Assembly (NCBI RefSeq): GCF_000420385.1 | Contig: NZ_ATUV01000002.1 | Location: 1 to 64,000, forward strand | Origin: Hippea alviniae EP5-r | GTDB lineage: Bacteria > Campylobacterota_A > Desulfurellia > Desulfurellales > Hippeaceae | Length of the DNA: 64,000 nt | Reading direction: 5' to 3' | Part shown: positions 1 through 64,000 of the stretch, piece after piece | Numbering within the stretch: the stretch's first letter is position 1 | Layout of the letters: each line of letters opens with the position of its first letter | Notes under the pieces: model-generated | The model's input: only the letters and a program-made list of their open reading frames with translations | Told to the model about the DNA's origin: nothing | Databases searched by the model: none | Made by a program: the position numbers and the translations under genes

Positions 1-497
<497 letters not shown>

Positions 498-609
498 AAA
501 CATGAAAGTAAGACTCAATTAAGTTCTGGCTAAAACTCTATATCAACCAGGGCTTTATCTTCCATCTTGGCTTGTAAAAGATCATGTCGCTTTCAAGCGA
601 CGGAATGAG
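498..609 (-). other. rRNA operon leader with two hairpins
   Basis: About 110 nt between the rRNA promoter and the mature 16S 5' end. On the transcribed strand it contains a 6-bp hairpin (586-601, GTCGCT/AGCGAC with a 4-nt loop). Immediately before the mature end is a second one (491-504, CATGTT/AACATG), which may belong to the processing stem. No coding sequence is seen. The role in rRNA processing or antitermination is inferred from position only. Confidence 0.5.
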
Positions 610-638
610 AATATAATACACTTTGGGGGAAAAGTCAA
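610..638 (-). promoter_or_regulatory. rRNA operon promoter
   Basis: On the minus strand, a -35 box TTGACT (638-633) and a -10 box TATATT (615-610) are separated by 17 bp. The stretch upstream (640-675) is almost pure A/T, as expected of an UP element on an rRNA promoter. It faces the 16S gene. Confidence 0.75.
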
Positions 639-691
639 GAGTTAAAATTAATTTTTTTAATTTTTTAAAAAAGCTTAATCTGACAGGCTTT

Positions 692-1423
692 TTAAAGTAT
701 CCATGCAAGTTTTAGGCTCAAAATTCCAACATATTCATGAATTGCTTTATAAGAGTAATAGAGATTTTTCATCTGCGGCAAAAAATCAAAAAGCGTATAT
801 CTGTCTTCTATCTCAAATCCAACTGGTTTTGGAACTATTTTAAAACCAAAATGTTCAAAAACCATCTCTGCCCTTTTCATGTGATAGGCATCTGTTATGA
901 GATAAATCCTTTTTGGCATTCTCATCCTCTCAAAAAGTTTATATGTAAACTTGCCGTTTTGGTATGTGTTCAAAGAACCATTCTCCTTCAAAACCACAGG
1001 CCTGCACTTCGATACCTTCTCTATCATCTTTAAATCTTCCAACATATTGTCTGCATCATTTGTCTTGATTCCGCCGCCACTCAAAACAAGCGGTAAATTG
1101 TATTTACATGACAAGATATACCCATAAACTAAGCGCTTAAAAGCATCTGGTGTTGTTTTTATAACATCATTCTTGTAAGAACCGCCACTTAAAACGACAA
1201 CAGCAGCTGGCGAGACATTTTCAGTTAAATTTATCCTTTCAAGTGGAAATAGAAGAGCATCTTTAACAACAGATGTGGATAAAGCCCAAAGAGAAAATCC
1301 ACCCAAAAGAAAAATCCACTTAAATCTTTTAACAAGAACAGAAGCAATAAACAGCAATATCACAAACGATCCAGGCGGCAAAAACAGGTATGTAAACAAC
1401 TTTGATATCACATAGACAAACAT
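692..1423 (-). CDS. YdcF/SanA/ElyC-family membrane protein (DUF218)
   Basis: A 243-residue protein. The first ~65 residues form two hydrophobic helices, followed by a DUF218 domain with glycine-rich motifs (VVVLSGGSY, LVLSGGGIKTND) and the family's ITDAYHMKRA motif near residue 178. Relatives (YdcF, SanA, ElyC) act at the inner membrane in envelope or lipid-carrier maintenance, but their biochemical role is poorly fixed. No clear Shine-Dalgarno sequence precedes the ATG. A weak -10-like TAAAAA ends 7 nt before it, so translation may be leaderless. It lies upstream of, and codirectional with, the rRNA operon. Confidence 0.75.
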   Translation of the reverse strand: MFVYVISKLFTYLFLPPGSFVILLFIASVLVKRFKWIFLLGGFSLWALSTSVVKDALLFPLERINLTENVSPAAVVVLSGGSYKNDVIKTTPDAFKRLVYGYILSCKYNLPLVLSGGGIKTNDADNMLEDLKMIEKVSKCRPVVLKENGSLNTYQNGKFTYKLFERMRMPKRIYLITDAYHMKRAEMVFEHFGFKIVPKPVGFEIEDRYTLFDFLPQMKNLYYSYKAIHEYVGILSLKLAWIL

Positions 1424-1466
1424 ACAGACATTTTTAGTAAAGAGTTAGATTTTTGCAAGTAAATTC

Positions 1467-1495
1467 TTGACTGAAGGGTAAGTTTGCTATATAAA
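1467..1495 (+). promoter_or_regulatory. Promoter of the TPR lipoprotein gene
   Basis: TTGACT (1467-1472), 17 bp, TATAAA (1490-1495). The transcription start would fall almost on the ATG ATG pair at 1501-1506, leaving no room for a ribosome binding site, so the mRNA is probably leaderless. Confidence 0.65.
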
Positions 1496-1500
1496 TCATA

Positions 1501-2301
1501 ATGATGAGTAAGTTTTCAAAGCTAATTCTGATATTGATAGCAGCCATCATATTATCATCCTGTGCAAGCACACCAAAAAGAGAACTAACCAAAGATAAAG
1601 CTGTGCAGATAGCCCTTATAAAATACGAGATGGCAAGAAACATTATATTGCATAAGGATTACAAAAATTTAGCCGAAGCATTCGGTTATCTTGAAGACGC
1701 AAAGAAGATTTTAAAGAACGACCCAAAGGTCTATTATATGCTTGCAATAGCCTATCAAATGCGCAAAAACATGAGAAAATATGAAGAATATTTAAAAAAG
1801 ACAATAAAAATAGACCCAAACTTCTTTGATGCTTACAACGCACTCGGTATATACTATTACCAGGTTAAAAAATACAACAAAGCTATAGAAATGTTCACAA
1901 AATTAATAGAAAATCCGCTATATTCAGGAGCGGATGTCGCATTTTACAACAGGGCATTAGTATATCTATCGCTTGGTAAAATCAAACAAGCAGAAGAAGA
2001 TTTACAAGATGCCGTTATATTCTCAGGATATTCTAATCCGCTTTACATAAAGACACTTATCAATGTCCAGATAGCCAACAAAGAGTATCTAAAAGCTTTA
2101 AAAACTATATCGGATATGGAAAACAACATGGGCAGGTCATGTTTTACGCAGATAAAAAGGGCATTTTGTCTGTTTAAACTAAACGAGAAGCAACAAGCTC
2201 TAAGTGTTTTAAATGACATTAAAGGCAGCTCAGATAAATGCATAGAACAGAAAAATGCTTTACTAAAGGAGATTGAAAATGATATTAACGCTAACAACTG
2301 A
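1501..2301 (+). CDS. TPR-repeat lipoprotein, PilW/PilF-like
   Basis: A 266-residue protein. The N-terminus is a lipoprotein signal peptide with lipobox LSSC (Cys21), so the mature protein should be lipid-anchored. Residues ~40-230 are tandem tetratricopeptide repeats (e.g. NFFDAYNALGIYYYQVKKY). This architecture matches PilW/PilF-type pilotins that help assemble type IV pilus secretin, and pilT is in the same window, but generic TPR lipoproteins look the same. The start is the ATG at 1501 or 1504. Its 3' end overlaps the SAM hydrolase gene, which implies translational coupling. Confidence 0.7.
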   Translation: MMSKFSKLILILIAAIILSSCASTPKRELTKDKAVQIALIKYEMARNIILHKDYKNLAEAFGYLEDAKKILKNDPKVYYMLAIAYQMRKNMRKYEEYLKKTIKIDPNFFDAYNALGIYYYQVKKYNKAIEMFTKLIENPLYSGADVAFYNRALVYLSLGKIKQAEEDLQDAVIFSGYSNPLYIKTLINVQIANKEYLKALKTISDMENNMGRSCFTQIKRAFCLFKLNEKQQALSVLNDIKGSSDKCIEQKNALLKEIENDINANN

Positions 2302-3031
2302 CTTTTCAGATAGCGGTGGTTTTGTCGCTCAATTAAAGGCTGAATTGATAAAGTTATTTGGAGAAGGCATAAACATAATCGATATAACACACAACATAAC
2401 ACCTTTTAACACAATAGAAGCTGCATACATTACGGCAACGGCACTTGATAAGTTTCCAGAAGACTCTATGCACATTGTTGTCGTTGATCCGGGTGTTGGC
2501 ACGCAAAGAAACATCGTTGCAGTAAAATACAAAGGTCAAATCATCGTATCGCCAGAAAACGAAGCACTATCGCTAATAGAACCAGACGAGATAAGAGTTA
2601 TCGAAAAGGAGGAAGTAAACCCAAAAAGCTCAAAGACATTCGAAGCCAGAGATATAATGGTAAGAGCCGCCTATCTTATACATAAGAATGGATTTGAAAA
2701 TATTGGCAAGAAAAAAGAGACGCTCTGCTGCAGCTTAAAACCAGAGATAAAAAAGCGCAAGGTTGTTGGAAAGATAGTCTATATTGATAATTTCGGAAAT
2801 TGCATATCAAACATAAAAGAAGAGCACCTAAAAGGTGGTTTTGACAAGATTATATTGAAAAACCTTATCTTCAGACACCTTGAAGATACATATCACTCAC
2901 CGACAAGCTCATACAAAGCCTTAATAAACTCATCGGGTTATTTAGAGTTTGCCTATTTTAAGAAAAGCTTTGCTGATGAGTTTGGGATTGGCTATTTAGA
3001 CGAGATAGAAGTTTACTTAACAGAAGAGTAA
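2279..3031 (+). CDS. S-adenosyl-L-methionine hydrolase (DUF62 family)
   Basis: A 250-residue member of the SAM hydroxide adenosyltransferase family, which cleaves SAM to adenosine and methionine. The N-terminal LTTDFSDSGGFVAQLKAEL, DITHNITPFN and VVDPGVGTQ blocks are the family's substrate-binding motifs; the C-terminal half is the smaller beta domain. The ATG at 2279 is preferred over a TTG at 2273 because AAGGAG (2266-2271) sits 7 nt before it. The gene overlaps the lipoprotein gene upstream by 23 bp. Its 3' end also overlaps the convergent comEC gene by 74 bp. Confidence 0.85.
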   Translation: MILTLTTDFSDSGGFVAQLKAELIKLFGEGINIIDITHNITPFNTIEAAYITATALDKFPEDSMHIVVVDPGVGTQRNIVAVKYKGQIIVSPENEALSLIEPDEIRVIEKEEVNPKSSKTFEARDIMVRAAYLIHKNGFENIGKKKETLCCSLKPEIKKRKVVGKIVYIDNFGNCISNIKEEHLKGGFDKIILKNLIFRHLEDTYHSPTSSYKALINSSGYLEFAYFKKSFADEFGIGYLDEIEVYLTEE

Positions 3032-4382
3032 AAGAGACCAAAACAACATAAACAAACAAAATCATAATAAAATCTGATTTAACCCTCATAACTATAGCAT
3101 GGGAAGACAAAAACGAGACTAAAGCAAGAAATTTACTCACGATGAAAGAGCCTATCTTGAACAGAAAAACTTTAATCCCGCCGTATGGTAAAAAACTAAA
3201 AAGGAGCAACAAAAAGGCAACAGGAACCACAACAAAACCAAATAGCGGCACAACTATCGCATTATAGACAAACGAGAAAACAGAAAGCTTACCAAAATAG
3301 TAAACAGTCAAAGGTGTGGCAAAAAGGCTCATCAACACAACAAACACAGCCCATTTAACAGGCAATTTTAAAACACTCAGCATCTCATAAAATACAATAG
3401 CAAACAGCGTCATAACAAAAGACATGACAAACGAAGGATTAAAGATTGAACGCAGGTTAAACACAAGAAACAGACTGCCAACAAGAAAAAGGCCGTTTAA
3501 TGAGTTCTTTCTAAGAGAAAACACAACGGCTAAAATAAACAGCATCATCATTGCAAAAGATCTTATAGCCGGTATATGCATGCCACTTATAGCAAAATAG
3601 AGCATAGTAGGAACTAAAGCAAAATTCGAAGCAACAATTTTCAAGTTAAATCTGCGATATATAAACCCTATCATGGAAACAAGCTCATAAAACAGAAAGT
3701 AGAACATACCAAACACAAATCCCATATGGACGCCAGAGACAGCCAAAATATGGGCAGTCTGTGTATCTATAAAATCCTTCTTTATGCGTGATTTGTATCG
3801 TGAATCGCCCAAAAACGCAGAATCTAAGAAATACTCAACCTTAGAAGGCAAAAAATAGTAAAACTCATTTTCTATCTTTTCCCTTATATGCTCAATAAAA
3901 GAGATAAACTTGTTTTTGCCAGTTCTCTTTGCATATCTAACAAAACCCACACCATCAACACCAATAGAAAAAAGATATTGTCTAAACGACTGGTTTTTCA
4001 AAGAATCGATAGGCTTAACTTTAACATAAAAAATAGCTCTATCTCCAATCCGTAAATTATCAAACCTTGAAGGAGCAAAAAGAAGTAGTTTACATTTTTC
4101 ACTTTTTACCAAAAAAGTTAAATGCGAGCCAAACTTAACATCAACTATATTACCTATAACCTTAGATAAATTACACACCTTCGGAGAAAAACCTTTAAAA
4201 AACACAAATGCCAAAACAGAAGAAATCAATATGGCAACTGTTATTCTTCTATCAAAAAGGGAAACAAGAAATAGGCCAAAGGCTGCAATTAGAAAAAGAC
4301 GCCAAACAAAAAGACCTAAAGCAACAAAAACAAGAAAGAGAAAAACAACCAAGAAAGGGTAATCGTAAAGAAAATCCTTCAT
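2958..4382 (-). CDS. comEC: ComEC/Rec2-type competence protein, membrane part only
   Basis: A 474-residue polytopic membrane protein. A short N-terminal region with hydrophobic segments (DUF4131-like, residues ~1-160) precedes a ComEC competence domain carrying FLGDSRYKSRIKKDFIDTQ and HILAVSGVHMGFVFG. ComEC forms the inner-membrane channel for DNA uptake. Full-length relatives (~700-800 aa) end in a metallo-beta-lactamase-like nuclease domain that is absent here; the protein stops after the last membrane helices with a polar tail. Start and stop of comEC and the MEMO gene overlap as ATGA. The 74-bp tail overlap with the convergent SAM hydrolase gene is unusual. Confidence 0.85.
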   Translation of the reverse strand: MKDFLYDYPFLVVFLFLVFVALGLFVWRLFLIAAFGLFLVSLFDRRITVAILISSVLAFVFFKGFSPKVCNLSKVIGNIVDVKFGSHLTFLVKSEKCKLLLFAPSRFDNLRIGDRAIFYVKVKPIDSLKNQSFRQYLFSIGVDGVGFVRYAKRTGKNKFISFIEHIREKIENEFYYFLPSKVEYFLDSAFLGDSRYKSRIKKDFIDTQTAHILAVSGVHMGFVFGMFYFLFYELVSMIGFIYRRFNLKIVASNFALVPTMLYFAISGMHIPAIRSFAMMMLFILAVVFSLRKNSLNGLFLVGSLFLVFNLRSIFNPSFVMSFVMTLFAIVFYEMLSVLKLPVKWAVFVVLMSLFATPLTVYYFGKLSVFSFVYNAIVVPLFGFVVVPVAFLLLLFSFLPYGGIKVFLFKIGSFIVSKFLALVSFLSSHAIVMRVKSDFIMILFVYVVLVSFTLLLSKLLSRLNSQSQTHQQSFS

Positions 4383-5182
4383 TCTATAACTATGCCGGCA
4401 TACCCAACCACTTTTGAATAGTCTCCATTCACATCGCCACTGGTCTTATACATCAGCAATTCAGCCTTCTTTGCACCAAGCATTTTAGATGCAGCAATAG
4501 CAACATAAGCAGGAGCAACACCACACATCGTAATACCATACGAGCTACAGACTCTAAATAACTCATTCTCATCCAGCTTCTCTATGGCATCAATAGCCTT
4601 TCTATCCTTTTCAGCCGTCGTATTTTGGTCTTCGTAATGGTTCATATCGCTGCTTACAACAATCAAAACCCTTTTATCTAAGGATGATATGGCCTTTGCA
4701 ACGGTTTCAGCAAAAGAGTAAAGCTTAGCAACATTGTGCGTGCCAACAACGACTGTTGCAACTTCATACTCATGCGGCGTTATATAATCAATAAAAGGCA
4801 ATTGAACTTCTATTGAATGCTCCTGCAGGTGAGCATAGTAATCAATCTCTGCATACTCATTCTCACTCAACAAAGCAACAAGCCTGCTGTTGGACTTAAC
4901 CGTTCCAAACGGCATCTCATACATGCCATCAAAAACGGAAATTTCAGCTCCAAGTCCTGTATGATTGGGTCCCATGATAAGATAAACATCAAACGGCTCA
5001 ATAGAAGAGTAAACCTTTGCTGCAACATCACCAGAATAGACATACCCAGCATGCGGCACAATGATAGACTTAGGCGATATTTTTTTATCAGAAGGCTGCA
5101 TAACAGCATCAAGGTATCTTTTTAGCTCACCCAAATCTGCCGGATAAAACATATCCGCAACAGCAGGCTTACGCACAAACAT
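4379..5182 (-). CDS. amrB: MEMO-family protein (AmmeMemoRadiSam system protein B)
   Basis: A 267-residue protein with MEMO-family hallmarks: IIVPHAGYVYSG near residue 42, MGPNHTG near 73, HSIEVQLPF near 121 and VVSSDMNHY near 176. The His and Asp positions form the family's putative metal site. In bacteria MEMO proteins often accompany AMMECR1 and a radical-SAM protein; neither partner is in this window. Function is not established. It is the penultimate gene of the argD-comEC string. Confidence 0.85.
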   Translation of the reverse strand: MFVRKPAVADMFYPADLGELKRYLDAVMQPSDKKISPKSIIVPHAGYVYSGDVAAKVYSSIEPFDVYLIMGPNHTGLGAEISVFDGMYEMPFGTVKSNSRLVALLSENEYAEIDYYAHLQEHSIEVQLPFIDYITPHEYEVATVVVGTHNVAKLYSFAETVAKAISSLDKRVLIVVSSDMNHYEDQNTTAEKDRKAIDAIEKLDENELFRVCSSYGITMCGVAPAYVAIAASKMLGAKKAELLMYKTSGDVNGDYSKVVGYAGIVIE

Positions 5183-5191
5183 CTCAAACTC

Positions 5192-5449
5192 CTATCTATT
5201 TTGTTGAATGAGTCTTTTTAATTCTTCAATATCTTCCTTCGTTGCAAGACCAAGCTCCTTGGCCGTTTTTTTCACATCTTCAAGCACCATATCTCTAACA
5301 AGCTCTTTTCTCTTCTGCAGATGCTCTTTTGCAATATCGATTAAGCCTTTATTCTCAAGCTCTTTTTTGCCATCTTCTATTATTGAATCAATCATTCTAT
5401 CAACCCTTTTACCTATACCGACAGCCAAATAGACAAGTTCGCTGAACAT
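5192..5449 (-). CDS. Small coiled-coil protein, phasin/UbiK-like
   Basis: 85 residues, strongly charged and heptad-like from residue ~15 to the end, with a short hydrophobic N-terminus (MFSELVYLAVGIG) and the C-terminal block LATKEDIEELKRLI. This pattern is shared by small phasin-like and UbiK/BMFP-type accessory proteins. I cannot assign a specific role. It lies 1 bp downstream of alaS and 9 bp upstream of the MEMO gene, so it is probably cotranscribed. Confidence 0.55.
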   Translation of the reverse strand: MFSELVYLAVGIGKRVDRMIDSIIEDGKKELENKGLIDIAKEHLQKRKELVRDMVLEDVKKTAKELGLATKEDIEELKRLIQQNR

Positions 5450-5450
5450 T

Positions 5451-8039
5451 TTACCCCCCTATATAGGAAGCTATATTATCGAGAACATCGTTAATTTTAC
5501 CAATATCCCTTCCACCACCTTGAGCAAACTCATCTTTGCCACCGCCTTTGCCACCCAATGCTGAAGAGATACGATTCACCACATCCTTAGCTTTTATTTT
5601 ACCTGTCAAATCCTTTGTAATCATCACTATTACATTAACCCTATCTTCCTTTTTGTCAAACAGCAAAACAATACCACTTTTCATCTTTGATTTTGCAACA
5701 TCTCCAAGATGCCTGAGTTCTCCAAGCTCTCTATTTTCAAAAACATCAACATAGACATTTATGCCGTTTATCTTTTTCACTTTGGACTGGTCAAACTTAA
5801 GCTCGTCTTTTGAAGCCTTTTTGCTTTTTAGCTCTTCAACCTTCTTTGTAATGTCTGAGTATGCAACACCGAGTTTTGCAGCAGTCTCTTTTACAACCCT
5901 TTCAAGTTCACTTACATACTCGTAAGCTTCAAGTCCGACTTTTGCTTCTATTCGTCTTATGCCTTTTGAAACTGCAGATTCATGAATTATCTTAAACAGA
6001 CCTATCTCTCCTGATGCCTTAACATGCGTTCCGCCGCACAACTCCATCGACACATCGCCAACAGACACAACCCTAACTTCATCGCCATACTTCTCATCAA
6101 ACAGAGCTATGGCACCTTTGTCTATTGCTTCCTGCAGTCCCATATATTCAACATTTACTGGATAATTCTCAATAATCCAGCTATTTATCAACTCTTCAAT
6201 CTTTACAATCTCTTCATCACCCAATTTAGTAAAGTGAGTAAAATCAAAACGCAAATGCTTCTCATCAACCAAAGAACCAGCCTGTCTTACATGTTTTCCA
6301 AGCACTTTAATCAAAGCAGCATCAAGTAGATGCGTTGCTGTGTGGTGCCTTGCTATATCCTTCCTTCGCGCCACATTTATCCTTAATGTGCAAACATCAC
6401 CCTTTTTAAATTCACCTTCAAGCAACTCAACCTTGTGAACAAATAGCTTGCCGTCAAAATACTTTTGAACATCGCTAACATAAGCCTTTGAGCCATCTTT
6501 TAAAATAAAGCCCGTATCTGCAACTTGACCGCCACCTTCTGCATAAAACGGCGTCTCTTTAAAAATAAGATAGTATATTCCTTTTTCTACTTTATCTTTA
6601 ATCTGCTTATCTTCTCCTACTATGCCAACAAGCTTTGACTTTATTTCAAACTCATCATATCCAACAAATTTTGTCTCTTTTACTTCCTTAAAAATCTCGC
6701 CAAAAGCATCCCAAACGAACTCTTCTCCTGTTCCTTTCCATGACTTTCTTGATGCTTCTCTCTGTTTTTCAAGCAACTCATTGAAACCCTTTAAATCAAC
6801 TTCAAAACCATTCTCCTTTGCTATATCAACCGTTAAATCAATAGGAAATCCGTATGTATCGTAAAGCTTAAAGGCACTTTCTGCATCAACAACCTTCTTG
6901 GGTGATTTCTCAAAAATCTCATTCAATATCTTTAACCCGCTCTCGAGTGTCTCAAAGAACTGCTCTTCTTCTGCTTTTACAACATTTACAACCGTATCCC
7001 TGCTCTGAATAATCTCTGGATACGCATCGCCCATAACTTCATTTACCGTATCGATAAACCTATGTAAGAACGGTTCGCTTACACCAAGCTTTTTGCCAAA
7101 TCTCATAGCCCTGCGCATTATTCTTCTTAGAACATAACCTCTACCTTCTTTGTCTGGAAAGACACCATCGGTTATAAGAAAATCCATGGCTCGCAGATGG
7201 TCTGCTATAACCCTTATGCCAACATCAGCCTTCTCTTCCTTGCCGTATTGCACTTTAAAGAAATCACTCAAAGCAGAGATTATATGCTTAAAGACATCTG
7301 TATCAAAGTTGCTATGAACACCTTGAAGTATTGCCGCAACTCTTTCAAGGCCCATACCCGTATCAATGCTCGGTTTTGGCAGCGGATTCAGATTGCCACT
7401 CTCATCCCTATCAAACTGCATAAAAACAAGGTTCCAAAGCTCCAAAAATCTATCACAATCACACGCAACAGAGCAGTCTGGCCTGCCACAGCCAACTTCA
7501 GGTCCTTGGTCTATGTGAATCTCTGAGCATGGGCCACAAGGACCTGTATCACCCATAGCCCAGAAGTTGTCATGTTCATCCATTCTCACTATCCTTGATG
7601 ATGGCACACCTTCCTGCTTATTCCATATTTCAAATGCTTCGTCATCTTCTCTAAAAATCGTTATCCATAGCTTATCCTTATCTATACCAAGCACCCTTGT
7701 AACAAAATCCCAGCCAAAGTGTATAGCTTCCTTCTTAAAATAATCACCAAAGGAGAAGTTGCCCAGCATCTCAAAGAATGTGTGATGTCTTGCAGTATAT
7801 CCAACATTTTCAAGGTCATTATGTTTTCCACCAGCCCTAACACACTTCTGACAGCTCGTTGCCCTTTTATAATCCCTTTTCTCTTTACCTAAAAAGACAT
7901 TCTTAAACTGAACCATTCCAGCATTAACAAACAATAGCGTTGGGTCATTCTTTGGCACAAGTGGAGCACTCTTTACAATCGTATGTCCATTCTCTTTAAA
8001 ATACTCCAAAAACGCCCTTCTTAAGTCAGCTGACTTCAT
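5451..8039 (-). CDS. alaS: Alanyl-tRNA synthetase
   Basis: 862 residues, normal full length for AlaRS. It attaches alanine to tRNA-Ala. The N-terminal class II catalytic core starts with LRRAFLEYFKENGH and contains GKHNDLENVGYTARHHTFFEMLGNF (abbreviated family block, residues ~70-95). The editing domain has the zinc motifs HHTATHLL (~560) and CGGTH (~665). The C-Ala domain ends with the glycine-rich GGKGGGKDEFAQGGG. It overlaps recX by 14 bp. Confidence 0.98.
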   Translation of the reverse strand: MKSADLRRAFLEYFKENGHTIVKSAPLVPKNDPTLLFVNAGMVQFKNVFLGKEKRDYKRATSCQKCVRAGGKHNDLENVGYTARHHTFFEMLGNFSFGDYFKKEAIHFGWDFVTRVLGIDKDKLWITIFREDDEAFEIWNKQEGVPSSRIVRMDEHDNFWAMGDTGPCGPCSEIHIDQGPEVGCGRPDCSVACDCDRFLELWNLVFMQFDRDESGNLNPLPKPSIDTGMGLERVAAILQGVHSNFDTDVFKHIISALSDFFKVQYGKEEKADVGIRVIADHLRAMDFLITDGVFPDKEGRGYVLRRIMRRAMRFGKKLGVSEPFLHRFIDTVNEVMGDAYPEIIQSRDTVVNVVKAEEEQFFETLESGLKILNEIFEKSPKKVVDAESAFKLYDTYGFPIDLTVDIAKENGFEVDLKGFNELLEKQREASRKSWKGTGEEFVWDAFGEIFKEVKETKFVGYDEFEIKSKLVGIVGEDKQIKDKVEKGIYYLIFKETPFYAEGGGQVADTGFILKDGSKAYVSDVQKYFDGKLFVHKVELLEGEFKKGDVCTLRINVARRKDIARHHTATHLLDAALIKVLGKHVRQAGSLVDEKHLRFDFTHFTKLGDEEIVKIEELINSWIIENYPVNVEYMGLQEAIDKGAIALFDEKYGDEVRVVSVGDVSMELCGGTHVKASGEIGLFKIIHESAVSKGIRRIEAKVGLEAYEYVSELERVVKETAAKLGVAYSDITKKVEELKSKKASKDELKFDQSKVKKINGINVYVDVFENRELGELRHLGDVAKSKMKSGIVLLFDKKEDRVNVIVMITKDLTGKIKAKDVVNRISSALGGKGGGKDEFAQGGGRDIGKINDVLDNIASYIGG

Positions 8040-8475
8040 TTCTCTCCCTCACATTGTATTTATTTATTAACTCAAATATTTTCTCTTTATCAAAACCACG
8101 CCTGTATAAGGCATCAAACAGCTTCTTTGAAGGGTTCTTTTTATTTTCAACCTGCTTTAGTTTTTTCAAAAAATACTCTTCAATCATCTCTTCTTTATCT
8201 TCAAGTAGCCTATCAACAATCTCTTCCTTTATGCCTTTCTCTTTAAGCTCAAACCTTATACGCCTTTTTCCATAGCCGTTTTTAAGTCTAAAAAAGATGT
8301 AATTTTCAGCAAATCTCTCATCGTTCAAAAAATTTTTCTCTTTAAGATACAGTATTGTATCTTCAATGTCCTTCTTATCAAAGCCCTTGCCGTTTAATTT
8401 CTCTCTAAGCTGAAGCTCCGTATAGTCTCTTCTGTTTAAAAGTCTCAAAGCATACTTCAGCGCTTCATTGTCCAT
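8026..8475 (-). CDS. recX: Regulatory protein RecX
   Basis: 149 residues made of repeated three-helix modules (ALRLLNRRDYTELQLREKL; DIEDTILYLKEKNFLNDERFAENY), typical of RecX, which caps or inhibits RecA filaments. The fit is strengthened by context: recA and pilT lie immediately upstream in the same transcription unit. The end overlaps the start of alaS, a common arrangement for recX. Confidence 0.9.
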   Translation of the reverse strand: MDNEALKYALRLLNRRDYTELQLREKLNGKGFDKKDIEDTILYLKEKNFLNDERFAENYIFFRLKNGYGKRRIRFELKEKGIKEEIVDRLLEDKEEMIEEYFLKKLKQVENKKNPSKKLFDALYRRGFDKEKIFELINKYNVRERNEVS

Positions 8476-9552
8476 TTACACAATTCCACGAGCCTTAAGC
8501 ATAAAGTCGTTTGGATTGGTTGCATACTCTTTAGCCGTTTCAAGGTCAACAAGGCCTTTGTTGTAAAGCTCAAGCAGAGACTGGTCGAATGTCTGAGTGC
8601 CGTATGTATCCCTGTTTAACTCTATCGACCTTCTGACATTGTGGATTTTTTCAGAATCTAATATTGCATCCCTAACAAGTTCCGTTGCTATCATTATCTC
8701 AACAGCTGGAACCATACCCTTGCCATCTTTCCTTTTTAAAAGCCTTTGGGATATAACAGCTTCCAATGTCGCAGAAAGCTGAAGTCTTATCTGTCTCTGC
8801 TCATTCAAAGGAAACGATGCGATAATTCTGTTTATCGTCTCAACAGAATCCTTTGTGTGCAGTGTCGACATAACAAGATGACCAGTCTCAACAGCTTCTA
8901 AAGCTGTCATTATCGTCTCTCTATCTCTCATCTCACCAACCAAGATAACATCTGGGTCTTCCCTTAAAGCACCACGCAACCCGTCAGCAAAGGTTAAAAC
9001 ATCATATCCAACTTGTCTTTGAACAATCGATGAGTTTATATCCTTATGCAAATACTCAATTGGGTCTTCAATCGTTATAACATGTTTCTTTTTTCTTTTG
9101 TTTATTATATCAATCATCGTGGCAAGTGTTGTTGATTTACCAGAGCCCGTTATACCTGTGACAAGGACAAGTCCTCTTGGTTTTAGGGCTATTGTCTCTA
9201 TGACTTTGGGCAGATTTAACTCTTCTAACGATGGAATATCAAACGGAATAAATCTAAAAACAGCTGCAATCGTCCCACGCTGATAGAATATATTTACCCT
9301 GAATCGTCCAACCCCAGAAAGACCATAACCCAAATCGACTTGTCTCTCTTTGTGAAATTTATCAACCAAAAAATCATCAACCTTTTCGCTATTCAAAAAT
9401 TCTTCAAAATCCTCAAGTTTTAAAACATCATCACTTTCATCCCTTAGCATCTCTCCATTAACCCTATAAAAAGGCTTTGAACCAACCTTTATATGAATAT
9501 CACTCGCTTTTTTCTCTGACACACCTTTTCTTAAAAAATCATCAATCTTCAT
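8476..9552 (-). CDS. pilT: Twitching motility ATPase PilT
   Basis: 358 residues. PilT is the hexameric cytoplasmic ATPase that retracts type IV pili. Visible motifs: N-terminal [20 protein letters not shown], Walker [11 protein letters not shown] near residue 135, the Asp box [11 protein letters not shown], Walker [13 protein letters not shown], and the His box [14 protein letters not shown]. The C-terminal AIRNLIR-type helix is replaced by VRRSIE. No other pilus assembly ATPase is in the window. It overlaps recA by 11 bp. Confidence 0.93.
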
Positions 9553-10558
9553 TCTCTTCTCCTTTTGCCTTACAGTTAAGCTTTTCTCTTAACTTGTTCT
9601 CTATCTCTTCAAGCAGCTCTGGTCTCTCCTTTAGAAACTCCTTTGCATTCTCTCTTCCCTGTCCCAATCTCTCATCGTTGTAAGAGAACCAAGAACCGCT
9701 CTTGTCAACAATATCATGCTCAACGGCAAGGTCTAAAATGTCTCCAACTCTATCTACACCCTGACCGTAAATAATATCAAACTCCGTCTCTTTAAACGGT
9801 GGTGCAACCTTATTCTTTACCACTTTAACTTTTACCCTATTACCAACTGCTTCGCCACCCTGTTTTATTGGTGTTCCTGTTTTTCTTATCTCCATTCTCA
9901 TTGAAGCATAAAACTTCAAAGCATTTCCGCCTGTTGTCGTCTCGGGATTGCCGAACATAACACCAATCTTCATTCTTATCTGATTCAAAAATATTATCGA
10001 TGTGTTCGATTTGCTTATTGCACCGGTTAGTTTCCTTAAAGCTTGACTCATCAGACGAGCCTGCAAGCCCACATGCGCATCACCCATATCACCTTCAATT
10101 TCAGCCTGTGGAACCAAAGCCGCAACAGAGTCAACAACAATTAAATCAACAGCATTGCTCCTTACGAGTGTATCGATTATCTCGAGTGCCTGCTCACCTG
10201 AGTCTGGTTGACTAATAAGAAGATTATCCACATCAACACCCAGTTTTTCTGCATAGTTAACATCCAAAGCATGCTCAGCATCGACAAAAGCAGCTATACC
10301 ACCCTGCTGTTGAGCTGAAGCTATGCAGTGCAGAGCTATTGTTGTCTTTCCGCTGGACTCCTGACCATAAATCTCGATTATTCTCCCTTTTGGAATACCG
10401 CAAACACCCAAAGCAACATCAAGCGATAAAATGCCTGTCGGGATAACATTCACATCAACAGCCTTCATCTCTCCAAGACGCATAAGTGCGCCTTTACCAA
10501 ATGTCTTTTCTATCTTTGAGATAGCCATATTCAAAGATTGCAGTTTTTTCTCATCCAT
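9542..10558 (-). CDS. recA: Recombinase RecA
   Basis: 338 residues, full length. RecA forms nucleoprotein filaments for homologous recombination and SOS induction. Motifs: Walker [14 protein letters not shown] near residue 65, the DAEHALD block, Walker [13 protein letters not shown], and the DNA-binding loop 2 region with [10 protein letters not shown]. The C-terminus is acidic as usual. It lies 3 bp downstream of thpR; no LexA-type box is apparent in this position inside the operon. Confidence 0.98.
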
Positions 10559-10561
10559 CTC

Positions 10562-11119
10562 TTACTTCTCCTTAAACATAAATTTCTCAAGCTTATTATA
10601 CTCAGCGCCCTTTTTGTAAAGCTTACTTTCATACAGGTAAAAACCTTCAACTTCGAAAGATAGGTCATTGGATTTTGCAAAATCAGATGAAACCCTTAAA
10701 GCTTCGATTATCTCTTCCTTTGAAATGCCTTTCATTCTGCCTATGGTAAGATGACAGAACGGTTTGTTGTCTGCTTTTCTAAATATCTCAAGTTCCTTAT
10801 TGATAGTATTAGAGATGCTCTCAAAAATAGAGTTAAACTCACCAAGCCATAAAACAGAAGGATTTTCAAGACTCTTAAACACGCCAGCTTTATTTAAAGA
10901 TATCCTAAACCTATCAAACTTTTCAGAGTTGCCCTTCAATATCTCAACAATCCTATTCACAGATTGAGACGGCTGCTCACCCAAAAATTTAACGGTTATG
11001 TGCATATTGGGTTTGGCAGTTAATCTTATGCGTTTTGTTATTCTTGCTATCTCTTTTTCAAGCTCTAAGATTTTCTCTTTTATATTCTCTGGAATATCAA
11101 AAGCAACAAAAACTCTCAT
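10562..11119 (-). CDS. thpR: RNA 2',3'-cyclic phosphodiesterase (2H phosphoesterase)
   Basis: 185 residues with the two HxT motifs of the 2H superfamily: HITVKFLGE near residue 41 and HLTIGRMKG near residue 124. The enzyme hydrolyses RNA 2',3'-cyclic phosphate ends; it was formerly called 2'-5' RNA ligase. It overlaps cinA by 4 bp and directly precedes recA. A cinA-thpR-recA neighbourhood is seen in several bacteria. Confidence 0.88.
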   Translation of the reverse strand: MRVFVAFDIPENIKEKILELEKEIARITKRIRLTAKPNMHITVKFLGEQPSQSVNRIVEILKGNSEKFDRFRISLNKAGVFKSLENPSVLWLGEFNSIFESISNTINKELEIFRKADNKPFCHLTIGRMKGISKEEIIEALRVSSDFAKSNDLSFEVEGFYLYESKLYKKGAEYNKLEKFMFKEK

Positions 11120-12126
11120 TCGCCCAGAATAAAAGACCTTAACATTAAAATGGCAAAGCGTGAAGATTTATCTCTTACCAACCTTCTATTGCCAGAAAAT
11201 ACCATCTTTCTTGTTATAACCCTGCTCTTTGATGCAAAACCAAAATAGACAAGGCCAACCGGCTTTGCTTTGGTTGCACCCGTTGGTCCTGCTATTCCCG
11301 TTATAGAGACAGAATAATCCGCAGATGTCAAAGCTAAAGCACCAACCGCCATCTGATAGGCAACTTCTTCGGATACGGCACCAACCCTATAAAGCAGATT
11401 AGAGTTTACCTTTATAACATTAACCTTGAGTTTGTTTGAGTATGTTATCGCTCCACCTTCCAAAAACTCAGACACACCTGGAACATTCGCTATCCTTGCA
11501 GCAACAAGACCCGCAGTGCAGGATTCTGCCGTTGCAATCTTAACCTTGCCTTTGCTAAGCAACGCATCAAATAGCGCTTCTTCTGGTGTTTTCCCGCAAG
11601 TCGTATATGCAAAATCATAACCTTTAAGCTTATCCTTTGGCACAGACAAGATTGATTCAACTTCATCTGCATACACACAGAACTCATCCTTTGATAAATC
11701 CCTGCCAAATACCTTTACTATCCTTCTATCCGAAGAGAAAGGTTTTAACGCTTCTTTTAAATCAACATTCTCTTTCAAATCATAAGGCAAGAATAGAACA
11801 GGCTTATCATAAACAACATCAAAAAATATACCATCTTTGAGCTTTTTAAATCCCTTCGCTATGACATACGGTTTCTCATCTTCAACAAATACGCTGCTTC
11901 TTTCAAACTCAATAAGCATGGTTTTCTGAAGGTCTGGCCAACTCTTCGAAGAGTAAACAAAAATCAAGCCGTCAGACTGCTCATAAGCCAACCTTGAGAC
12001 AAATCTTAGCTTAGACAAATCAAATACATTAAATTCACAGCATATATCAACACCGCATTCAAAAAAACGATTCCTATCTATGCCCTTATCAACATCAAAA
12101 CCTACATAAATAACTGCACTTTTCAT
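11116..12126 (-). CDS. cinA: CinA-like protein with degenerate N-terminal domain and NMN deamidase domain
   Basis: 336 residues. The C-terminal ~160 residues are a clear CinA/PncC domain (KIATAESCTAGLVAARIANV near 188, GGAITYSNKLKVNVIKV, SITGIAGPTGATKAKPVG), which hydrolyses nicotinamide mononucleotide to nicotinate mononucleotide. The N-terminal ~175 residues occupy the place of the usual molybdopterin-binding-like domain. They lack its normal start motif and its GGTGPT-type motif, so that part looks degenerate. Located between pgpA and thpR-recA. Confidence 0.8.
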   Translation of the reverse strand: MKSAVIYVGFDVDKGIDRNRFFECGVDICCEFNVFDLSKLRFVSRLAYEQSDGLIFVYSSKSWPDLQKTMLIEFERSSVFVEDEKPYVIAKGFKKLKDGIFFDVVYDKPVLFLPYDLKENVDLKEALKPFSSDRRIVKVFGRDLSKDEFCVYADEVESILSVPKDKLKGYDFAYTTCGKTPEEALFDALLSKGKVKIATAESCTAGLVAARIANVPGVSEFLEGGAITYSNKLKVNVIKVNSNLLYRVGAVSEEVAYQMAVGALALTSADYSVSITGIAGPTGATKAKPVGLVYFGFASKSRVITRKMVFSGNRRLVRDKSSRFAILMLRSFILGE

Positions 12127-12602
12127 CTTATTATAACCTGTAAAACAATATTTACTATCAATCCGCCCACAGCATCATCTATCATTATACCAAAACCACC
12201 ACCTATTCTCTCAAGTATATTTAACGGTGGAACCTTAGATATATCGACAGCCCTAAACAGCAAAAAACCAGCTATAGCCATAACGGGAGTATATGGAACA
12301 GCGATAAAACAGATGAGCATACCAACAACTTCGTCTATTATAACAAACGAAGGGTCTTTTATACCATACACATTCTCCATTACATCGCTTGCAAATACTC
12401 CAACAATAAACAGAACAACAACAAAAAAAACATAGAAAACCAACGAAAAATCCTTAAGAAACATATAAATAAGCAGTCCAAACAGACTGCCCATTGTTCC
12501 TGGAGCATAAGCAGTATAACCTATCCCAAAAATTGTGCTTATGTGCTCTGAAAACCGCTGTATGGAGTCTTCATTAAAAAATTTCATTGATATTCCCTGC
12601 AA
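12123..12602 (-). CDS. pgpA: Phosphatidylglycerophosphatase A
   Basis: 159 residues, four predicted membrane segments. It dephosphorylates phosphatidylglycerophosphate to phosphatidylglycerol. The family blocks GIGYTAYAPGTMGSLFGL near residue 26 and FVIIDEVVGMLI near 85 are present. The C-terminal GGFGIMIDDAVGGLIVN block contains the conserved acidic residues. It overlaps argD by 19 bp and cinA by 4 bp. Confidence 0.92.
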   Translation of the reverse strand: MQGISMKFFNEDSIQRFSEHISTIFGIGYTAYAPGTMGSLFGLLIYMFLKDFSLVFYVFFVVVLFIVGVFASDVMENVYGIKDPSFVIIDEVVGMLICFIAVPYTPVMAIAGFLLFRAVDISKVPPLNILERIGGGFGIMIDDAVGGLIVNIVLQVIIR

Positions 12603-13753
12603 AACTGCAAGAACAGGTCTATCTCTTCCTTTTGTATTATTAAAGGTGGTTCGAGTCTAACCGTTCTGTCAGAAGCCTTACCTACGAGCATTTTGCTCTC
12701 AAACGCCTTCCTAACAAACCTATCAGCTTTTTGAGAGTCTCCAAACTCAATTCCTATCATTAAACCAAAACCCTTAATTCTTAAAATATCCCTATTGCTG
12801 CCGAATATCTTATTGAGTTCTTCAAGAAGATAATCACCCATCATGCCTGCATAAGAAGAGAGATTGTTCTCTATCACATACTCAACAACAGACTTCGAAA
12901 CGGCGCAAGCGAGCGGATTACCACCAAATGTGCAACCGTGTGTTCCGTATGTAAACTTTTCTGCAACAAAATCCTTAGCAATCATACAACCTATCGGAAA
13001 ACCACCACCCAAACCCTTTGCAAGTGTTATTATATCTGGCTCAACATCATAATGTTGATATGCAAATAGTTTTCCTGTTCTTCCTATACCCGTTTGAACT
13101 TCGTCTGCAATAAAGAGTATATCGTGTTTTTTGCAGTAATCATAAACTCTGGTCATAAACTCCTTATCTGCAGGATTAATACCACCTTCACCCTGAACAA
13201 ACTCAACAAATACAGCAACAACAGTATCATCAACCTTCTTCAAGAAATCATCAAAGTTGTTAAATTCAACATAATCAAAACCTTCAGGTATAGGCTCAAA
13301 ACCTTTATGGTATTTGGTTTGGCCTGTCAAGGCAAGACTGCCGAGTGTCCTACCATGAAACGAGTCCTTAAAGGATAAAATTCTATTTCTCTTTGGATTG
13401 CCATATATTCTTGCAAGCTTCAAAGCCGCTTCGTTTGCTTCTGCTCCACTGTTTACAAAGAATGCTTTATCACAACAACTGTTATTTGCGAGCAATTCGG
13501 CAAGTTCTGTCTGCTGTTTTATATGATACAGATTAGAAACATGGATAAGCTTCTCTGCCTGTTTTTTAATTGACTCAACAACAACAGGATGGGAATGGCC
13601 AAGACTATTTACCGCTATTCCAGCTAAAAGGTCAAGATACCTATCACCTTCGGGTGTAAATAGAAAAACACCTTCGCCTTTTTCAAAATATACTTCAAAC
13701 CTCTCGTATGTTTTTATTAAATACCTATCGGATTTTAAAAAAATATTGCCCAT
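12584..13753 (-). CDS. argD: Acetylornithine aminotransferase
   Basis: 389 residues, class III PLP aminotransferase of arginine biosynthesis, possibly also acting on succinyl-diaminopimelate. Motifs: NLYHIKQQTELAELL, FVNSGAEANEAALKLAR near residue 98, LFIADEVQTGIGRTG with the PLP-binding Asp, and ITLAKGLGGGFPIG with the Schiff-base Lys. It is the first gene of a transcription unit that continues into pgpA-cinA-thpR-recA-pilT-recX-alaS. A GGGAG ribosome binding site precedes the ATG. Confidence 0.92.
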   Translation of the reverse strand: MGNIFLKSDRYLIKTYERFEVYFEKGEGVFLFTPEGDRYLDLLAGIAVNSLGHSHPVVVESIKKQAEKLIHVSNLYHIKQQTELAELLANNSCCDKAFFVNSGAEANEAALKLARIYGNPKRNRILSFKDSFHGRTLGSLALTGQTKYHKGFEPIPEGFDYVEFNNFDDFLKKVDDTVVAVFVEFVQGEGGINPADKEFMTRVYDYCKKHDILFIADEVQTGIGRTGKLFAYQHYDVEPDIITLAKGLGGGFPIGCMIAKDFVAEKFTYGTHGCTFGGNPLACAVSKSVVEYVIENNLSSYAGMMGDYLLEELNKIFGSNRDILRIKGFGLMIGIEFGDSQKADRFVRKAFESKMLVGKASDRTVRLEPPLIIQKEEIDLFLQFCREYQ

Positions 13754-13771
13754 CTTTACTCCCTCGACCTT

Positions 13772-13800
13772 ATTATTATTTAGCTGACTATGATTGTCAA
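13772..13800 (-). promoter_or_regulatory. Promoter of the argD-recA-alaS operon
   Basis: Minus strand TTGACA (13800-13795), 17 bp, AATAAT (13777-13772). It begins directly after the U-tract of the nuo terminator, so the two operons are cleanly separated. Confidence 0.6.
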
Positions 13801-13801
13801 G

Positions 13802-13829
13802 AAAAAGAGCAAAGGGAGAAGACTCCCTT
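13802..13829 (-). terminator. Rho-independent terminator of the nuo operon
   Basis: Minus strand: 7-bp stem AAGGGAG/CTCCCTT (13829-13823 with 13818-13812), 4-nt loop, followed by the T-rich GCTCTTTTTC. It lies 8 bp after the nuoN stop codon. Confidence 0.8.
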
Positions 13830-13837
13830 CACCCTAT

Positions 13838-15292
13838 TTAGAAAGGTATTGACTTCAAAGCCATGTCAAGAAACTGGCTTGGGAAGATTCCAATGTAGAG
13901 AACAGCTATAGCCATAACGAGTATAACAGCCTTCACAGGAACACTGTTGAATACTTCAATTTTCTCTTCGGTATCATCCTTCATGTACATTGTAACTATG
14001 ACACCCAGATAGAAATATGCAGAGATAGCACTATTTATAACACCGATAACGGCAAGCCAGTAAAGATGAGCTTTTACGGCTGCAGAGAAAAGATAGTATT
14101 TACCCACAAATCCAACCGTTGGTGGTACGCCAGCAAGACAGAACATAAAGATGAGCATAGCAGCGCCTATCAGTGGATACTTATAGCCAAACCCTTTTAA
14201 GTTTGCTATCTCCGTTCCCCTATCTTCTTTCTGGCTTATAAACTCAGCAACTGCAAATGCACCCAAGTTCATAAAGAGATATCCAAACAGATAGAACATT
14301 ACAGAGCCATATCCAAGCTCATTTGCAGCCGTTATACCAACAAGCATATAACCGGCATGTGCAATTGAAGAGTAACCCAAAAGTCTTTTTAAATCCTTCT
14401 GCCACAGAGCAACCGTATTACCGAATGTCATGGTAAGAACAGCTATAATCCATAAAACCTTCGTCCAGTGAATTTCGATTGGACCAAGACCAACAACAAG
14501 AAATCTTAACAGAGCCAAAAAACTAGCAGCCTTTGGAGCAATAGACATGAACGCACTCATTGGAGTTGGTGCAGACGCGTAAACATCAGGTGTCCAAGAG
14601 TGGAATGGGAAGGATGCAATCTTAAATCCAAATCCAACAAACACGAACAAGAAAGCCAAGATTGCTATGTATTTATAGAAGTTTGAAGCTGACGACAAAG
14701 ATGCCTTAATCGTATTCAAATCAACACTGCCAAACAGTCCATAGAATAAACCTATACCCAGAACCAGAAAAGTTGAAGCAAAGGAGCCAAGAATGAAATA
14801 TTTCATCGCACCTTCAACGCTCTCATCCTTATTCCTTAAGAAACCAGTCAGTATATACATACCGATTGAGAGTGTCTCAACGGCTATAAACATAACAATA
14901 AGATTATAGGTTGATGCGAGTATCTGCATAGCCACGATGGAAAAGAGCAAAACTTCGTAGTACTCACCGAGATTCACATCTTCTCTTTTTAAGAAGTCAA
15001 AGCTCATAACGATTGCAACAAACGCTGTAAGTAACATAATAACACTTGCCAAGTTGCTTGCCCTATCCATTACTATCATGTTGTTAAACGCCGTTAGGTT
15101 GCTGTTATACATAACAACAACACTGGCAAAAGAAAACACAACACCAAACAAGGCAAGCAACCCATTCAGAGCCTTCATCTTCTTAGGGAGCCACAAATCA
15201 ATTAACAGGATTGCAAAAGCAAATCCCGTCAATATCAATTCTGGCACTATCGCCGTTAAATCCTTCAGTGAATACACCATTGCGATATTCAT
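13838..15292 (-). CDS. nuoN: NADH-quinone oxidoreductase subunit N
   Basis: 484 residues, about 14 membrane helices, an antiporter-like proton channel of complex I. The conserved TM5 Glu (FIAVETLSIGMYIL) and the TM7 Lys (FKIASFPFHSWTPDVY) are present. Last gene of the nuo operon, followed by a terminator. Length is normal. Confidence 0.95.
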   Translation of the reverse strand: MNIAMVYSLKDLTAIVPELILTGFAFAILLIDLWLPKKMKALNGLLALFGVVFSFASVVVMYNSNLTAFNNMIVMDRASNLASVIMLLTAFVAIVMSFDFLKREDVNLGEYYEVLLFSIVAMQILASTYNLIVMFIAVETLSIGMYILTGFLRNKDESVEGAMKYFILGSFASTFLVLGIGLFYGLFGSVDLNTIKASLSSASNFYKYIAILAFLFVFVGFGFKIASFPFHSWTPDVYASAPTPMSAFMSIAPKAASFLALLRFLVVGLGPIEIHWTKVLWIIAVLTMTFGNTVALWQKDLKRLLGYSSIAHAGYMLVGITAANELGYGSVMFYLFGYLFMNLGAFAVAEFISQKEDRGTEIANLKGFGYKYPLIGAAMLIFMFCLAGVPPTVGFVGKYYLFSAAVKAHLYWLAVIGVINSAISAYFYLGVIVTMYMKDDTEEKIEVFNSVPVKAVILVMAIAVLYIGIFPSQFLDMALKSIPF

Positions 15293-15306
15293 TTTTCAAC
15301 TCCCCT

Positions 15307-16869
15307 TTAACCTTTTTTAATAACCACTGTTTTAATTAGTGAAGCTTCCTGATGAGCAGAAACATTAACGCTTACAGTGGTTCTATTTACCTGCTTAAGC
15401 AGATGTTCTACAGATACCCTCATCTTTGACAAGAATGTGCGTGGGTATATACCTATCCAGAAAACAAACACTAATAGCGGCACAAGATATAACCACTCCC
15501 TTATTGTCATATCAGGCAGTCCAAGGTTTTTTGGATTCGTAACCTTATTGAAGAATACCCTTTTATACATCGTAAGCATATAAACGGCCGAGAAAAGACC
15601 ACCAAATGCCACAATTATACCGTAAATTGGATGTCTCAAGAAAGCTCCAAGAAGTATCATAAACTCACCTATAAAACCGTTTGTGCCGGGAACAGCAATA
15701 GAAGAGAGTGTAAATATCATAAAAAACACTGCAAATACAGGAACAAGATAAGCTAATCCACCATATTCAGATATCAGCCTTGTATGTCTTCTTTCATAAA
15801 CTATACCAACCAAAAGGAACAAGGCGCCTGTTGAGATTCCGTGGTTTATCATTTGGAGTATTGAACCTTCAAGACCAGTCTGAGTCAAAGCAAACATACC
15901 CAACATCGAATAACCCAAGTGAGAAACAGATGAATAAGCGACAAGCTTCTTAATATCAGGCTGGACCATAGCAACAAAGGCACCGTAGAAGATACCGATT
16001 ATTGCCAGAATTATAACAAGAACCGCAAAAGCATGGCTCATGTCCGGGAACATAGGAAGATTAAATCTCAAAAATCCGTAAGTTCCCATCTTAAGCAATA
16101 TACCAGCAAGAATGACAGAGCCAGCCGTTGGCGCTTCCACGTGCGCCCAAGGCAACCATGTATGGAACGGCCACATTGGAACCTTGATTGCAAACGCTAA
16201 GAAGAAAGCCAAGAACAACCACAACTGCAAGTGGTGCGGAAGTGGAGTTTCCATCAACTTAACTATATCGGTTGTATATGTGCCAGTAAAGTGATGATGC
16301 AAGAAGTAAAGAGCCATGATAGCAACCATCATAAGAACGCTACCAGCAAAAGTGTAAAGGAAAAACTTCATTGTTGCAAATACCCTATTTGGACCACCCC
16401 AAATACCAATCATCAGATACATAGGTATAAGCTGAACTTCCCAGAAAACATAGAACAAGAACATATCGAGAGAGATAAATACTCCCAGCATGCCTGTTTG
16501 CATCAAAAGAATAGTTATGTTAAACAGCTTCACTTTTTTATCGATAGCCTTCCAAGTAGAAAGCTGAGCTAAAGGAGTCAAGAAGGTCGTCAAAAGCACC
16601 AGCCATAAACTTATACCATCAACACCTACATAATATTGAAAACCTAATGACTTAATCCACGGCACCCTTTCAACAAACTGCATGTGCCATGTTGATGGAT
16701 TAAAGTAGAATAGAAGTGGAAGAGACACAAAGAAATCTAAAACCAGAAATCCAAAAGTGACATACCTAATTAAATTTTCATTCTTCTCGTTAATTAGTGC
16801 CACTATAAAAGCACCAACCAACGGCAAGAAGGTTATCGTCGTCAAAATCGGAAAATGCAGCTCATTCAT
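15307..16869 (-). CDS. nuoM: NADH-quinone oxidoreductase subunit M
   Basis: 520 residues, antiporter-like membrane subunit. The conserved TM5 Glu (FYVFWEVQLIPMYLMIG), the TM7 Lys (IKVPMWPFHTWLPWAHVEAP) and the LVAYSSVSHLGY segment are visible. The C-terminal ~30 residues form a polar tail. Normal length, between nuoL and nuoN. Confidence 0.95.
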   Translation of the reverse strand: MNELHFPILTTITFLPLVGAFIVALINEKNENLIRYVTFGFLVLDFFVSLPLLFYFNPSTWHMQFVERVPWIKSLGFQYYVGVDGISLWLVLLTTFLTPLAQLSTWKAIDKKVKLFNITILLMQTGMLGVFISLDMFLFYVFWEVQLIPMYLMIGIWGGPNRVFATMKFFLYTFAGSVLMMVAIMALYFLHHHFTGTYTTDIVKLMETPLPHHLQLWLFLAFFLAFAIKVPMWPFHTWLPWAHVEAPTAGSVILAGILLKMGTYGFLRFNLPMFPDMSHAFAVLVIILAIIGIFYGAFVAMVQPDIKKLVAYSSVSHLGYSMLGMFALTQTGLEGSILQMINHGISTGALFLLVGIVYERRHTRLISEYGGLAYLVPVFAVFFMIFTLSSIAVPGTNGFIGEFMILLGAFLRHPIYGIIVAFGGLFSAVYMLTMYKRVFFNKVTNPKNLGLPDMTIREWLYLVPLLVFVFWIGIYPRTFLSKMRVSVEHLLKQVNRTTVSVNVSAHQEASLIKTVVIKKG

Positions 16870-16885
16870 AAGCCCTACTCCTTAA

Positions 16886-18784
16886 TTAAATAATTTTAAC
16901 AAGATACCAACCGCTTAAGATGATTATACCCATACTTATCCAATAAGCATAATTATTAACAAATCCCGTTTGTAGCAATCTCAATCCTCTTCCCACTCTA
17001 CCAGCTATCCAACCGGCTCCATCGACCATACCCTTATCTATGAGTATAACATCGACAATCTTCCACAAGAAGTTCGTTGATACCCACCAGAACGGCTTAA
17101 CGATGCAGCAATACACAAACTCATCAACATAGTAAGTGTTTGCAAGCAATGTGTATATCGGTTTGAACATATTCGCAATTTTGTCTGCTGTGATAATTTT
17201 CTTGATATAAATGAGCCATGCAGCAAGAATACCTGAAAGACCCATAGTTACAGAAATACCCATCAATAAAGCCTCAGAGTAGTGTGCTTCATGGGCAACC
17301 TCTGTTGTTGGAGCAGTGTGAGTAACAAACCACTCAAATGGTATATGGCCACCGAATTTAATACCTACCCAGCCACCAACAATGGAAAGTATTCCAAGAA
17401 CCCACATAGGTATAGTCATAACAGGTGGAGCTTCATGTGTATGTAAATCGTGATACAATCCTTCAACTTTTTCTTCTCCATAGAAAACATTAAATACAAA
17501 TCTAAACATATAAAAAGCTGTTAGAAATGCCGTAACTTCTCCAACTATCCATATAATAGGATGACCCATTTCTAAAGCTGAGGCAAGTATAGCATCTTTT
17601 GAAAAGAAGCCTGCAAATGGTGGAATACCAGAGATAGCAAGTGAAGCTATGACCATTAAAATGGCCGTCTGCGGCATGTATTTCTTTAAATTACCCATTA
17701 AATCTATGGAGAGAAGACCTCTCATTGAATGCATTACCGCACCAGCTCCAAGGAAGAGTAAACCTTTAAAGAAAGCATGCGTCATAAGATGGAACATACC
17801 TGTCCAGTAAGCTCCAACACCAACACCAATGAACATGTATCCAAGCTGGGATAATGTCGAATAAGCAAGAATTCTTTTGATATCTTTATGTGTAAGTGCC
17901 ATTGTTGCTGCATAAAACGCTGTAAAAGCACCTACACTTGCAACAACCTCCTGAGCTACTGGAGCAAGAGAGTATATTGCGTTTGATCTTGCTACCATAT
18001 AGACACCAGCTGTAACCATCGTCGCGGCATGAATCAACGATGAAACAGGTGTTGGACCTTCCATAGCATCAGTAAGCCATATATACAATGGGAACTGAGC
18101 AGACTTACCAACAGCACCAACAAACAAGGCCAAACCTATTATTGTAGCAGCCGTAGAGCCATACCCTAAAACCTCTTCAGCCCTTGGAAAAACATTAGAA
18201 TATGTAACGCTTCCAAAGTGATAAATCAAAAACAGAATACCGATAATAAAACCAGCATCACCAATTCTGTTTACTACAAATGCTTTTTCACCCGCATCTG
18301 CAGCTGTATCCTTCTCGTACCAGAAACCGATTAATAAATAAGATGCAAGACCAACGCCTTCCCAACCGACAAACATCAACAAGTAGTTGTTTCCAAGAAC
18401 AAGAATCAACATTGCTGTAACAAACAGGTTGAGATAGGCAAAGTATCTTGCATATCCCCTATCACCTGCCATGTATCCATTAGAATAGATATGAATCATC
18501 CAAGAGACGAATGTAACAACAAACAGCATCACTGCACTTACATAGTCAACTCTTAAACCGAAGGGAACTTCAAGTCCTTTGAATGGCATCCAAGTGAAGT
18601 ATGTAAACTCCACTATATGACCATGTAAAACAGACCAGATAGGAAACAATCCTAAAATAAATGAAATACCTAAAGCAGATGCCGCTATTATACCCGCCAC
18701 AGGTTTTGTCCACTTACCAAAAATACCATTGATTAAGAAACCTATCAGCGGCGTTAACACGATAAATAACAGTATTACCTTCAT
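16886..18784 (-). CDS. nuoL: NADH-quinone oxidoreductase subunit L
   Basis: 632 residues, the largest antiporter-like subunit. The TM5 Glu lies in MFVGWEGVGLASYLLIG and the channel block in KSAQFPLYIWLTDAMEGPTP. A long C-terminal region, including a His-rich loop (HTHEAPP), leads to the lateral amphipathic helix and final membrane anchor that brace NuoM and NuoN. Normal length. Confidence 0.95.
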   Translation of the reverse strand: MKVILLFIVLTPLIGFLINGIFGKWTKPVAGIIAASALGISFILGLFPIWSVLHGHIVEFTYFTWMPFKGLEVPFGLRVDYVSAVMLFVVTFVSWMIHIYSNGYMAGDRGYARYFAYLNLFVTAMLILVLGNNYLLMFVGWEGVGLASYLLIGFWYEKDTAADAGEKAFVVNRIGDAGFIIGILFLIYHFGSVTYSNVFPRAEEVLGYGSTAATIIGLALFVGAVGKSAQFPLYIWLTDAMEGPTPVSSLIHAATMVTAGVYMVARSNAIYSLAPVAQEVVASVGAFTAFYAATMALTHKDIKRILAYSTLSQLGYMFIGVGVGAYWTGMFHLMTHAFFKGLLFLGAGAVMHSMRGLLSIDLMGNLKKYMPQTAILMVIASLAISGIPPFAGFFSKDAILASALEMGHPIIWIVGEVTAFLTAFYMFRFVFNVFYGEEKVEGLYHDLHTHEAPPVMTIPMWVLGILSIVGGWVGIKFGGHIPFEWFVTHTAPTTEVAHEAHYSEALLMGISVTMGLSGILAAWLIYIKKIITADKIANMFKPIYTLLANTYYVDEFVYCCIVKPFWWVSTNFLWKIVDVILIDKGMVDGAGWIAGRVGRGLRLLQTGFVNNYAYWISMGIIILSGWYLVKII

Positions 18785-18796
18785 CGCCTTACCCCT

Positions 18797-19093
18797 CTAC
18801 TTTCTTAAGATTGAGAAGTCGTTAATATCAACACTCTTTTTCCTTTTATACATCATAACGGCTATTGCAAGGCCAACGGCTGTTTCACTTGCAGCTACAG
18901 CAGCTACAAACAAAAACATAACCTGACCCGAAACATTACCAATGTAATAAGACATAGTTATAAGCAGAAGACCTGCGCCGTTTATCATAATCTCCAACGA
19001 CATTAGCACTATCATAAAGTTTCTTCTTATCATCACTCCTGTAGCACCAATCGCAATCAACAGTGCCGAGACAACCATGTATTGAGTTAACAT
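18797..19093 (-). CDS. nuoK: NADH-quinone oxidoreductase subunit K
   Basis: 98 residues, three membrane helices. Both buried glutamates needed for proton translocation are present (VLMSLEIMINGAGLLLI and AAVAASETAVGLAI). Standard place between nuoJ and nuoL. Confidence 0.95.
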   Translation of the reverse strand: MLTQYMVVSALLIAIGATGVMIRRNFMIVLMSLEIMINGAGLLLITMSYYIGNVSGQVMFLFVAAVAASETAVGLAIAVMMYKRKKSVDINDFSILRK

Positions 19094-19103
19094 TTCAACC
19101 CCC

Positions 19104-19616
19104 TTACTTTATATCCCTTTTGGTCAATACAACGGCACCAAGCAACGCAACAAGCAAGATAATAGCCGTTATTTCAAAGGGCAGCAAATAATGTTTAAAC
19201 AAAACTTCTCCTATAAGCTGAGTATTGCTGCCATTTATTGCGAGATTCTTGCCTGCATTTCCCATATTTATATGAAATTTAATAGCAAGCAAAATCAAAT
19301 CGGCAAGCAAACCAGCACCTAACATAGCAGGCCAGAACCACTGTGAATTAAATCTCTTTAAACCTTCTATCGTTCTTCTATCCATAACCATCATTGTAAG
19401 CATAATCATAACGGCAATAGCTCCAGCATATACAATAACTTGGAGCATGGCATTAAACTGCGCATGAAGCATAACAAATAGACCTGCTATACCAAAAAAC
19501 GCAAGAATCATAAACAAAGCAGCTCTGTAAGGATTCTTGCTTAAAAGCACTCCCAGCGCTCCAACGACAGTTATAAAAGCTATAATGTAAAATACTAATG
19601 CTTCCATTTCTATCAC
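19104..19616 (-). CDS. nuoJ: NADH-quinone oxidoreductase subunit J
   Basis: 170 residues, five membrane helices. The conserved TM3 region IVYAGAIAVMIMLTMMV contains the pi-bulge helix that couples quinone chemistry to proton transfer. Overlaps nuoI by 4 bp. Confidence 0.93.
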   Translation of the reverse strand: MIEMEALVFYIIAFITVVGALGVLLSKNPYRAALFMILAFFGIAGLFVMLHAQFNAMLQVIVYAGAIAVMIMLTMMVMDRRTIEGLKRFNSQWFWPAMLGAGLLADLILLAIKFHINMGNAGKNLAINGSNTQLIGEVLFKHYLLPFEITAIILLVALLGAVVLTKRDIK

Positions 19617-20032
19617 CCTTTTTTAGTTTTAGTATTTAACAGCTGCTCTTTTGTATAGATAAATTTCTCCCTATCATACTCAGCAAGTTCATATACATCC
19701 GTCATACTCAAGGCAAGTTCAGGACAGACTTCAACACACAAACCACAGAACAGACACCTTCCCAAATCTATTTCATACCCTGCAGCGTTCTTTGTGTGGT
19801 CTTCATTCTCAACAGGTGTAATTTTTATACATTTGGAAGGACAAACCCTTTCGCAAAGACCACAGTCTATACATTTTATTTTTCCGCTATCTTCGAATGT
19901 CTCAAGTTTATGCAACCATCTGCCACGCTCAGGTACTTCCAATCTCTCATCTGGATATTGGCAGGTAACTGCATGCGTGAACAGATACTTTATCGTTACG
20001 CTTAAACCTTTTCTCAAATCGTTAAATAACAT
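19613..20032 (-). CDS. nuoI: NADH-quinone oxidoreductase subunit I (2x[4Fe-4S])
   Basis: 139 residues, ferredoxin-like peripheral subunit carrying clusters N6a and N6b. Two full motifs are visible: CIDCGLCERVCPSKC and CLFCGLCVEVCPELA. The N-terminus (LRKGLSVTIKYLFTHAVTCQYP) is the usual amphipathic membrane-contact helix. Lies between nuoH and nuoJ. Confidence 0.95.
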   Translation of the reverse strand: MLFNDLRKGLSVTIKYLFTHAVTCQYPDERLEVPERGRWLHKLETFEDSGKIKCIDCGLCERVCPSKCIKITPVENEDHTKNAAGYEIDLGRCLFCGLCVEVCPELALSMTDVYELAEYDREKFIYTKEQLLNTKTKKG

Positions 20033-20044
20033 GGCGCCTTCCTC

Positions 20045-21037
20045 CTACAAAACTGGTAAACCCACTGCCAAGGCAAAACCTGTCCAAAGAATGTTCAAAA
20101 CCATTAAAGGCAGTAGGATTTTCCAGGCTATATTCATAAGCTGGTCGTATCTGTATCTTGGAAATGTTCCCCAGAACCATGTAAACATAAAAATGAAGGC
20201 TAATATCTTAATCCAATACCATACAAAGCCCGGCAGAACAGGTCCTGTCCATCCACCCAAGAACACGATACTTGCCAAAGCCGATACAACAAATATCGTA
20301 ACATACTGTCCAAAGAAAAACATACCCATCTTTAAGCCAGAAAACTCTGTCATGTGGCCTGCAACAAGCTCTGGCTCTGCTTCTGGCAAGTCAAACGGAA
20401 CCCTTGCACACGCCGCAATCATAGCTATTACAAAGGCCACAAAGGCAAAGGGCTGGTAAAAAACGAACCACAAATGTTTTTGTGCTTCCACTATTTTGTT
20501 TAAGTCCAATGAGTGTGCCATTAAAATAGGGTTCAACAAAGCCAAAGCCAAGATTGCTTCATAACTTACAACCTGTGCTGCTTCTCTCTGGGAACCTGTA
20601 AACGCATATTTACTTCCACCAGATGCTATACCTGCAGTTAAAACACCAAACGATGCAAGACCCAACATTGCAAGGATAAACAGAACATCAACATTTGAGT
20701 GGAATACACTTAAGTAAAACACTTTACCACTCGAAAGATGAATCGGCGGTCCAAACGGTATAGCTATAGCAGCTGCAAACGGTAAAGTTGCAGCTATAGC
20801 TGGAGCAAGCCAAAATAAGGGTTTATCAGCCCTATCTGGAATAACATCTTCCTTCCAAAAGCTCTTTATCGTATCAGCTATAGGCTGCAAGAGACCATGC
20901 CAGCCAACCCTCTTTGGTCCAATTCTTTGTTGCATATGACCGATAACCTTTCTCTCATACCAAGTCGCATACATAACATAAACACTCAGAACAGTAACAA
21001 CCACTATCAACTTTATTAACGCTATTAATACTTCCAT
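20045..21037 (-). CDS. nuoH: NADH-quinone oxidoreductase subunit H
   Basis: 330 residues, eight membrane helices. NuoH forms the quinone-site floor and the first half-channel. Motifs: RIGPKRVGWHGLLQPIAD near residue 38 and the acidic loop RVPFDLPEAEPELVAGHMTE. Normal length. Confidence 0.96.
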   Translation of the reverse strand: MEVLIALIKLIVVVTVLSVYVMYATWYERKVIGHMQQRIGPKRVGWHGLLQPIADTIKSFWKEDVIPDRADKPLFWLAPAIAATLPFAAAIAIPFGPPIHLSSGKVFYLSVFHSNVDVLFILAMLGLASFGVLTAGIASGGSKYAFTGSQREAAQVVSYEAILALALLNPILMAHSLDLNKIVEAQKHLWFVFYQPFAFVAFVIAMIAACARVPFDLPEAEPELVAGHMTEFSGLKMGMFFFGQYVTIFVVSALASIVFLGGWTGPVLPGFVWYWIKILAFIFMFTWFWGTFPRYRYDQLMNIAWKILLPLMVLNILWTGFALAVGLPVL

Positions 21038-21039
21038 AG

Positions 21040-23388
21040 CTACTCACCCTTCGTAATTTTTGCACTAAATAGGTTATTTAGAGACCCGCTTAGATTATAA
21101 GCGTTATAACCATCATACCACAATGGAACAGCTACATAGCCCTTAGGCATCTTCTCATCAATTTTAACCTTTAGCATCAAACTATCTTCGCCTTCTACCT
21201 TTGCTAATGAACCATCTTCTAAACCTAAGGCTTGAGCATCTTCAGGATTCATCTCAAGCAAAGGCTCTGGGGATGCAATACTTGCACCTTCTCCCAAAGA
21301 TGAGAAAATTCCAGACCTAAACTTAGAATATACAACCACTCCTTTTATATCTCCACTTACCGAGACAACAGAGTTTATATCAACATAACTATCAGCAACA
21401 CCTTCAAGCTCAAATGGGTTGCCTTCGGCTATCTTCTTTACATAGCCCATCTGCAGGTTGTATCCATACTCTTTCGAGATATCTGCAAGAATCCTATAAC
21501 CAGCAATCCTGTTTTCTTCAATGGCTTTCCTGATTGTGTTAAGCTTACCTTCAACATTTATATAATGTCCATCAACACCTGCAAACGAAGCCATCGGAAG
21601 AACAACTTTGGAATGCTTCACAGACTCGTTCTTGTATGCACCTATTAAAATTGTGTCTGCATTCTTGAATATCTTTTTTGCATCTGTATCGCTGAATAGC
21701 TCAAATAGGTCAGCTCCCAAAAGCACCAACGCCTTTACTTTTCCTTCTTCTGCTAACTTTGGCAAGTCATACAGACTAAAGCCCAACTCTGACACCTTTC
21801 CATAGACATCAAAGCCGTTGGCTGTGCCTGTATATAGAGAGCCAAATGAGTTATTGTATTTGCTTGATGCATAGAGTCTTACATTTTCACCAAACAAAAG
21901 CAGAAGGTTTGATAAAGCCAAAGCAACTTCGTTGCCGTTTGCCCTTTCTAATGCTTCTTCTCCAACAATTAGAGCAACCTTTTTAGCATCAGCTAAAGTT
22001 TTAACGGCATCTTCTGCTATCTCAACTGTGCCTTTAATATTCGTATCAACACCTTTAGCAGAAGCAAGGGCACTAAATAGACTATTCAAAAACTCAACTT
22101 CCTTACCCGGCTCATACCTTAAAGCAACGCTGCCGAGCGTGTCTATCTTTGTATCTCGCCAGTAAGCGCTTATAAGCTTTGATTTCTTAAGCAGTTTTAC
22201 ATTTCTTGTTATCTGCCAATCGAGTCTCGGCATCTCATTGGCAACATCACCACCAAAGGCAAGTATTACATCGCAATCTTCCATATCCCTTACATTGTTA
22301 AATGGAGCCACACTTTTCGGCAAAACCCTGTAAAGCTTGGCTATGTGGGTTGATGCCACAGAATCAATATTGTTTGTCTTCAATGCGTTATTAAAGAACC
22401 TCTTAAGTGCATACTGGTCTTCAATCGTTTCCCTTCCACCACATACAGCAGCTATCTCTTCAGGCTTGTAAGCCTTTAGAATATTGGCTGCTTCTCTAAC
22501 TGCATCTTCATAAAGAACTTCCTTCCCTCTAATATGAGCAGCAGATATAAGATTTTTTCTCTCTACCACAGAATAGTTGAACCTACCAAGATTACACAAA
22601 TTTGCCATGTTTGGCGTGTAATCTTCACTTGTAACTCTTAAAACCTTGTTATCTTTTACATTCAAGTCCATCTGACAGCCAGATGAACAGAACTGACAGG
22701 TTGTTCTAATTTTCTCCATTTCCCACGGGCGAGCTTTATACTTAAACAGCTTACTACTCATTGCACCCGTAGGACAGATGCTCACACACTGACCACAGAA
22801 TTCGCATTCTAAAGGCTTACCATCTGTAGTATCTATCTCTTTTCCACCCCAATCCTTCTTTACAAGCTTTAGAATGCCGAAGTTTACAACCTTATCACAT
22901 ATCGTAACACATCTTCTACACTGAATACATAAGTTGGCATCATGATGAATAATTCTCCACTCGTGATGAACTGTTCTATTTGGAACAGTTAAAGGATCAG
23001 CTTCTTCTTCGAGTGGATTGCTCGTAATATTCAAATCGTAGTTTACATCCTGAAGGTCGCACTCACCGCTTTTATCACAAACACCGCACTGAAGTGGATG
23101 GAACTTATCCCACTCCCAAACAATCTTGTTTCTTGCTTCTATAACCTTTTCTGAGTCTGTTAATACTTCCATGCCGTCTTTAACCTTAACGGCACAAGAG
23201 AGCATGGGCTTTTTCATACCCACTATCTCAACAACGCATACACGGCAAGCACCTATAGCACCAAACCTGTCAGAATAACAGATGGCAGGGATATATATGC
23301 CGTTTCTTCGTGCCACCTGCAAAATTGTTTCATCTTTGCTTGCTTCATACTCTTTTCCATTTATCTTTATTTTTACAGTATCAGCCAT
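21040..23388 (-). CDS. nuoG: NADH-quinone oxidoreductase subunit G
   Basis: 782 residues, the large iron-sulfur subunit. In order: [2Fe-2S] N1b ligands (CYSDRFGAIGACRVC ... C), the His-liganded cluster motif HPLQCGVCDKSGEC, two ferredoxin-type motifs (CIQCRRCVTIC and CEFCGQCVSICP), the N7-type motif CQFCSSGC with a distant fourth Cys, then a molybdopterin-oxidoreductase-like domain. It follows nuoD by 12 bp; nuoE and nuoF, which normally sit between D and G, are absent. With no NADH module, NuoG is the likely entry point for electrons, probably from ferredoxin or an unidentified partner. Confidence 0.92.
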   Translation of the reverse strand: MADTVKIKINGKEYEASKDETILQVARRNGIYIPAICYSDRFGAIGACRVCVVEIVGMKKPMLSCAVKVKDGMEVLTDSEKVIEARNKIVWEWDKFHPLQCGVCDKSGECDLQDVNYDLNITSNPLEEEADPLTVPNRTVHHEWRIIHHDANLCIQCRRCVTICDKVVNFGILKLVKKDWGGKEIDTTDGKPLECEFCGQCVSICPTGAMSSKLFKYKARPWEMEKIRTTCQFCSSGCQMDLNVKDNKVLRVTSEDYTPNMANLCNLGRFNYSVVERKNLISAAHIRGKEVLYEDAVREAANILKAYKPEEIAAVCGGRETIEDQYALKRFFNNALKTNNIDSVASTHIAKLYRVLPKSVAPFNNVRDMEDCDVILAFGGDVANEMPRLDWQITRNVKLLKKSKLISAYWRDTKIDTLGSVALRYEPGKEVEFLNSLFSALASAKGVDTNIKGTVEIAEDAVKTLADAKKVALIVGEEALERANGNEVALALSNLLLLFGENVRLYASSKYNNSFGSLYTGTANGFDVYGKVSELGFSLYDLPKLAEEGKVKALVLLGADLFELFSDTDAKKIFKNADTILIGAYKNESVKHSKVVLPMASFAGVDGHYINVEGKLNTIRKAIEENRIAGYRILADISKEYGYNLQMGYVKKIAEGNPFELEGVADSYVDINSVVSVSGDIKGVVVYSKFRSGIFSSLGEGASIASPEPLLEMNPEDAQALGLEDGSLAKVEGEDSLMLKVKIDEKMPKGYVAVPLWYDGYNAYNLSGSLNNLFSAKITKGE

Positions 23389-23400
23389 ATCCTACACCCC

Positions 23401-24597
23401 TTATCTATCGCATTCGCCGAACACGAAGTCCAAGCTACCGATTACCGAGATAATATCCGCTATCAACCCACCCTTAACCATCTTTGGCATAGCACTAATG
23501 TTGATAAAGGATGGTGCTCTTATCTTTAACCTGTAAGGCTTGCCTTCACCCGTTGAATAGATATAGAAGCCAAGTTCTCCCTTTGGATTCTCAGCACCAA
23601 AATAGACTTCACCCGCAGGAGCCTTAATTCCTTTTACAACCTTTACAAAGTGCTTCATTAAGGCGTAGTTGTTCATCATCAGTCTCTCTTTTGGCTCCCA
23701 CACATACTGTGGAGCATCAATCATCGCAGGTCCAGAAGGTATTTTTTCGATACACTGCTCAAGAATTCTGTTAGATTGCAGCATCTCATCCATTCTCACA
23801 AGGTATCTTGCATATACATCACCATCATCATAGACTGGAACTTCAAAATTCAGTTCAGGATAAACCAAATAAGGCATATCCCTTCTTAAGTCCCAATCTA
23901 CACCGCTTCCCCTTGTGCATGGACCTGCTATACCGTAATTAATAGCATCTTCCTTAGAAATATATCCAACACCTTTGGTTCTCTTCAGCCAAATCCTATT
24001 TTTGGTAAGAAGAGTATGATACTCTTTTAATTTTTTCGGGAAGAGTTTTACAAACTCACTCAGTTTCTCCATAAAGCCATTAGGCAAATCCCTTGCAACA
24101 CCACCTATTCTTATATAGTTGTAAGTAAGCCTGTTTCCGCAAGCCATCTCATACATATCAAGTATGTATTCCCTTTCACGGAAACAGTAAAGGAATACAG
24201 TCATAGCACCGATATCAAGGGCGTGTGTTGCAAGCCAAACAAGGTGTGATGCTATTCTGCCAAGCTCAGCCATTATAACCCTTATATATTGGGCTCTTTC
24301 TGGGATATCTTTATCTATCCCCAAGAGCTTTTCGACAGCCATGGCATAAGCCAAGTTGTTGTTCATGGCTGCCAAATAGTCAAGCCTATCCGTATAAGGG
24401 TTAAACTGTTGATAGGTCATGTATTCGGCTAATTTTTCTATACCTCTATGCAAGAAACCAACTTGGGGGTCGGAGTCAACAATTCTCTCACCATCCAGCT
24501 TAACGACATATCTCAAAACGCCGTGCGTTGCTGGATGCTGCGGACCAACATTGATTACGACTTCTCTCTCGTTATTAACTTCATAAGTTTTATTCAT
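23401..24597 (-). CDS. nuoD: NADH-quinone oxidoreductase subunit D
   Basis: 398 residues, the quinone-site subunit homologous to the hydrogenase large subunit. Motifs: NVGPQHPATHGVLRYVVKL near residue 16, VGFLHRGIEKLAEYMTY, and the C-terminal DFVFGECDR. The quinone-binding His and Tyr regions are intact, unlike the paralogue at 52348-53574. Confidence 0.96.
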   Translation of the reverse strand: MNKTYEVNNEREVVINVGPQHPATHGVLRYVVKLDGERIVDSDPQVGFLHRGIEKLAEYMTYQQFNPYTDRLDYLAAMNNNLAYAMAVEKLLGIDKDIPERAQYIRVIMAELGRIASHLVWLATHALDIGAMTVFLYCFREREYILDMYEMACGNRLTYNYIRIGGVARDLPNGFMEKLSEFVKLFPKKLKEYHTLLTKNRIWLKRTKGVGYISKEDAINYGIAGPCTRGSGVDWDLRRDMPYLVYPELNFEVPVYDDGDVYARYLVRMDEMLQSNRILEQCIEKIPSGPAMIDAPQYVWEPKERLMMNNYALMKHFVKVVKGIKAPAGEVYFGAENPKGELGFYIYSTGEGKPYRLKIRAPSFINISAMPKMVKGGLIADIISVIGSLDFVFGECDR

Positions 24598-24614
24598 TTT
24601 ACATACTCCTTAAG

Positions 24615-25145
24615 TTAAGGCATCCTTGTGTGTCTTGGTTTTTTAATTTGACCTTCGGGAAGATGCTTATCAAGCCACAAATCATCTTCAGGTTTACCTT
24701 TAAGCGGATAATCCTTTCTCAAAGGATAACCTTCCCAATCTTCTGGCATCAATATCCTTCTTAAGTCTGGATGATTGTTAAACTTTATACCAAACATGTC
24801 GTATGTCTCTCTCTCATCCCAGTTAGCAGAATGCCAAATAGAAACAACGCTATCAACAGGTTCATCTTCCTTTGTTCTCGTTTTAACTCTCATAATCATT
24901 TTATGCGGTATAGACCTTATCTCATAAACCAAATCGAATCTCTCTTCCCTTTCAGGAAAATCAACGGCTGTCATCATTACAAGATAATCAAATTGTAATT
25001 CTGGGTCGTCATGCAAAAACTTCATAAGCTCAACAAGCTTCTCCTTTTTAATCGTCACGGAGAGCTCATCTCTAAAGGTGTCATGCTCTATGATGTAATC
25101 CCCAAATTTTGATTTTATCTTCTCAAACAACTCCTCGTTAGTCAT
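24615..25145 (-). CDS. nuoC: NADH-quinone oxidoreductase subunit C
   Basis: 176 residues, 30-kDa-type subunit. The signature [19 protein letters not shown] is followed by [20 protein letters not shown] near residue 125. Separate from nuoD (not fused). Confidence 0.94.
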
Positions 25146-25160
25146 AGAATCTCTCCTTTT

Positions 25161-25622
25161 TTAGGCTTTCATTGAGCCTTCTCTTCTGATCTTCTCCTGA
25201 AGCTTCATAATTCCATACAACAGACCTTCTGGTCTTGGTGGACATCCAGGCACATATACATCGACAGGCATGATAGTATCCACACCCTGAACAACGCTGT
25301 AGGTATCAAACATTCCACCTGTATTAGCACAAGAACCCATAGAAATAACCCACTTTGGGTGTGGCATCTGGTCGTAAACCTTTCTTGCTGCTATAGCCAT
25401 CTTTTTCGTCAATGTTCCTGCAATTATCATAATGTCGGAATGCCTTGGAGACGCTCTAAAAACAACACCAAACCTATCAAGGTCAAAACGAGATGCACCT
25501 GTTGCCATCATCTCAATAGCACAGCAGGCAAGACCAAATGTCATAGGCCACAAAGAAGAGTATCTTGCCCAACTAACAAGCTTGTCCAACTTCGTCGTTA
25601 TCCAAGGATTCTCTACTCCCAT
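25161..25622 (-). CDS. nuoB: NADH-quinone oxidoreductase subunit B
   Basis: 153 residues, carries the terminal [4Fe-4S] cluster N2 that reduces quinone. All four ligands are visible: tandem Cys in [10 protein letters not shown], then GSCANTGG and VPGCPPRPE. It is the right comparison for the cysteine-free paralogue at 51888-52367. Overlaps nuoA by 10 bp. Confidence 0.96.
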
Positions 25623-25963
25623 TCCAGTGCTCCTTTCTTATAAGCATAAATCCAGCCCACAAAAACCATTACAACAAACAGACCCATCTCAATGACCCCA
25701 AGGATACCCAACTGTTTAAAGTCAACAGCCCACGGATACATGAATACCGCTTCTATATCGAACAGTGTGAACATGATAGCAATGATATAGAAACGGATAT
25801 TCATGTGTCTGAGTTCGGATACCATAGGATATCCGCACTCATACAGGTCAAACTTTTCAGGGTAATATTCCTTGGGGGCCAAATACTTAGAAACAGCCAA
25901 CATCGCAAAGAAGATGATAAACAAGACAATAACTGAAATAAACGCAATAAGCCAGTTAGTCAT
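25613..25963 (-). CDS. nuoA: NADH-quinone oxidoreductase subunit A
   Basis: 116 residues, three membrane helices. The conserved first loop [14 protein letters not shown] contains the Cys that lies near the quinone site. First gene of the nuo operon, preceded by a purine-rich AGGGGG ribosome binding site. Confidence 0.95.
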
Positions 25964-26006
25964 ACTCCGACCCCCTTAGCATTATTTTACTTCTAACCCG
26001 TGCAAA

Positions 26007-26034
26007 ATTTTACATTAAACAGTTCAACTGTCAA
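26007..26034 (-). promoter_or_regulatory. Promoter of the nuo operon
   Basis: Minus strand TTGACA (26034-26029), 16 bp, TAAAAT (26012-26007), about 40 bp upstream of nuoA. A terminator for the preceding nfn genes lies just upstream, so nuo is an independent unit. Confidence 0.65.
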
Positions 26035-26084
26035 CAGTAAAAATTATGAACAATTAAATACCAAATAACCTTTAACCAATAACT

Positions 26085-26121
26085 ATAAAAATTAAGAGGG
26101 TGTTAGGTTATACTAACACCC
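26085..26121 (-). terminator. Rho-independent terminator after nfnB
   Basis: Minus strand: perfect 9-bp stem GGGTGTTAG/CTAACACCC (26121-26113 with 26106-26098), 6-nt loop, followed by TCTTAATTTTTATAG. Ends the nfnAB unit before the nuo promoter. Confidence 0.8.
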
Positions 26122-26134
26122 CTTGTTTCTATTT

Positions 26135-28395
<2,261 letters not shown>

Positions 28396-28435
28396 TAAAA
28401 ACCTCCTAAAACCTTATTTTCAGAATAAATCTCCG

Positions 28436-29005
28436 TCAAAATTTCAAAGATATCGTGCCTAAATACGAGCTAACAACAAGAATAGGGTTTTTACAGTTGT
28501 TCTTATTAAACTTAACGATATACTCCCTATACCATCTATCATTACCTATACTATAAAGCCAACTTGCTCGCCAATCACTTTTTTCTATATAATCAATAGA
28601 AACAGGCTTCAAAATATTCCCACAGGCAGATAGATATACAAGCCAAAACGAGTTTTTATCTTCAAGATTGTTTAAATCCATATCGGGCGTATAAAAAGCC
28701 ACATAATAGACATCGTAATTCTCAAGCTCTCTGTAAATATCGCTATATCTTGAAGGAGATTTTCCTTTTAGATGAGACATTACATCGATATATTCGCTCA
28801 TGAGTTTTTTGTCAAACCTTGTGGCTGCAATCTTTGCAATCGTTGAGAAGTCTCTATACAGCGTATAACTTCTTGTATGCTTTTCTAAATCCTGCATATA
28901 TCTATCCTGATAATGCGTAAAACCAAGCCTTTCTAAGGATCTATTGACAGAAGTGCAGCCATACAAAAACAAAAAACCCATCAACAAAACAACTATCTTC
29001 TTCAT
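28436..29005 (-). CDS. Lipoprotein of unknown function
   Basis: 189 residues. An N-terminal lipoprotein signal with LYGC (Cys17) is followed by a mixed alpha/beta sequence with many Tyr and Arg residues and no motif I recognise. It overlaps the TPR gene by 4 bp, so the two are translationally coupled and may act together. It is the last gene of the long cheB-aroB string; no terminator is visible before nfnA, 40 bp further on. Confidence 0.65.
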   Translation of the reverse strand: MKKIVVLLMGFLFLYGCTSVNRSLERLGFTHYQDRYMQDLEKHTRSYTLYRDFSTIAKIAATRFDKKLMSEYIDVMSHLKGKSPSRYSDIYRELENYDVYYVAFYTPDMDLNNLEDKNSFWLVYLSACGNILKPVSIDYIEKSDWRASWLYSIGNDRWYREYIVKFNKNNCKNPILVVSSYLGTISLKF

Positions 29006-29667
29006 TTCTCACCTTCCAAACCCGACTCGTTAAGCAGTCTATCAAGTGACTCTTTTGCTTCAATATTATCGGGTTCTTTTTTAAGAATCTTTTTGTAAAT
29101 CTCTATGGCATCGTTTATGTATCCCTGCTTCTCATACAGCTTTGCCATTGTTATAGTGGCTTCTTCGTCATCATCGGACTCTTCTTCAAGCTCTATCTCG
29201 GGTATCTCTTCTTTCTCTTCACTTATCTCTTCAACAAGCTCACTCAAATCTTCTTCATCTGGCTTAATCTTGCCTGCAAGCTCTATCATCTTTGACTTAT
29301 ACTCTTCCTTATCTTCCAAAAGCAGCAATCTCTCATAAATCTTGCCTGCAAGCTCCAACTTGCCTGCCTTCTCATAACATTCAGCAAGCAGTTTTAAAGC
29401 TTCTGTATTGTTCCTTTGAATATTTGCTGCCGTCTCAAGATAGGCAAGGGCAGCTTCGTAATTCTTCTCCATCATTAGAATCTTACCAACCAAAAGCAGA
29501 GCAAGTGCATATCTTGGATATGCCTTCAACCCTTCTATAAGAATCTGATAAGCCTTGTCATACTCCTTGTTTCTAAAATAGAGCAAGGCTATTGGATAGA
29601 AATATAAACTCTTGCTTTTATGCTTCTCATAGTAAGTTTCTAACTTTTGAATTAACTTCTTATTCAT
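29002..29667 (-). CDS. TPR-repeat cytoplasmic protein
   Basis: 221 residues, no signal peptide. Tandem TPR helices cover residues ~17-125, then an acidic low-complexity linker (~137-167, very rich in Glu/Asp), then one more TPR unit (AKLYEKQGYINDAIEIYKKI). This is probably a scaffold for protein-protein contacts; the partner is unknown. It overlaps aroB by 8 bp and the lipoprotein gene by 4 bp. Confidence 0.7.
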   Translation of the reverse strand: MNKKLIQKLETYYEKHKSKSLYFYPIALLYFRNKEYDKAYQILIEGLKAYPRYALALLLVGKILMMEKNYEAALAYLETAANIQRNNTEALKLLAECYEKAGKLELAGKIYERLLLLEDKEEYKSKMIELAGKIKPDEEDLSELVEEISEEKEEIPEIELEEESDDDEEATITMAKLYEKQGYINDAIEIYKKILKKEPDNIEAKESLDRLLNESGLEGEK

Positions 29668-30727
29668 TTGCTCCTATAACTTCTTCAACAACTTTTCTTG
29701 CTATACCGTCGGTGATTATAGAATTACCTATACCAACTGTCAAGACAAAACGCAAAACGCCGTCTCTGTTTTTCTTATCTTTAAGCATAATCTCGTAAAC
29801 TTGCTCTGGTTTAATGTGAAAATCAACTTGAACGGGCAAACCCAAAGAACTAAGAAGAGACTTTAACCTGTCCGATTCATCTCTGCTCATATAACCCAAC
29901 TTTTCAGCTAACCTTGAAGCCATAACCATACCTATACTTACGGCTTCGCCATGTAAATACCTTTTATAATTCGTGATACTCTCTATGGCATGAGCAAATG
30001 TATGGCCAAAGTTAAGCAGAGCCCTTATGTTTTTCTCCTTCTCATCTTCAACAACTATCTCAACCTTGTTTTTTATGCTCCTTTCAACAACAAACTGTAA
30101 ACTATCCAAATCCCTATTTTTCAAAGCATCAACGCTGTTTTCCAAAAACTCAAACAGCTTCTTATCCCTTATCATGCCGTATTTAACAACTTCAGCAAAA
30201 GCAGATAGATACTCCCTTTCGGGCAAAGTTTTTAAGAAGCCAACATCAACAAAAACAGCTTCGGGCTGATAAAAACTGCCAACAATATTTTTATAGCCAC
30301 CGTAATTTATTCCCGTCTTTCCACCAATTGAGCTATCAACCATCGCAAGAAGGGAAGTAGGTAGTTGAACGAGTTTTGCTCCACGCATATATGTTGCTGC
30401 AGCAAACCCAACTATATCACCAACAACACCACCGCCAAATGCCAAAATAAGAGAGTGCCTATCTGCAGACTTATCAAGCAAAAAGTCGTAAATTTTCATC
30501 AGCGTATTTATATTTTTGCTCTCTTCACCTGCCTCAAAAACAAAGAGATGCTGGCTTAACTCATTAAGAAAATCCCTATAAAAAGAGAAAAGATTACTGT
30601 CTGTAATCACAAAAACCCTTTTATCCCTTATGAACTCTATTATTTCATCTTTCAAATTCTCACCAACAAAAACGCTATATTTTGGATTTACATTTACAGC
30701 TATCTGTCTAATATCTCCTGTCTGCAT
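29660..30727 (-). CDS. aroB: 3-dehydroquinate synthase
   Basis: 355 residues, full length. It converts DAHP to 3-dehydroquinate, the second step of the shikimate pathway, using NAD and a divalent metal. Motifs: LAFGGGVVGDIVGFAAATYMRG (start near residue 92, abbreviated), PTSLLAMVDSSIGGKTGIN, and the metal ligands in NFGHTFAHAIE and HGEAVSIGM. It supplies chorismate for the trp operon in this window. Overlaps the upstream gene by 28 bp. Confidence 0.96.
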   Translation of the reverse strand: MQTGDIRQIAVNVNPKYSVFVGENLKDEIIEFIRDKRVFVITDSNLFSFYRDFLNELSQHLFVFEAGEESKNINTLMKIYDFLLDKSADRHSLILAFGGGVVGDIVGFAAATYMRGAKLVQLPTSLLAMVDSSIGGKTGINYGGYKNIVGSFYQPEAVFVDVGFLKTLPEREYLSAFAEVVKYGMIRDKKLFEFLENSVDALKNRDLDSLQFVVERSIKNKVEIVVEDEKEKNIRALLNFGHTFAHAIESITNYKRYLHGEAVSIGMVMASRLAEKLGYMSRDESDRLKSLLSSLGLPVQVDFHIKPEQVYEIMLKDKKNRDGVLRFVLTVGIGNSIITDGIARKVVEEVIGANE

Positions 30728-31785
30728 CTATTCAACTCCCTATATCCAACCATTCTGTATTCAATCACAGCCTTTGCCGTATCGTCAAAGAACAACAGAT
30801 GACCTATAAGAAGATTTATATCCTTTGCATCCGTTATACTCTTGTTGTTGAAATAGTAATCTTTTAATAGTTTTCCTATATCATATCCAACAGCAGAGAT
30901 GAATGTTGGGTCTTTAAAGAATGTCTCCCTGTAATCGTTAAGAAACTTCTCTGCAAGACTATTCGACTGACACATATAGTATGGCGTTATAAACCTAAGC
31001 GATTTCCTTACAGCAATACTCAAATCAAACAAACTCTTTTTTGACTGAAGATTGACAGATAAAATCCTTAATGGATGAACATCGTAATAATCAAGCAAAC
31101 TAACAAGATGAACAAACATCTTCTGTGGAGCAAAAACAACGAGCGTATCAACATTCAAAGAGTGCTCAAAAACCTTGCCCTTCGTAAGCCCAGAGATTTT
31201 TTTAACCTTAACAATACCAAACAACTCCCTTAAAAATGAGTCCATAACTTCATACAAAGATGGAATGCCCGATGATACAAAAACAGACTTCCCGCATTTC
31301 AAAAGCGTATCAACAAATGCATCTTTGTCTACCGTATCAACCTTATCAAAAGAGTAAAGCACACCTATACTGCCACTGTCTATATTGCAAACATACTCTG
31401 CAAGCTGTTTTGATGCAAGTGTAGGGTTATATCCGTAATAGGCAACATTGGAACAGTTATCGTCATCTTTTGCCAAAGGTAAAATAACAAGAACTGGCTT
31501 ATTGCAGTATTTTCCAAGAAGTTTATCGACATTCGACTTCGAAAAAGGACCAACTATAGCCACAGGATTAATCTTTTTCAACTCACTCAAAAAATCGCTA
31601 TTGCTGTCTATCTTCACCAAATTAACAAACGAAGGCAGAGAGAGACTTAAACCGTTGTAAAGCTCTTCAGAAAACGAAGAGAGACTCCCGCCAAAAGGCG
31701 CAACAACCACAACCGACAAATTGGAAGCATAAGAGTTTAGAATAAAAACAAAAAGGAAAACAAAAACAGCACATAACTTCTTCAT
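30700..31785 (-). CDS. Periplasmic-binding-protein-fold protein (LivK/LpoA-like)
   Basis: 361 residues with a Sec signal peptide (first ~20 residues, ending around NSYA). The rest looks like a type I periplasmic-binding fold: VVVVAPFGGSLSSFSEELYNGL, then NPVAIVGPFSKSNVDKLL and NVAYYGYNPTLASKQLAEYV, as in Leu/Ile/Val-binding proteins and penicillin-binding-protein activators. No ABC permease genes are nearby, so a regulatory or envelope role is as likely as transport. Overlaps the UDG gene by 4 bp. Confidence 0.6.
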   Translation of the reverse strand: MKKLCAVFVFLFVFILNSYASNLSVVVVAPFGGSLSSFSEELYNGLSLSLPSFVNLVKIDSNSDFLSELKKINPVAIVGPFSKSNVDKLLGKYCNKPVLVILPLAKDDDNCSNVAYYGYNPTLASKQLAEYVCNIDSGSIGVLYSFDKVDTVDKDAFVDTLLKCGKSVFVSSGIPSLYEVMDSFLRELFGIVKVKKISGLTKGKVFEHSLNVDTLVVFAPQKMFVHLVSLLDYYDVHPLRILSVNLQSKKSLFDLSIAVRKSLRFITPYYMCQSNSLAEKFLNDYRETFFKDPTFISAVGYDIGKLLKDYYFNNKSITDAKDINLLIGHLLFFDDTAKAVIEYRMVGYRELNRCRQEILDR

Positions 31786-32411
31786 TGCATCATAAGTGAT
31801 TTAACCTTTTTCAAATCTTCTATGAATATCTCAATAGCCTTGGGATTTCTTAGAAGATAAGCAGGGTGATAAAGCGGCACAACCTTTATGTTTTTGTATT
31901 GGAACACTTTTCCCCTTAATGTGCCTAAGGCACCTTTTTGGTTTGTAAGCTCATAGGTAGAATATCTGCCAAGGGTGGCTATAACCTTAGGTTGAATCAA
32001 CTCTATTTGTCTTTTTAAATAACCAAAGCAGGCTATAAGCTCTTCAGGTAAAGGGTCTCTATTGTTGGGTGGGCGACACTTTAGACAGTTCGCAATATAG
32101 ACACTCTTTGCGTCTATACCAACATCCTTAAGCAAATCCCTTAGAAGCCTTCCAGCCCTTCCAACAAACGGTCTGCCCTGTAAATCTTCGTCCCTTCCTG
32201 GTGCTTCTCCAACAAACATCAAATCAGCGTTTATATCGCCTTCTCCAAACACAACATTTGTTCTTGTCTTATGCAACTCGCACTTTTTACATCTTAAAGC
32301 TTCTTCCTTTAACTCTTCAAATATCTCTTCCTTGCTTGTAAACTTAACGGGCTGCATATACTCAACACCTATATCTTTATAAAAGCAGAGAAGTTCAACA
32401 AGCTCTCTCAT
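31782..32411 (-). CDS. Type-4 uracil-DNA glycosylase (Fe-S)
   Basis: 209 residues. It removes uracil from DNA to start base excision repair. Cluster ligands [10 protein letters not shown] (near residue 37) and [13 protein letters not shown] bind a [4Fe-4S] cluster. Motif 1 is [18 protein letters not shown] and the C-terminal HPAYLLRNP motif supplies the catalytic-site His. The family is common in thermophiles, where cytosine deamination is fast. The first ~25 residues are atypical and a downstream start is possible. Confidence 0.9.
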
Positions 32412-33015
32412 TTTTTAAAAGGTTGATAAGTTTTGCTATCTGTTCGTTTTTCGCATAGTAAGATATCTTGTTAGAAACAAGAAAAGCCGTTGATTCAAAT
32501 ATATCTTCAATAACTTCAAGCCCATTCTCTCTGAGTGTTCTGCCGGTTGATACTATATCAACAATACAGTCTGCTATACCCAAAACTGCAGCAAGCTCTA
32601 TCGAACCATAAAGCTTTATAATCTCAACATTCAAACCCTTCTTTAGAAAATGATTTCTTGCTATATTGACAAACTTCGTTGCAACCTTAACGGCTGAATT
32701 TTTCTTGTTTATACACCCTTTATCCCTGCCTGCAACAACCATCCTGCAATAGCCTATACCCAAATCCAAAAGTTCAAATAGGTCTGGCTCTGTCTCATTT
32801 AAAACATCCCTTCCCACAACACCAAGGTCAGCAGCAGCATACTCAACATAGGTTGCAACATCCTGAGCCCTAACAATAAGAAACCTATAATTGTTCTCTT
32901 TATCGGTAAAAAAGAGCTTTCTTGAAGAAGGAACATCAACTTCTATGCCCGCCTTTTTAAAAATCTCAAGAGATTCATCCATCAGTCTGCCCTTTGGCAG
33001 AGCAATTGTTATCAT
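32395..33015 (-). CDS. hisG: ATP phosphoribosyltransferase, short form
   Basis: 206 residues: the short HisG form, which lacks the C-terminal regulatory domain and needs HisZ (not in this window). It catalyses the first step of histidine synthesis. Motifs: ITIALPKGRLMDESLEIF at the N-terminus and the PRPP loop DIVSTGRTLRENGL near residue 150. Overlaps murA by 4 bp and the UDG gene by 17 bp. hisF and hisIE are elsewhere in the window, so his genes are scattered. Confidence 0.93.
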   Translation of the reverse strand: MITIALPKGRLMDESLEIFKKAGIEVDVPSSRKLFFTDKENNYRFLIVRAQDVATYVEYAAADLGVVGRDVLNETEPDLFELLDLGIGYCRMVVAGRDKGCINKKNSAVKVATKFVNIARNHFLKKGLNVEIIKLYGSIELAAVLGIADCIVDIVSTGRTLRENGLEVIEDIFESTAFLVSNKISYYAKNEQIAKLINLLKNERAC

Positions 33016-34265
33016 TGTTTCTCTCTCCTGATATTTGCACCAAGCAGGGATAGTTTTTTCTCAAGCGATTCATAGCCTCTATCTAAGTGATAAATCCTTA
33101 GAACATCCGTTCTTCCTTCTGCTGATAAACCTGCAATAACAAGACCTGCCGATGCTCTTAAATCCGTTGCCATGACAGTTGCACCTATAAGCCTATCAAC
33201 ACCTTCAACAATAGCCTTATTGCCCGAGATGATTATATTTGCTCCGAGTCTGTTTAACTCTGCAACATGCATAAACCTATTCTCAAAAATTGTCTCTTCT
33301 ATTATGCTTGTGCCTTCTGCTAAGGTTAATGCAGCCATAAATTGAGCCTGCATATCGGTCGGAAAACCCGGATATACAGCCGTTTTTATCATAACAGGAT
33401 TAATTTTATCGGCTGAAACCTTCAAGGTATCATCTGCTAAAATCTCTATCTCTCCACCAATCTCTACAAATTTATCAACAATTGCATCCATTGCGAATAT
33501 AGGCGCATTTCTAAGCGTTATTTCAGACTTTGTAATGAGTGCAGCACACATGAATGTGCCAGCTTCAATCCTATCGCTCATAACAGAGTACTCAACACCA
33601 TCTAAACCTTCAACACCTTCAATCGTAATTGTGCTTTCACCTTCGCCTTCTATCTTTGCACCCATCTTTTTAAGCAGTCTAACAAGGTCAACCACTTCAG
33701 GCTCTTTTGCTGCGTTTTTTATAACCGTTTTGCCTTCTGACAAAACGGCAGCCATGATAAGATTCTCTGTCCCTGTAACGGTTGGTATGTCAAAATAGAT
33801 ATTCGAACCCTTCAACCCTTCTGTCTTTGCAACGATATAACCATGCTCTATATTTACATCTGCAGACATCTGTTTTAATCCGTTTATATGCAGATTGACA
33901 GGTCTAACGCCAATTGCACAGCCGCCGGGCATCGAAACATGGGCGCTCTTCAATCGAGCTACCAAAGGCCCTAAAACAAGAATAGAAGCTCTCATTGTCT
34001 TCACAAGCTCATAGGGAGCAAAATCCGAACTTATATCGGCACAATTCAGTCTTAAAGTTTTTCCGTCCCTTTCACATACACAGCCCAATCTTTTTATAAG
34101 CTCACACATTGTGCTTACATCTTTCAAATCCGGGACATTGTGAAGAATAACATCTTTATCAGTCAAAATAGCAGCAGCCATCATGGGAAGTGATGCGTTT
34201 TTAGAACCGCTTATATAGACTTCACCCTTGAGCCTATTTGGGCCTTCGATTACAAATTTATCCAT
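33012..34265 (-). CDS. murA: UDP-N-acetylglucosamine 1-carboxyvinyltransferase
   Basis: 417 residues, full length. It adds enolpyruvate to UDP-GlcNAc, the first committed step of peptidoglycan synthesis. Motifs: VYISGSKNASLPMMAAA near residue 17 and MPGGCAIGVRPVNLH, whose Cys is the catalytic residue and fosfomycin target. The C-terminal DLRASAGLVIAGL is also present. Overlaps its upstream neighbour by 1 bp. Confidence 0.96.
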   Translation of the reverse strand: MDKFVIEGPNRLKGEVYISGSKNASLPMMAAAILTDKDVILHNVPDLKDVSTMCELIKRLGCVCERDGKTLRLNCADISSDFAPYELVKTMRASILVLGPLVARLKSAHVSMPGGCAIGVRPVNLHINGLKQMSADVNIEHGYIVAKTEGLKGSNIYFDIPTVTGTENLIMAAVLSEGKTVIKNAAKEPEVVDLVRLLKKMGAKIEGEGESTITIEGVEGLDGVEYSVMSDRIEAGTFMCAALITKSEITLRNAPIFAMDAIVDKFVEIGGEIEILADDTLKVSADKINPVMIKTAVYPGFPTDMQAQFMAALTLAEGTSIIEETIFENRFMHVAELNRLGANIIISGNKAIVEGVDRLIGATVMATDLRASAGLVIAGLSAEGRTDVLRIYHLDRGYESLEKKLSLLGANIRREKQ

Positions 34266-34723
34266 TACAATTTATCCTTGTATGCCTTGTAGGCTTTTTT
34301 CATGCAGTAATCCATTATAACGATGAGACCTGACTCTTCTGCAATTCTCTTTGCTTCTTCGGATACTATCCCTTCCTGAAGCCATAAAACCTTAGCACCA
34401 ATCTCAACGGCCTGTTTTGCCAACTCGGGAGCATACTCAGACCTTCTGAACACATCAACCACATCAACAGGCCTATCAACATCCAAAAGCGTTTTATAAC
34501 ACTTCTCGCCCAGAATCTCCTTCGTTGCAGGCCTTACGGGAATTATCGTATATCCGTTATCTTTCAAATACTTCGCCACATCATAACTTGCTCTTGAAGG
34601 CTTTGGACTTAAACCTACAACAGCTATATTCTTATATCTCAACGCTTCTATCATCTTTTTCTCTTCTTCTTCTGAAGGATTACCCAAACCTACTCTGCAG
34701 GCATCAACAGCCGGTTTTTCCAT
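34265..34723 (-). CDS. CoA-binding domain protein (YccU family)
   Basis: 152 residues, a single Rossmann-like CoA-binding domain: NIAVVGLSPKPSRASYDVAK near residue 33, then GYTIIPVRP and VLWLQEGIVSEEAKRIAEESG. The family resembles the CoA-binding part of succinyl-CoA synthetase; its function is not established. It sits 3 bp after fliY and overlaps murA by 1 bp. Confidence 0.85.
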   Translation of the reverse strand: MEKPAVDACRVGLGNPSEEEEKKMIEALRYKNIAVVGLSPKPSRASYDVAKYLKDNGYTIIPVRPATKEILGEKCYKTLLDVDRPVDVVDVFRRSEYAPELAKQAVEIGAKVLWLQEGIVSEEAKRIAEESGLIVIMDYCMKKAYKAYKDKL

Positions 34724-34726
34724 CTT

Positions 34727-35719
34727 TTATCCACCCAACGACTTTATTCTCTCTTCTTTTGTCTCGATATGCGTTATTTTAACACCAAACCTTCCACCAA
34801 CAACAACCACAACGCCTTTGGCAACAACCTTGCCGTTGACAAGAATATCCATCGGCTCTTCTATATTCTTCTCAAGTTCTATTATCGAGCCATCTTTCAA
34901 ATCCAAAATATCCTTTATCAGCATATACTTCTCGCCAATTCTTATCTTCACTTCAAGGTCTATGTCCATTATCAGGTCAAGATTCTTCGGCGCTTCGGTT
35001 GTGCTTACTTGAGTCGAAGGTGCTGCTTTCTGCTCAAAAGTCGGCTCTTCAACATCTCTAAACGGTATCTCTTCTTCTGGTGTTTCAATCTCAAGCTGCT
35101 CAACGGCAAACAGTTCATCTATAGCCTTTGGCGAGTATATCTCAAAAGCACCATCTTCTATATTTGGAAGTGCAACATCATAAACAGCTTTATAAAGATT
35201 ATTTTCAAGCTCTGAAGGTTCGAGCTTTACTTCTTTTACTTCAAAGCTCAAAGGAGTCGCTATATTCTCCTTTACGGCGGTTGAAAAGTGGCCAAAAACC
35301 TGAGAGAAAAGCTCTTTTATAGCGTCTAAATCATCGCTTTCAAGCTCATCCTTAGCCTCACCGGGGCCCATAAGCATAAGGTCTGACAAGATAGAAGCAA
35401 ATCTTTTATCAATCAGTATAAAAAGCGGGTTCTCTTTATCGTCTTTGCTTACAGAAACAGAAACAAAAACCTTGTTTTCAAAAGAGACATCGTCCTTGCT
35501 AACAATGTTTAAGTCCGTAAATTTAGAGACAACTTCCAAAGAGAAGGCTGTCTTTAAAACTTCTTCTATGGAGCTATTTAAAAGGTCAAAAAATCTCTTT
35601 GTATCCTTGTCTATCTGGTTATCACTGCTTGATGATTCTTCTTTATCATTATTATCTTCTGTCTCTTCGGCATTTAAAAGGCTATCAATCTCATCCTGAG
35701 AGAGTTCTTCGGCAGCCAT
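34727..35719 (-). CDS. fliY: Flagellar motor switch protein FliY/FliN
   Basis: 330 residues. The N-terminal LSQDEIDSLLNAE resembles the CheY-P-binding helix of FliM/FliY. A CheC-like middle region (residues ~40-190) is followed by a linker and a C-terminal SPOA (FliN) domain from NLDLIMDIDLEVKIRIGEKY near residue 247. FliY/FliN forms the base of the flagellar C-ring. The length and the extra middle domain fit FliY rather than a short FliN. The gene follows fliM by 9 bp. Confidence 0.88.
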   Translation of the reverse strand: MAAEELSQDEIDSLLNAEETEDNNDKEESSSSDNQIDKDTKRFFDLLNSSIEEVLKTAFSLEVVSKFTDLNIVSKDDVSFENKVFVSVSVSKDDKENPLFILIDKRFASILSDLMLMGPGEAKDELESDDLDAIKELFSQVFGHFSTAVKENIATPLSFEVKEVKLEPSELENNLYKAVYDVALPNIEDGAFEIYSPKAIDELFAVEQLEIETPEEEIPFRDVEEPTFEQKAAPSTQVSTTEAPKNLDLIMDIDLEVKIRIGEKYMLIKDILDLKDGSIIELEKNIEEPMDILVNGKVVAKGVVVVVGGRFGVKITHIETKEERIKSLGG

Positions 35720-35728
35720 ACAAACTCC

Positions 35729-36718
35729 TTAATCCAAGGTTAAAATCTCTTTTATCTTAACGGCTTTATTAACACCCTTTTTACCAAGCTTCACTCTAAA
35801 CTTTTCAACGCCGTTCATGTAAACAGGCAAGTCATCTTCAACCTTTGTGCTTAAAACGAGCAAATCACCTTCTTTAAGTTCCAAAAAATCCTTCATTTTC
35901 ATAATCTTTGAACCAAGCCTAAAATCAAGATACACCATAACCGTCTCGAGCGCCCTTGCTATATCTTCCGTTCTGTCTTCTGTCGCCTTCTTTGAACGGG
36001 CAAGTATATCATGCGTGCCTATTTTATTCAAGACAGGCTCAAGCACAATAACAGGCAGACACCAGTTTATGATTCCGCTTGACTCACCAAGCTTAACTTC
36101 AAATACAACCAAAACAACAATTTCAGATGGAGCAACAATCTGGACAACATTTGGGCTGGACTCCTGCCCTACAACTTCAAAGCTTATATCCATTATCGGC
36201 TCCCACGCCGACTTCATCTCACCCATCGCCTGTTTTACCACATCAAGCAGAATACTCTGCTCTATATCGGTAAAGGGCCTATTTAGATTAACAGCTTCAC
36301 CCGTTCCACCAAGTAATCTATCAACAAGGGCAAAACCTATGTCAGGCTCCAAAGAGAAAACGCCATTTCCATCCAAAGGCGCAAGGCTTATAACATTAAA
36401 ACTGACATTGTTCGACAAAGATAAAACAAACTCTGCATATGTCATCTGGTCAACACTGACAACTTCTATCTCAACGATGGATCTCAAAAAAGCAGAAAGA
36501 CGACTCGAGAAGTTGCGTGAAAATTTATCGTGAAGGTTCTTTATTGCCCTTATCTGTTCTTTTGAAACCTTATCAGGACGCTTGAAGTCGTAAAGAGATA
36601 CCTTTTTGGGTTCTAATATCTCTTCAACGACTTCTTCGGGCTCTTCTTCTACAAGCTCTTCTTTATCAAGGCTATTAAGCAGCGCATCTATCTCTTCCTG
36701 AGATAGAATCTCTGGCAT
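35729..36718 (-). CDS. fliM: Flagellar motor switch protein FliM
   Basis: 329 residues. The N-terminal EILSQEEIDALLNSLDKEE is the CheY-P-binding segment. The middle domain contains GNGVFSLEPDIGFALVDRLLGGTG, abbreviated here to its FALVDRLLGGTG core near residue 130. A C-terminal SPOA domain follows. FliM sets rotation direction in the C-ring. It lies 2 bp after cheB and 9 bp before fliY. Confidence 0.94.
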   Translation of the reverse strand: MPEILSQEEIDALLNSLDKEELVEEEPEEVVEEILEPKKVSLYDFKRPDKVSKEQIRAIKNLHDKFSRNFSSRLSAFLRSIVEIEVVSVDQMTYAEFVLSLSNNVSFNVISLAPLDGNGVFSLEPDIGFALVDRLLGGTGEAVNLNRPFTDIEQSILLDVVKQAMGEMKSAWEPIMDISFEVVGQESSPNVVQIVAPSEIVVLVVFEVKLGESSGIINWCLPVIVLEPVLNKIGTHDILARSKKATEDRTEDIARALETVMVYLDFRLGSKIMKMKDFLELKEGDLLVLSTKVEDDLPVYMNGVEKFRVKLGKKGVNKAVKIKEILTLD

Positions 36719-36720
36719 CT

Positions 36721-37794
36721 TTACCTACCAAGAACCAGCTTTGAGATGGTTGAAGCTATCTCATCAAGCGGCACAACAAAATCTGCAAGACCCATCTGGG
36801 TTGGTTTTCTGGGCATTCCCCAAACAACGCAGCTATCCTTATCCTGAGCAATTATCGTTCCGCCGGCTTTTTTAACTTCCTGCAGCCCTTTAAAACCATC
36901 ATCACCCATTCCGGTCATTATTACGCACAAGGCTTTATCGCCAAATGTCTCTGCAACAGACTTAAACATAACATCAGCATTGGGTGTATAGATAGTTTTA
37001 GGCTCACTGCTTACACCCACAACATAACGAGAACCACTCTTTTTAGCCGTCATCTGCATGCCGCCGGGTGCAAGATACCCTTGATTGGGTTTTAGCTCTT
37101 CACCATCTTCAGCTTCTTTAACCTTTATTTTTGAAACTTTACTCAAAGAGTTGGCAAAAACGCCAGTAAATGTCTTTGGCATGTGCTGAACAATCATCAC
37201 AGGCACACCAAGCAGTGGCAAATCTGTAAATACCTTCTCCAAAGCTACAGGTCCGCCTGTTGATGCAGCTATTGCAACAACCTTTATATTTAACTTCTCA
37301 AGTTTTTTTCTTCTTGTTGGAGCAGGTGCTTCTTCTTCCTTTTTTTCTATCTGAATAGTTCTCCTTAATATAGGTCTTCCCTTTATTCTTGAATCTTTGG
37401 CAGAAAGAATCTTCTCAATCAAAAGCTGCCTTGCTTCTTTTGCAACACTCTTAAACGACAAAACATCGTTTTTAGAGATATAATCAATTGCGCCTATTCT
37501 TAAAGCTTCAAGTGTCTCTTTTGCTCCATCTGTAGTTAAACTTGAAACCATTACAACGGGCACAGGACACTCTTTCATTATTATTTTCAATGCTTCAAGC
37601 CCGTTGAGTTTTGGCATCTCTATATCGAGTGTAACAACATCAGGTTTCAACGCCTTTATCTTCTCTATGGCTTCCTGTCCATCTTTGGCAGTATCTATTA
37701 CCTGAATTTTTCCAGATTCTTCTAATATTCTTGTAAGATATTTTCTTGAGATTAAAGAATCATCAACAACTAAAACTTTTACTTTGGATTCCAT
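36721..37794 (-). CDS. cheB: Chemotaxis protein-glutamate methylesterase/glutaminase CheB
   Basis: 357 residues from the ATG at 37794, chosen over an upstream in-frame start because GGGGGT lies just before it and the extra N-terminus is unlike CheB. The N-terminal receiver domain has its phosphoacceptor in DVVTLDIEMPKLNGLEAL. The C-terminal methylesterase domain carries the Ser-His-Asp triad in AIAASTGGPVAL, VQHMPKTFTG and MTGMGDDGFKGL. It demethylates chemoreceptors for adaptation. First gene of the long minus-strand string. Confidence 0.93.
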   Translation of the reverse strand: MESKVKVLVVDDSLISRKYLTRILEESGKIQVIDTAKDGQEAIEKIKALKPDVVTLDIEMPKLNGLEALKIIMKECPVPVVMVSSLTTDGAKETLEALRIGAIDYISKNDVLSFKSVAKEARQLLIEKILSAKDSRIKGRPILRRTIQIEKKEEEAPAPTRRKKLEKLNIKVVAIAASTGGPVALEKVFTDLPLLGVPVMIVQHMPKTFTGVFANSLSKVSKIKVKEAEDGEELKPNQGYLAPGGMQMTAKKSGSRYVVGVSSEPKTIYTPNADVMFKSVAETFGDKALCVIMTGMGDDGFKGLQEVKKAGGTIIAQDKDSCVVWGMPRKPTQMGLADFVVPLDEIASTISKLVLGR

Positions 37795-37812
37795 AATACC
37801 CCCTAAAAATCT

Positions 37813-37841
37813 TTGCTTTTCACCGTTAAAAATGATATAAA
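37813..37841 (+). promoter_or_regulatory. Promoter of the aconitase gene
   Basis: TTGCTT (37813-37818), 17 bp, TATAAA (37836-37841). Its -10 box overlaps the -10 of the cheB promoter on the other strand. Confidence 0.6.
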
Positions 37842-37860
37842 CTTCCCTGCAAAAAAGCAA
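37832..37860 (-). promoter_or_regulatory. Promoter of the cheB-fliM-fliY operon
   Basis: Minus strand TTGCTT (37860-37855), 17 bp, TATCAT (37837-37832). Same -35 sequence as the opposing aconitase promoter, with interlocking -10 boxes. A sigma-54 or sigma-28 type flagellar promoter was not seen here. Confidence 0.55.
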
Positions 37861-37887
37861 ATAAAATCTAAGGAAGGAGGTTTAGAT

Positions 37888-39879
37888 ATGGGTTTAACCG
37901 TTGCACAAAAAATCTTGAAGGAGCACCTGGTAGATGGCGATCTCTTCTCGGGTGATGAGATTGGTATTAAGATTGACCAGACATTGACACAGGACGCCAC
38001 AGGAACAATGGCAGACTTGCAGTTCGAACAGATGGGCGTTGACAGGGTAAAAACGGAAATCTCCGTAAGCTACATCGACCACAAAACCATTCAGATGGGC
38101 TTTGAAGATGCAGATGACCACACATACCTGCAGACATTCGCCAAAAAATACGGTCTGTATCTGTCCAAAGCAGGAAACGGTATCTGCCACCAGGTTCACA
38201 TCGAAAGAATTGGAAGACCTGGTGCAACACTGCTTGGTTCTGACTCCCACACACCAACGGGTGGCGGTATAGGTATGATAGCCATCGGCGCTGGTGGTTT
38301 GGATGTTGCAAGCGCAATGGCAGGAATGCCATTCTATTTGCCAAGACCAAAAATTTTGGGTGTAAAACTAACAGGCAAATTGAGACCTTGGGTAACGGCT
38401 AAGGATGTCATCTTGAAACTGCTTCAGATTCTTTCAACAAAAGGCAATGTTGGTTGGATTGTTGAATACTTTGGCGAAGGTGTAAAAACCTTAACAGTTC
38501 CAGAAAGAGGAACAATCACCAACATGGGAGCAGAGCTTGGTGTTACAACAAGTGTATTCCCATCTGACGAACAGACAAAAAGATTCTTAGAAGCCCAAGG
38601 CAGAGGAGACCAGTGGATTCCTTTGGAAGCAGATCCAGATGCAAATTACGACAGAATTATAGAGATAAATCTGAGTGAGCTTGAGCCAATGATAGCTCAG
38701 CCACACAACCCAGACAATGTTGTAACAGTAAGAGAGATTGAAGGCACACCAGTTGATCAGGTTATGATTGGAAGCTGCACCAACTCTTCATACAAAGATG
38801 GTAAAACTGTTGCAGAGATAGTAAAGGGCAGAACAGTCAATCCAAATGTAAGCTGCGGTTATGCACCAGGCTCTAAGCAGGTTTTAAGAATGCTTGCTGA
38901 TGAAGGCGAACTCTCTCACATCATAGCAGCAGGATTCAGAATTCTTGAGTCTGCGTGCGGTTTCTGTATAGGTGCTGGTCAGGCTCCAAGAAACAATGCA
39001 ATCTCAATCAGAACAAACAACAGAAACTTCTATGGAAGAAGTGGAACAGTTACAGCTAAAATTTATCTTGTAAGCCCAGAGACTGCAGCAGCTTGCGCTT
39101 TGACAGGCGTAATCACAGACCCAAGAGACCTTGAGACAAAATTCGGCATAAAATATCCAAATATAGACATACCTGAAAAATTCACTATCGACGACAGTAT
39201 GCTCTTACCACCTGCTCCACCAGAAGAAGCAAAAACAATCCAGCTCTACAAAGGTCCAAACATTGTTGACCCACCATCTGGTGAACCTATGCCAAAGGAT
39301 TTAGAAGCAGAAGTTGCCGGTAAGTTTGGTGATAAGATAACAACAGACGACATTATGCCAGCTGGTGATCTTCTCAAATATAGGTCCAATGTTCCAAAGT
39401 ATGCTCAGTATGTATTCGTAAAGAGAGACCCAGAGTTTGCAAGCAGATGCTTGGAGAACAAGAAGAAGGGTCTTTACAATGTAATCGTAGGTGGCGACAA
39501 CTATGGTCAGGGTTCATCAAGAGAGCATGCAGCATTGTGCCCAATGTATCTTGGCGTAAAAGCAGTTATAGCTAAGGCTATCGAAAGAATCCACAGAGCC
39601 AACCTGATTAACTTCGGTATCATTCCATTAACATTCAAGAATGCTGAAGACTACGACAAGATTGATAAGGGTGATAAGATAAAGATAAGCGGCATAAGAA
39701 AAGCTCTTATCGACGGCACTGGCGAAGTTGTTCTCCACAACGAGACAAAAGGCATTGACATTCCACTTGAGTATCACCTAACAGAAAGAGAGAGAAAGAT
39801 AATACTCGCTGGCGGCAAGATGAGACTCGCAAAAGATTTCGCAGGCAAATCCTTCAACGAAATCACATTTACAGAGTAA
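37888..39879 (+). CDS. acn: Aconitate hydratase, Aquifex type
   Basis: 663 residues from the ATG at 37888, with AAGGAGG 8 nt upstream; an earlier in-frame start lacks a ribosome binding site. It interconverts citrate and isocitrate in the (possibly reductive) TCA cycle. Cluster cysteines lie in IGSCTNSSYKDG near residue 297 and ESACGFCIGAGQAP. The swivel domain has the QGSSREHAA motif near residue 552. It is shorter than classical AcnA (~890 aa) and has the layout of 3-isopropylmalate-dehydratase-like aconitases found in Aquifex and relatives. Monocistronic, with its own promoter and terminator. Confidence 0.9.
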   Translation: MGLTVAQKILKEHLVDGDLFSGDEIGIKIDQTLTQDATGTMADLQFEQMGVDRVKTEISVSYIDHKTIQMGFEDADDHTYLQTFAKKYGLYLSKAGNGICHQVHIERIGRPGATLLGSDSHTPTGGGIGMIAIGAGGLDVASAMAGMPFYLPRPKILGVKLTGKLRPWVTAKDVILKLLQILSTKGNVGWIVEYFGEGVKTLTVPERGTITNMGAELGVTTSVFPSDEQTKRFLEAQGRGDQWIPLEADPDANYDRIIEINLSELEPMIAQPHNPDNVVTVREIEGTPVDQVMIGSCTNSSYKDGKTVAEIVKGRTVNPNVSCGYAPGSKQVLRMLADEGELSHIIAAGFRILESACGFCIGAGQAPRNNAISIRTNNRNFYGRSGTVTAKIYLVSPETAAACALTGVITDPRDLETKFGIKYPNIDIPEKFTIDDSMLLPPAPPEEAKTIQLYKGPNIVDPPSGEPMPKDLEAEVAGKFGDKITTDDIMPAGDLLKYRSNVPKYAQYVFVKRDPEFASRCLENKKKGLYNVIVGGDNYGQGSSREHAALCPMYLGVKAVIAKAIERIHRANLINFGIIPLTFKNAEDYDKIDKGDKIKISGIRKALIDGTGEVVLHNETKGIDIPLEYHLTERERKIILAGGKMRLAKDFAGKSFNEITFTE

Positions 39880-39897
39880 AAACCCTTTTTAAAAACT

Positions 39898-39925
39898 AAA
39901 AAAGCCCGCCATTTGGCGGGCTTTT
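39898..39925. terminator. Bidirectional terminator between acn and the glutamate dehydrogenase gene
   Basis: GCCCGCC/GGCGGGC stem extended by A/T pairs (AAAGCCCGCC 39901-39910, loop ATTT, GGCGGGCTTT 39915-39924). T-runs follow on both strands, so it can serve both convergent genes. Confidence 0.9.
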
Positions 39926-39939
39926 CTTTTTACCTAACC

Positions 39940-42900
39940 TTACCTTGTTAGCTTCTGCAGTTTATCATAAAGCAGCATAGCCGGATGCAGGTTTATAGAT
40001 TTAATACCCATGATTGTATTCAAATCAGCTATATACTCGTCGTATTCTGACTTTTTCTTTGATATCAACTTATCTATGTCACCGCCGAACTCTTTAAGCA
40101 ATCTTATAACCATCGTTATAGAAGAGAGAGTATAGTTTCTTATCATTGAGAACTGAGCCATTCTATCCCACTCGTTGGAGATATGTATGGAGTTGATGTA
40201 TTCAAGTATATCTTTAAATCCAAAGTACTTGTTAACAGTCTCTATAGCTTCTGTCGTCGATTTTATATCCTTTCCGAGCAGTTTCGCTATGTGGTAAGCG
40301 GGTATGAATGGGTCAATGAAATAAAGCTTTGCTATCTCTTTTGCCAAATCTTCATCTATAACTTCCTTTAACAACTCAACCTTTTCAAGATAGCCATCCT
40401 TATACATGCCATTTACAACGCAGCAGTTGTAATAGTCATTAAGCCACTTCTTAACTTCTTCTTCTTTTTTGATATCAAGTGAAACACTATCCCTGAACAT
40501 ATAAATCTCATTAATCGTAAACTTGTTTATAGCATCAAACATACCGAGAGAAATTTCATAAATCTTCTGCTGTGGTATCTTGTTCTCATACTCAAAGAGT
40601 CTGTTTCTCAAGTTAAACACATCGAGAACATCGTATGAGAAAATCATTGACTTCATTATTTGCGGGAAGTTTTGACCTGTCATCATGTGAATCTTTAAAA
40701 GGCTGCTTGCACCGTTGTTGTTTATTATCAAGTTAACCATAAATGTAAAGGCTATCTCATTTCTCAATCTATGCTTTGCTATGTAATCTGCATACTTTTC
40801 TCTAATAGTTGGCGGGAAATACATAACGGCATATTGTTCTATAGTGTCGTCGCTAAATACCTTACTGTTAAGCAATTCATCGTACACGAACATTTTATTC
40901 AATGCAAGCATAACGGAAAGTTCCGGTCTTGTATAACCTATACCCTTTGAAGCTCTTGCTGAAAGTTCTTTTCTATCAGGAAACGGATAATCCTCCCTGT
41001 GCAAAACTCCCTTCTGAGCAAGAAAATTGTTAAGCTCAAAGAATATATCTGGCTCATATTTCGACCTTATCTCATCCAAACTTACGGCAAAGCTCTGCAT
41101 ATAGTTGTGGGTTAGAACTCTCTGTGTTACTTCTTCTGTTAAATCCTTAAGCATCTTGTTTCTTGCTTCTAAATCCTTTAAAACACCATCCTTCATCAGT
41201 TGACTTAGAAGAATCTTTAGGTTGACTTCATGGTCTGACATATCAACACCGGCAGAGTTATCCAAAGCATCGGTGTTTAGTCTTCCGCCGTTTAGAGCAT
41301 ACTCTATCCTTGCCTTCTGTGTTAAACCAAGATTGCCACCTTCACCTACAATTTTGGCTCTAAGTTGACTTGCATTTATTCTAACGGCATCGTTCAACCT
41401 ATCTCCAACTTCTTCATTTGTCTCATCCGTGGCTTTTACATATGTTCCAATTCCGCCATTCCAAAGAAGGTCAACATCAGCCTGTAAAATCAGTTTTATT
41501 AATTCTTCGCCACTTAGTTCATCTTTATCTGTTTGCAAGAATTCCTTTGCTTCTTTTGACAACTTTATCGATTTGGAGTTCCTGTCTGCGACAAAACCAC
41601 CTTTTGAGAGCAGTTTTTTATCGTAATACTTCCAAGTTAAACCATTCTCAAACAACCTTTTTCTCTCTTTAAACGAAACTTCAGGGTCAGGATTTGGGTC
41701 TATAAATATCTCTATATGATTGAATGCAGCTTTGAGTATAATTTTATCGGTATAAAGCATACCGTTTCCGAAGACATCACCGCTCATATCACCGATACCA
41801 ACAACGGTAAATGTATCTTTAAATACATTCTTACCTAATTCCCTGAAATGCCTTTCAACGCACTGCCATGCACCACGAGCTGTTATTCCTATCTCCTTGT
41901 GGTCGTATCCATGTTTTCCGCCACTTGCAAATGCATCCTTAAGCCAGAAGTTATACTCTTTCTCGCTTATCTCGTTTGCAATATCAGAGAATGTCGCAGT
42001 TCCTTTATCTGCTGCAACAACAAGATACGGGTCAAAATCATCATAACAGACAACATCTTTTGGTCTCACTTCATTGTTATTGTCGTCTATATTGTCTGTA
42101 ACATCAAGCATACCGCGCATCAAAGTTCTGTATGCTTTTTTACCTAATTCAATCCATTCGTCTCTGTTTTTAGCTGTTTCTTTAACAATAAATCCACCCT
42201 TTGAACCTACAGGGACAATAACGGCATTCTTAACCATCTGGGTCTTCATCAATCCTAAAATCTCAAGCCTAAAGTCATCCTTTCTATCACTCCATCTGAT
42301 ACCGCCCCTTGCGACCTTGCCACCACGCAAATGGCAACCTTCCATAAACGCAGCATGAACATAGACTTCAAACATAGGTCTTGGCGATGGCATAGTATGA
42401 ATCTTGGATGAATCTATTTTCAAAGAGATATAATGATATTTTTTGTTCTTCTTATAGAAGTTTGTTCTTACGGTGCTCTCTATGATATTCAAAAGCGAAT
42501 GCATAATCCTGTATTCGTGTATGTCGTTTATCTTTTCAAGCTCGTCCCTAACGCTTTCGTGAATTCTGGCAACTTCTTCCGGTTTTGCCTTCTCTGGCGA
42601 GAACTTATCTTCAAAGTAGTCTATTAATCTTTTTGCAAGATGCGGATACTTGTTTAAAACAGCTATTATCGAAGCCTTCTTGATTTGGAAGTTTATCTGC
42701 ATCAGATAGTTTGCAAGCGTCCTTAAAACATCTATATATTTGTAATTCATGACTGCTTTCGTCGTTAGTTTGTTCAGCTCGTCATCTTCAATAATCTTGT
42801 TCCATATAGCTTCAAAGTTCTCCTTTATCGTATCAAATAGTTTCTCTGCATCGTTAGAAGCAAAACCGCCAGCATCTATAGAAAACCTTTGAATAAATAT

Positions 42901-44694
42901 ATTTTTCTTCTCAACAGAGATAGATGCGAAATCTTCATACAAAACATTCAAACCCATATTGTTCAGCTTTGGTAAAATCTCATACAGCGCCAATTTAGAC
43001 AGAGAGTATATGTTGAAGAATACATTTTCACCCTGAGTGTATATATCGGCTTGCAGCTTCTCTTCGTTTAAAAGTTTCTCAAAGTGTTCAACATCGAATA
43101 TCGCCTGTTCAGGCGTTGTCTTTGAAATATACTCATCATCAAAACTATTCAAATACTTGTTTGTAAAATACGATGCTTTGCCCGTTCCAAACTTATCAAC
43201 AAGGGCACTTCTAAAGTTATCCTTCCAACTTGAGACTATCTCCTTGAGATTCTTTTCTATCTCTCCTATATCTATCTTCGGTTTCTTGTATCTGCTAAAA
43301 ATCAGATAGTAATGAACCCTGATAATTCTTGGACTCTGCGTGATTATTTTATACTCTATATCGTCTGTATCGAGCGTTTCGCTCAAATAGTGGGTAAACT
43401 TCTCTATATTCTTCTGAGAGTAAAACTTAACAGGCAAAACAGCAATCAGATAAACACCGTGAACAAGGTTTGCCTGCCTTGTCAGTATTTTTATTCTCTC
43501 TTCTGTTTCACATGTCAAAAGTTCTTCAAGTAAAATCTTTAAATTCTCCGTGCTTGTAATAAATAAATCATCCTTTGGAAGCGTGTTGAAGATGTCTATC
43601 ATATGCTTATACTCAAAGGAGTCTTCAACCACATTCTCTTCAAAGAGAATCCTATCAAGCTTGCTCTTTAAGAAAGGTATATTTGAAGCCTGCTCTTTTA
43701 ACGCCTTTGGCGTGAACAGACCCAATATTATATGTCTTCTTACAACCTTTAAATCTTTATCAAACTCCGATATTGCTATGTAATCCATTCGGCGTGTATC
43801 ATAAACATTACTCTTTGAGTTCGTTTTATCAATTATCATTACATCGCCAGATTTAACCGTCTCAAGTGCACTCTCGGGCAACTCTTTTATAGAAATTTTA
43901 TTCTTAAACAGAGACCTTTCTGTATTCTTTAATATACCAAGACAACTATCTTCTTCTAACTGAATCAAGATATCATCAGCTGTATGCTCAAGAATATAAC
44001 TTCTCATACCTAAGAAAATGAAGTTCTCATCAAGCAGCCACATCAAGAACTCTTTTATATCTTCTGTCTCCTTCTCGCTAATCTTCTTCAAATAAATCGG
44101 GTCGTTCAGTTTTCTTGCTATATCTTTGACTCTTCTTTGCATCTCAGGGAAATCTTCAACGGCTAACTTACTCTCTTTAACTGAATTCACTATGTCTTTT
44201 TCAAGCTTCTCTTTCTGGATGTCGCTTATGGCATCAAGCAAGAAGTAAAGGTAAAGCTCCTTATGTCCGCTTTCCTGTGGAGACTCTATCTTTGTAAGAT
44301 TGCCGTTTTCGTCTCTTTCAACAACAAATATGGGTTGGATACTAAACTCTATGTAAAACTCATTGAGATTATTTATTATCGATGTAATACTATCAACTAT
44401 AAACGGATTGTTATCCGTCAAAAGCCTTATCTGCGTTAATGTCTTATCGCCGACAGACACATCCTTTATCTCGACTTTGAGCTCCTTGTCTCTCTTTAGA
44501 ATAAACTCAACGCTCTCTTTCATTATCTCTTTAAGCTTTGAAAACTCAAACTTCTCTGAGAAACTCTCTATCTTTGAATATTTGAGTGAAGCATCAACAA
44601 ACACATCAACAACTCCCTTATCAAACCCAACCTTCTGCAAATCCTTCTTTAGCTCTTTAATGACCTTCTCATAATTCTTTCTGCTTACTTCCAT
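39940..44694 (-). CDS. gdhB: Large NAD-specific glutamate dehydrogenase
   Basis: 1584 residues, the size of the ~180-kDa NAD-GDH class. It deaminates glutamate to 2-oxoglutarate, linking amino-acid use to the TCA cycle. The N-terminal ~650 residues are ACT-like regulatory and helical regions. The catalytic core near residues 740-1170 contains FMEGCHLRGGKVARGGIRWSDR (abbreviated) and the substrate-binding Lys in VPVGSKGGFIVKE. NAD-binding sequence includes VVGIGDMSGDVFGNGML. The helical C-terminal domain is complete. Third gene after hisF and mog. Confidence 0.93.
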   Translation of the reverse strand: MEVSRKNYEKVIKELKKDLQKVGFDKGVVDVFVDASLKYSKIESFSEKFEFSKLKEIMKESVEFILKRDKELKVEIKDVSVGDKTLTQIRLLTDNNPFIVDSITSIINNLNEFYIEFSIQPIFVVERDENGNLTKIESPQESGHKELYLYFLLDAISDIQKEKLEKDIVNSVKESKLAVEDFPEMQRRVKDIARKLNDPIYLKKISEKETEDIKEFLMWLLDENFIFLGMRSYILEHTADDILIQLEEDSCLGILKNTERSLFKNKISIKELPESALETVKSGDVMIIDKTNSKSNVYDTRRMDYIAISEFDKDLKVVRRHIILGLFTPKALKEQASNIPFLKSKLDRILFEENVVEDSFEYKHMIDIFNTLPKDDLFITSTENLKILLEELLTCETEERIKILTRQANLVHGVYLIAVLPVKFYSQKNIEKFTHYLSETLDTDDIEYKIITQSPRIIRVHYYLIFSRYKKPKIDIGEIEKNLKEIVSSWKDNFRSALVDKFGTGKASYFTNKYLNSFDDEYISKTTPEQAIFDVEHFEKLLNEEKLQADIYTQGENVFFNIYSLSKLALYEILPKLNNMGLNVLYEDFASISVEKKNIFIQRFSIDAGGFASNDAEKLFDTIKENFEAIWNKIIEDDELNKLTTKAVMNYKYIDVLRTLANYLMQINFQIKKASIIAVLNKYPHLAKRLIDYFEDKFSPEKAKPEEVARIHESVRDELEKINDIHEYRIMHSLLNIIESTVRTNFYKKNKKYHYISLKIDSSKIHTMPSPRPMFEVYVHAAFMEGCHLRGGKVARGGIRWSDRKDDFRLEILGLMKTQMVKNAVIVPVGSKGGFIVKETAKNRDEWIELGKKAYRTLMRGMLDVTDNIDDNNNEVRPKDVVCYDDFDPYLVVAADKGTATFSDIANEISEKEYNFWLKDAFASGGKHGYDHKEIGITARGAWQCVERHFRELGKNVFKDTFTVVGIGDMSGDVFGNGMLYTDKIILKAAFNHIEIFIDPNPDPEVSFKERKRLFENGLTWKYYDKKLLSKGGFVADRNSKSIKLSKEAKEFLQTDKDELSGEELIKLILQADVDLLWNGGIGTYVKATDETNEEVGDRLNDAVRINASQLRAKIVGEGGNLGLTQKARIEYALNGGRLNTDALDNSAGVDMSDHEVNLKILLSQLMKDGVLKDLEARNKMLKDLTEEVTQRVLTHNYMQSFAVSLDEIRSKYEPDIFFELNNFLAQKGVLHREDYPFPDRKELSARASKGIGYTRPELSVMLALNKMFVYDELLNSKVFSDDTIEQYAVMYFPPTIREKYADYIAKHRLRNEIAFTFMVNLIINNNGASSLLKIHMMTGQNFPQIMKSMIFSYDVLDVFNLRNRLFEYENKIPQQKIYEISLGMFDAINKFTINEIYMFRDSVSLDIKKEEEVKKWLNDYYNCCVVNGMYKDGYLEKVELLKEVIDEDLAKEIAKLYFIDPFIPAYHIAKLLGKDIKSTTEAIETVNKYFGFKDILEYINSIHISNEWDRMAQFSMIRNYTLSSITMVIRLLKEFGGDIDKLISKKKSEYDEYIADLNTIMGIKSINLHPAMLLYDKLQKLTR

Positions 44695-44710
44695 TTAAAA
44701 CCTCCTATTT

Positions 44711-45202
44711 TTACGAACCACACGGTGTTGGGTCTCCCTTTAACTTATCCACTGCGTGTGGAATTACATCTATAATAAACTCTAAATCCTCTTTCACAGC
44801 TTTTGGCGAACCGGGTAAATTTATAATCAACTTTCTATTCCTTGCACCTGCAACCATTCTTGTCAACATAGCCCTTTTTGTTTTCTTCAAAGTTTCAAAG
44901 AGAATAGCATTTACTATTCCAGGAATTTCAAAATCAAGAACTTCCTTTGTTGCATCAGGTGTTACATCCCTTGGGTATAGACCTGTTCCGCCACTTGTTA
45001 TAATTACATCAACATCACTTTCGCTAAACTCTATCAACTTCTCTTTTATAAGCTCAAATTCATCTGGAATAACATCGTATAAAACAAGCCTGCCTTCTAT
45101 CTTTTTTATTATCTCTTCAAAAACTGGTCTTACCTTATCCTTTGAAGGGTCTTTTGACCTTGAATCACTTAAAACAAGCAGGGCAAATCTATATTCTGAC
45201 AT
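44711..45202 (-). CDS. mog: Molybdenum cofactor protein Mog/MoaB
   Basis: 163 residues. The MoCF-fold motif [18 protein letters not shown] near residue 69 and [16 protein letters not shown] near 126 mark the molybdopterin adenylyltransferase family, which activates molybdopterin for metal insertion. Mog and MoaB cannot be told apart with certainty by eye. Overlaps hisF by 14 bp. Confidence 0.88.
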
Positions 45203-45944
45203 TTACACCCTTCTCTTTTAAATACTGCTTAACTTCGCCAATTGTATATGTGCCAAAGTGAAACACGCTTGCAGCCAAAGCAGCTTCAGCCTGCGTCTGC
45301 TTAAACACATTTTCAAAATGTTTTAACTCTCCTGCACCGCCGCTTGCTATAACAGGAATATCAACAGACTCGGATATTATCTTGGTAAGTTCTATATCAT
45401 AACCATCTTTCGTTCCGTCTGCATCTATGCTTGTAAGAAGAATCTCACCTGCACCTCTTTCTTGGACTTCTTTTGCCCACTCGATAGCATTTAGTCCTGT
45501 TGGCTCTCTACCGCCTTTAATAAAAACTTCAAAACCTTTTTCTGTTCTCTTTGCGTCTATAGCAACAACAATGCATTGACTTCCAAAAATTTTGCTTGCT
45601 TCATTTACAAGGTCTGGATTTTTAACGGCTGCCGAGTTTATTGAAACCTTATCGGCACCAGCTTTGAGCAGAGCCCTTATATCTTCAATACTCCTTATTC
45701 CACCACCAACAGCCAAAGGCATAAACACTTCTGCTGCGGTCTTTTCAACAACATCGATAATCGTTTTTCTCTCTTCATAAGTGGCTGTTATATCCAAAAA
45801 GACAAGCTCATCAGCACCCTGCTCATCGTATACCTTTGCTTGCTGAACAGGATCACCAGCATCAATCAAGTTAACAAAATTGATACCCTTAACAACCCTG
45901 CCCCTGTTCACATCAAGACACGGTATAATACGCTTGGCTAACAT
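45189..45944 (-). CDS. hisF: Imidazole glycerol phosphate synthase subunit HisF
   Basis: 251 residues, a complete TIM barrel. It makes imidazole glycerol phosphate and AICAR with ammonia from HisH (not in this window). The catalytic Asp residues lie in [14 protein letters not shown] at the N-terminus and VVAIDAKR near residue 126. The phosphate-binding loops [12 protein letters not shown] and [13 protein letters not shown] are present. Confidence 0.96.
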
Positions 45945-45977
45945 AACACAAGCCCAACTCCCGTTTCTCTTTTAAAA

Positions 45978-46005
45978 ATTATAAACTTTAAAAATATTTA
46001 ATCAA
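45978..46005 (-). promoter_or_regulatory. Promoter of the hisF-mog-gdh operon
   Basis: Minus strand TTGATT (46005-46000), 16 bp, TATAAT (45983-45978), a perfect -10. Divergent from the pyk promoter. Confidence 0.65.
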
Positions 46006-46025
46006 GTTTTTGTATGTCTATTAGT

Positions 46026-46054
46026 TTGAAAGATTAATGTATCTGTGGTATGAT
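46026..46054 (+). promoter_or_regulatory. Promoter of the pyk gene
   Basis: TTGAAA (46026-46031), 17 bp, TATGAT (46049-46054). The pyk ATG (46083) follows with AAAGGAG at 46066-46072. Confidence 0.65.
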
Positions 46055-46082
46055 TTTTAAAAGGTTAAAGGAGTTATATACA

Positions 46083-47474
46083 ATGGAAAGAAAAGTTAAG
46101 ATAGTTATAACTTTAGGCCCATCAACGGCAAGCAAAGAAGCTATGGAAAAACTTATAAAGATGGGCGTTGATGTATTCAGGTTAAACTTTTCTCATGCAA
46201 ACCACGAAACACACAAAAAGAGTATAGAGACAATAAGGGAAGTTTCAAGAGAGCTAAAAAGGGATGTTGCAATACTGCAAGACATAAGTGGGCCAAAGAT
46301 AAGAATAGGAGAGATAGACGGAATACTCGAACTGAAAAAAGGCGATAAAATAGTCTTAACAAAGAACAACCCATCAAAGAGAAACGAATTGACACTTTCA
46401 CACCCGCAGCTAATTGATGAACTAAAAAAGGACGAAGAAGTATATTTTGCCGATGGCAGCATAAGGGCTATTGTCGTAAAAAAGTCAAAAGACTCAGCAG
46501 AGCTTGAAGTTTTAAACGAAGGCGTTTTATCTTCAAAAAAGGGTGTAAATTTACCATCAACAAAGCATTCCCTATCGGCAATCACAGAAAAAGACAAAAG
46601 AGACCTTAAATTTGGTGCAGAAAATGGTGTTGATATAGTTGCAGTATCGTTTGTAAACTCTGCCAAAGATATAAAAGAAGCCCGAAAAATACTAAACGAG
46701 AACAACAGCGATGCGTGGATTATAGCAAAAATCGAGACAAAATTGGGTGTTGAAAATATTGGAGAGATATTGAACGAAGCAGATGGGCTAATGGTTGCAA
46801 GGGGAGATTTAGGCATAGAGATAGGCGTTGAGCGTGTGCCTGCCATACAAAAAAGATTGATAAAAAAGGCAAATGCACATGCAAAACCTGTAATTGTTGC
46901 AACCCAGATGCTTCTAAGCATGGTAAACTCACCATTTCCAACAAGGGCAGAAGTAAGTGATGTGGCAAATGCGGTATTAGATGGAGCAGATGCTGTCATG
47001 TTGAGTGATGAGACAACCGTCGGAAGATACCCGTTCAAAGCCGTTGAGATACTCAAGCGCACGATAGAGAATATTGAAGAGATGTATATGTATCATAAAA
47101 AATACGAGATAGGCGACGAAGATGCCATTGCAGCAAGTGTGTCGGATTTGTGTAAGGGTGTTCAACCAAAAGCCATTATAAGCTTCACAGCAAGCGGACA
47201 AACAGCAAAAAGCATCGCAAAATATAGACCGAAAGTCGAAATCTATGCGGCAAGTCAGCATAAAAAAACTTTAAGAAGGCTAAATCTCATCTGGGGAGTA
47301 AAGCCATTTTTCAACATAGATGTAAAAAAACCAGATGAGTTTATAGAAGAGTTAAAGCATAAACTAAAATCAACCGATGGGTTTGACAAGGGCGATAGAG
47401 TTATCATAACAATGGGCAGTATAGTTGGTAAAAAAGGCATGACCAACATGATAAGGATTCTCGATTTGGATTGA
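46083..47474 (+). CDS. pyk: Pyruvate kinase
   Basis: 463 residues from the ATG at 46083, chosen for its ribosome binding site and because the family begins with [14 protein letters not shown]. It converts PEP and ADP to pyruvate and ATP. Visible: the substrate region [29 protein letters not shown] with the catalytic Lys, [11 protein letters not shown], and ATQMLLSM. The C-terminal allosteric domain is present. The 289-residue frame that can be read antisense through it is a shadow. Confidence 0.95.
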
Positions 47475-47523
47475 CACCTTACCAAAATTATGCAAAAAAC
47501 CTTTATCTTTAGAAGGAGATGAG

Positions 47524-48225
47524 ATGGAGCTTGCAGATTTACTTAAGTTTAACTCAGATGGTTTAATTCCAACCATAACGGTCGATTTTTATAATAACCA
47601 GGTTTTAATGCTTGCATACTCAAACAGAGAGTCAATCCAAAAAACACTCGACACCGGATATGCTCATTACTACTCAAGAAGCAGACAAAAGCTATGGATG
47701 AAAGGTGAAACAAGCGGACACACCCAAAAGATAAAGCAAATTCTGTTTGATTGCGATGAAGATACCCTGCTTTACAAAGTCGAACAGAAGGGAGCAGCAT
47801 GCCACACAAACCACAGAAGCTGTTTTTATAGAGAGTTTTACCGCGGAGAAATCAGAGAGATAGAGCCTGTCATAGAAGATTTTGACGGCGTGATATACAA
47901 ACCCGAAGATAGCGACGATATCTTTGATAAAGTTTACCATTTACTTTTAAAAAGAAAGCAGGAACTCCCTGAAAACTCATATACGGCAAAGCTATTTAAA
48001 TCAGGCATAGATAAAATAGCAAAAAAGATTGGTGAAGAATCAGCAGAAGTGATAATAGCCTTAAAAAACTCTTCCGAAAGCGAAATCATCTATGAGTCTG
48101 CCGATTTGATTTTCCATCTGCTTGTTGCATTAGCGGAAAAAGGCATACCACCCGATGCTATAAGAAAAGAGCTTCAAAGAAGATTCGGAATATCCGGAGA
48201 GCTTGAGAAAAAAACAAGAAAATGA
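47524..48225 (+). CDS. hisIE: Bifunctional phosphoribosyl-AMP cyclohydrolase / phosphoribosyl-ATP pyrophosphatase
   Basis: 233 residues, fused HisI-HisE performing steps 2 and 3 of histidine synthesis. The HisI half has [20 protein letters not shown], the zinc and catalytic residues in [12 protein letters not shown], and [12 protein letters not shown]. The HisE half has [16 protein letters not shown] near residue 172. AGAAGGAG precedes the ATG. It overlaps the glycosyltransferase gene as ATGA. Confidence 0.95.
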
Positions 48226-49250
48226 GAATAGCGTTCATACTCGATGAGATATGGGATAGTGCATTAACAAACTATGCCCTTCAAATTGCCGAATTAACAG
48301 AAAATTCAAACGAAGTATATATAATCTGTCTAAAAGACAGTTATGTTGACAAAAAAAATCAAAAAAACTCTATCCACATAAAGCCGTTAAGAAGTAAAAA
48401 CCCTTTAAGAAGTTTTGCAGGTTTTATCTCGCTTTCAAGACAACTAAAAAACATCAAACCTGATACGGTCATAACCATTCGTGGTGATGCGACATTTTTC
48501 TCCTGTCTATTAAAAAAATCCTTAAATTTTAAGCTCATACGCATATTTGGAATTGAAAAGGAATTTAGAAGCCCGCCCGAGTGCGTTGATAAGGTTATAC
48601 TGCCTTGTAATTATTTAAAAGGGTTTGTCTCAAAGAAAAGGGTAAAAAATATTGAAGTCCTAAAAAGCTTCATAGACAGAGAGAAATTTAAATTCTCTCA
48701 AAATGGAAGAAAAAGAATCAGAAAAGAACTCAATCTGAACAACAGTTTAGTTTTTGGAGCAGTGGGCAGGCTGGATAGGGTTAAAGGCTTTGACTTACTG
48801 ATAGAGAGTTTTGCAAAAGCTAACATAGAAAACTCAAAACTTGTAATCGTCGGAGAAGAAAAAGGTGTAAAAAAAGAGAACCTGATAAAACTGGCAAAAG
48901 AGCTAAACATAAACAACGATGTAATCCTTATTACAGAGAGAAGAAAAGATATAATCGATTTAATGAGTGCATTTGACATAGGTGTAATATCAAGCGTCTC
49001 AAGTGAAGTTATACCACGAGTTCTGTTTGAGTTTATGAGCATAGGCCTGCCAATTACAACAACTGATGTAGGATGCCTAAAAGAGATAGCAAACGATAGC
49101 TTTGCCGTTCTATCAGAGCCAACCGTCCATTCACTAAAATCGGCTCTCAAACAGATATCAAAAGCCGACCTTGTCAAGATGTCTGCCGCATCATTAAAGG
49201 AAGTAGAAAAGTACTCACTTCATCTGCCAGACGACATATTCATCACATAA
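48222..49250 (+). CDS. Glycosyltransferase, GT4-like
   Basis: 342 residues, GT-B fold. The donor-binding half has [20 protein letters not shown] near residue 186 and an E-x7-E motif (EVIPRVLFE) before [19 protein letters not shown]. These fit retaining GT4 enzymes that act on nucleotide sugars at the cytoplasmic membrane. The acceptor cannot be predicted; there is no lipopolysaccharide cluster here. The 3' end overlaps convergent trpA by 8 bp. Confidence 0.8.
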
Positions 49251-49944
49251 TAGAATCTAAAAATCTTCCAAATTCGCCTTTTCCGATAGACTCAACAGCC
49301 GCTGTTCCTATAACAACACCGTCGGCATATCTGCAGGCTTCGCTTATATCTTTTTTATCCCTTATTCCGAATCCTATTATTACATCCTGTTTTGAATCTT
49401 TTAAAAACTCAAGTCTCTTTATCGCATCATCGCCAAGTTTAAATTTAGAGCCCGTTGTTCCCCTGACGGAGACGAAATAGATAAAATCGTTTGCTTCTTT
49501 CTTTATTCTCTCGATCGTTTCAAAATCGCTCTCTGGTGTTGCAAAATGAACAAAACCAGTATTGTATCTCTTAAAAACCTTTTTAAATCTGCCTGACTCA
49601 ACAAAAGGAACATCTGCAAGTATAATTCCATCAACAAAATCAAACTTCTTTGCAAACTCTTCTATGCCGCCATTAAAAACAATATTGGCATAAGTCATTA
49701 TGTATAACTTCTTTTTAAATATCTCTCTAACCTTTTTTAGGCTCTCAAAAAAATCGTTTAAATTTTCTCTTTCCAACACTTTCTGCGATGCCTTTTCTAT
49801 CACATCACCATCTGCTGTTGGGTCAGAAAACGGTATGCCAATCTCCAAAAAACCAACACCCTTACTATTGCACAGCTCAACAGCCTTTAAAAACTCATCC
49901 CTATTCGGATAATCACAAACGAGATAAATGCCAACTTTACACAT
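49243..49944 (-). CDS. trpA: Tryptophan synthase alpha chain
   Basis: 233 residues from the ATG at 49944, with AGGTG 9 nt upstream; a GTG 12 nt earlier lacks a site. It cleaves indole-3-glycerol phosphate and channels indole to TrpB. Catalytic Glu and Asp lie in VGFLEIGIPFSDPTADG near residue 33. The phosphate loop VIIGFGIRDKKDI and GVVIGTAAVESI are present. At 233 aa it is somewhat short for TrpA (~260). It is separated from trpEGDCFB, lies on the other strand beyond the six-gene complex I-like operon, and has its own promoter, so it escapes the trp attenuator. Confidence 0.93.
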   Translation of the reverse strand: MCKVGIYLVCDYPNRDEFLKAVELCNSKGVGFLEIGIPFSDPTADGDVIEKASQKVLERENLNDFFESLKKVREIFKKKLYIMTYANIVFNGGIEEFAKKFDFVDGIILADVPFVESGRFKKVFKRYNTGFVHFATPESDFETIERIKKEANDFIYFVSVRGTTGSKFKLGDDAIKRLEFLKDSKQDVIIGFGIRDKKDISEACRYADGVVIGTAAVESIGKGEFGRFLDSIM

Positions 49945-49978
49945 ATTTATTAACACCTGTCTCTAAATTTAGCTTGAT

Positions 49979-50006
49979 ATTTTAACACAATCTACAAAAT
50001 ATTCAA
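49979..50006 (-). promoter_or_regulatory. Candidate promoter of trpA
   Basis: Minus strand TTGAAT (50006-50001), 16 bp, TAAAAT (49984-49979). The -35 overlaps the stop region of the preceding gene. No leader peptide or hairpin series like that of trpE is seen before trpA. Confidence 0.5.
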
Positions 50007-51886
50007 ACTCTTCCAAACAAAACAAAAATCCCCACAAAAATTACAAGTATATAAAGCAGATAAAAGTATATTTTTCCGTTCATTATGAATTTACTTATAT
50101 TGTAGCTTGTAATCTCGACAACCTTAACCAAAAAAGCATAAACAGACTCAAAAACATCCGATATAACAACAAAAGCCTCTTTGTCTCTTCTGACTTCTTT
50201 TGTTCTATACACAAATCTAAGGATATACTCAACTATAAACGAGAAGGCATTAGCAGTAAAATACTCATCATCATTTAGAGCGAGTCCACCATTCCAAGAT
50301 ACAACCTTCTTTGTTCTCTTTCTTTTGTTTAAATAAATTACAAATGGAACAAAAAACAAAGTCAAAACAACCAAGACAAAAAACGCTGGAGAAATAACAC
50401 CAAACACAGGCTTTGCGCTGGCTATAAGCCACCCATTTGGAACACCTAAAGCACCTATAACAAATTTAGCATAACCCAGTTTAACAAATACAATAGTGGC
50501 AAAAAAACTTATACCAATAATCAAACCCATAAGAAAAATCTCAGATAAATGCATAAATAAAGATGGCATAGGTTTTGCCTTTTTCTCATGATGATAACCT
50601 AAAGCAGAATAACCTATAAGTTTTATCATAGAAAAAGAAGCAAAACCCATAGCTAAAGACAAAAATACACCGCCCGTAGAACTTACAACCCTATCCAGAA
50701 TACTTTGAAACTGATAGGATTGAAAAATAGACTCAAGCAGCATCCACTCGGCCACATAACCCAAAAGAGTTGGAAAAGCACTGAAAGACAAACCAGAAAT
50801 AACAACACCAAAAGCTGGAATCTTTCCTACACTTTTATGAATACCCCTTACATTATCTATGCTCTCCTCGTGCAATTTCTCCTTCGCTTCACCTATAGAC
50901 AAAAACAAAAGCGTTTTTGCAATTGTGTGAGTGATTGATAGAATTATAGCTGTCATAAAAGCAAATTCATACAGAGTTGACTCCTTGGAAAAAGAATAAG
51001 CAAGAGCAGACAAACCCAATGCAGCCAAAATCATACCATTGTTTTCAACTGTTGAGTATGCCGGCAAAACCTTTAAACCTTTTGCCGCAGCCGCCTCCAT
51101 AGCACCCCAAAATGCCGACACACTTCCAAAGATTATAGCCAGAATCCCCCAGCTGTGGGTATAGCCTGTTATATATATAACCCTTGTCAATCCATAAACC
51201 CCCATAAGTGTTACAGGTGCACTCAACAACGCAGAAACATTTGACGGAGCCTTTGAATGAGCCTCCTTCAACCAAGTGTGAAATGGAACTATACCCATTT
51301 TTATGATAAAAGCCAAAGACGCAAAAACCAAGAACAAAACACTTTGAGAATGAACTTCAACTATCCTTAACGAATTAATTGAGCTATATAGAAAAACAAA
51401 AGCCAAAATTAAAGACATGGTTGATATCTCGCTAAAAGCAAGAAATTGAAACGCTTCTTTATAGGCACCATCGTGTTCAACCACAAGAAGATAAGACGCT
51501 ATTGTCATAATCTCCCACCCAATCAAAAACATAACACCGTCGAAAGCAGCCAAGATAAGTAGCATTCCCAACATAGCAAGATTTACAAAAATTGCCATTC
51601 TCTTTCTATAGTTCTCTCCAAAATCCATTGAGAAAACAGACACTGCTATCCAAGACACAGAAGCTATCATCAAAAACAAGCCGCCCAACTTATCAACAAA
51701 AAGCCCAGAAGATATAGAAAAAATAACAGGAAAAATCTTCTTATAAACAATCCCATTAAACTCAGCATTAAACCCTATAACAAAAGAGAGCAAAGAAGCC
51801 AAAAATGCAACAAAATAGCTTAATTTTCTATTGAAAAATCCCAAAAATGCTCCTATCAAAAACAGTCCTATGGCTAAACTCAACAT
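50003..51886 (-). CDS. HyfB/NuoL-like antiporter subunit of a complex I-related (Ehr-type) complex
   Basis: 627 residues, ~16 membrane helices, proton-conducting MrpA/NuoL family. The TM5 Glu (MFLIGWEIMTIASYLLVV near residue 125), TM7 Lys (IKMGIVPFHTWLKEAHSKAP) and TM8 His/Lys (HTIAKTLLFLSIGEA) needed for ion translocation are present. The C-terminal extension with a charged loop and last anchor resembles HyfB. Last of six genes starting at 56541; 1 bp separates it from the upstream gene. It is clearly distinct from nuoL in the same window. Confidence 0.85.
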   Translation of the reverse strand: MLSLAIGLFLIGAFLGFFNRKLSYFVAFLASLLSFVIGFNAEFNGIVYKKIFPVIFSISSGLFVDKLGGLFLMIASVSWIAVSVFSMDFGENYRKRMAIFVNLAMLGMLLILAAFDGVMFLIGWEIMTIASYLLVVEHDGAYKEAFQFLAFSEISTMSLILAFVFLYSSINSLRIVEVHSQSVLFLVFASLAFIIKMGIVPFHTWLKEAHSKAPSNVSALLSAPVTLMGVYGLTRVIYITGYTHSWGILAIIFGSVSAFWGAMEAAAAKGLKVLPAYSTVENNGMILAALGLSALAYSFSKESTLYEFAFMTAIILSITHTIAKTLLFLSIGEAKEKLHEESIDNVRGIHKSVGKIPAFGVVISGLSFSAFPTLLGYVAEWMLLESIFQSYQFQSILDRVVSSTGGVFLSLAMGFASFSMIKLIGYSALGYHHEKKAKPMPSLFMHLSEIFLMGLIIGISFFATIVFVKLGYAKFVIGALGVPNGWLIASAKPVFGVISPAFFVLVVLTLFFVPFVIYLNKRKRTKKVVSWNGGLALNDDEYFTANAFSFIVEYILRFVYRTKEVRRDKEAFVVISDVFESVYAFLVKVVEITSYNISKFIMNGKIYFYLLYILVIFVGIFVLFGRV

Positions 51887-51887
51887 A

Positions 51888-52367
51888 TTATCCCTCCATT
51901 ATGTTCAATAAAACTGAAAGTATATTCTCAGCATCAAGCTTTTTGTTGAAATACCCCACAACATTTTTCAGACCCAAATCCTTAGCGCTTATCCCAACAT
52001 CATCTTCATCTTCTATTATCACCACACCAAAAGGCTCTGGCATCTGATTAACCGTCTCTTTTAAAGGCTCAATCATCTTTTCGGAAACCTTACCCAATAC
52101 CAGCAAGATATCAGCATGTCTCGGGGAATCAGTGAAAAATATACCAAATCTATGAATATTGTACTGCGGAGAAGCCAAAGCTGATATCTCAAAGTTTAAA
52201 GAGTTATCGTTAGAAACATCGATAGGAAACACATGCAGAGATTTTTTGAAAATGCTTATCCTTTCAACGGGCTGTTCTGTTTTTTTAAAACTTTCCGTAA
52301 TCCTTTTTGATATCCCGTAAATAGTCCAAGGTTTCATCTTGCCACTCCTATCTCGCACAATCTGCAA
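51888..52367 (-). CDS. NuoB/HyfI-like subunit with no cysteines
   Basis: 159 residues. The family core is recognisable from IHRFGIFFTDSPRHADILLV near residue 73, which aligns with [20 protein letters not shown] of NuoB at 25161-25622, and from NQMPEPFGVVII against [12 protein letters not shown]. The protein has no Cys at all. The tandem-Cys segment is replaced by SNDNSLNFEI, the GSC loop by IEDEDDVGIS, and the PGCPP loop by VGYFNKKLD. It therefore cannot bind the [4Fe-4S] cluster that defines this subunit. The reading frame is intact and overlaps the upstream gene by 20 bp, so this is not a sequencing break. Confidence 0.8.
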   Translation of the reverse strand: MQIVRDRSGKMKPWTIYGISKRITESFKKTEQPVERISIFKKSLHVFPIDVSNDNSLNFEISALASPQYNIHRFGIFFTDSPRHADILLVLGKVSEKMIEPLKETVNQMPEPFGVVIIEDEDDVGISAKDLGLKNVVGYFNKKLDAENILSVLLNIMEG

Positions 52368-53574
52368 AATTTATTCCAAAGGAATCCAAGGCAAAGCTAA
52401 AATCAGTAAATATAAACCCAACTAAAGAATCAGCGAAAGCTTTATAACCAAAGACAGAAGGAGAAGATATATACACATAATCAACCACACCACCTTCAAG
52501 CTCCACATAATAAACAACCAAACCCGTTGGAGACTCAGCAGCACCTATACCAAACCCATCTACATTAACAGCATCTTGAGATATACTCACCTCTTCTCTC
52601 ACTTCATCCAAAAAAGTGCACACAATATCGCAAGATTTCAGAATTTCACATGCCCTAACTTCCATTCTTGCAAGGGCATCTCCATCTTCTCTTAAACAAA
52701 CTTGCAGGTTCTTATACACATCTTCATATCTTCTTAAATCCTCTTCAACTCCGCAAGCTCTTAAAGAGGGGCCTGTTATTCCTATACTTAGAGCTTTATC
52801 TTTATTTAAAACCGCTGTCTTATATACTCTGTCAATAAAATTATAGCTCCTTAAGGAATGCCTATACAACTCTTCAAACTTTCTTTTAAAAAATTCAACT
52901 CTCTTCTTTATCTCTACAATGTTTCTGCTATTTAAAAACTCAATACCACCTATATTGTTGATACCCTTCAAAAATCTGTTAGAAGAAAATAGTTTATTTA
53001 TCCTTAAACTCTCTTCAAATAACCATTCAAGATGAGAAGTAAGAACATTTTGAGCTGCAGCTTTAGACAACCTTGCTATAACATGGATATGATTGTAAAT
53101 CCTTTCAAGCTCAATAGCTATAGCTCTCAAAATCTTAACCTTGTCTTCAACTCCTATATTACAGGCATCCTCAACAGCCCTTGCAAAAGCCAAAGAGTGA
53201 GAAAATGCAAAATTTCCACAAACAGATTCCGAAAGTTTTAAAGCTTCAACCGGCTTTTTCCCTTTCATTAATTTTTCAATACCTCTTCTCTTATAAGAAG
53301 GGTCGATATTAACAGACAAAATTCTTTCACCATAAGTTCTTATATTAAAAATACCAGCCTCTGCAACACCAGCTGTAACAGGACCGTATCTAAAATTAAA
53401 AACACCTTCACCTTCCTTATCCTCATTGCCTATTTTCAAATCCCTATTCTTGAGCACATAATAGTTATCAAATCTCTGCTCCACTTCTTCTGCTTTTTTA
53501 ACATAAAAAGTATAACCTTCTTGTAGCAATAAAAACTCTTTACCTTCTTTCTCAATAACTCCAAGGAGCCTCAT
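52348..53574 (-). CDS. NuoD/HyfG-like large subunit lacking half of the Ni-Fe ligands
   Basis: 408 residues. The family block RYGPVTAGVAEAGIFNIRTYG near residue 62 (abbreviated) is followed by PSYKRRGIEKLMKGKKP. The N-terminal hydrogenase motif (normally CGxC) reads SVCGNFAFSH, with Cys119 kept and Phe122 in place of the second Cys. The C-terminal motif (normally DPCxxC) reads INFADCAR, with Phe403 for the first Cys and Cys406 kept. A full NiFe site cannot form. Only ~60 residues precede the NuoD-like part, so the NuoC-like domain is reduced or absent. The neighbours identify it as part of an Ehr-type complex. Confidence 0.82.
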   Translation of the reverse strand: MRLLGVIEKEGKEFLLLQEGYTFYVKKAEEVEQRFDNYYVLKNRDLKIGNEDKEGEGVFNFRYGPVTAGVAEAGIFNIRTYGERILSVNIDPSYKRRGIEKLMKGKKPVEALKLSESVCGNFAFSHSLAFARAVEDACNIGVEDKVKILRAIAIELERIYNHIHVIARLSKAAAQNVLTSHLEWLFEESLRINKLFSSNRFLKGINNIGGIEFLNSRNIVEIKKRVEFFKRKFEELYRHSLRSYNFIDRVYKTAVLNKDKALSIGITGPSLRACGVEEDLRRYEDVYKNLQVCLREDGDALARMEVRACEILKSCDIVCTFLDEVREEVSISQDAVNVDGFGIGAAESPTGLVVYYVELEGGVVDYVYISSPSVFGYKAFADSLVGFIFTDFSFALDSFGINFADCAR

Positions 53575-54953
53575 TTTATCATTCCCCCAACAAGCAAAGT
53601 GTTTATAAATCCAACTGCAAACACAACAAAAAAAGCAAGAAGAGTATTCAAGACAGGAATAAACAGCGCCATATTATCTTTGTTCTCGAAATTTCTATCG
53701 GAAATAGAAAAAGACATTCTCACGACCTTGTAATTCACAGCAAAAAAGGACAAGGTTAAAAACGCCGATAAAACTACAGTCAGAAATAATCCAAATTTTA
53801 AATATACCGCATATATAATCAAAGCTTCGCCAACAAAATTTGCGAAAGGTGGAGCTCCGGTCACGGCCAAAGACGACAGAACAAGGTTATAAGCGCCTAT
53901 AGGCATTACCTTTGAGAGCCCCCTTATTTCTGTTATGTCCCTTGTCTTGTAAACGGATAATATGTTACCAGTTGTGTAGAAAGCCGAAGATTTAGCGAAA
54001 GCATGAGCAACAATGAGAACAACAGCTCCAAGAAGAGCAAATTTATTACCCAGAGCCAAACCTATAAGTATCATTCCCATATTCTCCATAGAAGAGTATG
54101 CAAACATTCTCTTGTAAAACTTTTGAGAAACAAGAAAAACAGAAGCAAACCCAACCGTTAAAACCCCTAACACAAGCGCAAACGCTTTCACTCCCTCAAC
54201 AAAGCAAGATATCTCTATAATCCTATAAACACCAAATAGAGCAACAGGCAAAAGAACGCCGGAAAATATAGCACTAACAGGTGCTATAGCCCTTCCATGC
54301 ACATCAGGTAACCATGTATGCATAGGAAATATTCCTGCTTTTGTTGCAAAGCCTGCAACCGTAAAAGCAGCTCCCAAAGCAAAAAGTCTTGGATGAACAG
54401 GAGAAGTAATCAAAAGTTTGGTTATATAAAGCGTTTTTGAACCTGCATATATAAGCATAACGCCAATTAAAGACATAACAAGACCAACAGAAACGACTAT
54501 TATGTATCTCCACGAAGACTCAAGCGAAGCTTCGTCGTTATCTATAGCCACAAGCAAAGCACTTGTTATTGTTGTTGCTTCTATACCTACCCACAGCAAA
54601 CCCAAATTATTAAGCGAAACACTAAACAACATAGTAAGCACAAATAGATTCAAAAACATATAGTAATAACTCTTACTCAAAAGTGGTTTCTCTACATGCT
54701 TTAAATAAGTAATGGAGAATAAAGCAGTTGATAAATACACTACGGAAACAACAACCAACATTATCTTTGAAAAACCATCAATATAGAAAAAATTAGAGTG
54801 AATAGGAAAAACAAAGAGTAAAAACACTGAAGATAAAACACTACTTAAAGAAAAAACAGCAGTAAAAACTTCACTCAATCTCTCACTCTTAGATAAAGAT
54901 ACAACAGAAGCCAAAAAAGGAAATAGCATTGGCAAAAGGTAATAGTATCTCAT
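53571..54953 (-). CDS. HyfF/NuoN-like antiporter subunit
   Basis: 460 residues, ~14 membrane helices. The TM5 Glu (LGLLWVGIEATTITSALLVA near residue 118), TM7 Lys (ATKAGIFPMHTWLPDVHGRA) and HAFAKSSAFYTTGNI are present, as in ion-translocating HyfF/MrpD-type subunits. With the 627-residue protein it gives the complex two antiporter-like channels. Overlaps the HyfG-like gene by 4 bp. Confidence 0.85.
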   Translation of the reverse strand: MRYYYLLPMLFPFLASVVSLSKSERLSEVFTAVFSLSSVLSSVFLLFVFPIHSNFFYIDGFSKIMLVVVSVVYLSTALFSITYLKHVEKPLLSKSYYYMFLNLFVLTMLFSVSLNNLGLLWVGIEATTITSALLVAIDNDEASLESSWRYIIVVSVGLVMSLIGVMLIYAGSKTLYITKLLITSPVHPRLFALGAAFTVAGFATKAGIFPMHTWLPDVHGRAIAPVSAIFSGVLLPVALFGVYRIIEISCFVEGVKAFALVLGVLTVGFASVFLVSQKFYKRMFAYSSMENMGMILIGLALGNKFALLGAVVLIVAHAFAKSSAFYTTGNILSVYKTRDITEIRGLSKVMPIGAYNLVLSSLAVTGAPPFANFVGEALIIYAVYLKFGLFLTVVLSAFLTLSFFAVNYKVVRMSFSISDRNFENKDNMALFIPVLNTLLAFFVVFAVGFINTLLVGGMIK

Positions 54954-54958
54954 GGCTT

Positions 54959-55594
54959 TTACCCCTTAAACTCTTCAAATTCTTCGGAAATATCAGAAAC
55001 ATAGTTTTCCCTTAGTCTCATTATTATTCCAGAAATCATTACAATTCCTATCAAATCAAGGAGTATTCCACCTTCAATAATAAGTGGAAGCTCTGGAAAC
55101 ATATAGCCAGCAAATAAGAAAAGACTATTTTCCATCACCATGTATCCTATAAGCTGAACAAAAGCATTGTTTCTTGAAATTATCAAAAATATACCCTGAA
55201 GAATCAGAGCAATAGGGATGGAACCTGCCTTCGCATAGGTTATGTCATACAAAGTGAAATTGTATAGAACATAAGCAACAATAACTAACAACAAAGAAAT
55301 AATTATCGAAGCCGCTGTCGGTATCACATGCTTTGGCTCTCTGTCCTTGTAATAAGAATTAAGTTTTTTAAGCATATAGCCTGGAATAAACAAGCCCCTT
55401 ACTGCAATTGTTAGAAATGCTAAAACCAAAAGACTTGTATTATTCAAATACACTCCATTAGCAAATAGAAAAAATGCTATAGAAATCGAAGATATAGCAA
55501 ATGTCATAATGATTTTTTTAAGATAAACCTGCCACTGCATAAAAATCACAAGAACAATTTGCAAAAAACCAATAATTAGATATACATCTTTCAT
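54959..55594 (-). CDS. HyfE-like membrane subunit (NuoK-related)
   Basis: 211 residues, ~6 membrane helices. LIGYMVMENSLFLFAGYMFP near residue 147 carries the buried Glu typical of HyfE/NuoK. The short region FIPGYMLKKLNSYYKDREP is the HyfE-type loop. It overlaps the HyfC-like gene by 4 bp and precedes the HyfF-like gene by 5 bp. Confidence 0.82.
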   Translation of the reverse strand: MKDVYLIIGFLQIVLVIFMQWQVYLKKIIMTFAISSISIAFFLFANGVYLNNTSLLVLAFLTIAVRGLFIPGYMLKKLNSYYKDREPKHVIPTAASIIISLLLVIVAYVLYNFTLYDITYAKAGSIPIALILQGIFLIISRNNAFVQLIGYMVMENSLFLFAGYMFPELPLIIEGGILLDLIGIVMISGIIMRLRENYVSDISEEFEEFKG

Positions 55595-56541
55595 AGCGAA
55601 CCTCCGGTTGTGTAAAATACAACAATAGCAAGAAGGGCAAACGAGAACGCAACAGCAACATACTCAAAATTTTTAAACAATTTATATTTCGATACAGTTG
55701 ACTGAATAGTTGCAAATATAAATGTCAAAATTATCATTTTAAGCAAATGTATGAGACTGTAAATCAAAACGGCCATAAAGCTCACCTTCATAGGAACCCA
55801 AAAGGGAACAAGAAAATCATTCAAGAATACACTCATAAGTAAAAATTGTTTTATATACCCGCCCCATTTCATAAGAGCTAATTCTGTGCCAGAATACTCC
55901 ATTTCTATTGCCTGATCTATCATTCCAAATTCATTATTGGAGTGAGATTCTATAGGCAACTTACCTGTTTCCAACAACAGAGCCATAAAGAAAGCAAAAA
56001 CAACAAACCAGTGAACCAAAGAAAGATACCAATGAGTTGATGTTTGAAGAACATTGTTTACGGCATAAGGGTTATTGGTATGAGATATAACACCGAAGGA
56101 GATAAATATCAAAACCAGTATAGGCTCGGCTAAAGCCCCTATAGATGATGCCCTTGAAACACCGAGATGAGCATAATTGCTTCTACTATCTAAAGATGCG
56201 AGTTTCTTTAAAACCCCGATAGCGCCAAAAACCAATCCACCACCAATAAAGTCAACAACAGGCCCAAATGTCAAAGGAAAAGCCGTAACAATAGGCAAAA
56301 CCAAAGTCAAAAACAGATAGAGAGTGAATGTAATATAAGGAACAATCTGAAATAAAGGCGATGCAACTTCTGGAACAACGCTCTGTTTTCTAAAAAGCTT
56401 GAATAAATCGTAATAGGGCTGAAAAATCGAAGGGCCAACTTTGGACTCATACCTTTCGGTAAGTTTAGCGAATATACCCGCTATAAGTGGAGCAAGGATA
56501 ATAACATACAACAGCTGAAATAGACTCAGGGCAAACAACAT
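55591..56541 (-). CDS. HyfC/NuoH-like membrane subunit
   Basis: 316 residues from the ATG at 56541, which has GAGAGGTGG just upstream; a frame extending further would run into the riboswitch. ESKVGPSIFQPYYDLFKLF near residue 28 and LLETGKLPIESHSNNEFGM near 190 with EMEYSGTELALMKWG are HyfC/NuoH hallmarks, including the acidic loop that faces the peripheral arm. First gene of the six-gene operon and directly downstream of the fluoride riboswitch. Confidence 0.88.
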   Translation of the reverse strand: MLFALSLFQLLYVIILAPLIAGIFAKLTERYESKVGPSIFQPYYDLFKLFRKQSVVPEVASPLFQIVPYITFTLYLFLTLVLPIVTAFPLTFGPVVDFIGGGLVFGAIGVLKKLASLDSRSNYAHLGVSRASSIGALAEPILVLIFISFGVISHTNNPYAVNNVLQTSTHWYLSLVHWFVVFAFFMALLLETGKLPIESHSNNEFGMIDQAIEMEYSGTELALMKWGGYIKQFLLMSVFLNDFLVPFWVPMKVSFMAVLIYSLIHLLKMIILTFIFATIQSTVSKYKLFKNFEYVAVAFSFALLAIVVFYTTGGSL

Positions 56542-56580
56542 TTTGCCACCTCTCAATAACAATATTTTATATATGGTCAG

Positions 56581-56633
56581 ATAGGAGTCATTGGCTCGTG
56601 AAGAGCGATTAAAGGCGAACTCCACCGCCTTTA
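56581..56633 (-). ncRNA. Fluoride riboswitch (crcB-type) aptamer
   Basis: On the minus strand, P1 is UAAAGGCG (56633-56626) with CGCCUUUA (56617-56610). Its loop GUGGAGUU contains GGAGU (56623-56619), which pairs with ACUCC (56588-56584) to form the pseudoknot. P3 is GCUC/GAGC (56606-56603 with 56597-56594). The conserved 3' segment AAUGACUCCUAU follows directly. This matches the GGCGAUGG...CGCC...AUGACUCCUA pattern of fluoride riboswitches. The equivalents of linchpin A40-U48 (A591, U583 of 56xxx) are kept. The usual A6/U38 pair is here G (56625) and C (56593). It lies between a consensus promoter and the HyfC-like gene. No intrinsic terminator follows, so control may be at translation. Function is inferred from sequence and fold. 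Confidence 0.78.
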
Positions 56634-56645
56634 AATCGTGGCACC

Positions 56646-56674
56646 TTTATAACAAAAATAAACTATACAGTCAA
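56646..56674 (-). promoter_or_regulatory. Promoter of the complex I-like (Ehr-type) operon
   Basis: Minus strand TTGACT (56674-56669), 17 bp, TATAAA (56651-56646). Transcription would start near 56639, just before the riboswitch. The divergent trp promoter begins 11 bp away. Confidence 0.7.
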
Positions 56675-56684
56675 TAGCAAAAAT

Positions 56685-56712
56685 TTGACATCCAGATTTT
56701 TTATGGTAGTAT
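56685..56712 (+). promoter_or_regulatory. Promoter of the trp operon
   Basis: TTGACA (56685-56690), 16 bp, TAGTAT (56707-56712). The -35 is perfect and the -10 matches at the key positions. The start would be near 56719, on the first ATG of the leader peptide. No obvious TrpR operator is seen. Confidence 0.6.
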
Positions 56713-56718
56713 GCAAGC

Positions 56719-56793
56719 ATGATGAGTGAGTTTATGTTCTTAAGTCTAAAAAGAAATACCATACTAAATAACTGGTGGTGGCAGGATAGCTAA
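56719..56793 (+). CDS. trpL: trp leader peptide with three consecutive Trp codons
   Basis: A 24-codon frame beginning ATG ATG and ending in NNWWWQDS, then TAA. TGG TGG TGG occupies 56773-56781. Alternative in-frame starts are 56722 and 56734. No good ribosome binding site is visible and the promoter places the mRNA 5' end at or near the first ATG, so translation may be leaderless. The Trp codons overlap segment 1 of the attenuator, so ribosome stalling at low charged tRNA-Trp would control trpE expression. Confidence 0.85.
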   Translation: MMSEFMFLSLKRNTILNNWWWQDS

Positions 56794-56858
56794 GGCTACC
56801 CTGCCTTTTTAATTAAACAGTAAAGCCGTCTTCTTGGGCAGCTTGCTGGCAGGGTAGC
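56780..56858 (+). promoter_or_regulatory. trp attenuator segments 1, 2 and 3
   Basis: Segment 1 GGCAGGATAGC (56780-56790) overlaps the last Trp codon and pairs with segment 2 GCTACCCTGCC (56795-56805) at 10 of 11 positions. T5 (56806-56810) follows, so this hairpin may pause or terminate. Segment 3 GGCAGGGTAGC (56848-56858) pairs with segment 2 at all 11 positions. A ribosome stalled on the Trp codons covers segment 1 and lets 2:3 form. A ribosome at the stop codon covers segment 2 and frees segment 3 for the terminator. Confidence 0.85.
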
Positions 56859-56889
56859 CAGCAGGACTGCTTGGGAAGGCGGTTTTTTT
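56825..56889 (+). terminator. trp attenuator terminator (segments 3 and 4)
   Basis: Outer stem GCCGTCTTC (56825-56833) with GAAGGCGGT (56875-56883), middle GCAG/CTGC (56838-56841 with 56867-56870), inner GCTGGC/GCCAGC (56845-56850 with 56857-56862), then seven T (56883-56889). Segment 3 lies in the inner hairpin, so the 2:3 antiterminator destroys this structure. Confidence 0.85.
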
Positions 56890-56894
56890 ATTTA

Positions 56895-56937
56895 GGCCGT
56901 CTTTCTAAGCAGTTGCCTTAGGGAGACGGCCTTTTTT
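56895..56937 (+). terminator. Second tandem terminator before trpE
   Basis: Perfect 8-bp stem GGCCGTCT/AGACGGCC (56895-56902 with 56924-56931) with inner CTAAG/CTTAG (56905-56909 with 56917-56921), then six T (56932-56937). It lies after the first attenuator terminator and 18 bp before the trpE ATG. Its 5' arm can instead pair with GAAGGCGG (56875-56882) of the previous terminator (8 bp, two of them G-U). Confidence 0.8.
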
Positions 56938-56955
56938 ATTTTGCGGAGGTTTAAA

Positions 56956-58356
56956 ATGGATTTAAAAGAGAAGATTTCAAAAGCACTAAACGAAGGATTT
57001 GACGGCATCGTGGTTTATGAAGAGATTGAAGGCGACCTTGATACACCTGTATCGATTTTAGCAAAGCTCTTAGATGAAGAGAAAATTTTTCTACTTGAGA
57101 GTGCCAAAGAAGACAAAACCTACAGCAGATTCTCGTTTATCGGATTCTCTTTTGGTTCTCACATAACAATAAAAACACGCCAAGATTTAGCACGTTTTAA
57201 AAAACTCAAAGTTTATCAAACAGAGAATCTGGGCAGTTTTAAGGGTGGCTATGTTGGTTATTTTCCTTTTGAAGCTGTTGAGCTGTTCGACGTCTTAAGA
57301 AAACCGTTAAACAAAAAACCCAAAAACTTCGGCGTCTTTTTTGAAGTAAACGAATTTTTAGTCTATGACAACTATACAAACAGGCTATATCTGGGCATGT
57401 TTCACGAATTCAACAAGAATGAAACTTTAGCCTTTAACCTTTCAGCACTAACCGAGAAATTAAAAAACTTCAAGGCAAAATTCAAAGAAAAAAGTTCAAA
57501 AAATATCGCTTATTTCAAACAGACGAAAGCAAAAATAATAGGAAGCATGTTTTCTCAAGAAGAGTTCGAAAATAGCGTAAAACATGTAAAAGAGCTAATA
57601 GAAGAAGGCGAAGCAATTCAGGTTGTTCTAAGCAACTATTATTTGGCAGAAAATATTAATCCTTTTGAGTTTTACAGAAATCTAAGAAGAATAAACCCAT
57701 CGCCTTATATGTTTTTCTTCAAATATAAGGACTTTTATCTTGCCGGCTCATCACCAGAGATACACCTAAGAATAAGAAACAGAATAGCAACAATAAGGCC
57801 TATAGCGGGCACAAGGCCAAAAGGAGAAAACTTAGAAAAAATCAAAAAGGAGCTGTTTAACGACGAGAAAGAGAGAGCTGAACACCTAATGCTTGTTGAC
57901 CTTGCCCGAAACGATTTAGCGAGAGTTTCAAAACCCGCAGCCGTTACGGTCACATCGTTTATGCAACCTGAAGTTTACTCGCACGTAATCCACTTAACTT
58001 CAAATGTTGAAGCAGATTTAGATACAAACACTTCACCAATAGAAGTTGTATCAAACACATTTCCAGCCGGAACCTTAAGCGGTGCACCAAAGGTAAGGGC
58101 GATAGAGATTATCGACGAGATAGAAAAGCATCCAAGAGAAGCATACGGCGGATGCGTCGGTTATATAGGGTTTGATGGTGATTTAGACCTTGCAATCACA
58201 ATAAGAACAGCCATTTTTGAAAACAACACAGCTAAACTGCAGGCTGGTGCAGGCATAGTTTATGACAGCAACCCACACAGCGAGTATTTAGAAACCATAA
58301 ACAAACTAAAGGCACTTCTAAAAGCAGGAGGTATAAACAGTGATACTCTTAATTGA
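56956..58356 (+). CDS. trpE: Anthranilate synthase component I
   Basis: 466 residues from the ATG at 56956, with GGAGGT at 56945-56950; an earlier TTG in frame is not needed. It converts chorismate and ammonia to anthranilate. The N-terminal regulatory half contains LLESAKEDKTYSRFSFIG. The chorismate-binding half has SPEIHLRIRNRIATIRPIAG near residue 265 (abbreviated), GTRPKG, and the C-terminal AYGGCVGYIGFDGDLD. First structural gene, controlled by the tandem attenuator. Confidence 0.95.
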   Translation: MDLKEKISKALNEGFDGIVVYEEIEGDLDTPVSILAKLLDEEKIFLLESAKEDKTYSRFSFIGFSFGSHITIKTRQDLARFKKLKVYQTENLGSFKGGYVGYFPFEAVELFDVLRKPLNKKPKNFGVFFEVNEFLVYDNYTNRLYLGMFHEFNKNETLAFNLSALTEKLKNFKAKFKEKSSKNIAYFKQTKAKIIGSMFSQEEFENSVKHVKELIEEGEAIQVVLSNYYLAENINPFEFYRNLRRINPSPYMFFFKYKDFYLAGSSPEIHLRIRNRIATIRPIAGTRPKGENLEKIKKELFNDEKERAEHLMLVDLARNDLARVSKPAAVTVTSFMQPEVYSHVIHLTSNVEADLDTNTSPIEVVSNTFPAGTLSGAPKVRAIEIIDEIEKHPREAYGGCVGYIGFDGDLDLAITIRTAIFENNTAKLQAGAGIVYDSNPHSEYLETINKLKALLKAGGINSDTLN

Positions 58357-58915
58357 TAACTATGATTCGTTTACTTACAACCTATACCACTATCTTGGGC
58401 TGTTTGACGATGTAAAGGTTGTAAAAAACGATGAGAAATTAAACTCTGTCAAAAATATAAACAATCTAAAAGGCATTGTCATATCACCTGGCCCATCTCA
58501 CCCTAAAAACTCTCTACTTTCGCTTGAGATAATCGACTTTTTCAAGGGAAAATTGCCGATTCTTGGTGTTTGCTTAGGAATACAGGCGATAGGATACTAT
58601 TTTGATTTTACGATAAGAAAAGCAAAAAGAATAATGCATGGCAAGGTTGATGTGATATTAACAAAAACAGAAAGCCTGTTGTTTAAAGATTTGCCAGAAA
58701 ATTTCAAGGCTACAAGGTATCACTCTTTAGTCGTTGACGATATTAAAAGTGATTTTATCGTTAATTCAATTTCCCAAACAGATAACGAGATAATGGGCAT
58801 AGAGCACAGAAAGCTAAGAATTTTTGGCGTTCAGTTTCATCCAGAATCATACGCAAGTCAATTCGGCCTTGAACTGATAAGAAACTTTGTAAAGGGGGTG
58901 TGTAAAAATGATTAA
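58340..58915 (+). CDS. trpG: Anthranilate synthase glutamine amidotransferase component
   Basis: 191 residues, starting GTG with AGGAGG upstream. It delivers ammonia from glutamine to TrpE. The nucleophile elbow is PILGVCLGIQAIGYYF near residue 76, and the His-Glu part of the triad is in FGVQFHPESYAS. Overlaps trpE by 17 bp, so translation is coupled. Not fused to trpD. Confidence 0.95.
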   Translation: MILLIDNYDSFTYNLYHYLGLFDDVKVVKNDEKLNSVKNINNLKGIVISPGPSHPKNSLLSLEIIDFFKGKLPILGVCLGIQAIGYYFDFTIRKAKRIMHGKVDVILTKTESLLFKDLPENFKATRYHSLVVDDIKSDFIVNSISQTDNEIMGIEHRKLRIFGVQFHPESYASQFGLELIRNFVKGVCKND

Positions 58916-59900
58916 AGAAGCTATCGAAAAGCTAAAAAAAGGTGAAAACTTAGGTTTTGAGCTAACAAAAAACATATTCGACAAACTGCTTGAAGGTGTT
59001 GAAGATGAAGAGTTGGCAAAAGAATTCTTAAGCCTGCTTGCAGACAAAAAAGAGACGGCAGATGAGATATACGCTGCGGCTTTGTCCCTAAGAGAGCATG
59101 CAGATGGCATAGAGATTGAAGAGAATGCATTGGATACCTGCGGAACAGGTGGAGACGGCAAAAACACATTCAACATCTCAACAGCATCGGCTATTTTATG
59201 CAGCCTGTTTATTCCTGTCGCAAAGCACGGAAATAGGGCGGTAAGTTCAAAATCTGGCTCGGCAGATGTACTTGATGCATTAAGCATACCAACAACTCTT
59301 AGCAAAGATAAAGCAATCAAGTTCTTTTACGAAAACAAATTCGCATTTCTCTTTGCACCGAATTTTCACCCTGCAACGAAAAATGTTGCTCAAATCCGAA
59401 AAAAGCTAAAACGCAGAACAATTTTCAATCTTATAGGCCCACTCGCAAATCCGTTTTTTGTAAAAAATCAGCTAATAGGCGTATTCTCAACTGACTTTAC
59501 AGAAGCTATCTTTGAAGCAGCTCTAAATTTAGGCATAGATAACATAGCGGTTGTTTCATCTTACGATGGAATGGATGAGATAAGCCCATCCGCAAAAAGC
59601 ATCTGCTTCATAAAAAGAGACGGAATCATAAAACAAATAGAGATTGACCCTTTGGATTTTGGCATACACACAGATTATACGGATATCAAAGGAGAAGATG
59701 CAAAAACAAACGCAAAAATGCTAACAGAAGCATTTGAAGGAAAAAGAGATAAGCTTTCTGAGATTATCTCTTTGAATGCAGGTTTTTCACTCTATATCTC
59801 AGGTATTGCAGATACGCCAAAAGAAGGGTTTAAACTCGCTTTGGAAAGTATCAAAAACGGCAAGGCTTTAGAGAAATTAAACAGTCTAAGGAGAAGCTGA
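58908..59900 (+). CDS. trpD: Anthranilate phosphoribosyltransferase
   Basis: 330 residues. It transfers phosphoribosyl from PRPP to anthranilate. LDTCGTGGDGKNTFNISTAS near residue 76 is the PRPP/anthranilate signature, followed by VAKHGNRAVSSKSGSADVL and FAPNFHPATKNVAQIRK. Overlaps trpG by 8 bp and trpC by 1 bp. Confidence 0.96.
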   Translation: MIKEAIEKLKKGENLGFELTKNIFDKLLEGVEDEELAKEFLSLLADKKETADEIYAAALSLREHADGIEIEENALDTCGTGGDGKNTFNISTASAILCSLFIPVAKHGNRAVSSKSGSADVLDALSIPTTLSKDKAIKFFYENKFAFLFAPNFHPATKNVAQIRKKLKRRTIFNLIGPLANPFFVKNQLIGVFSTDFTEAIFEAALNLGIDNIAVVSSYDGMDEISPSAKSICFIKRDGIIKQIEIDPLDFGIHTDYTDIKGEDAKTNAKMLTEAFEGKRDKLSEIISLNAGFSLYISGIADTPKEGFKLALESIKNGKALEKLNSLRRS

Positions 59901-60637
59901 TGTCCCTGCTAAATAAAATCATAGAATCAAAAAAAGAAGAGATAAAAAAGCTTGACTTATCAGGAAACAGAGAAGGAGAAATTCGCAAATTAAAGATTCA
60001 AAGAGAAAGAGTAAACATAATCGCAGAGATAAAGCCACGCTCACCTTCTGCAGGTTTTATACGAAATATAGAATTAGACGAAATTATAAAAGTTTACAAT
60101 GAAGAAGCTATAGCCATAAGCATTTTAACAGATGAGAAATTCTTTGGCGGCAGCTTCAATCTGCTGAAGACTGCCAAAGAAAAGAGCCTTCTACCTTTGC
60201 TCTGTAAGGATTTTATCATTGATGAGAAGCAAATTCTAAAGGCTTATTTATCGGGTGCAGACCTTATTCTGCTTATTGCAAGGATAGTTGATTTTGAAAA
60301 CTTAAGAGAATTCTACGATACAACTCTGTCGCTTGGCATGGATGCAATTGTTGAGATATTCGATGAAGAAGATTTAAAAAAGGTTGAAAAACTCAAATCG
60401 TCAATCGTTGGCGTAAATTCAAGAAACCTTGATACACTCGAGATATCTATTGAAAAAACAAAGTTTTTACTTAACAGAATAGACTTTCCATGCATAAAAA
60501 TTGCAGAAAGCGGCATAAAGACAAGAAATGATATTGAGCTTTTGAAAAACGACTGTGATGCGTTTCTAATAGGAGAGACACTCTTAAAAAGCAAAAACAT
60601 AAAAGAGAAGTTTAAGGAGCTAAAAGGTGAAGGTTAA
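59900..60637 (+). CDS. trpC: Indole-3-glycerol phosphate synthase
   Basis: 245 residues, TIM barrel. Motifs: NIIAEIKPRSPSAGFIR near residue 39 with the catalytic Lys, ISILTDEKFFGGSFNLL, PLLCKDFIIDEKQI, VGVNSRNLDTLEI, and AESGIKTRNDIELL. Separate from trpF; overlaps it by 11 bp. Confidence 0.95.
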   Translation: MSLLNKIIESKKEEIKKLDLSGNREGEIRKLKIQRERVNIIAEIKPRSPSAGFIRNIELDEIIKVYNEEAIAISILTDEKFFGGSFNLLKTAKEKSLLPLLCKDFIIDEKQILKAYLSGADLILLIARIVDFENLREFYDTTLSLGMDAIVEIFDEEDLKKVEKLKSSIVGVNSRNLDTLEISIEKTKFLLNRIDFPCIKIAESGIKTRNDIELLKNDCDAFLIGETLLKSKNIKEKFKELKGEG

Positions 60638-61199
60638 GTTCTGTGGCATGACGAATTATGAAGATGTGAAGGCTTCGATAGATTTGGGTGTTGATTTTGT
60701 TGGTTTTGTCTTTTACAAAAAGAGCAAACGGTTTATAGATTACAGGCAGGCAAGAGAGATAATCGAAAAAATCAAAGGAGAAGTCAAGACGGTTGGAGTG
60801 TTTGTTGATGAGAGTTGCGAAGAGATTGAAGAGATAATGAACTTCTGTGGTCTTGATTATGCTCAAGTTTACAAAGACTGTCTTTTAAAAAGAAGAATCA
60901 GGGTTTATAGAATCAAGGATAAACTACCAGAAAAGGTTACCGATGGACTGTTGCTGTTTGATAAGTTTACAGACTCAATAGGTGGAAGTGGCAAATCTTT
61001 TGATTTTGATTTGATTAAGGGTTTTCCATTTAAGGATAGGCTTTTTATTGCAGGTGGAATAAGCATAGAAAATGTAAAACTTTTGATTGATATGGGAGTT
61101 TATGGTGTTGATCTTGTAAGCAGCGTTGAAGCGTATCCGGGCAAAAAGGACTTTGAAAAGATGAGAAAATTTATGGAGTTTGTAAGGAGTCAAGAATGA
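60627..61199 (+). CDS. trpF: Phosphoribosylanthranilate isomerase
   Basis: 190 residues, starts GTG, small TIM barrel. [20 protein letters not shown] at the N-terminus holds the catalytic Cys. [15 protein letters not shown] and the C-terminal [19 protein letters not shown] with [16 protein letters not shown] are the phosphate-binding parts. Overlaps trpB by 4 bp. Confidence 0.94.
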
Positions 61200-62389
61200 A
61201 AAGGTATTTTGGAATATATGGCGGACAATTCGTCTCTGAAACCTTAATTAGAGTTTTAAAGGAGCTCGAAGAAGCGTTTAGAGAGTTTAAAAAGGATAAA
61301 AAGGCAAATGAAGAGCTTAAAAACTATCTTAAAAATTATGCAGGAAGACCAACACCCTTGTATTTTGCAAAAAATTTAAGCTCATCTCTAAACACAAGAA
61401 TTTTCATAAAAAGGGAAGACCTTTTGCACTCAGGAGCACATAAACTAAACAACACGCTTGGTCAAATCATACTTGCAAAATTTATGGGCAAAAAAAGAAT
61501 AGTTGCAGAGACAGGGGCAGGACAGCACGGCGTCGCAACAGCAACAGCAGCAGCCCTGCTTGGTATGGAGTGTGTTGTTTACATGGGTAAAAAAGACGCA
61601 GAAAGGCAAAGGCCGAATCTTTTGAGAATGAAGCTTTTGGGTGCTGAAGTGAGAATTGTAAACAAAGGCTCAATGACTTTGAAAAGTGCAATAAACGAAG
61701 CATTAAGGGATTGGGTTAAGAATGTAAAGACAACACATTATCTAATAGGCAGCGTTGTAGGGCCTTATCCATTCCCGTCTATTGTTGCCTATTTTCAATC
61801 GGTAATAGGCAAAGAAGCAAAAAGACAGATCCTAAAAATGGAAGGAGCTTTGCCCGATAGTGTGATTGCATGTGTAGGTGGCGGAAGTAATGCCATAGGC
61901 ATATTCTCAGGCTTTATAAATGATAAAAATGTTGAATTATACGGCATTGAAGCAGGTGGAGAATCACTTGAATTAGGCAAGCATTCAGCAGCTTTAACAA
62001 AAGGAAGGGTGGGTATCCTGCATGGTGCGATAAGCTATCTTTTGCAGGATGAGTTTGGCCAAATTTCAAAGGTTCACTCTATATCTGCAGGGCTTGACTA
62101 TCCCGGTGTGGGTCCACAGCACAGTTATCTAAAGGATACAGGAAGGGTAAAATACGATGTATGCTTTGATAAGGAAGCGATAGAAGGATTTAAACTCTTA
62201 AGCAGGCTCGAAGGCATCATACCAGCACTTGAAAGCTCTCATGTTCTGGGTTATCTGATAAAAAACAAACACAAATTTCAAAACAAAACTATTATAGTAA
62301 ATCTCTCAGGGAGAGGTGATAAAGACTTACCCATAATAGAAAACATCGGGCTGTTTGACGATATAAACAAACAATTGGTTAATTTATAA
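61196..62389 (+). CDS. trpB: Tryptophan synthase beta chain
   Basis: 397 residues, full length. It condenses indole and serine using [23 protein letters not shown] near residue 80 has the PLP Lys; [19 protein letters not shown] and [15 protein letters not shown] bind substrate and PLP phosphate. Last gene of the trp operon; its TrpA partner is encoded at 49243-49944 under a separate promoter. Confidence 0.97.
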
Positions 62390-62455
62390 AGCAAAAACTT
62401 GCAAAATAGTATAAAAATAACTAAAATACTTTAAAACTTACAATTAAAAGGAGAA

Positions 62456-62479
62456 AGGGATTTTTCCCTAATTTTCTTT
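62456..62479 (+). terminator. Weak candidate terminator after trpB
   Basis: Short 5-bp stem AGGGA/TCCCT (62456-62460 with 62465-62469), 4-T loop, followed by AATTTTCTTT. It is the only hairpin seen between trpB and the next gene. Confidence 0.3.
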
Positions 62480-63219
62480 GTGAGAATAAAGTTTACACTC
62501 GAAAGCAACAAAAGTATAATCCTACCCGTTGGTTTTAAAGAGATTATTCAATGGTTTATCTATAATTCTGTAAAAGACGAATGGCTCCACAATGTTGGTT
62601 TTACGAAGGGCAAAAGAAGCTTTAGGTTGTTTTGCTTTTCTGAAATACTTCAAAGGGCAGGTTTATAAAAGATAAGAGTATTTTCATATTCCCACGCACG
62701 ATAAGTTTTATCGTCTCATCGCCCGTTGACTGGATTTTGGAAAAATTGTCAACAGGTTCTCTGATTAACCACGAAATCAATCTTGGCGGGAACATTGTAA
62801 GTTTAAAAGAGATAGCGGTTTTAAAACAGGCTGAAATCAATACAAGCAAGATACTTATAAAAACCCTATCGCCGATTGAGGTTCACTCAACATTTGAGAT
62901 AGAAGGAAAAAAGAAAACTCATTATTACACACCTTTTGAAGAAGATTTCAATAGATTGATAAATGAAAACGCAAAGAAGAAATGGGAAGCGTTTTATAAA
63001 GAAAAATGCCCATTCGAGCTAAAGATAGAGCCTGTTGGATTTAATAAAGAAAAGATTGTCAGGTTTGGACAGAAAAATCGTTATGTAATAGTAAAGGGCT
63101 GGAATGGAAGATTCAGGCTTTACGGCGAACCTGAATTTTTAAGGTTTATAGTCGATGCAGGGCTTGGCAGCAGAAACTCTCAAGGCTTCGGCATGGTGGA
63201 GGTTTTAGGTGGAAAATGA
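62480..63219 (+). pseudogene. cas6: cas6-like CRISPR RNA endoribonuclease, frameshifted
   Basis: Two frames together encode a Cas6-family protein. The first (GTG at 62480) begins MRIKFTLESNKSIILPVGF, continues to SEILQRAGL and stops at 62668. The second continues as KDKSIFIFPRTISFIVSSP and runs to 63219. One missing base near 62667, next to an A-run, accounts for the break; adding one base would give a continuous AGLYKDKS. The C-terminal end GLGSRNSQGFGMVEVLGGK is the glycine-rich loop typical of Cas6. Cas6 cuts CRISPR precursor RNA. No other cas gene or array lies in the window. Either a true pseudogene or a sequencing error. Confidence 0.75.
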
Positions 63220-64000
63220 GATTTTAATCTATCGAGATAAGGATAAAAAGATAGAAGTTTCGTTGAAGGAAGAAACGATTTGGTTAGATGCTCATAAAAT
63301 GGCCTACCTTTTTGATGTTGATAGAACGGTAATTGTAAAGCACATCAGAAATATTTACAAAACTGGAGAATTAAACGAAGAATCAACCTGTGCAAAAATT
63401 GCACAGGTTGCCAAAGACGGCAAAAGAAGAATTATGAATTTATACAACCTTGATGTCATAATCTCTGTCGGTTATCGTGTAAATTCTAAAAAGGCTACAA
63501 TGTTTCGCATATGGGCTACAAATGTTCTCAAAAAAATACCTTGTAAAAGGCTATGCAATAAATGAGAACAAACTTACACAAGAGAAACTCAAAGAACTTG
63601 AAAACACCATAAAACTAATAAAAACACTATTTATACTTCGACCTTAACTGCATCGGAAGTAAAAGGGCTGTTAGAAATCATTGAAAAATACGCAAATACA
63701 TGGAAGTGGATAGAAGAATTTGACACAGGAAAAATCAAGCCGTCAAAAAACATTAAAGAGAAAGAAAAAATAACATATGAAAAAGCAAAAGAAGCTATCA
63801 AAAAACTCAAGAATTATCTTATAAAGCATAATGAAGCATCTGACATTTTTGGCATGGAAAGAGATAAAGGACTTTTTTGAGTGCTCTTAACGGGATTTAC
63901 CAAACATTCGGCGGTGAAGAGTTGTATCCGTCGGTTGAAGAAAAAGCAGCTAATCTTCTCTATTTCGTGGTCAAGAATCACCCTTTTGTTGATGGCAACA
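63209..64000 (+). pseudogene. RhuM-Fic type protein, broken by several frameshifts, cut by window edge
   Basis: Starts GTG at 63209, overlapping the cas6 end. The N-terminal part (IWLDAHKMAYLFDVDRTVIV ... VISVGYRVNSKKATMFRIWA) is a RhuM-type DNA-binding domain. The frame breaks at an A7 run (63529-63535), again near 63622 in an A-run, and again at the T-run near 63870. Spliced across these, the protein continues through KNTIYTSTLTASEVKGLLEI to GIYQTFGGEELYPSVEEKAA and HPFVDGN, the start of the Fic motif that AMPylates targets. Such RhuM-Fic proteins are usually accessory, toxin-like genes. Confidence 0.75.

Follow-up and report, generated by a model that had tools for sequence, protein, structure and literature searches.

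What does a fluoride riboswitch control when the genes behind it look like those of a hydrogenase? The window analyzed here, a stretch of 64,000 nucleotides from Hippea alviniae EP5-r, raises this question with an aptamer in front of six genes for HyfC-, HyfE-, HyfF-, HyfG-, HyfI-, and HyfB-like subunits. The bare association is not new: as the initial annotation had noted, "formate hydrogen lyase" stands among the fluoride-riboswitch-linked genes listed by Weinberg in 2010 (PMC2864571), and a 2024 review keeps the formate hydrogenlyase reading of these genes (PMC11139923), so far explained as a fermentation shift. What is new here is the nature of the riboswitch-linked genes, namely, a separate clade unable to make hydrogen, which suggests that they serve ion transport.

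RESULTS

A Fluoride Riboswitch Precedes a Six-Gene Operon

A cmscan search against RF01734 gave a significant match at 56638-56575 on the minus strand (46.2 bits, E 1.2e-9, gathering score 34), which bears out the aptamer that had been read from the letters. The match is full length, with the AUGACUCCUA segment and the 3' pseudoknot strand AUGACUCC at 56591-56584 (minus strand), and a gap of 33 nt separates it from the first operon gene. A chance match can be rejected on the score and because the homologous operons of relatives carry the same aptamer upstream; we infer that the predicted aptamer binds fluoride. The consensus promoter previously noted upstream is likewise found in the sequence, where it can be read by eye as a sigma-70-type promoter (56646..56674, minus strand) with a -35 element TTGACT (56674-56669), a spacer of 17 nt, and a -10 element TATAAA (56651-56646); a consensus scanner, which accepts only -10 elements with a final T, passed over it. 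The same genome holds a second fluoride riboswitch, missed in the initial annotation, upstream of a dynamin-like GTPase gene.

RNA folding suggests a putative translational expression platform at 56549..56593 (minus strand), in which CAAUGAC (56593-56587), overlapping the aptamer 3' strand, could pair with GUUAUUG (56560-56554), the segment that directly precedes the ribosome-binding site GAGAGG (56554-56549). In many relatives, the aptamer 3' strand is likewise predicted to pair strongly with a competing arm downstream, significantly so in several, and the proposed platform is convincing there; in the window alone, the pairing is not significant (p 0.26). A predicted pairing of the 5' leader with the ribosome-binding site in the window was dropped because transcription is predicted to start only after most of the 5' segment involved.

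All six genes lie on the minus strand. The first encodes a HyfC/NuoH-like membrane anchor subunit of 316 aa (55591..56541; Pfam NADHdh, E 1.6e-29) and likely starts at ATG 56541, with GAGAGG upstream; GTG 56625, the start given by the ORF finder, falls inside the aptamer. It is followed by a HyfE-like membrane subunit of 211 aa (54959..55594; NCBIfam hydrogenase 4 membrane subunit, E 6.2e-12), a HyfF-like antiporter-like subunit of 460 aa (53571..54953; NCBIfam HyfF, E 1.8e-119), a large subunit (L) of the NuoD/MbhL/HyfG type (408 aa, 52348..53574), a small subunit (S) of the NuoB/MbhJ/HyfI type (159 aa, 51888..52367), the real start of which is probably the ATG at 52337, and a HyfB-like antiporter-like subunit of 627 aa (50003..51886; NCBIfam HyfB, E 7.3e-105). 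The gene identities originally proposed are thus upheld by Pfam, NCBIfam, and comparison; the overlap claimed for all six genes is seen at only three of the five junctions, the other two having 1-5 nt between genes. Co-regulation with a downstream trpA-like gene was rejected, as that arrangement is not conserved in 11 related loci.

The Catalytic Module Has Lost Its Metal Sites

By sequence and fold, the large and small subunits are a pseudo-catalytic and a pseudo-electron-transfer subunit, respectively. In predicted structures of moderate confidence, the large subunit matches HycE of formate hydrogenlyase (FHL) and MbhL, and the small subunit matches MbhJ. Of the four nickel cysteines, three are missing from the large subunit: its CxxC motif has become C119-G-N-F122 (CGNF), the second Cys pair is lost (GINFADCAR), and the His positions of the beta1-beta2 loop are occupied by T67 and I75. 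The small subunit has no Cys in its 159 aa and reads SNDNSLNFEI in the ligand region that is GSCNGCDIEI in MbhJ. Because of these two losses, the window operon, judged from its sequence, cannot encode a hydrogenase.

The published label (PMC2864571; PMC11139923) and the subunit homology would favor a true FHL or group 4 [NiFe] hydrogenase that supports fermentation under fluoride, and the subunit names that match best are those of E. coli formate hydrogenlyase and hydrogenase 4 (Hyc, Hyf). Unlike these, however, the window complex lacks the NiFe site, the Fe-S site of the S subunit, HycB/HycF, and formate dehydrogenase; no electron-input subunit, ferredoxin-like or formate dehydrogenase, was found among the six operon genes. 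Moreover, no fluoride-type large subunit has a complete CxxC pair, whereas two true hydrogenases of the same sample (L114 and L128) keep both. This explanation is refuted by sequence for the window and is barely credible overall.

The Fluoride-Type Operon Forms a Separate Clade

The predicted recurrence of the aptamer before homologous operons is found repeatedly in relatives, other lineages, and plasmids. Riboswitch and operon occur together in 20 of 25 genomes of the window's phylum, the other five having neither, and of the 31 riboswitch sites examined in the phylum, 20 lie upstream of this operon and the other 11 upstream of a dynamin-like gene. A domain-wide search, covering one 386-genome sample, a plasmid collection, and two small phyla, identified six genomes outside the phylum with an operon of order C-E-F-L-S-B, each with a riboswitch directly upstream (6/6). 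In the follow-up set from the phylum of one of these (G183), 12 of 15 riboswitches score above gathering and the remaining three are weak matches in the same place.

Across the broad genome sample and plasmids, the C-E-F-L-S-B operons form one clade (100/100), with a riboswitch in all that have upstream sequence; no fluoride riboswitch was found near related complexes of other gene order when genome-wide positions were checked. In unrooted trees, the fluoride type is confined to one side of a single branch (support 99 and 100/100), the opposite side of which holds ordinary Ehr (energy-converting hydrogenase-related) complexes and hydrogenases. Gene set, order, and clade are specific to fluoride riboswitches, and the terminal position of the HyfB-like gene marks the clade. 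Plasmid copies of the operon lie in islands with three to four fluoride riboswitches together with pyrophosphatase, MutS-like, dynamin, enolase, and DUF190 genes. An Alicyclobacillus plasmid carries a lone L subunit downstream of a riboswitch.

The ordinary Ehr complexes resemble the window complex in having L and S subunits like those of group 4 hydrogenases without Ni ligands and a HyfB/C/E/F-type membrane arm. In our sample, however, their loci are ordered B-C-E-F-L-S or S-B-C-E-F-L, their L subunit keeps GPxHAG..EPGHF, their S subunit mostly keeps the Fe-S cysteines, and they have no fluoride riboswitch; the first His of the beta1-beta2 loop is present in 33/33 of the others and 0/21 of the fluoride type. 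Two findings make the hydrogenase/complex I label of the initial annotation misleading: the loss of the Ni and Fe-S ligands and the placement of the complex in a separate, fluoride-dedicated clade. Catalytic subunits devoid of metal ligands did not figure in that account.

Ni ligands are gone throughout the fluoride-type clade. The loss of Fe-S ligands spans a subclade of 12 rows that contains the window (support 96/92), with operon and riboswitch retained. Small-subunit Fe-S cysteines are present outside this subclade, in Burkholderia, Caballeronia, and three further loci (L107, L109, and L110), where redox work is therefore possible, and some members have a fused ferredoxin-like domain. Such members, together with the match in fold and subunits to MBH, MBS, and FHL, would fit a complex that is still a redox enzyme of the Mbx/Mbs-like Ehr kind, working with some electron donor or acceptor and serving, when fluoride induces it, to build the proton-motive force up again. 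The cysteine-free small subunit and the large subunit without the Ni set in the window, the persistence of operon and riboswitch in the subclade, and the lack of an electron-input gene in the operon argue against this, and we regard it as rather improbable.

The Membrane Arm Retains Its Proton Paths

The NuoH-like subunit retains proton-path residues, and so do the two antiporter-like subunits. In the window, the HyfF-like subunit has Glu125, Lys205, Lys281, and Lys321, the HyfB-like subunit has Glu125, Lys196, Lys272, and Lys324, and the HyfC/NuoH-like subunit has the E-channel carboxylates; E125, K205, K281, and K321 of HyfF and E125, K196, and K324 of HyfB are found in 20/20. This conservation also bears on whether the subunits might be a scaffold or inhibitor that regulates another membrane complex, such as respiratory complex I, under fluoride, with no ion transport. 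The dead L/S module does resemble a pseudo-enzyme, a further NuoD-like subunit is encoded elsewhere in the genome (C2:23404-24216), and the lone plasmid-borne L subunit would suit such a role. But the membrane arms have been kept entire over large distances, their proton paths intact, and would be superfluous for a scaffold, which makes this explanation distinctly improbable.

Known Fluoride Exporters Are Missing from Some Carriers

CrcB (Fluc) was found in none of the 25 genomes of the window's phylum. CLC-F proteins are recognized by a GREGT/V motif and chloride-type CLCs by GREGP (PMC11139923); the window's genome encodes five CLC proteins, all with GREGP and none with GREGT/V, so that no CLC-F was found there, and neither a CRCB domain nor a GREGT/V CLC occurs among the six operon genes. 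Outside the phylum, three genomes (G273, G183, and G230) have a single riboswitch each, upstream of this operon, and no CrcB; the CLCs are of the GREGP type in G273 and G183, and G230 has none.

These genomes favor the view that the complex itself exports fluoride, as F- or as HF with H+, and would be a third, multi-subunit exporter class beside Fluc and CLC-F. Three other operon-bearing lineages (G116, G120, and G150) nevertheless have CrcB, and CrcB is missing about as frequently from other riboswitch genomes (39/67) as from operon carriers (3/6), so that an excess among carriers is unsupported; the lack of an exporter characterizes certain lineages and does not amount to a statistical association. 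Furthermore, the complex has no known fluoride-binding motif, its conserved residues are those of proton transport, and a separate exporter of an unrecognized family without a riboswitch would escape the search. We consider fluoride export by the complex unlikely. The bolder proposal that the complex is the primary fluoride resistance of a whole phylum without Fluc and apparently without CLC-F, the CLC motifs having been read for part of these proteins in members other than Hippea alviniae, would make this third class of exporter a respiratory redox pump that has shed its metal centers and now uses its proton-coupled membrane arm to move F-/HF; we hold it to be less likely still.

DISCUSSION

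The explanation that we prefer, at roughly even chances, is that the six genes specify a fluoride-induced member of the complex I/Ehr superfamily that no longer performs redox chemistry and moves ions, repairing pH, potential, or ion balance. With the metal sites for hydrogen production lost, the complex probably helps the cell to survive fluoride by moving ions, a transport activity that we infer. The initial annotation's proposal that fluoride induces a membrane complex with two antiporter-like channels thus stands without its hydrogenase/complex I label; its further suggestions, a return to ion or pH balance after HF entry or a movement of ions linked to fluoride export, are candidate functions. 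Mechanistically, cytoplasmic fluoride, with Mg2+, would stabilize the aptamer pseudoknot, which would free the downstream ribosome-binding region and turn translation on; the six proteins would then assemble into an L-shaped complex, the membrane arm of which may conduct H+, possibly exchanging it for Na+ or K+, and would draw on ion gradients already in place. In this view, the dead L/S module would serve as a structural cap or gate rather than an electron-driven piston, and the task would be to bring back cytoplasmic pH, the membrane potential, or the balance of ions once HF enters and dissociates.

Such a redox-free transporter would differ from its closest known relatives. No solved structures are closer in sequence than those of Pyrococcus MBH and MBS (Mbh, Mbx; 6cfw, 6u8y), which also rank among the nearest in fold, but they are redox enzymes, MBH retaining Ni and Fe-S ligands, and both contain Mrp-type modules that are absent from the window complex. 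Relative to respiratory complex I, the operon lacks the NADH module (NuoE/F/G) and NuoI; relative to the Mrp antiporter, neither the small subunits MrpC/E/F/G nor MrpA and MrpD were found, the operon having only HyfB/HyfF-type antiporter subunits. Isolated antiporter modules of complex I conduct protons without redox (PMC11496545), a likeness that would extend to the antiporter-like subunits here; these modules (Nqo12, Nqo13) are engineered fragments, whereas the window complex would be a natural redox-free one. Known fluoride regulons, controlled by the same RNA class, comprise crcB, CLC-F, NhaA-type antiporters, enolase, pyrophosphatase, mutS, and "formate hydrogen lyase." Among the gene classes linked to fluoride riboswitches, Na+/H+ antiporters rank second in frequency (PMC11139923). 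Here there is no known exporter, and the listed enzyme appears to be a redox-dead, transporter-like complex.

An ion-transport function becomes testable in one operon. A natural relative of complex I without redox cofactors would be a clean system in which to ask how a membrane arm moves ions when nothing is oxidized, and in the window's phylum the riboswitch-controlled defense against fluoride appears to use none of the known exporters.

A fluoride riboswitch heads a six-gene operon

A cmscan of the window returned a full-length match to the fluoride riboswitch model RF01734 (46.2 bits, E 1.2e-9) at 56638-56575 on the minus strand, with a good promoter, TTGACT-17-TATAAA, read from the sequence just 5' of the aptamer. 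The aptamer ends 33 nt before the ATG at 56541 that opens, on the same strand, a run of genes assigned by Pfam and NCBIfam, in order, to NuoH/HyfC, HyfE, HyfF, NuoD/HyfG (large subunit), NuoB/HyfI (small subunit) and HyfB, an order abbreviated here as C-E-F-L-S-B (fluoride type). The initial annotation had described aptamer, promoter and six Hyf-like genes correctly on all points, and the covariance search that it proposed gave a significant match.

The short spacer leaves little space for a terminator. Several relatives show strong pairing, over 7-15 bp, between the 3' strand of the aptamer pseudoknot and an arm over or just before the ribosome-binding site; against shuffles, many of these pairings reach p < 0.01, with a combined p of about 1e-12 over 12 related, non-independent leaders. 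The pairing in the window (CAAUGAC/GUUAUUG, beside GAGAGG) is not significant alone (p 0.26). Bound fluoride would keep the 3' strand engaged in the pseudoknot and so leave the ribosome-binding site open, making an ON switch.

A trpA-like gene (49243-49956, minus strand) stands away from the divergent trp operon and follows the HyfB-like gene in the same direction after 46 nt, so transcription from the fluoride-controlled promoter may extend into it; such a gene follows the operon in 0 of 11 related loci. Ahead of trpE lies a trp attenuator (56719-56932, plus strand) made up of a leader peptide, MMSEFMFLSLKRNTILNNWWWQDS (56719-56793; three Trp codons), followed by a strong terminator at 56894-56932.

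Gene order and riboswitch mark a single clade

Among 25 genomes of the window's phylum, riboswitch and operon are both present in 20 and both absent from five. The phylum has 33 riboswitch sites; among the 31 examined, 20 lie before the operon, 11 before a dynamin-like GTPase and none before an exporter gene. When a HyfC alignment was searched against 386 genomes across the domain, two sorts of loci were recovered. The C-E-F-L-S-B order occurs in six genomes outside the phylum, with RF01734 directly before HyfC in all six (one slightly below the gathering cut-off). The other loci read (L111-L140) are ordered B-C-E-F-L-S or S-B-C-E-F-L, with an occasional shortened or contig-cut variant, and none is preceded by RF01734, including those in genomes that carry a riboswitch at another place. 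In a follow-up set from the phylum of genome G183, 12 of 15 matches exceed gathering and three are weak matches at the same position. All fluoride-type rows fall on one side of one branch in a quick tree of four concatenated subunits (99 SH-aLRT), and the same split has 100/100 support in a careful tree of HyfC plus L. The aptamer adjoins homologous six-gene operons within the phylum and beyond.

A second fluoride riboswitch, which in the window's genome lies on contig C1 (1051184-1051247, plus strand), has a bacterial dynamin-like GTPase as its target across the phylum (L003 3253-5010; also L016, L017, L020-L022, L031, L036 and L038-L040); in L056 it heads a gene run with two MutS-like proteins and an enolase. 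No paper linking fluoride, riboswitch and dynamin was found in the open-access literature. Small HAD-family proteins, known companions of fluoride riboswitches, lie near the operon in distant lineages (L055 5261-5755, L056 10094-10588, L067 3848-4318).

Known exporters

CrcB (PF02537) is found in none of the phylum's 25 genomes. Fluoride-type CLC proteins carry the motif GREGT/V (PMC11139923); all five CLC proteins of the window's genome have GREGP. Genomes G273, G183 and G230 resemble it in exporter content, G230 being without any CLC. CrcB does occur in three operon carriers (G116, G120 and G150), and carriers show no enrichment for lacking it; fluoride export by the complex is therefore possible, without statistical indication. 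In three relatives from the same taxonomic order (G001-G003), a divergent chloride-type CLC gene adjoins the operon (L055 12724-13920, L056 1247-3085, L057 1246-3163; broken in L057).

Cofactor sites are lost and the proton path is kept

In alignments, the first nickel motif of the large subunit, MCGIC in Pyrococcus MbhL, reads VCGNF in the window; the second cysteine pair, CYSC in true hydrogenases, reads NFAD; and GSCNGCDIEI of the small subunit MbhJ reads SNDNSLNFEI. The window's small subunit (159 residues) contains no cysteine and so cannot hold the proximal iron-sulphur cluster by its usual ligands. Pfam and NCBIfam place no ferredoxin, formate dehydrogenase or NADH module among the six genes. 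AlphaFold models of moderate confidence (pTM 0.70 and 0.74, from shallow alignments) have MbhJ and HycE/MbhL as best fold matches; the fold is therefore retained although its cofactor sites have been lost. Rows lacking the Fe-S cysteines form one subclade (96/92 in the HyfC plus L tree). The Fe-S cysteines of the small subunit are likewise lost in L119 and L071, Ehr (energy-converting hydrogenase-related) loci without the riboswitch, so cofactor loss may have occurred more than once in the superfamily.

Across an alignment of 54 loci, all fluoride-type members keep the proton-path residues E125, K205, K281 and K321 of HyfF and E125, K196 and K324 of HyfB, as well as HyfC E204, and nearly all keep HyfC E139/E191/E215. 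The large-subunit beta1-beta2 loop, which lies between soluble and membrane arms in formate hydrogenlyase and complex I (PMC9474812), reads GPxHAGxxEPGHF in ordinary relatives. Its first His is present in 33/33 of these but in 0/21 fluoride-type members, and its second in 32/33 against 2/21; the loop's acidic residue is for the most part kept.

Plasmid islands

A tblastn search of a plasmid collection found the C-E-F-L-S-B order on plasmids of Burkholderia multivorans, Caballeronia and Mycobacterium branderi, each region having three to four fluoride riboswitches in 19 kb. Operon neighbours include pyrophosphatase, MutS, dynamin and DUF190 in Burkholderia, and enolase, DUF190 and universal stress protein in Mycobacterium; an Alicyclobacillus plasmid carries six riboswitches, CrcB and DUF190. 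By association, these neighbourhoods link the complex with fluoride on evidence from outside the window. On the Alicyclobacillus plasmid, a lone L-subunit-like protein follows its own fluoride riboswitch (L069 8396-10098), with no membrane subunits nearby.

Discussion

The association of the riboswitch with formate hydrogen lyase genes is already known: as the initial annotation stated, such genes are listed after the crcB motif by Weinberg 2010 (PMC2864571), and a 2024 review explains the link by anaerobic formate metabolism (PMC11139923). Ehr complexes have been described without Ni ligands and with function unknown (PMC6349859; PMC10284858). No paper joining the two was found in the open-access literature, subscription journals being outside the scope; the bare association is therefore known, and what appears to be new is the clade, the loss of cofactors, gene order as a marker and a phylum lacking any known exporter. 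Proton conduction without redox has been measured for isolated complex I antiporter modules (PMC11496545), and among fluoride-riboswitch genes the Na+/H+ antiporters rank second in frequency as a class (PMC11139923). On the most economical reading, the complex would descend from an Ehr-type pump as a natural form free of redox chemistry, moving protons or cations under fluoride stress.

Follow-up and report, generated by a model that had tools for sequence, protein, structure and literature searches.

A conserved Ehr-type operon in Hippea alviniae lacks redox-centre ligands and retains predicted ion-path residues

The six-gene operon and its genomic setting

Six genes on contig 2 of Hippea alviniae EP5-r, a sulfur-reducing vent bacterium whose assembly spans 1.75 Mb in 4 contigs, encode a relative of respiratory complex I. 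The stretch analysed here, called the window, comprises the first 64,000 nucleotides of that contig (NZ_ATUV01000002.1; window G+C 38%), and the operon occupies positions 50003-56625 on the reverse strand. Pfam and NCBIfam matches assign its adjoining genes in the order HyfC-E-F-G-I-B:

55591-56625, reverse strand: HyfC/NuoH-like membrane subunit (Pfam PF00146, 2.4e-29)
54959-55594, reverse strand: HyfE-like membrane subunit (NCBIfam hydrogenase 4 membrane subunit, 6e-12)
53571-54953, reverse strand: HyfF-like antiporter-like subunit (NCBIfam hydrogenase 4 subunit F, 1.8e-119)
52348-53574, reverse strand: HyfG/NuoD-like large subunit, 408 aa (PF00346, 2.8e-25; PF00374, 3.3e-10)
51888-52367, reverse strand: HyfI/NuoB-like small subunit without Cys (NCBIfam NuoB, 1.4e-12)
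50003-51886, reverse strand: HyfB-like antiporter-like subunit (NCBIfam hydrogenase 4 subunit B, 7e-105)

The probable starts of the HyfC-like and HyfI-like genes are ATG codons at 56541 and at 52337 (residue 11), respectively. The closest PDB relatives of the large and small subunits are MbhL (2e-28) and MbhJ of Pyrococcus MBH (E 3.4e-12). The flanks are biosynthetic, with a tryptophan synthase alpha gene downstream and trp-type genes upstream on the opposite strand. Ortholog neighbourhoods contain no conserved partner gene, the best candidate being one family common to 5 of 19 loci, and relatives of the operon proteins were absent from the viral contigs scanned. As stated in the first-pass annotation of this locus, no 2x[4Fe-4S] gene is present inside the operon, nor is one conserved beside it. 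That annotation had also named a separately encoded iron-sulfur partner as a finding that would overturn its reading. We reject such a hidden partner: there is no Fe-S gene in the operon and none that is conserved next to it, and the genome encodes only three PF01058 proteins, of which the two outside the operon belong to an uptake hydrogenase and to an ordinary complex I (NuoB), leaving no second NuoB-like candidate. The ordinary complex I is itself encoded in the window (NuoA-D at 23401-25963); assigned by eye from translations, its operon (16886-28395) comprises NuoA-B-C-D-G without NuoE or NuoF and directly adjoins a glutamate synthase small-subunit/NfnAB-like pair (26135-28395).

Ligand positions and ion-path residues

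The comparisons below rest on a group of 20 loci, clade A, that comprises the window, 16 relatives from its class, a 'Bacteroidetes' MAG (L004) and two further genomes (G120 and G273). The group is set off by a sharp gap in score, with at least 196 bits for clade A and at most 79 bits for everything else. The HyfI-like subunit (159 aa) carries the motif FGIFFTDSPRHADILLV and contains no Cys, both as first reported, and its alignment with Cys-bearing relatives (hhalign E 3.6e-24) locates the ligand columns of cluster N2:

52197-52208, reverse strand: D54 to L57, the columns of the first two N2 ligands (CxxC), by hhalign alignment
52005-52007, reverse strand: E121, the column of the third N2 ligand, by hhalign alignment

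The loop that would carry the fourth ligand (PGCPP) is deleted downstream of E121. The first-pass annotation considered the Cys-less NuoB its most striking point, a judgement that holds for the ligand columns and not for the bare count: as Cys makes up about 0.8% of residues in sampled window proteins, a protein of 159 aa has a roughly 28% chance of containing none, and several HyfI orthologues of the clade carry one or two Cys elsewhere in the protein. What is remarkable, as read from the alignments, is the loss at the four ligand columns that are kept by group 4 hydrogenases and by most Ehr (energy-converting hydrogenase related) complexes. The second N2 Cys column is Leu throughout clade A, and the small subunits of the clade keep an N-terminal MxxWxxxGL segment, the ferredoxin domain being gone.

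Two remnants of the Ni-Fe motifs are recognisable by alignment in the HyfG-like subunit:

53209-53220, reverse strand: C119-G-N-F122, remnant of the N-terminal Ni-Fe motif (CxxC in hydrogenases)
52351-52380, reverse strand: FGINFADCAR, residues 399-408, remnant of the C-terminal Ni-Fe motif

One of the four Ni-Fe cysteines is retained, namely C119 (19/20 clade members), and F122 takes the place of the other cysteine of that CxxC in 20/20, in line with the earlier assignment of Phe122. The corresponding assignment of Phe403 to a C-terminal Cys position has to be withdrawn, as F403 lies one column off: the motifs SFNLCYSCTDL (L104) and SFNLCYACADR (L153), aligned to SFGINFADCAR of the window protein, together with the terminal R, fix the register and assign the Cys columns to N402 and D405. 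Neither column retains its cysteine, and D405 is invariant (20/20). The reference large subunits L104 and L153, which belong to the Ehr clade, have a CxxC near the N-terminus and another in their last residues, and are possibly living intermediates from hydrogenase to Ehr.

In the window protein, G64, A68 and G120 occupy the columns of the His and Tyr residues by which NuoD binds quinone, roles assigned from what is generally known about complex I. HyfG retains H126, R158, D279, R281, D299 and D391, which are common to the wider family, and has R62, Q175, H181, Y355 and D405 as clade-specific residues; in HyfI, the clade-specific invariant polar residues are H72 and E104. AlphaFold2 models of HyfI and HyfG, made from 3-row alignments of window and L004 sequences only, are of low confidence (mean pLDDT 51).

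The antiporter-like subunits show the pattern of the ion-translocating complex I superfamily, that is, Glu in TM5, Lys in TM7 and Lys or Glu in TM12. In HyfF, Glu, Lys and Glu at the positions of NuoM E144, K234 and E407 are invariant (19/19), and in HyfB the TM5 Glu and TM7 Lys are invariant (20/20), with the third acid (TM12) being Asp in a single member and Glu in the other 19. A series of acidic residues is kept in the HyfC loop that connects the old cavity with the arm, and the clade alignment marks their arrangement as clade-specific (GKLPIES..NEFGMIDQ..EMEYSG). At the level of sequence, the membrane arm (HyfB, HyfF, HyfC and HyfE) retains its predicted ion-path residues and is subject to purifying selection.

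Distribution of the operon and N2 loss across the Ehr family

Of the 24 relatives from the class that were searched, 16 carry the operon, with members of its own genus, family and order among them, and the six-gene order is identical in every clade A locus with the full region. All four N2 ligands are missing in 20/20 loci. The first-pass annotation had asked whether the Cys losses recur in homologues, and had taken close relatives with all cysteines as a sign of decay here; the losses do recur, the close relatives lack these cysteines too, and the recurrence in 20 loci rules out sequencing error. Five close pairs give dN/dS values of 0.06-0.19 (HyfI) and 0.11-0.20 (HyfG), near the range of the membrane subunits, which on the whole are more conserved than HyfG. 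A relic in decay is therefore very improbable. Some relatives gave no match to the operon, all three f3 genomes among them (two rated 100% complete), an absence that fits decay and suggests that it is non-essential and dispensable in some lineages, but the reading frames are intact, synteny is strict, dN/dS is well below 1 across genera, and the losses are common to the whole clade.

Ehr complexes are defined by a large subunit without the full Ni-Fe CxxC...CxxC set (PMC10284858, PMC4378227), and they have been described by this loss of Ni-Fe ligands, their function being unknown (PMC10284858, PMC4378227, PMC6349859, PMC7304191). Our trees were built on HyfG, HyfC and HyfF, with the small subunit left out, from Ehr loci found on plasmids and in a 386-genome survey, and E. 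coli Hyf and Nuo served as the reference sequences. Clade A is nested inside Ehr, in a larger subgroup with the C-E-F-G-I-B order (SH-aLRT 100) to which loci from Burkholderia, Mycobacterium branderi and three further genomes also belong. Tree position and gene order support the Ehr-type assignment of the first-pass annotation, and the loci have Hyf-like B, C, E, F, G and I genes and no full Ni-Fe CxxC...CxxC set. The small subunit departs from other Ehr in having no N2 ligand, which we take as a variable trait and no bar to membership because N2 has been lost in other Ehr lineages too. In the open literature, a scope that leaves out the founding papers (Marreiros 2013, Coppi 2005), we found neither a report of N2 loss in Ehr nor a statement that N2 is a defining feature. 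The N2-less form is a variant within an already known family.

Across Ehr, the N2 ligands are nearly all-or-none, with 4/4 in most loci and 0/4 in others. None is left in clade A, M. branderi (L056), G150 (L147), Allomeiothermus (L058), G190 (L140), G315 (L119), G039/G186 (L053, L124) and G081 (L123), and L051 and L148 have one ligand left each. Placed on the tree, this trait requires at the fewest 7 changes, 5 of them forced by strong branches, and a single origin or clade of N2-less forms is rejected (AU p 2e-39). The data are compatible with a common loss in clade A, M. branderi (L056) and G150 (L147) (AU p 0.60), and we therefore count at least five losses. Such repeated loss argues that at least parts of the Ehr family do not live on electron transfer.

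The fused ferredoxin domain of seven proteins (L121, L151, L056, L147, L058, L140 and L148) has one Cys of the first motif and the CxxCxxC of the second, which make up one whole [4Fe-4S] cluster by the usual ferredoxin ligand scheme. Judged from these motifs, the ligands of one cluster are exactly retained and those of the other lost as a unit. Single-cluster domains of this kind occur in lineages with and without N2. Clade A, with both N2 and the ferredoxin domain gone, is the most stripped form among the Ehr surveyed. Two Ehr copies per genome were seen in G142 (L134/L143), G150 (L147/L153) and G359 (L142); one G150 copy is without N2, and the other has N2 and Ni-Fe-like Cys pairs. A plasmid of Alicyclobacillus sp. 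ALC3 (L057) encodes an Ehr-type large subunit at 8602-10098, and the 9 kb on each flank yielded no further Ehr gene.

Comparison with known systems and possible function

As in other Ehr complexes, there are six hyf-like genes, a large subunit without full Ni-Fe CxxC motifs and an antiporter-like arm, whereas most Ehr surveyed have four N2 cysteines and many a fused ferredoxin domain, and clade A has neither. With the group 4 [NiFe] hydrogenases (Hyf/FHL, Mbh) the operon shares subunit homology, but it has no HyfA/HyfH ferredoxin subunits, no Ni-Fe site with its four ligand cysteines and no proximal [4Fe-4S] cluster N2. Homologues of NuoB, NuoD, NuoH and NuoL/M/N connect it to respiratory complex I, but it has no NADH module and no clusters, and the features expected of an NADH, ferredoxin or F420H2:quinone enzyme, namely N2 and the quinone-binding His/Tyr of NuoD, are absent, the latter positions being replaced. 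Mrp antiporters also have antiporter-like subunits with conserved Glu/Lys, but contain no HyfG or HyfI, and the genome here has no MrpE. The inorganic carbon pumps DabAB/MpsAB provide a works-like analogy only: they too tie a NuoL-like subunit to non-redox chemistry (PMC13144422), whereas HyfG and HyfI belong to other families, and a DabA carbonic anhydrase-like gene is found neither in the operon nor as a conserved neighbour.

The locus thus encodes a conserved protein set in which neither an Fe-S site nor a complete Ni-Fe or quinone site can be recognised, and in which the ion path is retained so far as alignments can tell. It may represent an Ehr relative that has discarded its electron path (ferredoxin domain, N2 and complete Ni-Fe site), and whose membrane arm would move protons, or act in Na+/H+ exchange, with no electrons transferred. 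HyfG and HyfI would then form a cap that gates or couples this arm through ligand binding or conformational change. In one version, an ion gradient would drive a non-redox step on a ligand, as in DabAB; the NuoL-like subunit of DAB2 serves non-redox, gradient-coupled CO2 hydration (PMC13144422). In the other, the complex would be an Mrp-like antiporter that keeps pH or ions (Na+) in balance; the lack of MrpE, the presence of one PF00999-type exchanger in the genome and the acid tolerance of D. amilsii (PMC5317093) make a role in pH balance plausible, no more. We lean slightly towards an Ehr variant in which ions move while no electrons pass the G-I module, either coupled to ligand binding or a non-redox step or as in a simple antiporter. 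The first-pass annotation had proposed such ion movement; recurrence in 20 loci, purifying selection and the conserved antiporter residues support its premise that the redox centres were lost and the ion-path residues kept, and the movement itself we infer. Ortholog neighbourhoods contain no conserved neighbour that names a ligand or reaction, which counts against this explanation, and C119 in 19/20 loci means that some metal or thiol chemistry could persist. We give about an even chance to the more specific proposal that this ion machine has lost all redox function, as the final stage of a stepwise, repeated removal of Fe-S clusters in Ehr, and that the old quinone/Ni-Fe cavity drives or gates the arm solely by ligand binding or non-redox chemistry.

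How quinone chemistry is coupled to distant ions in complex I is a long-standing question. If our reading is correct, nature provides a homologue with the ion arm intact and all redox centres gone, which splits the two halves of the machine and would allow complex I coupling to be studied without electrons; the N2-less variant would likewise make the function of the whole Ehr family testable.

HyfG and HyfI might instead support redox chemistry by other means, binding flavin, heme or another cofactor, or receiving electrons from an outside protein, with C119 and D405 in a new site. The conservation of these two residues (19/20 and 20/20) is consistent with this, as are the one or two ferredoxin-type cluster motifs retained by other N2-less Ehr lineages, in which electron input may outlive N2. 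We nevertheless consider it unlikely, given that no cofactor domain and no conserved Fe-S or flavoprotein neighbour was found, that Leu fills the second N2 Cys column throughout the clade, and that the quinone positions are Gly/Ala/Gly in the window protein. That HyfG and HyfI are a scaffold that merely holds a standalone antiporter-like arm together would accord with the greater overall conservation of the membrane subunits and with Mrp antiporters functioning without HyfG/HyfI-like subunits, but is rather doubtful in view of the clear purifying selection on HyfI and HyfG themselves and of their clade-specific invariant polar residues (R62, Q175, H181 and D405 in HyfG; H72 and E104 in HyfI).

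Annotation by name would make the operon a functional formate hydrogenlyase or hydrogenase 4, which is scarcely credible: the subunits do match Hyf models, but only one Ni-Fe ligand of four is left, and no N2 ligand. The formate-hydrogen lyase listed for D. amilsii in its genome paper (PMC5317093) is probably the clade A operon (L050, G018), as the search of that genome turned up no second group 4-type operon.
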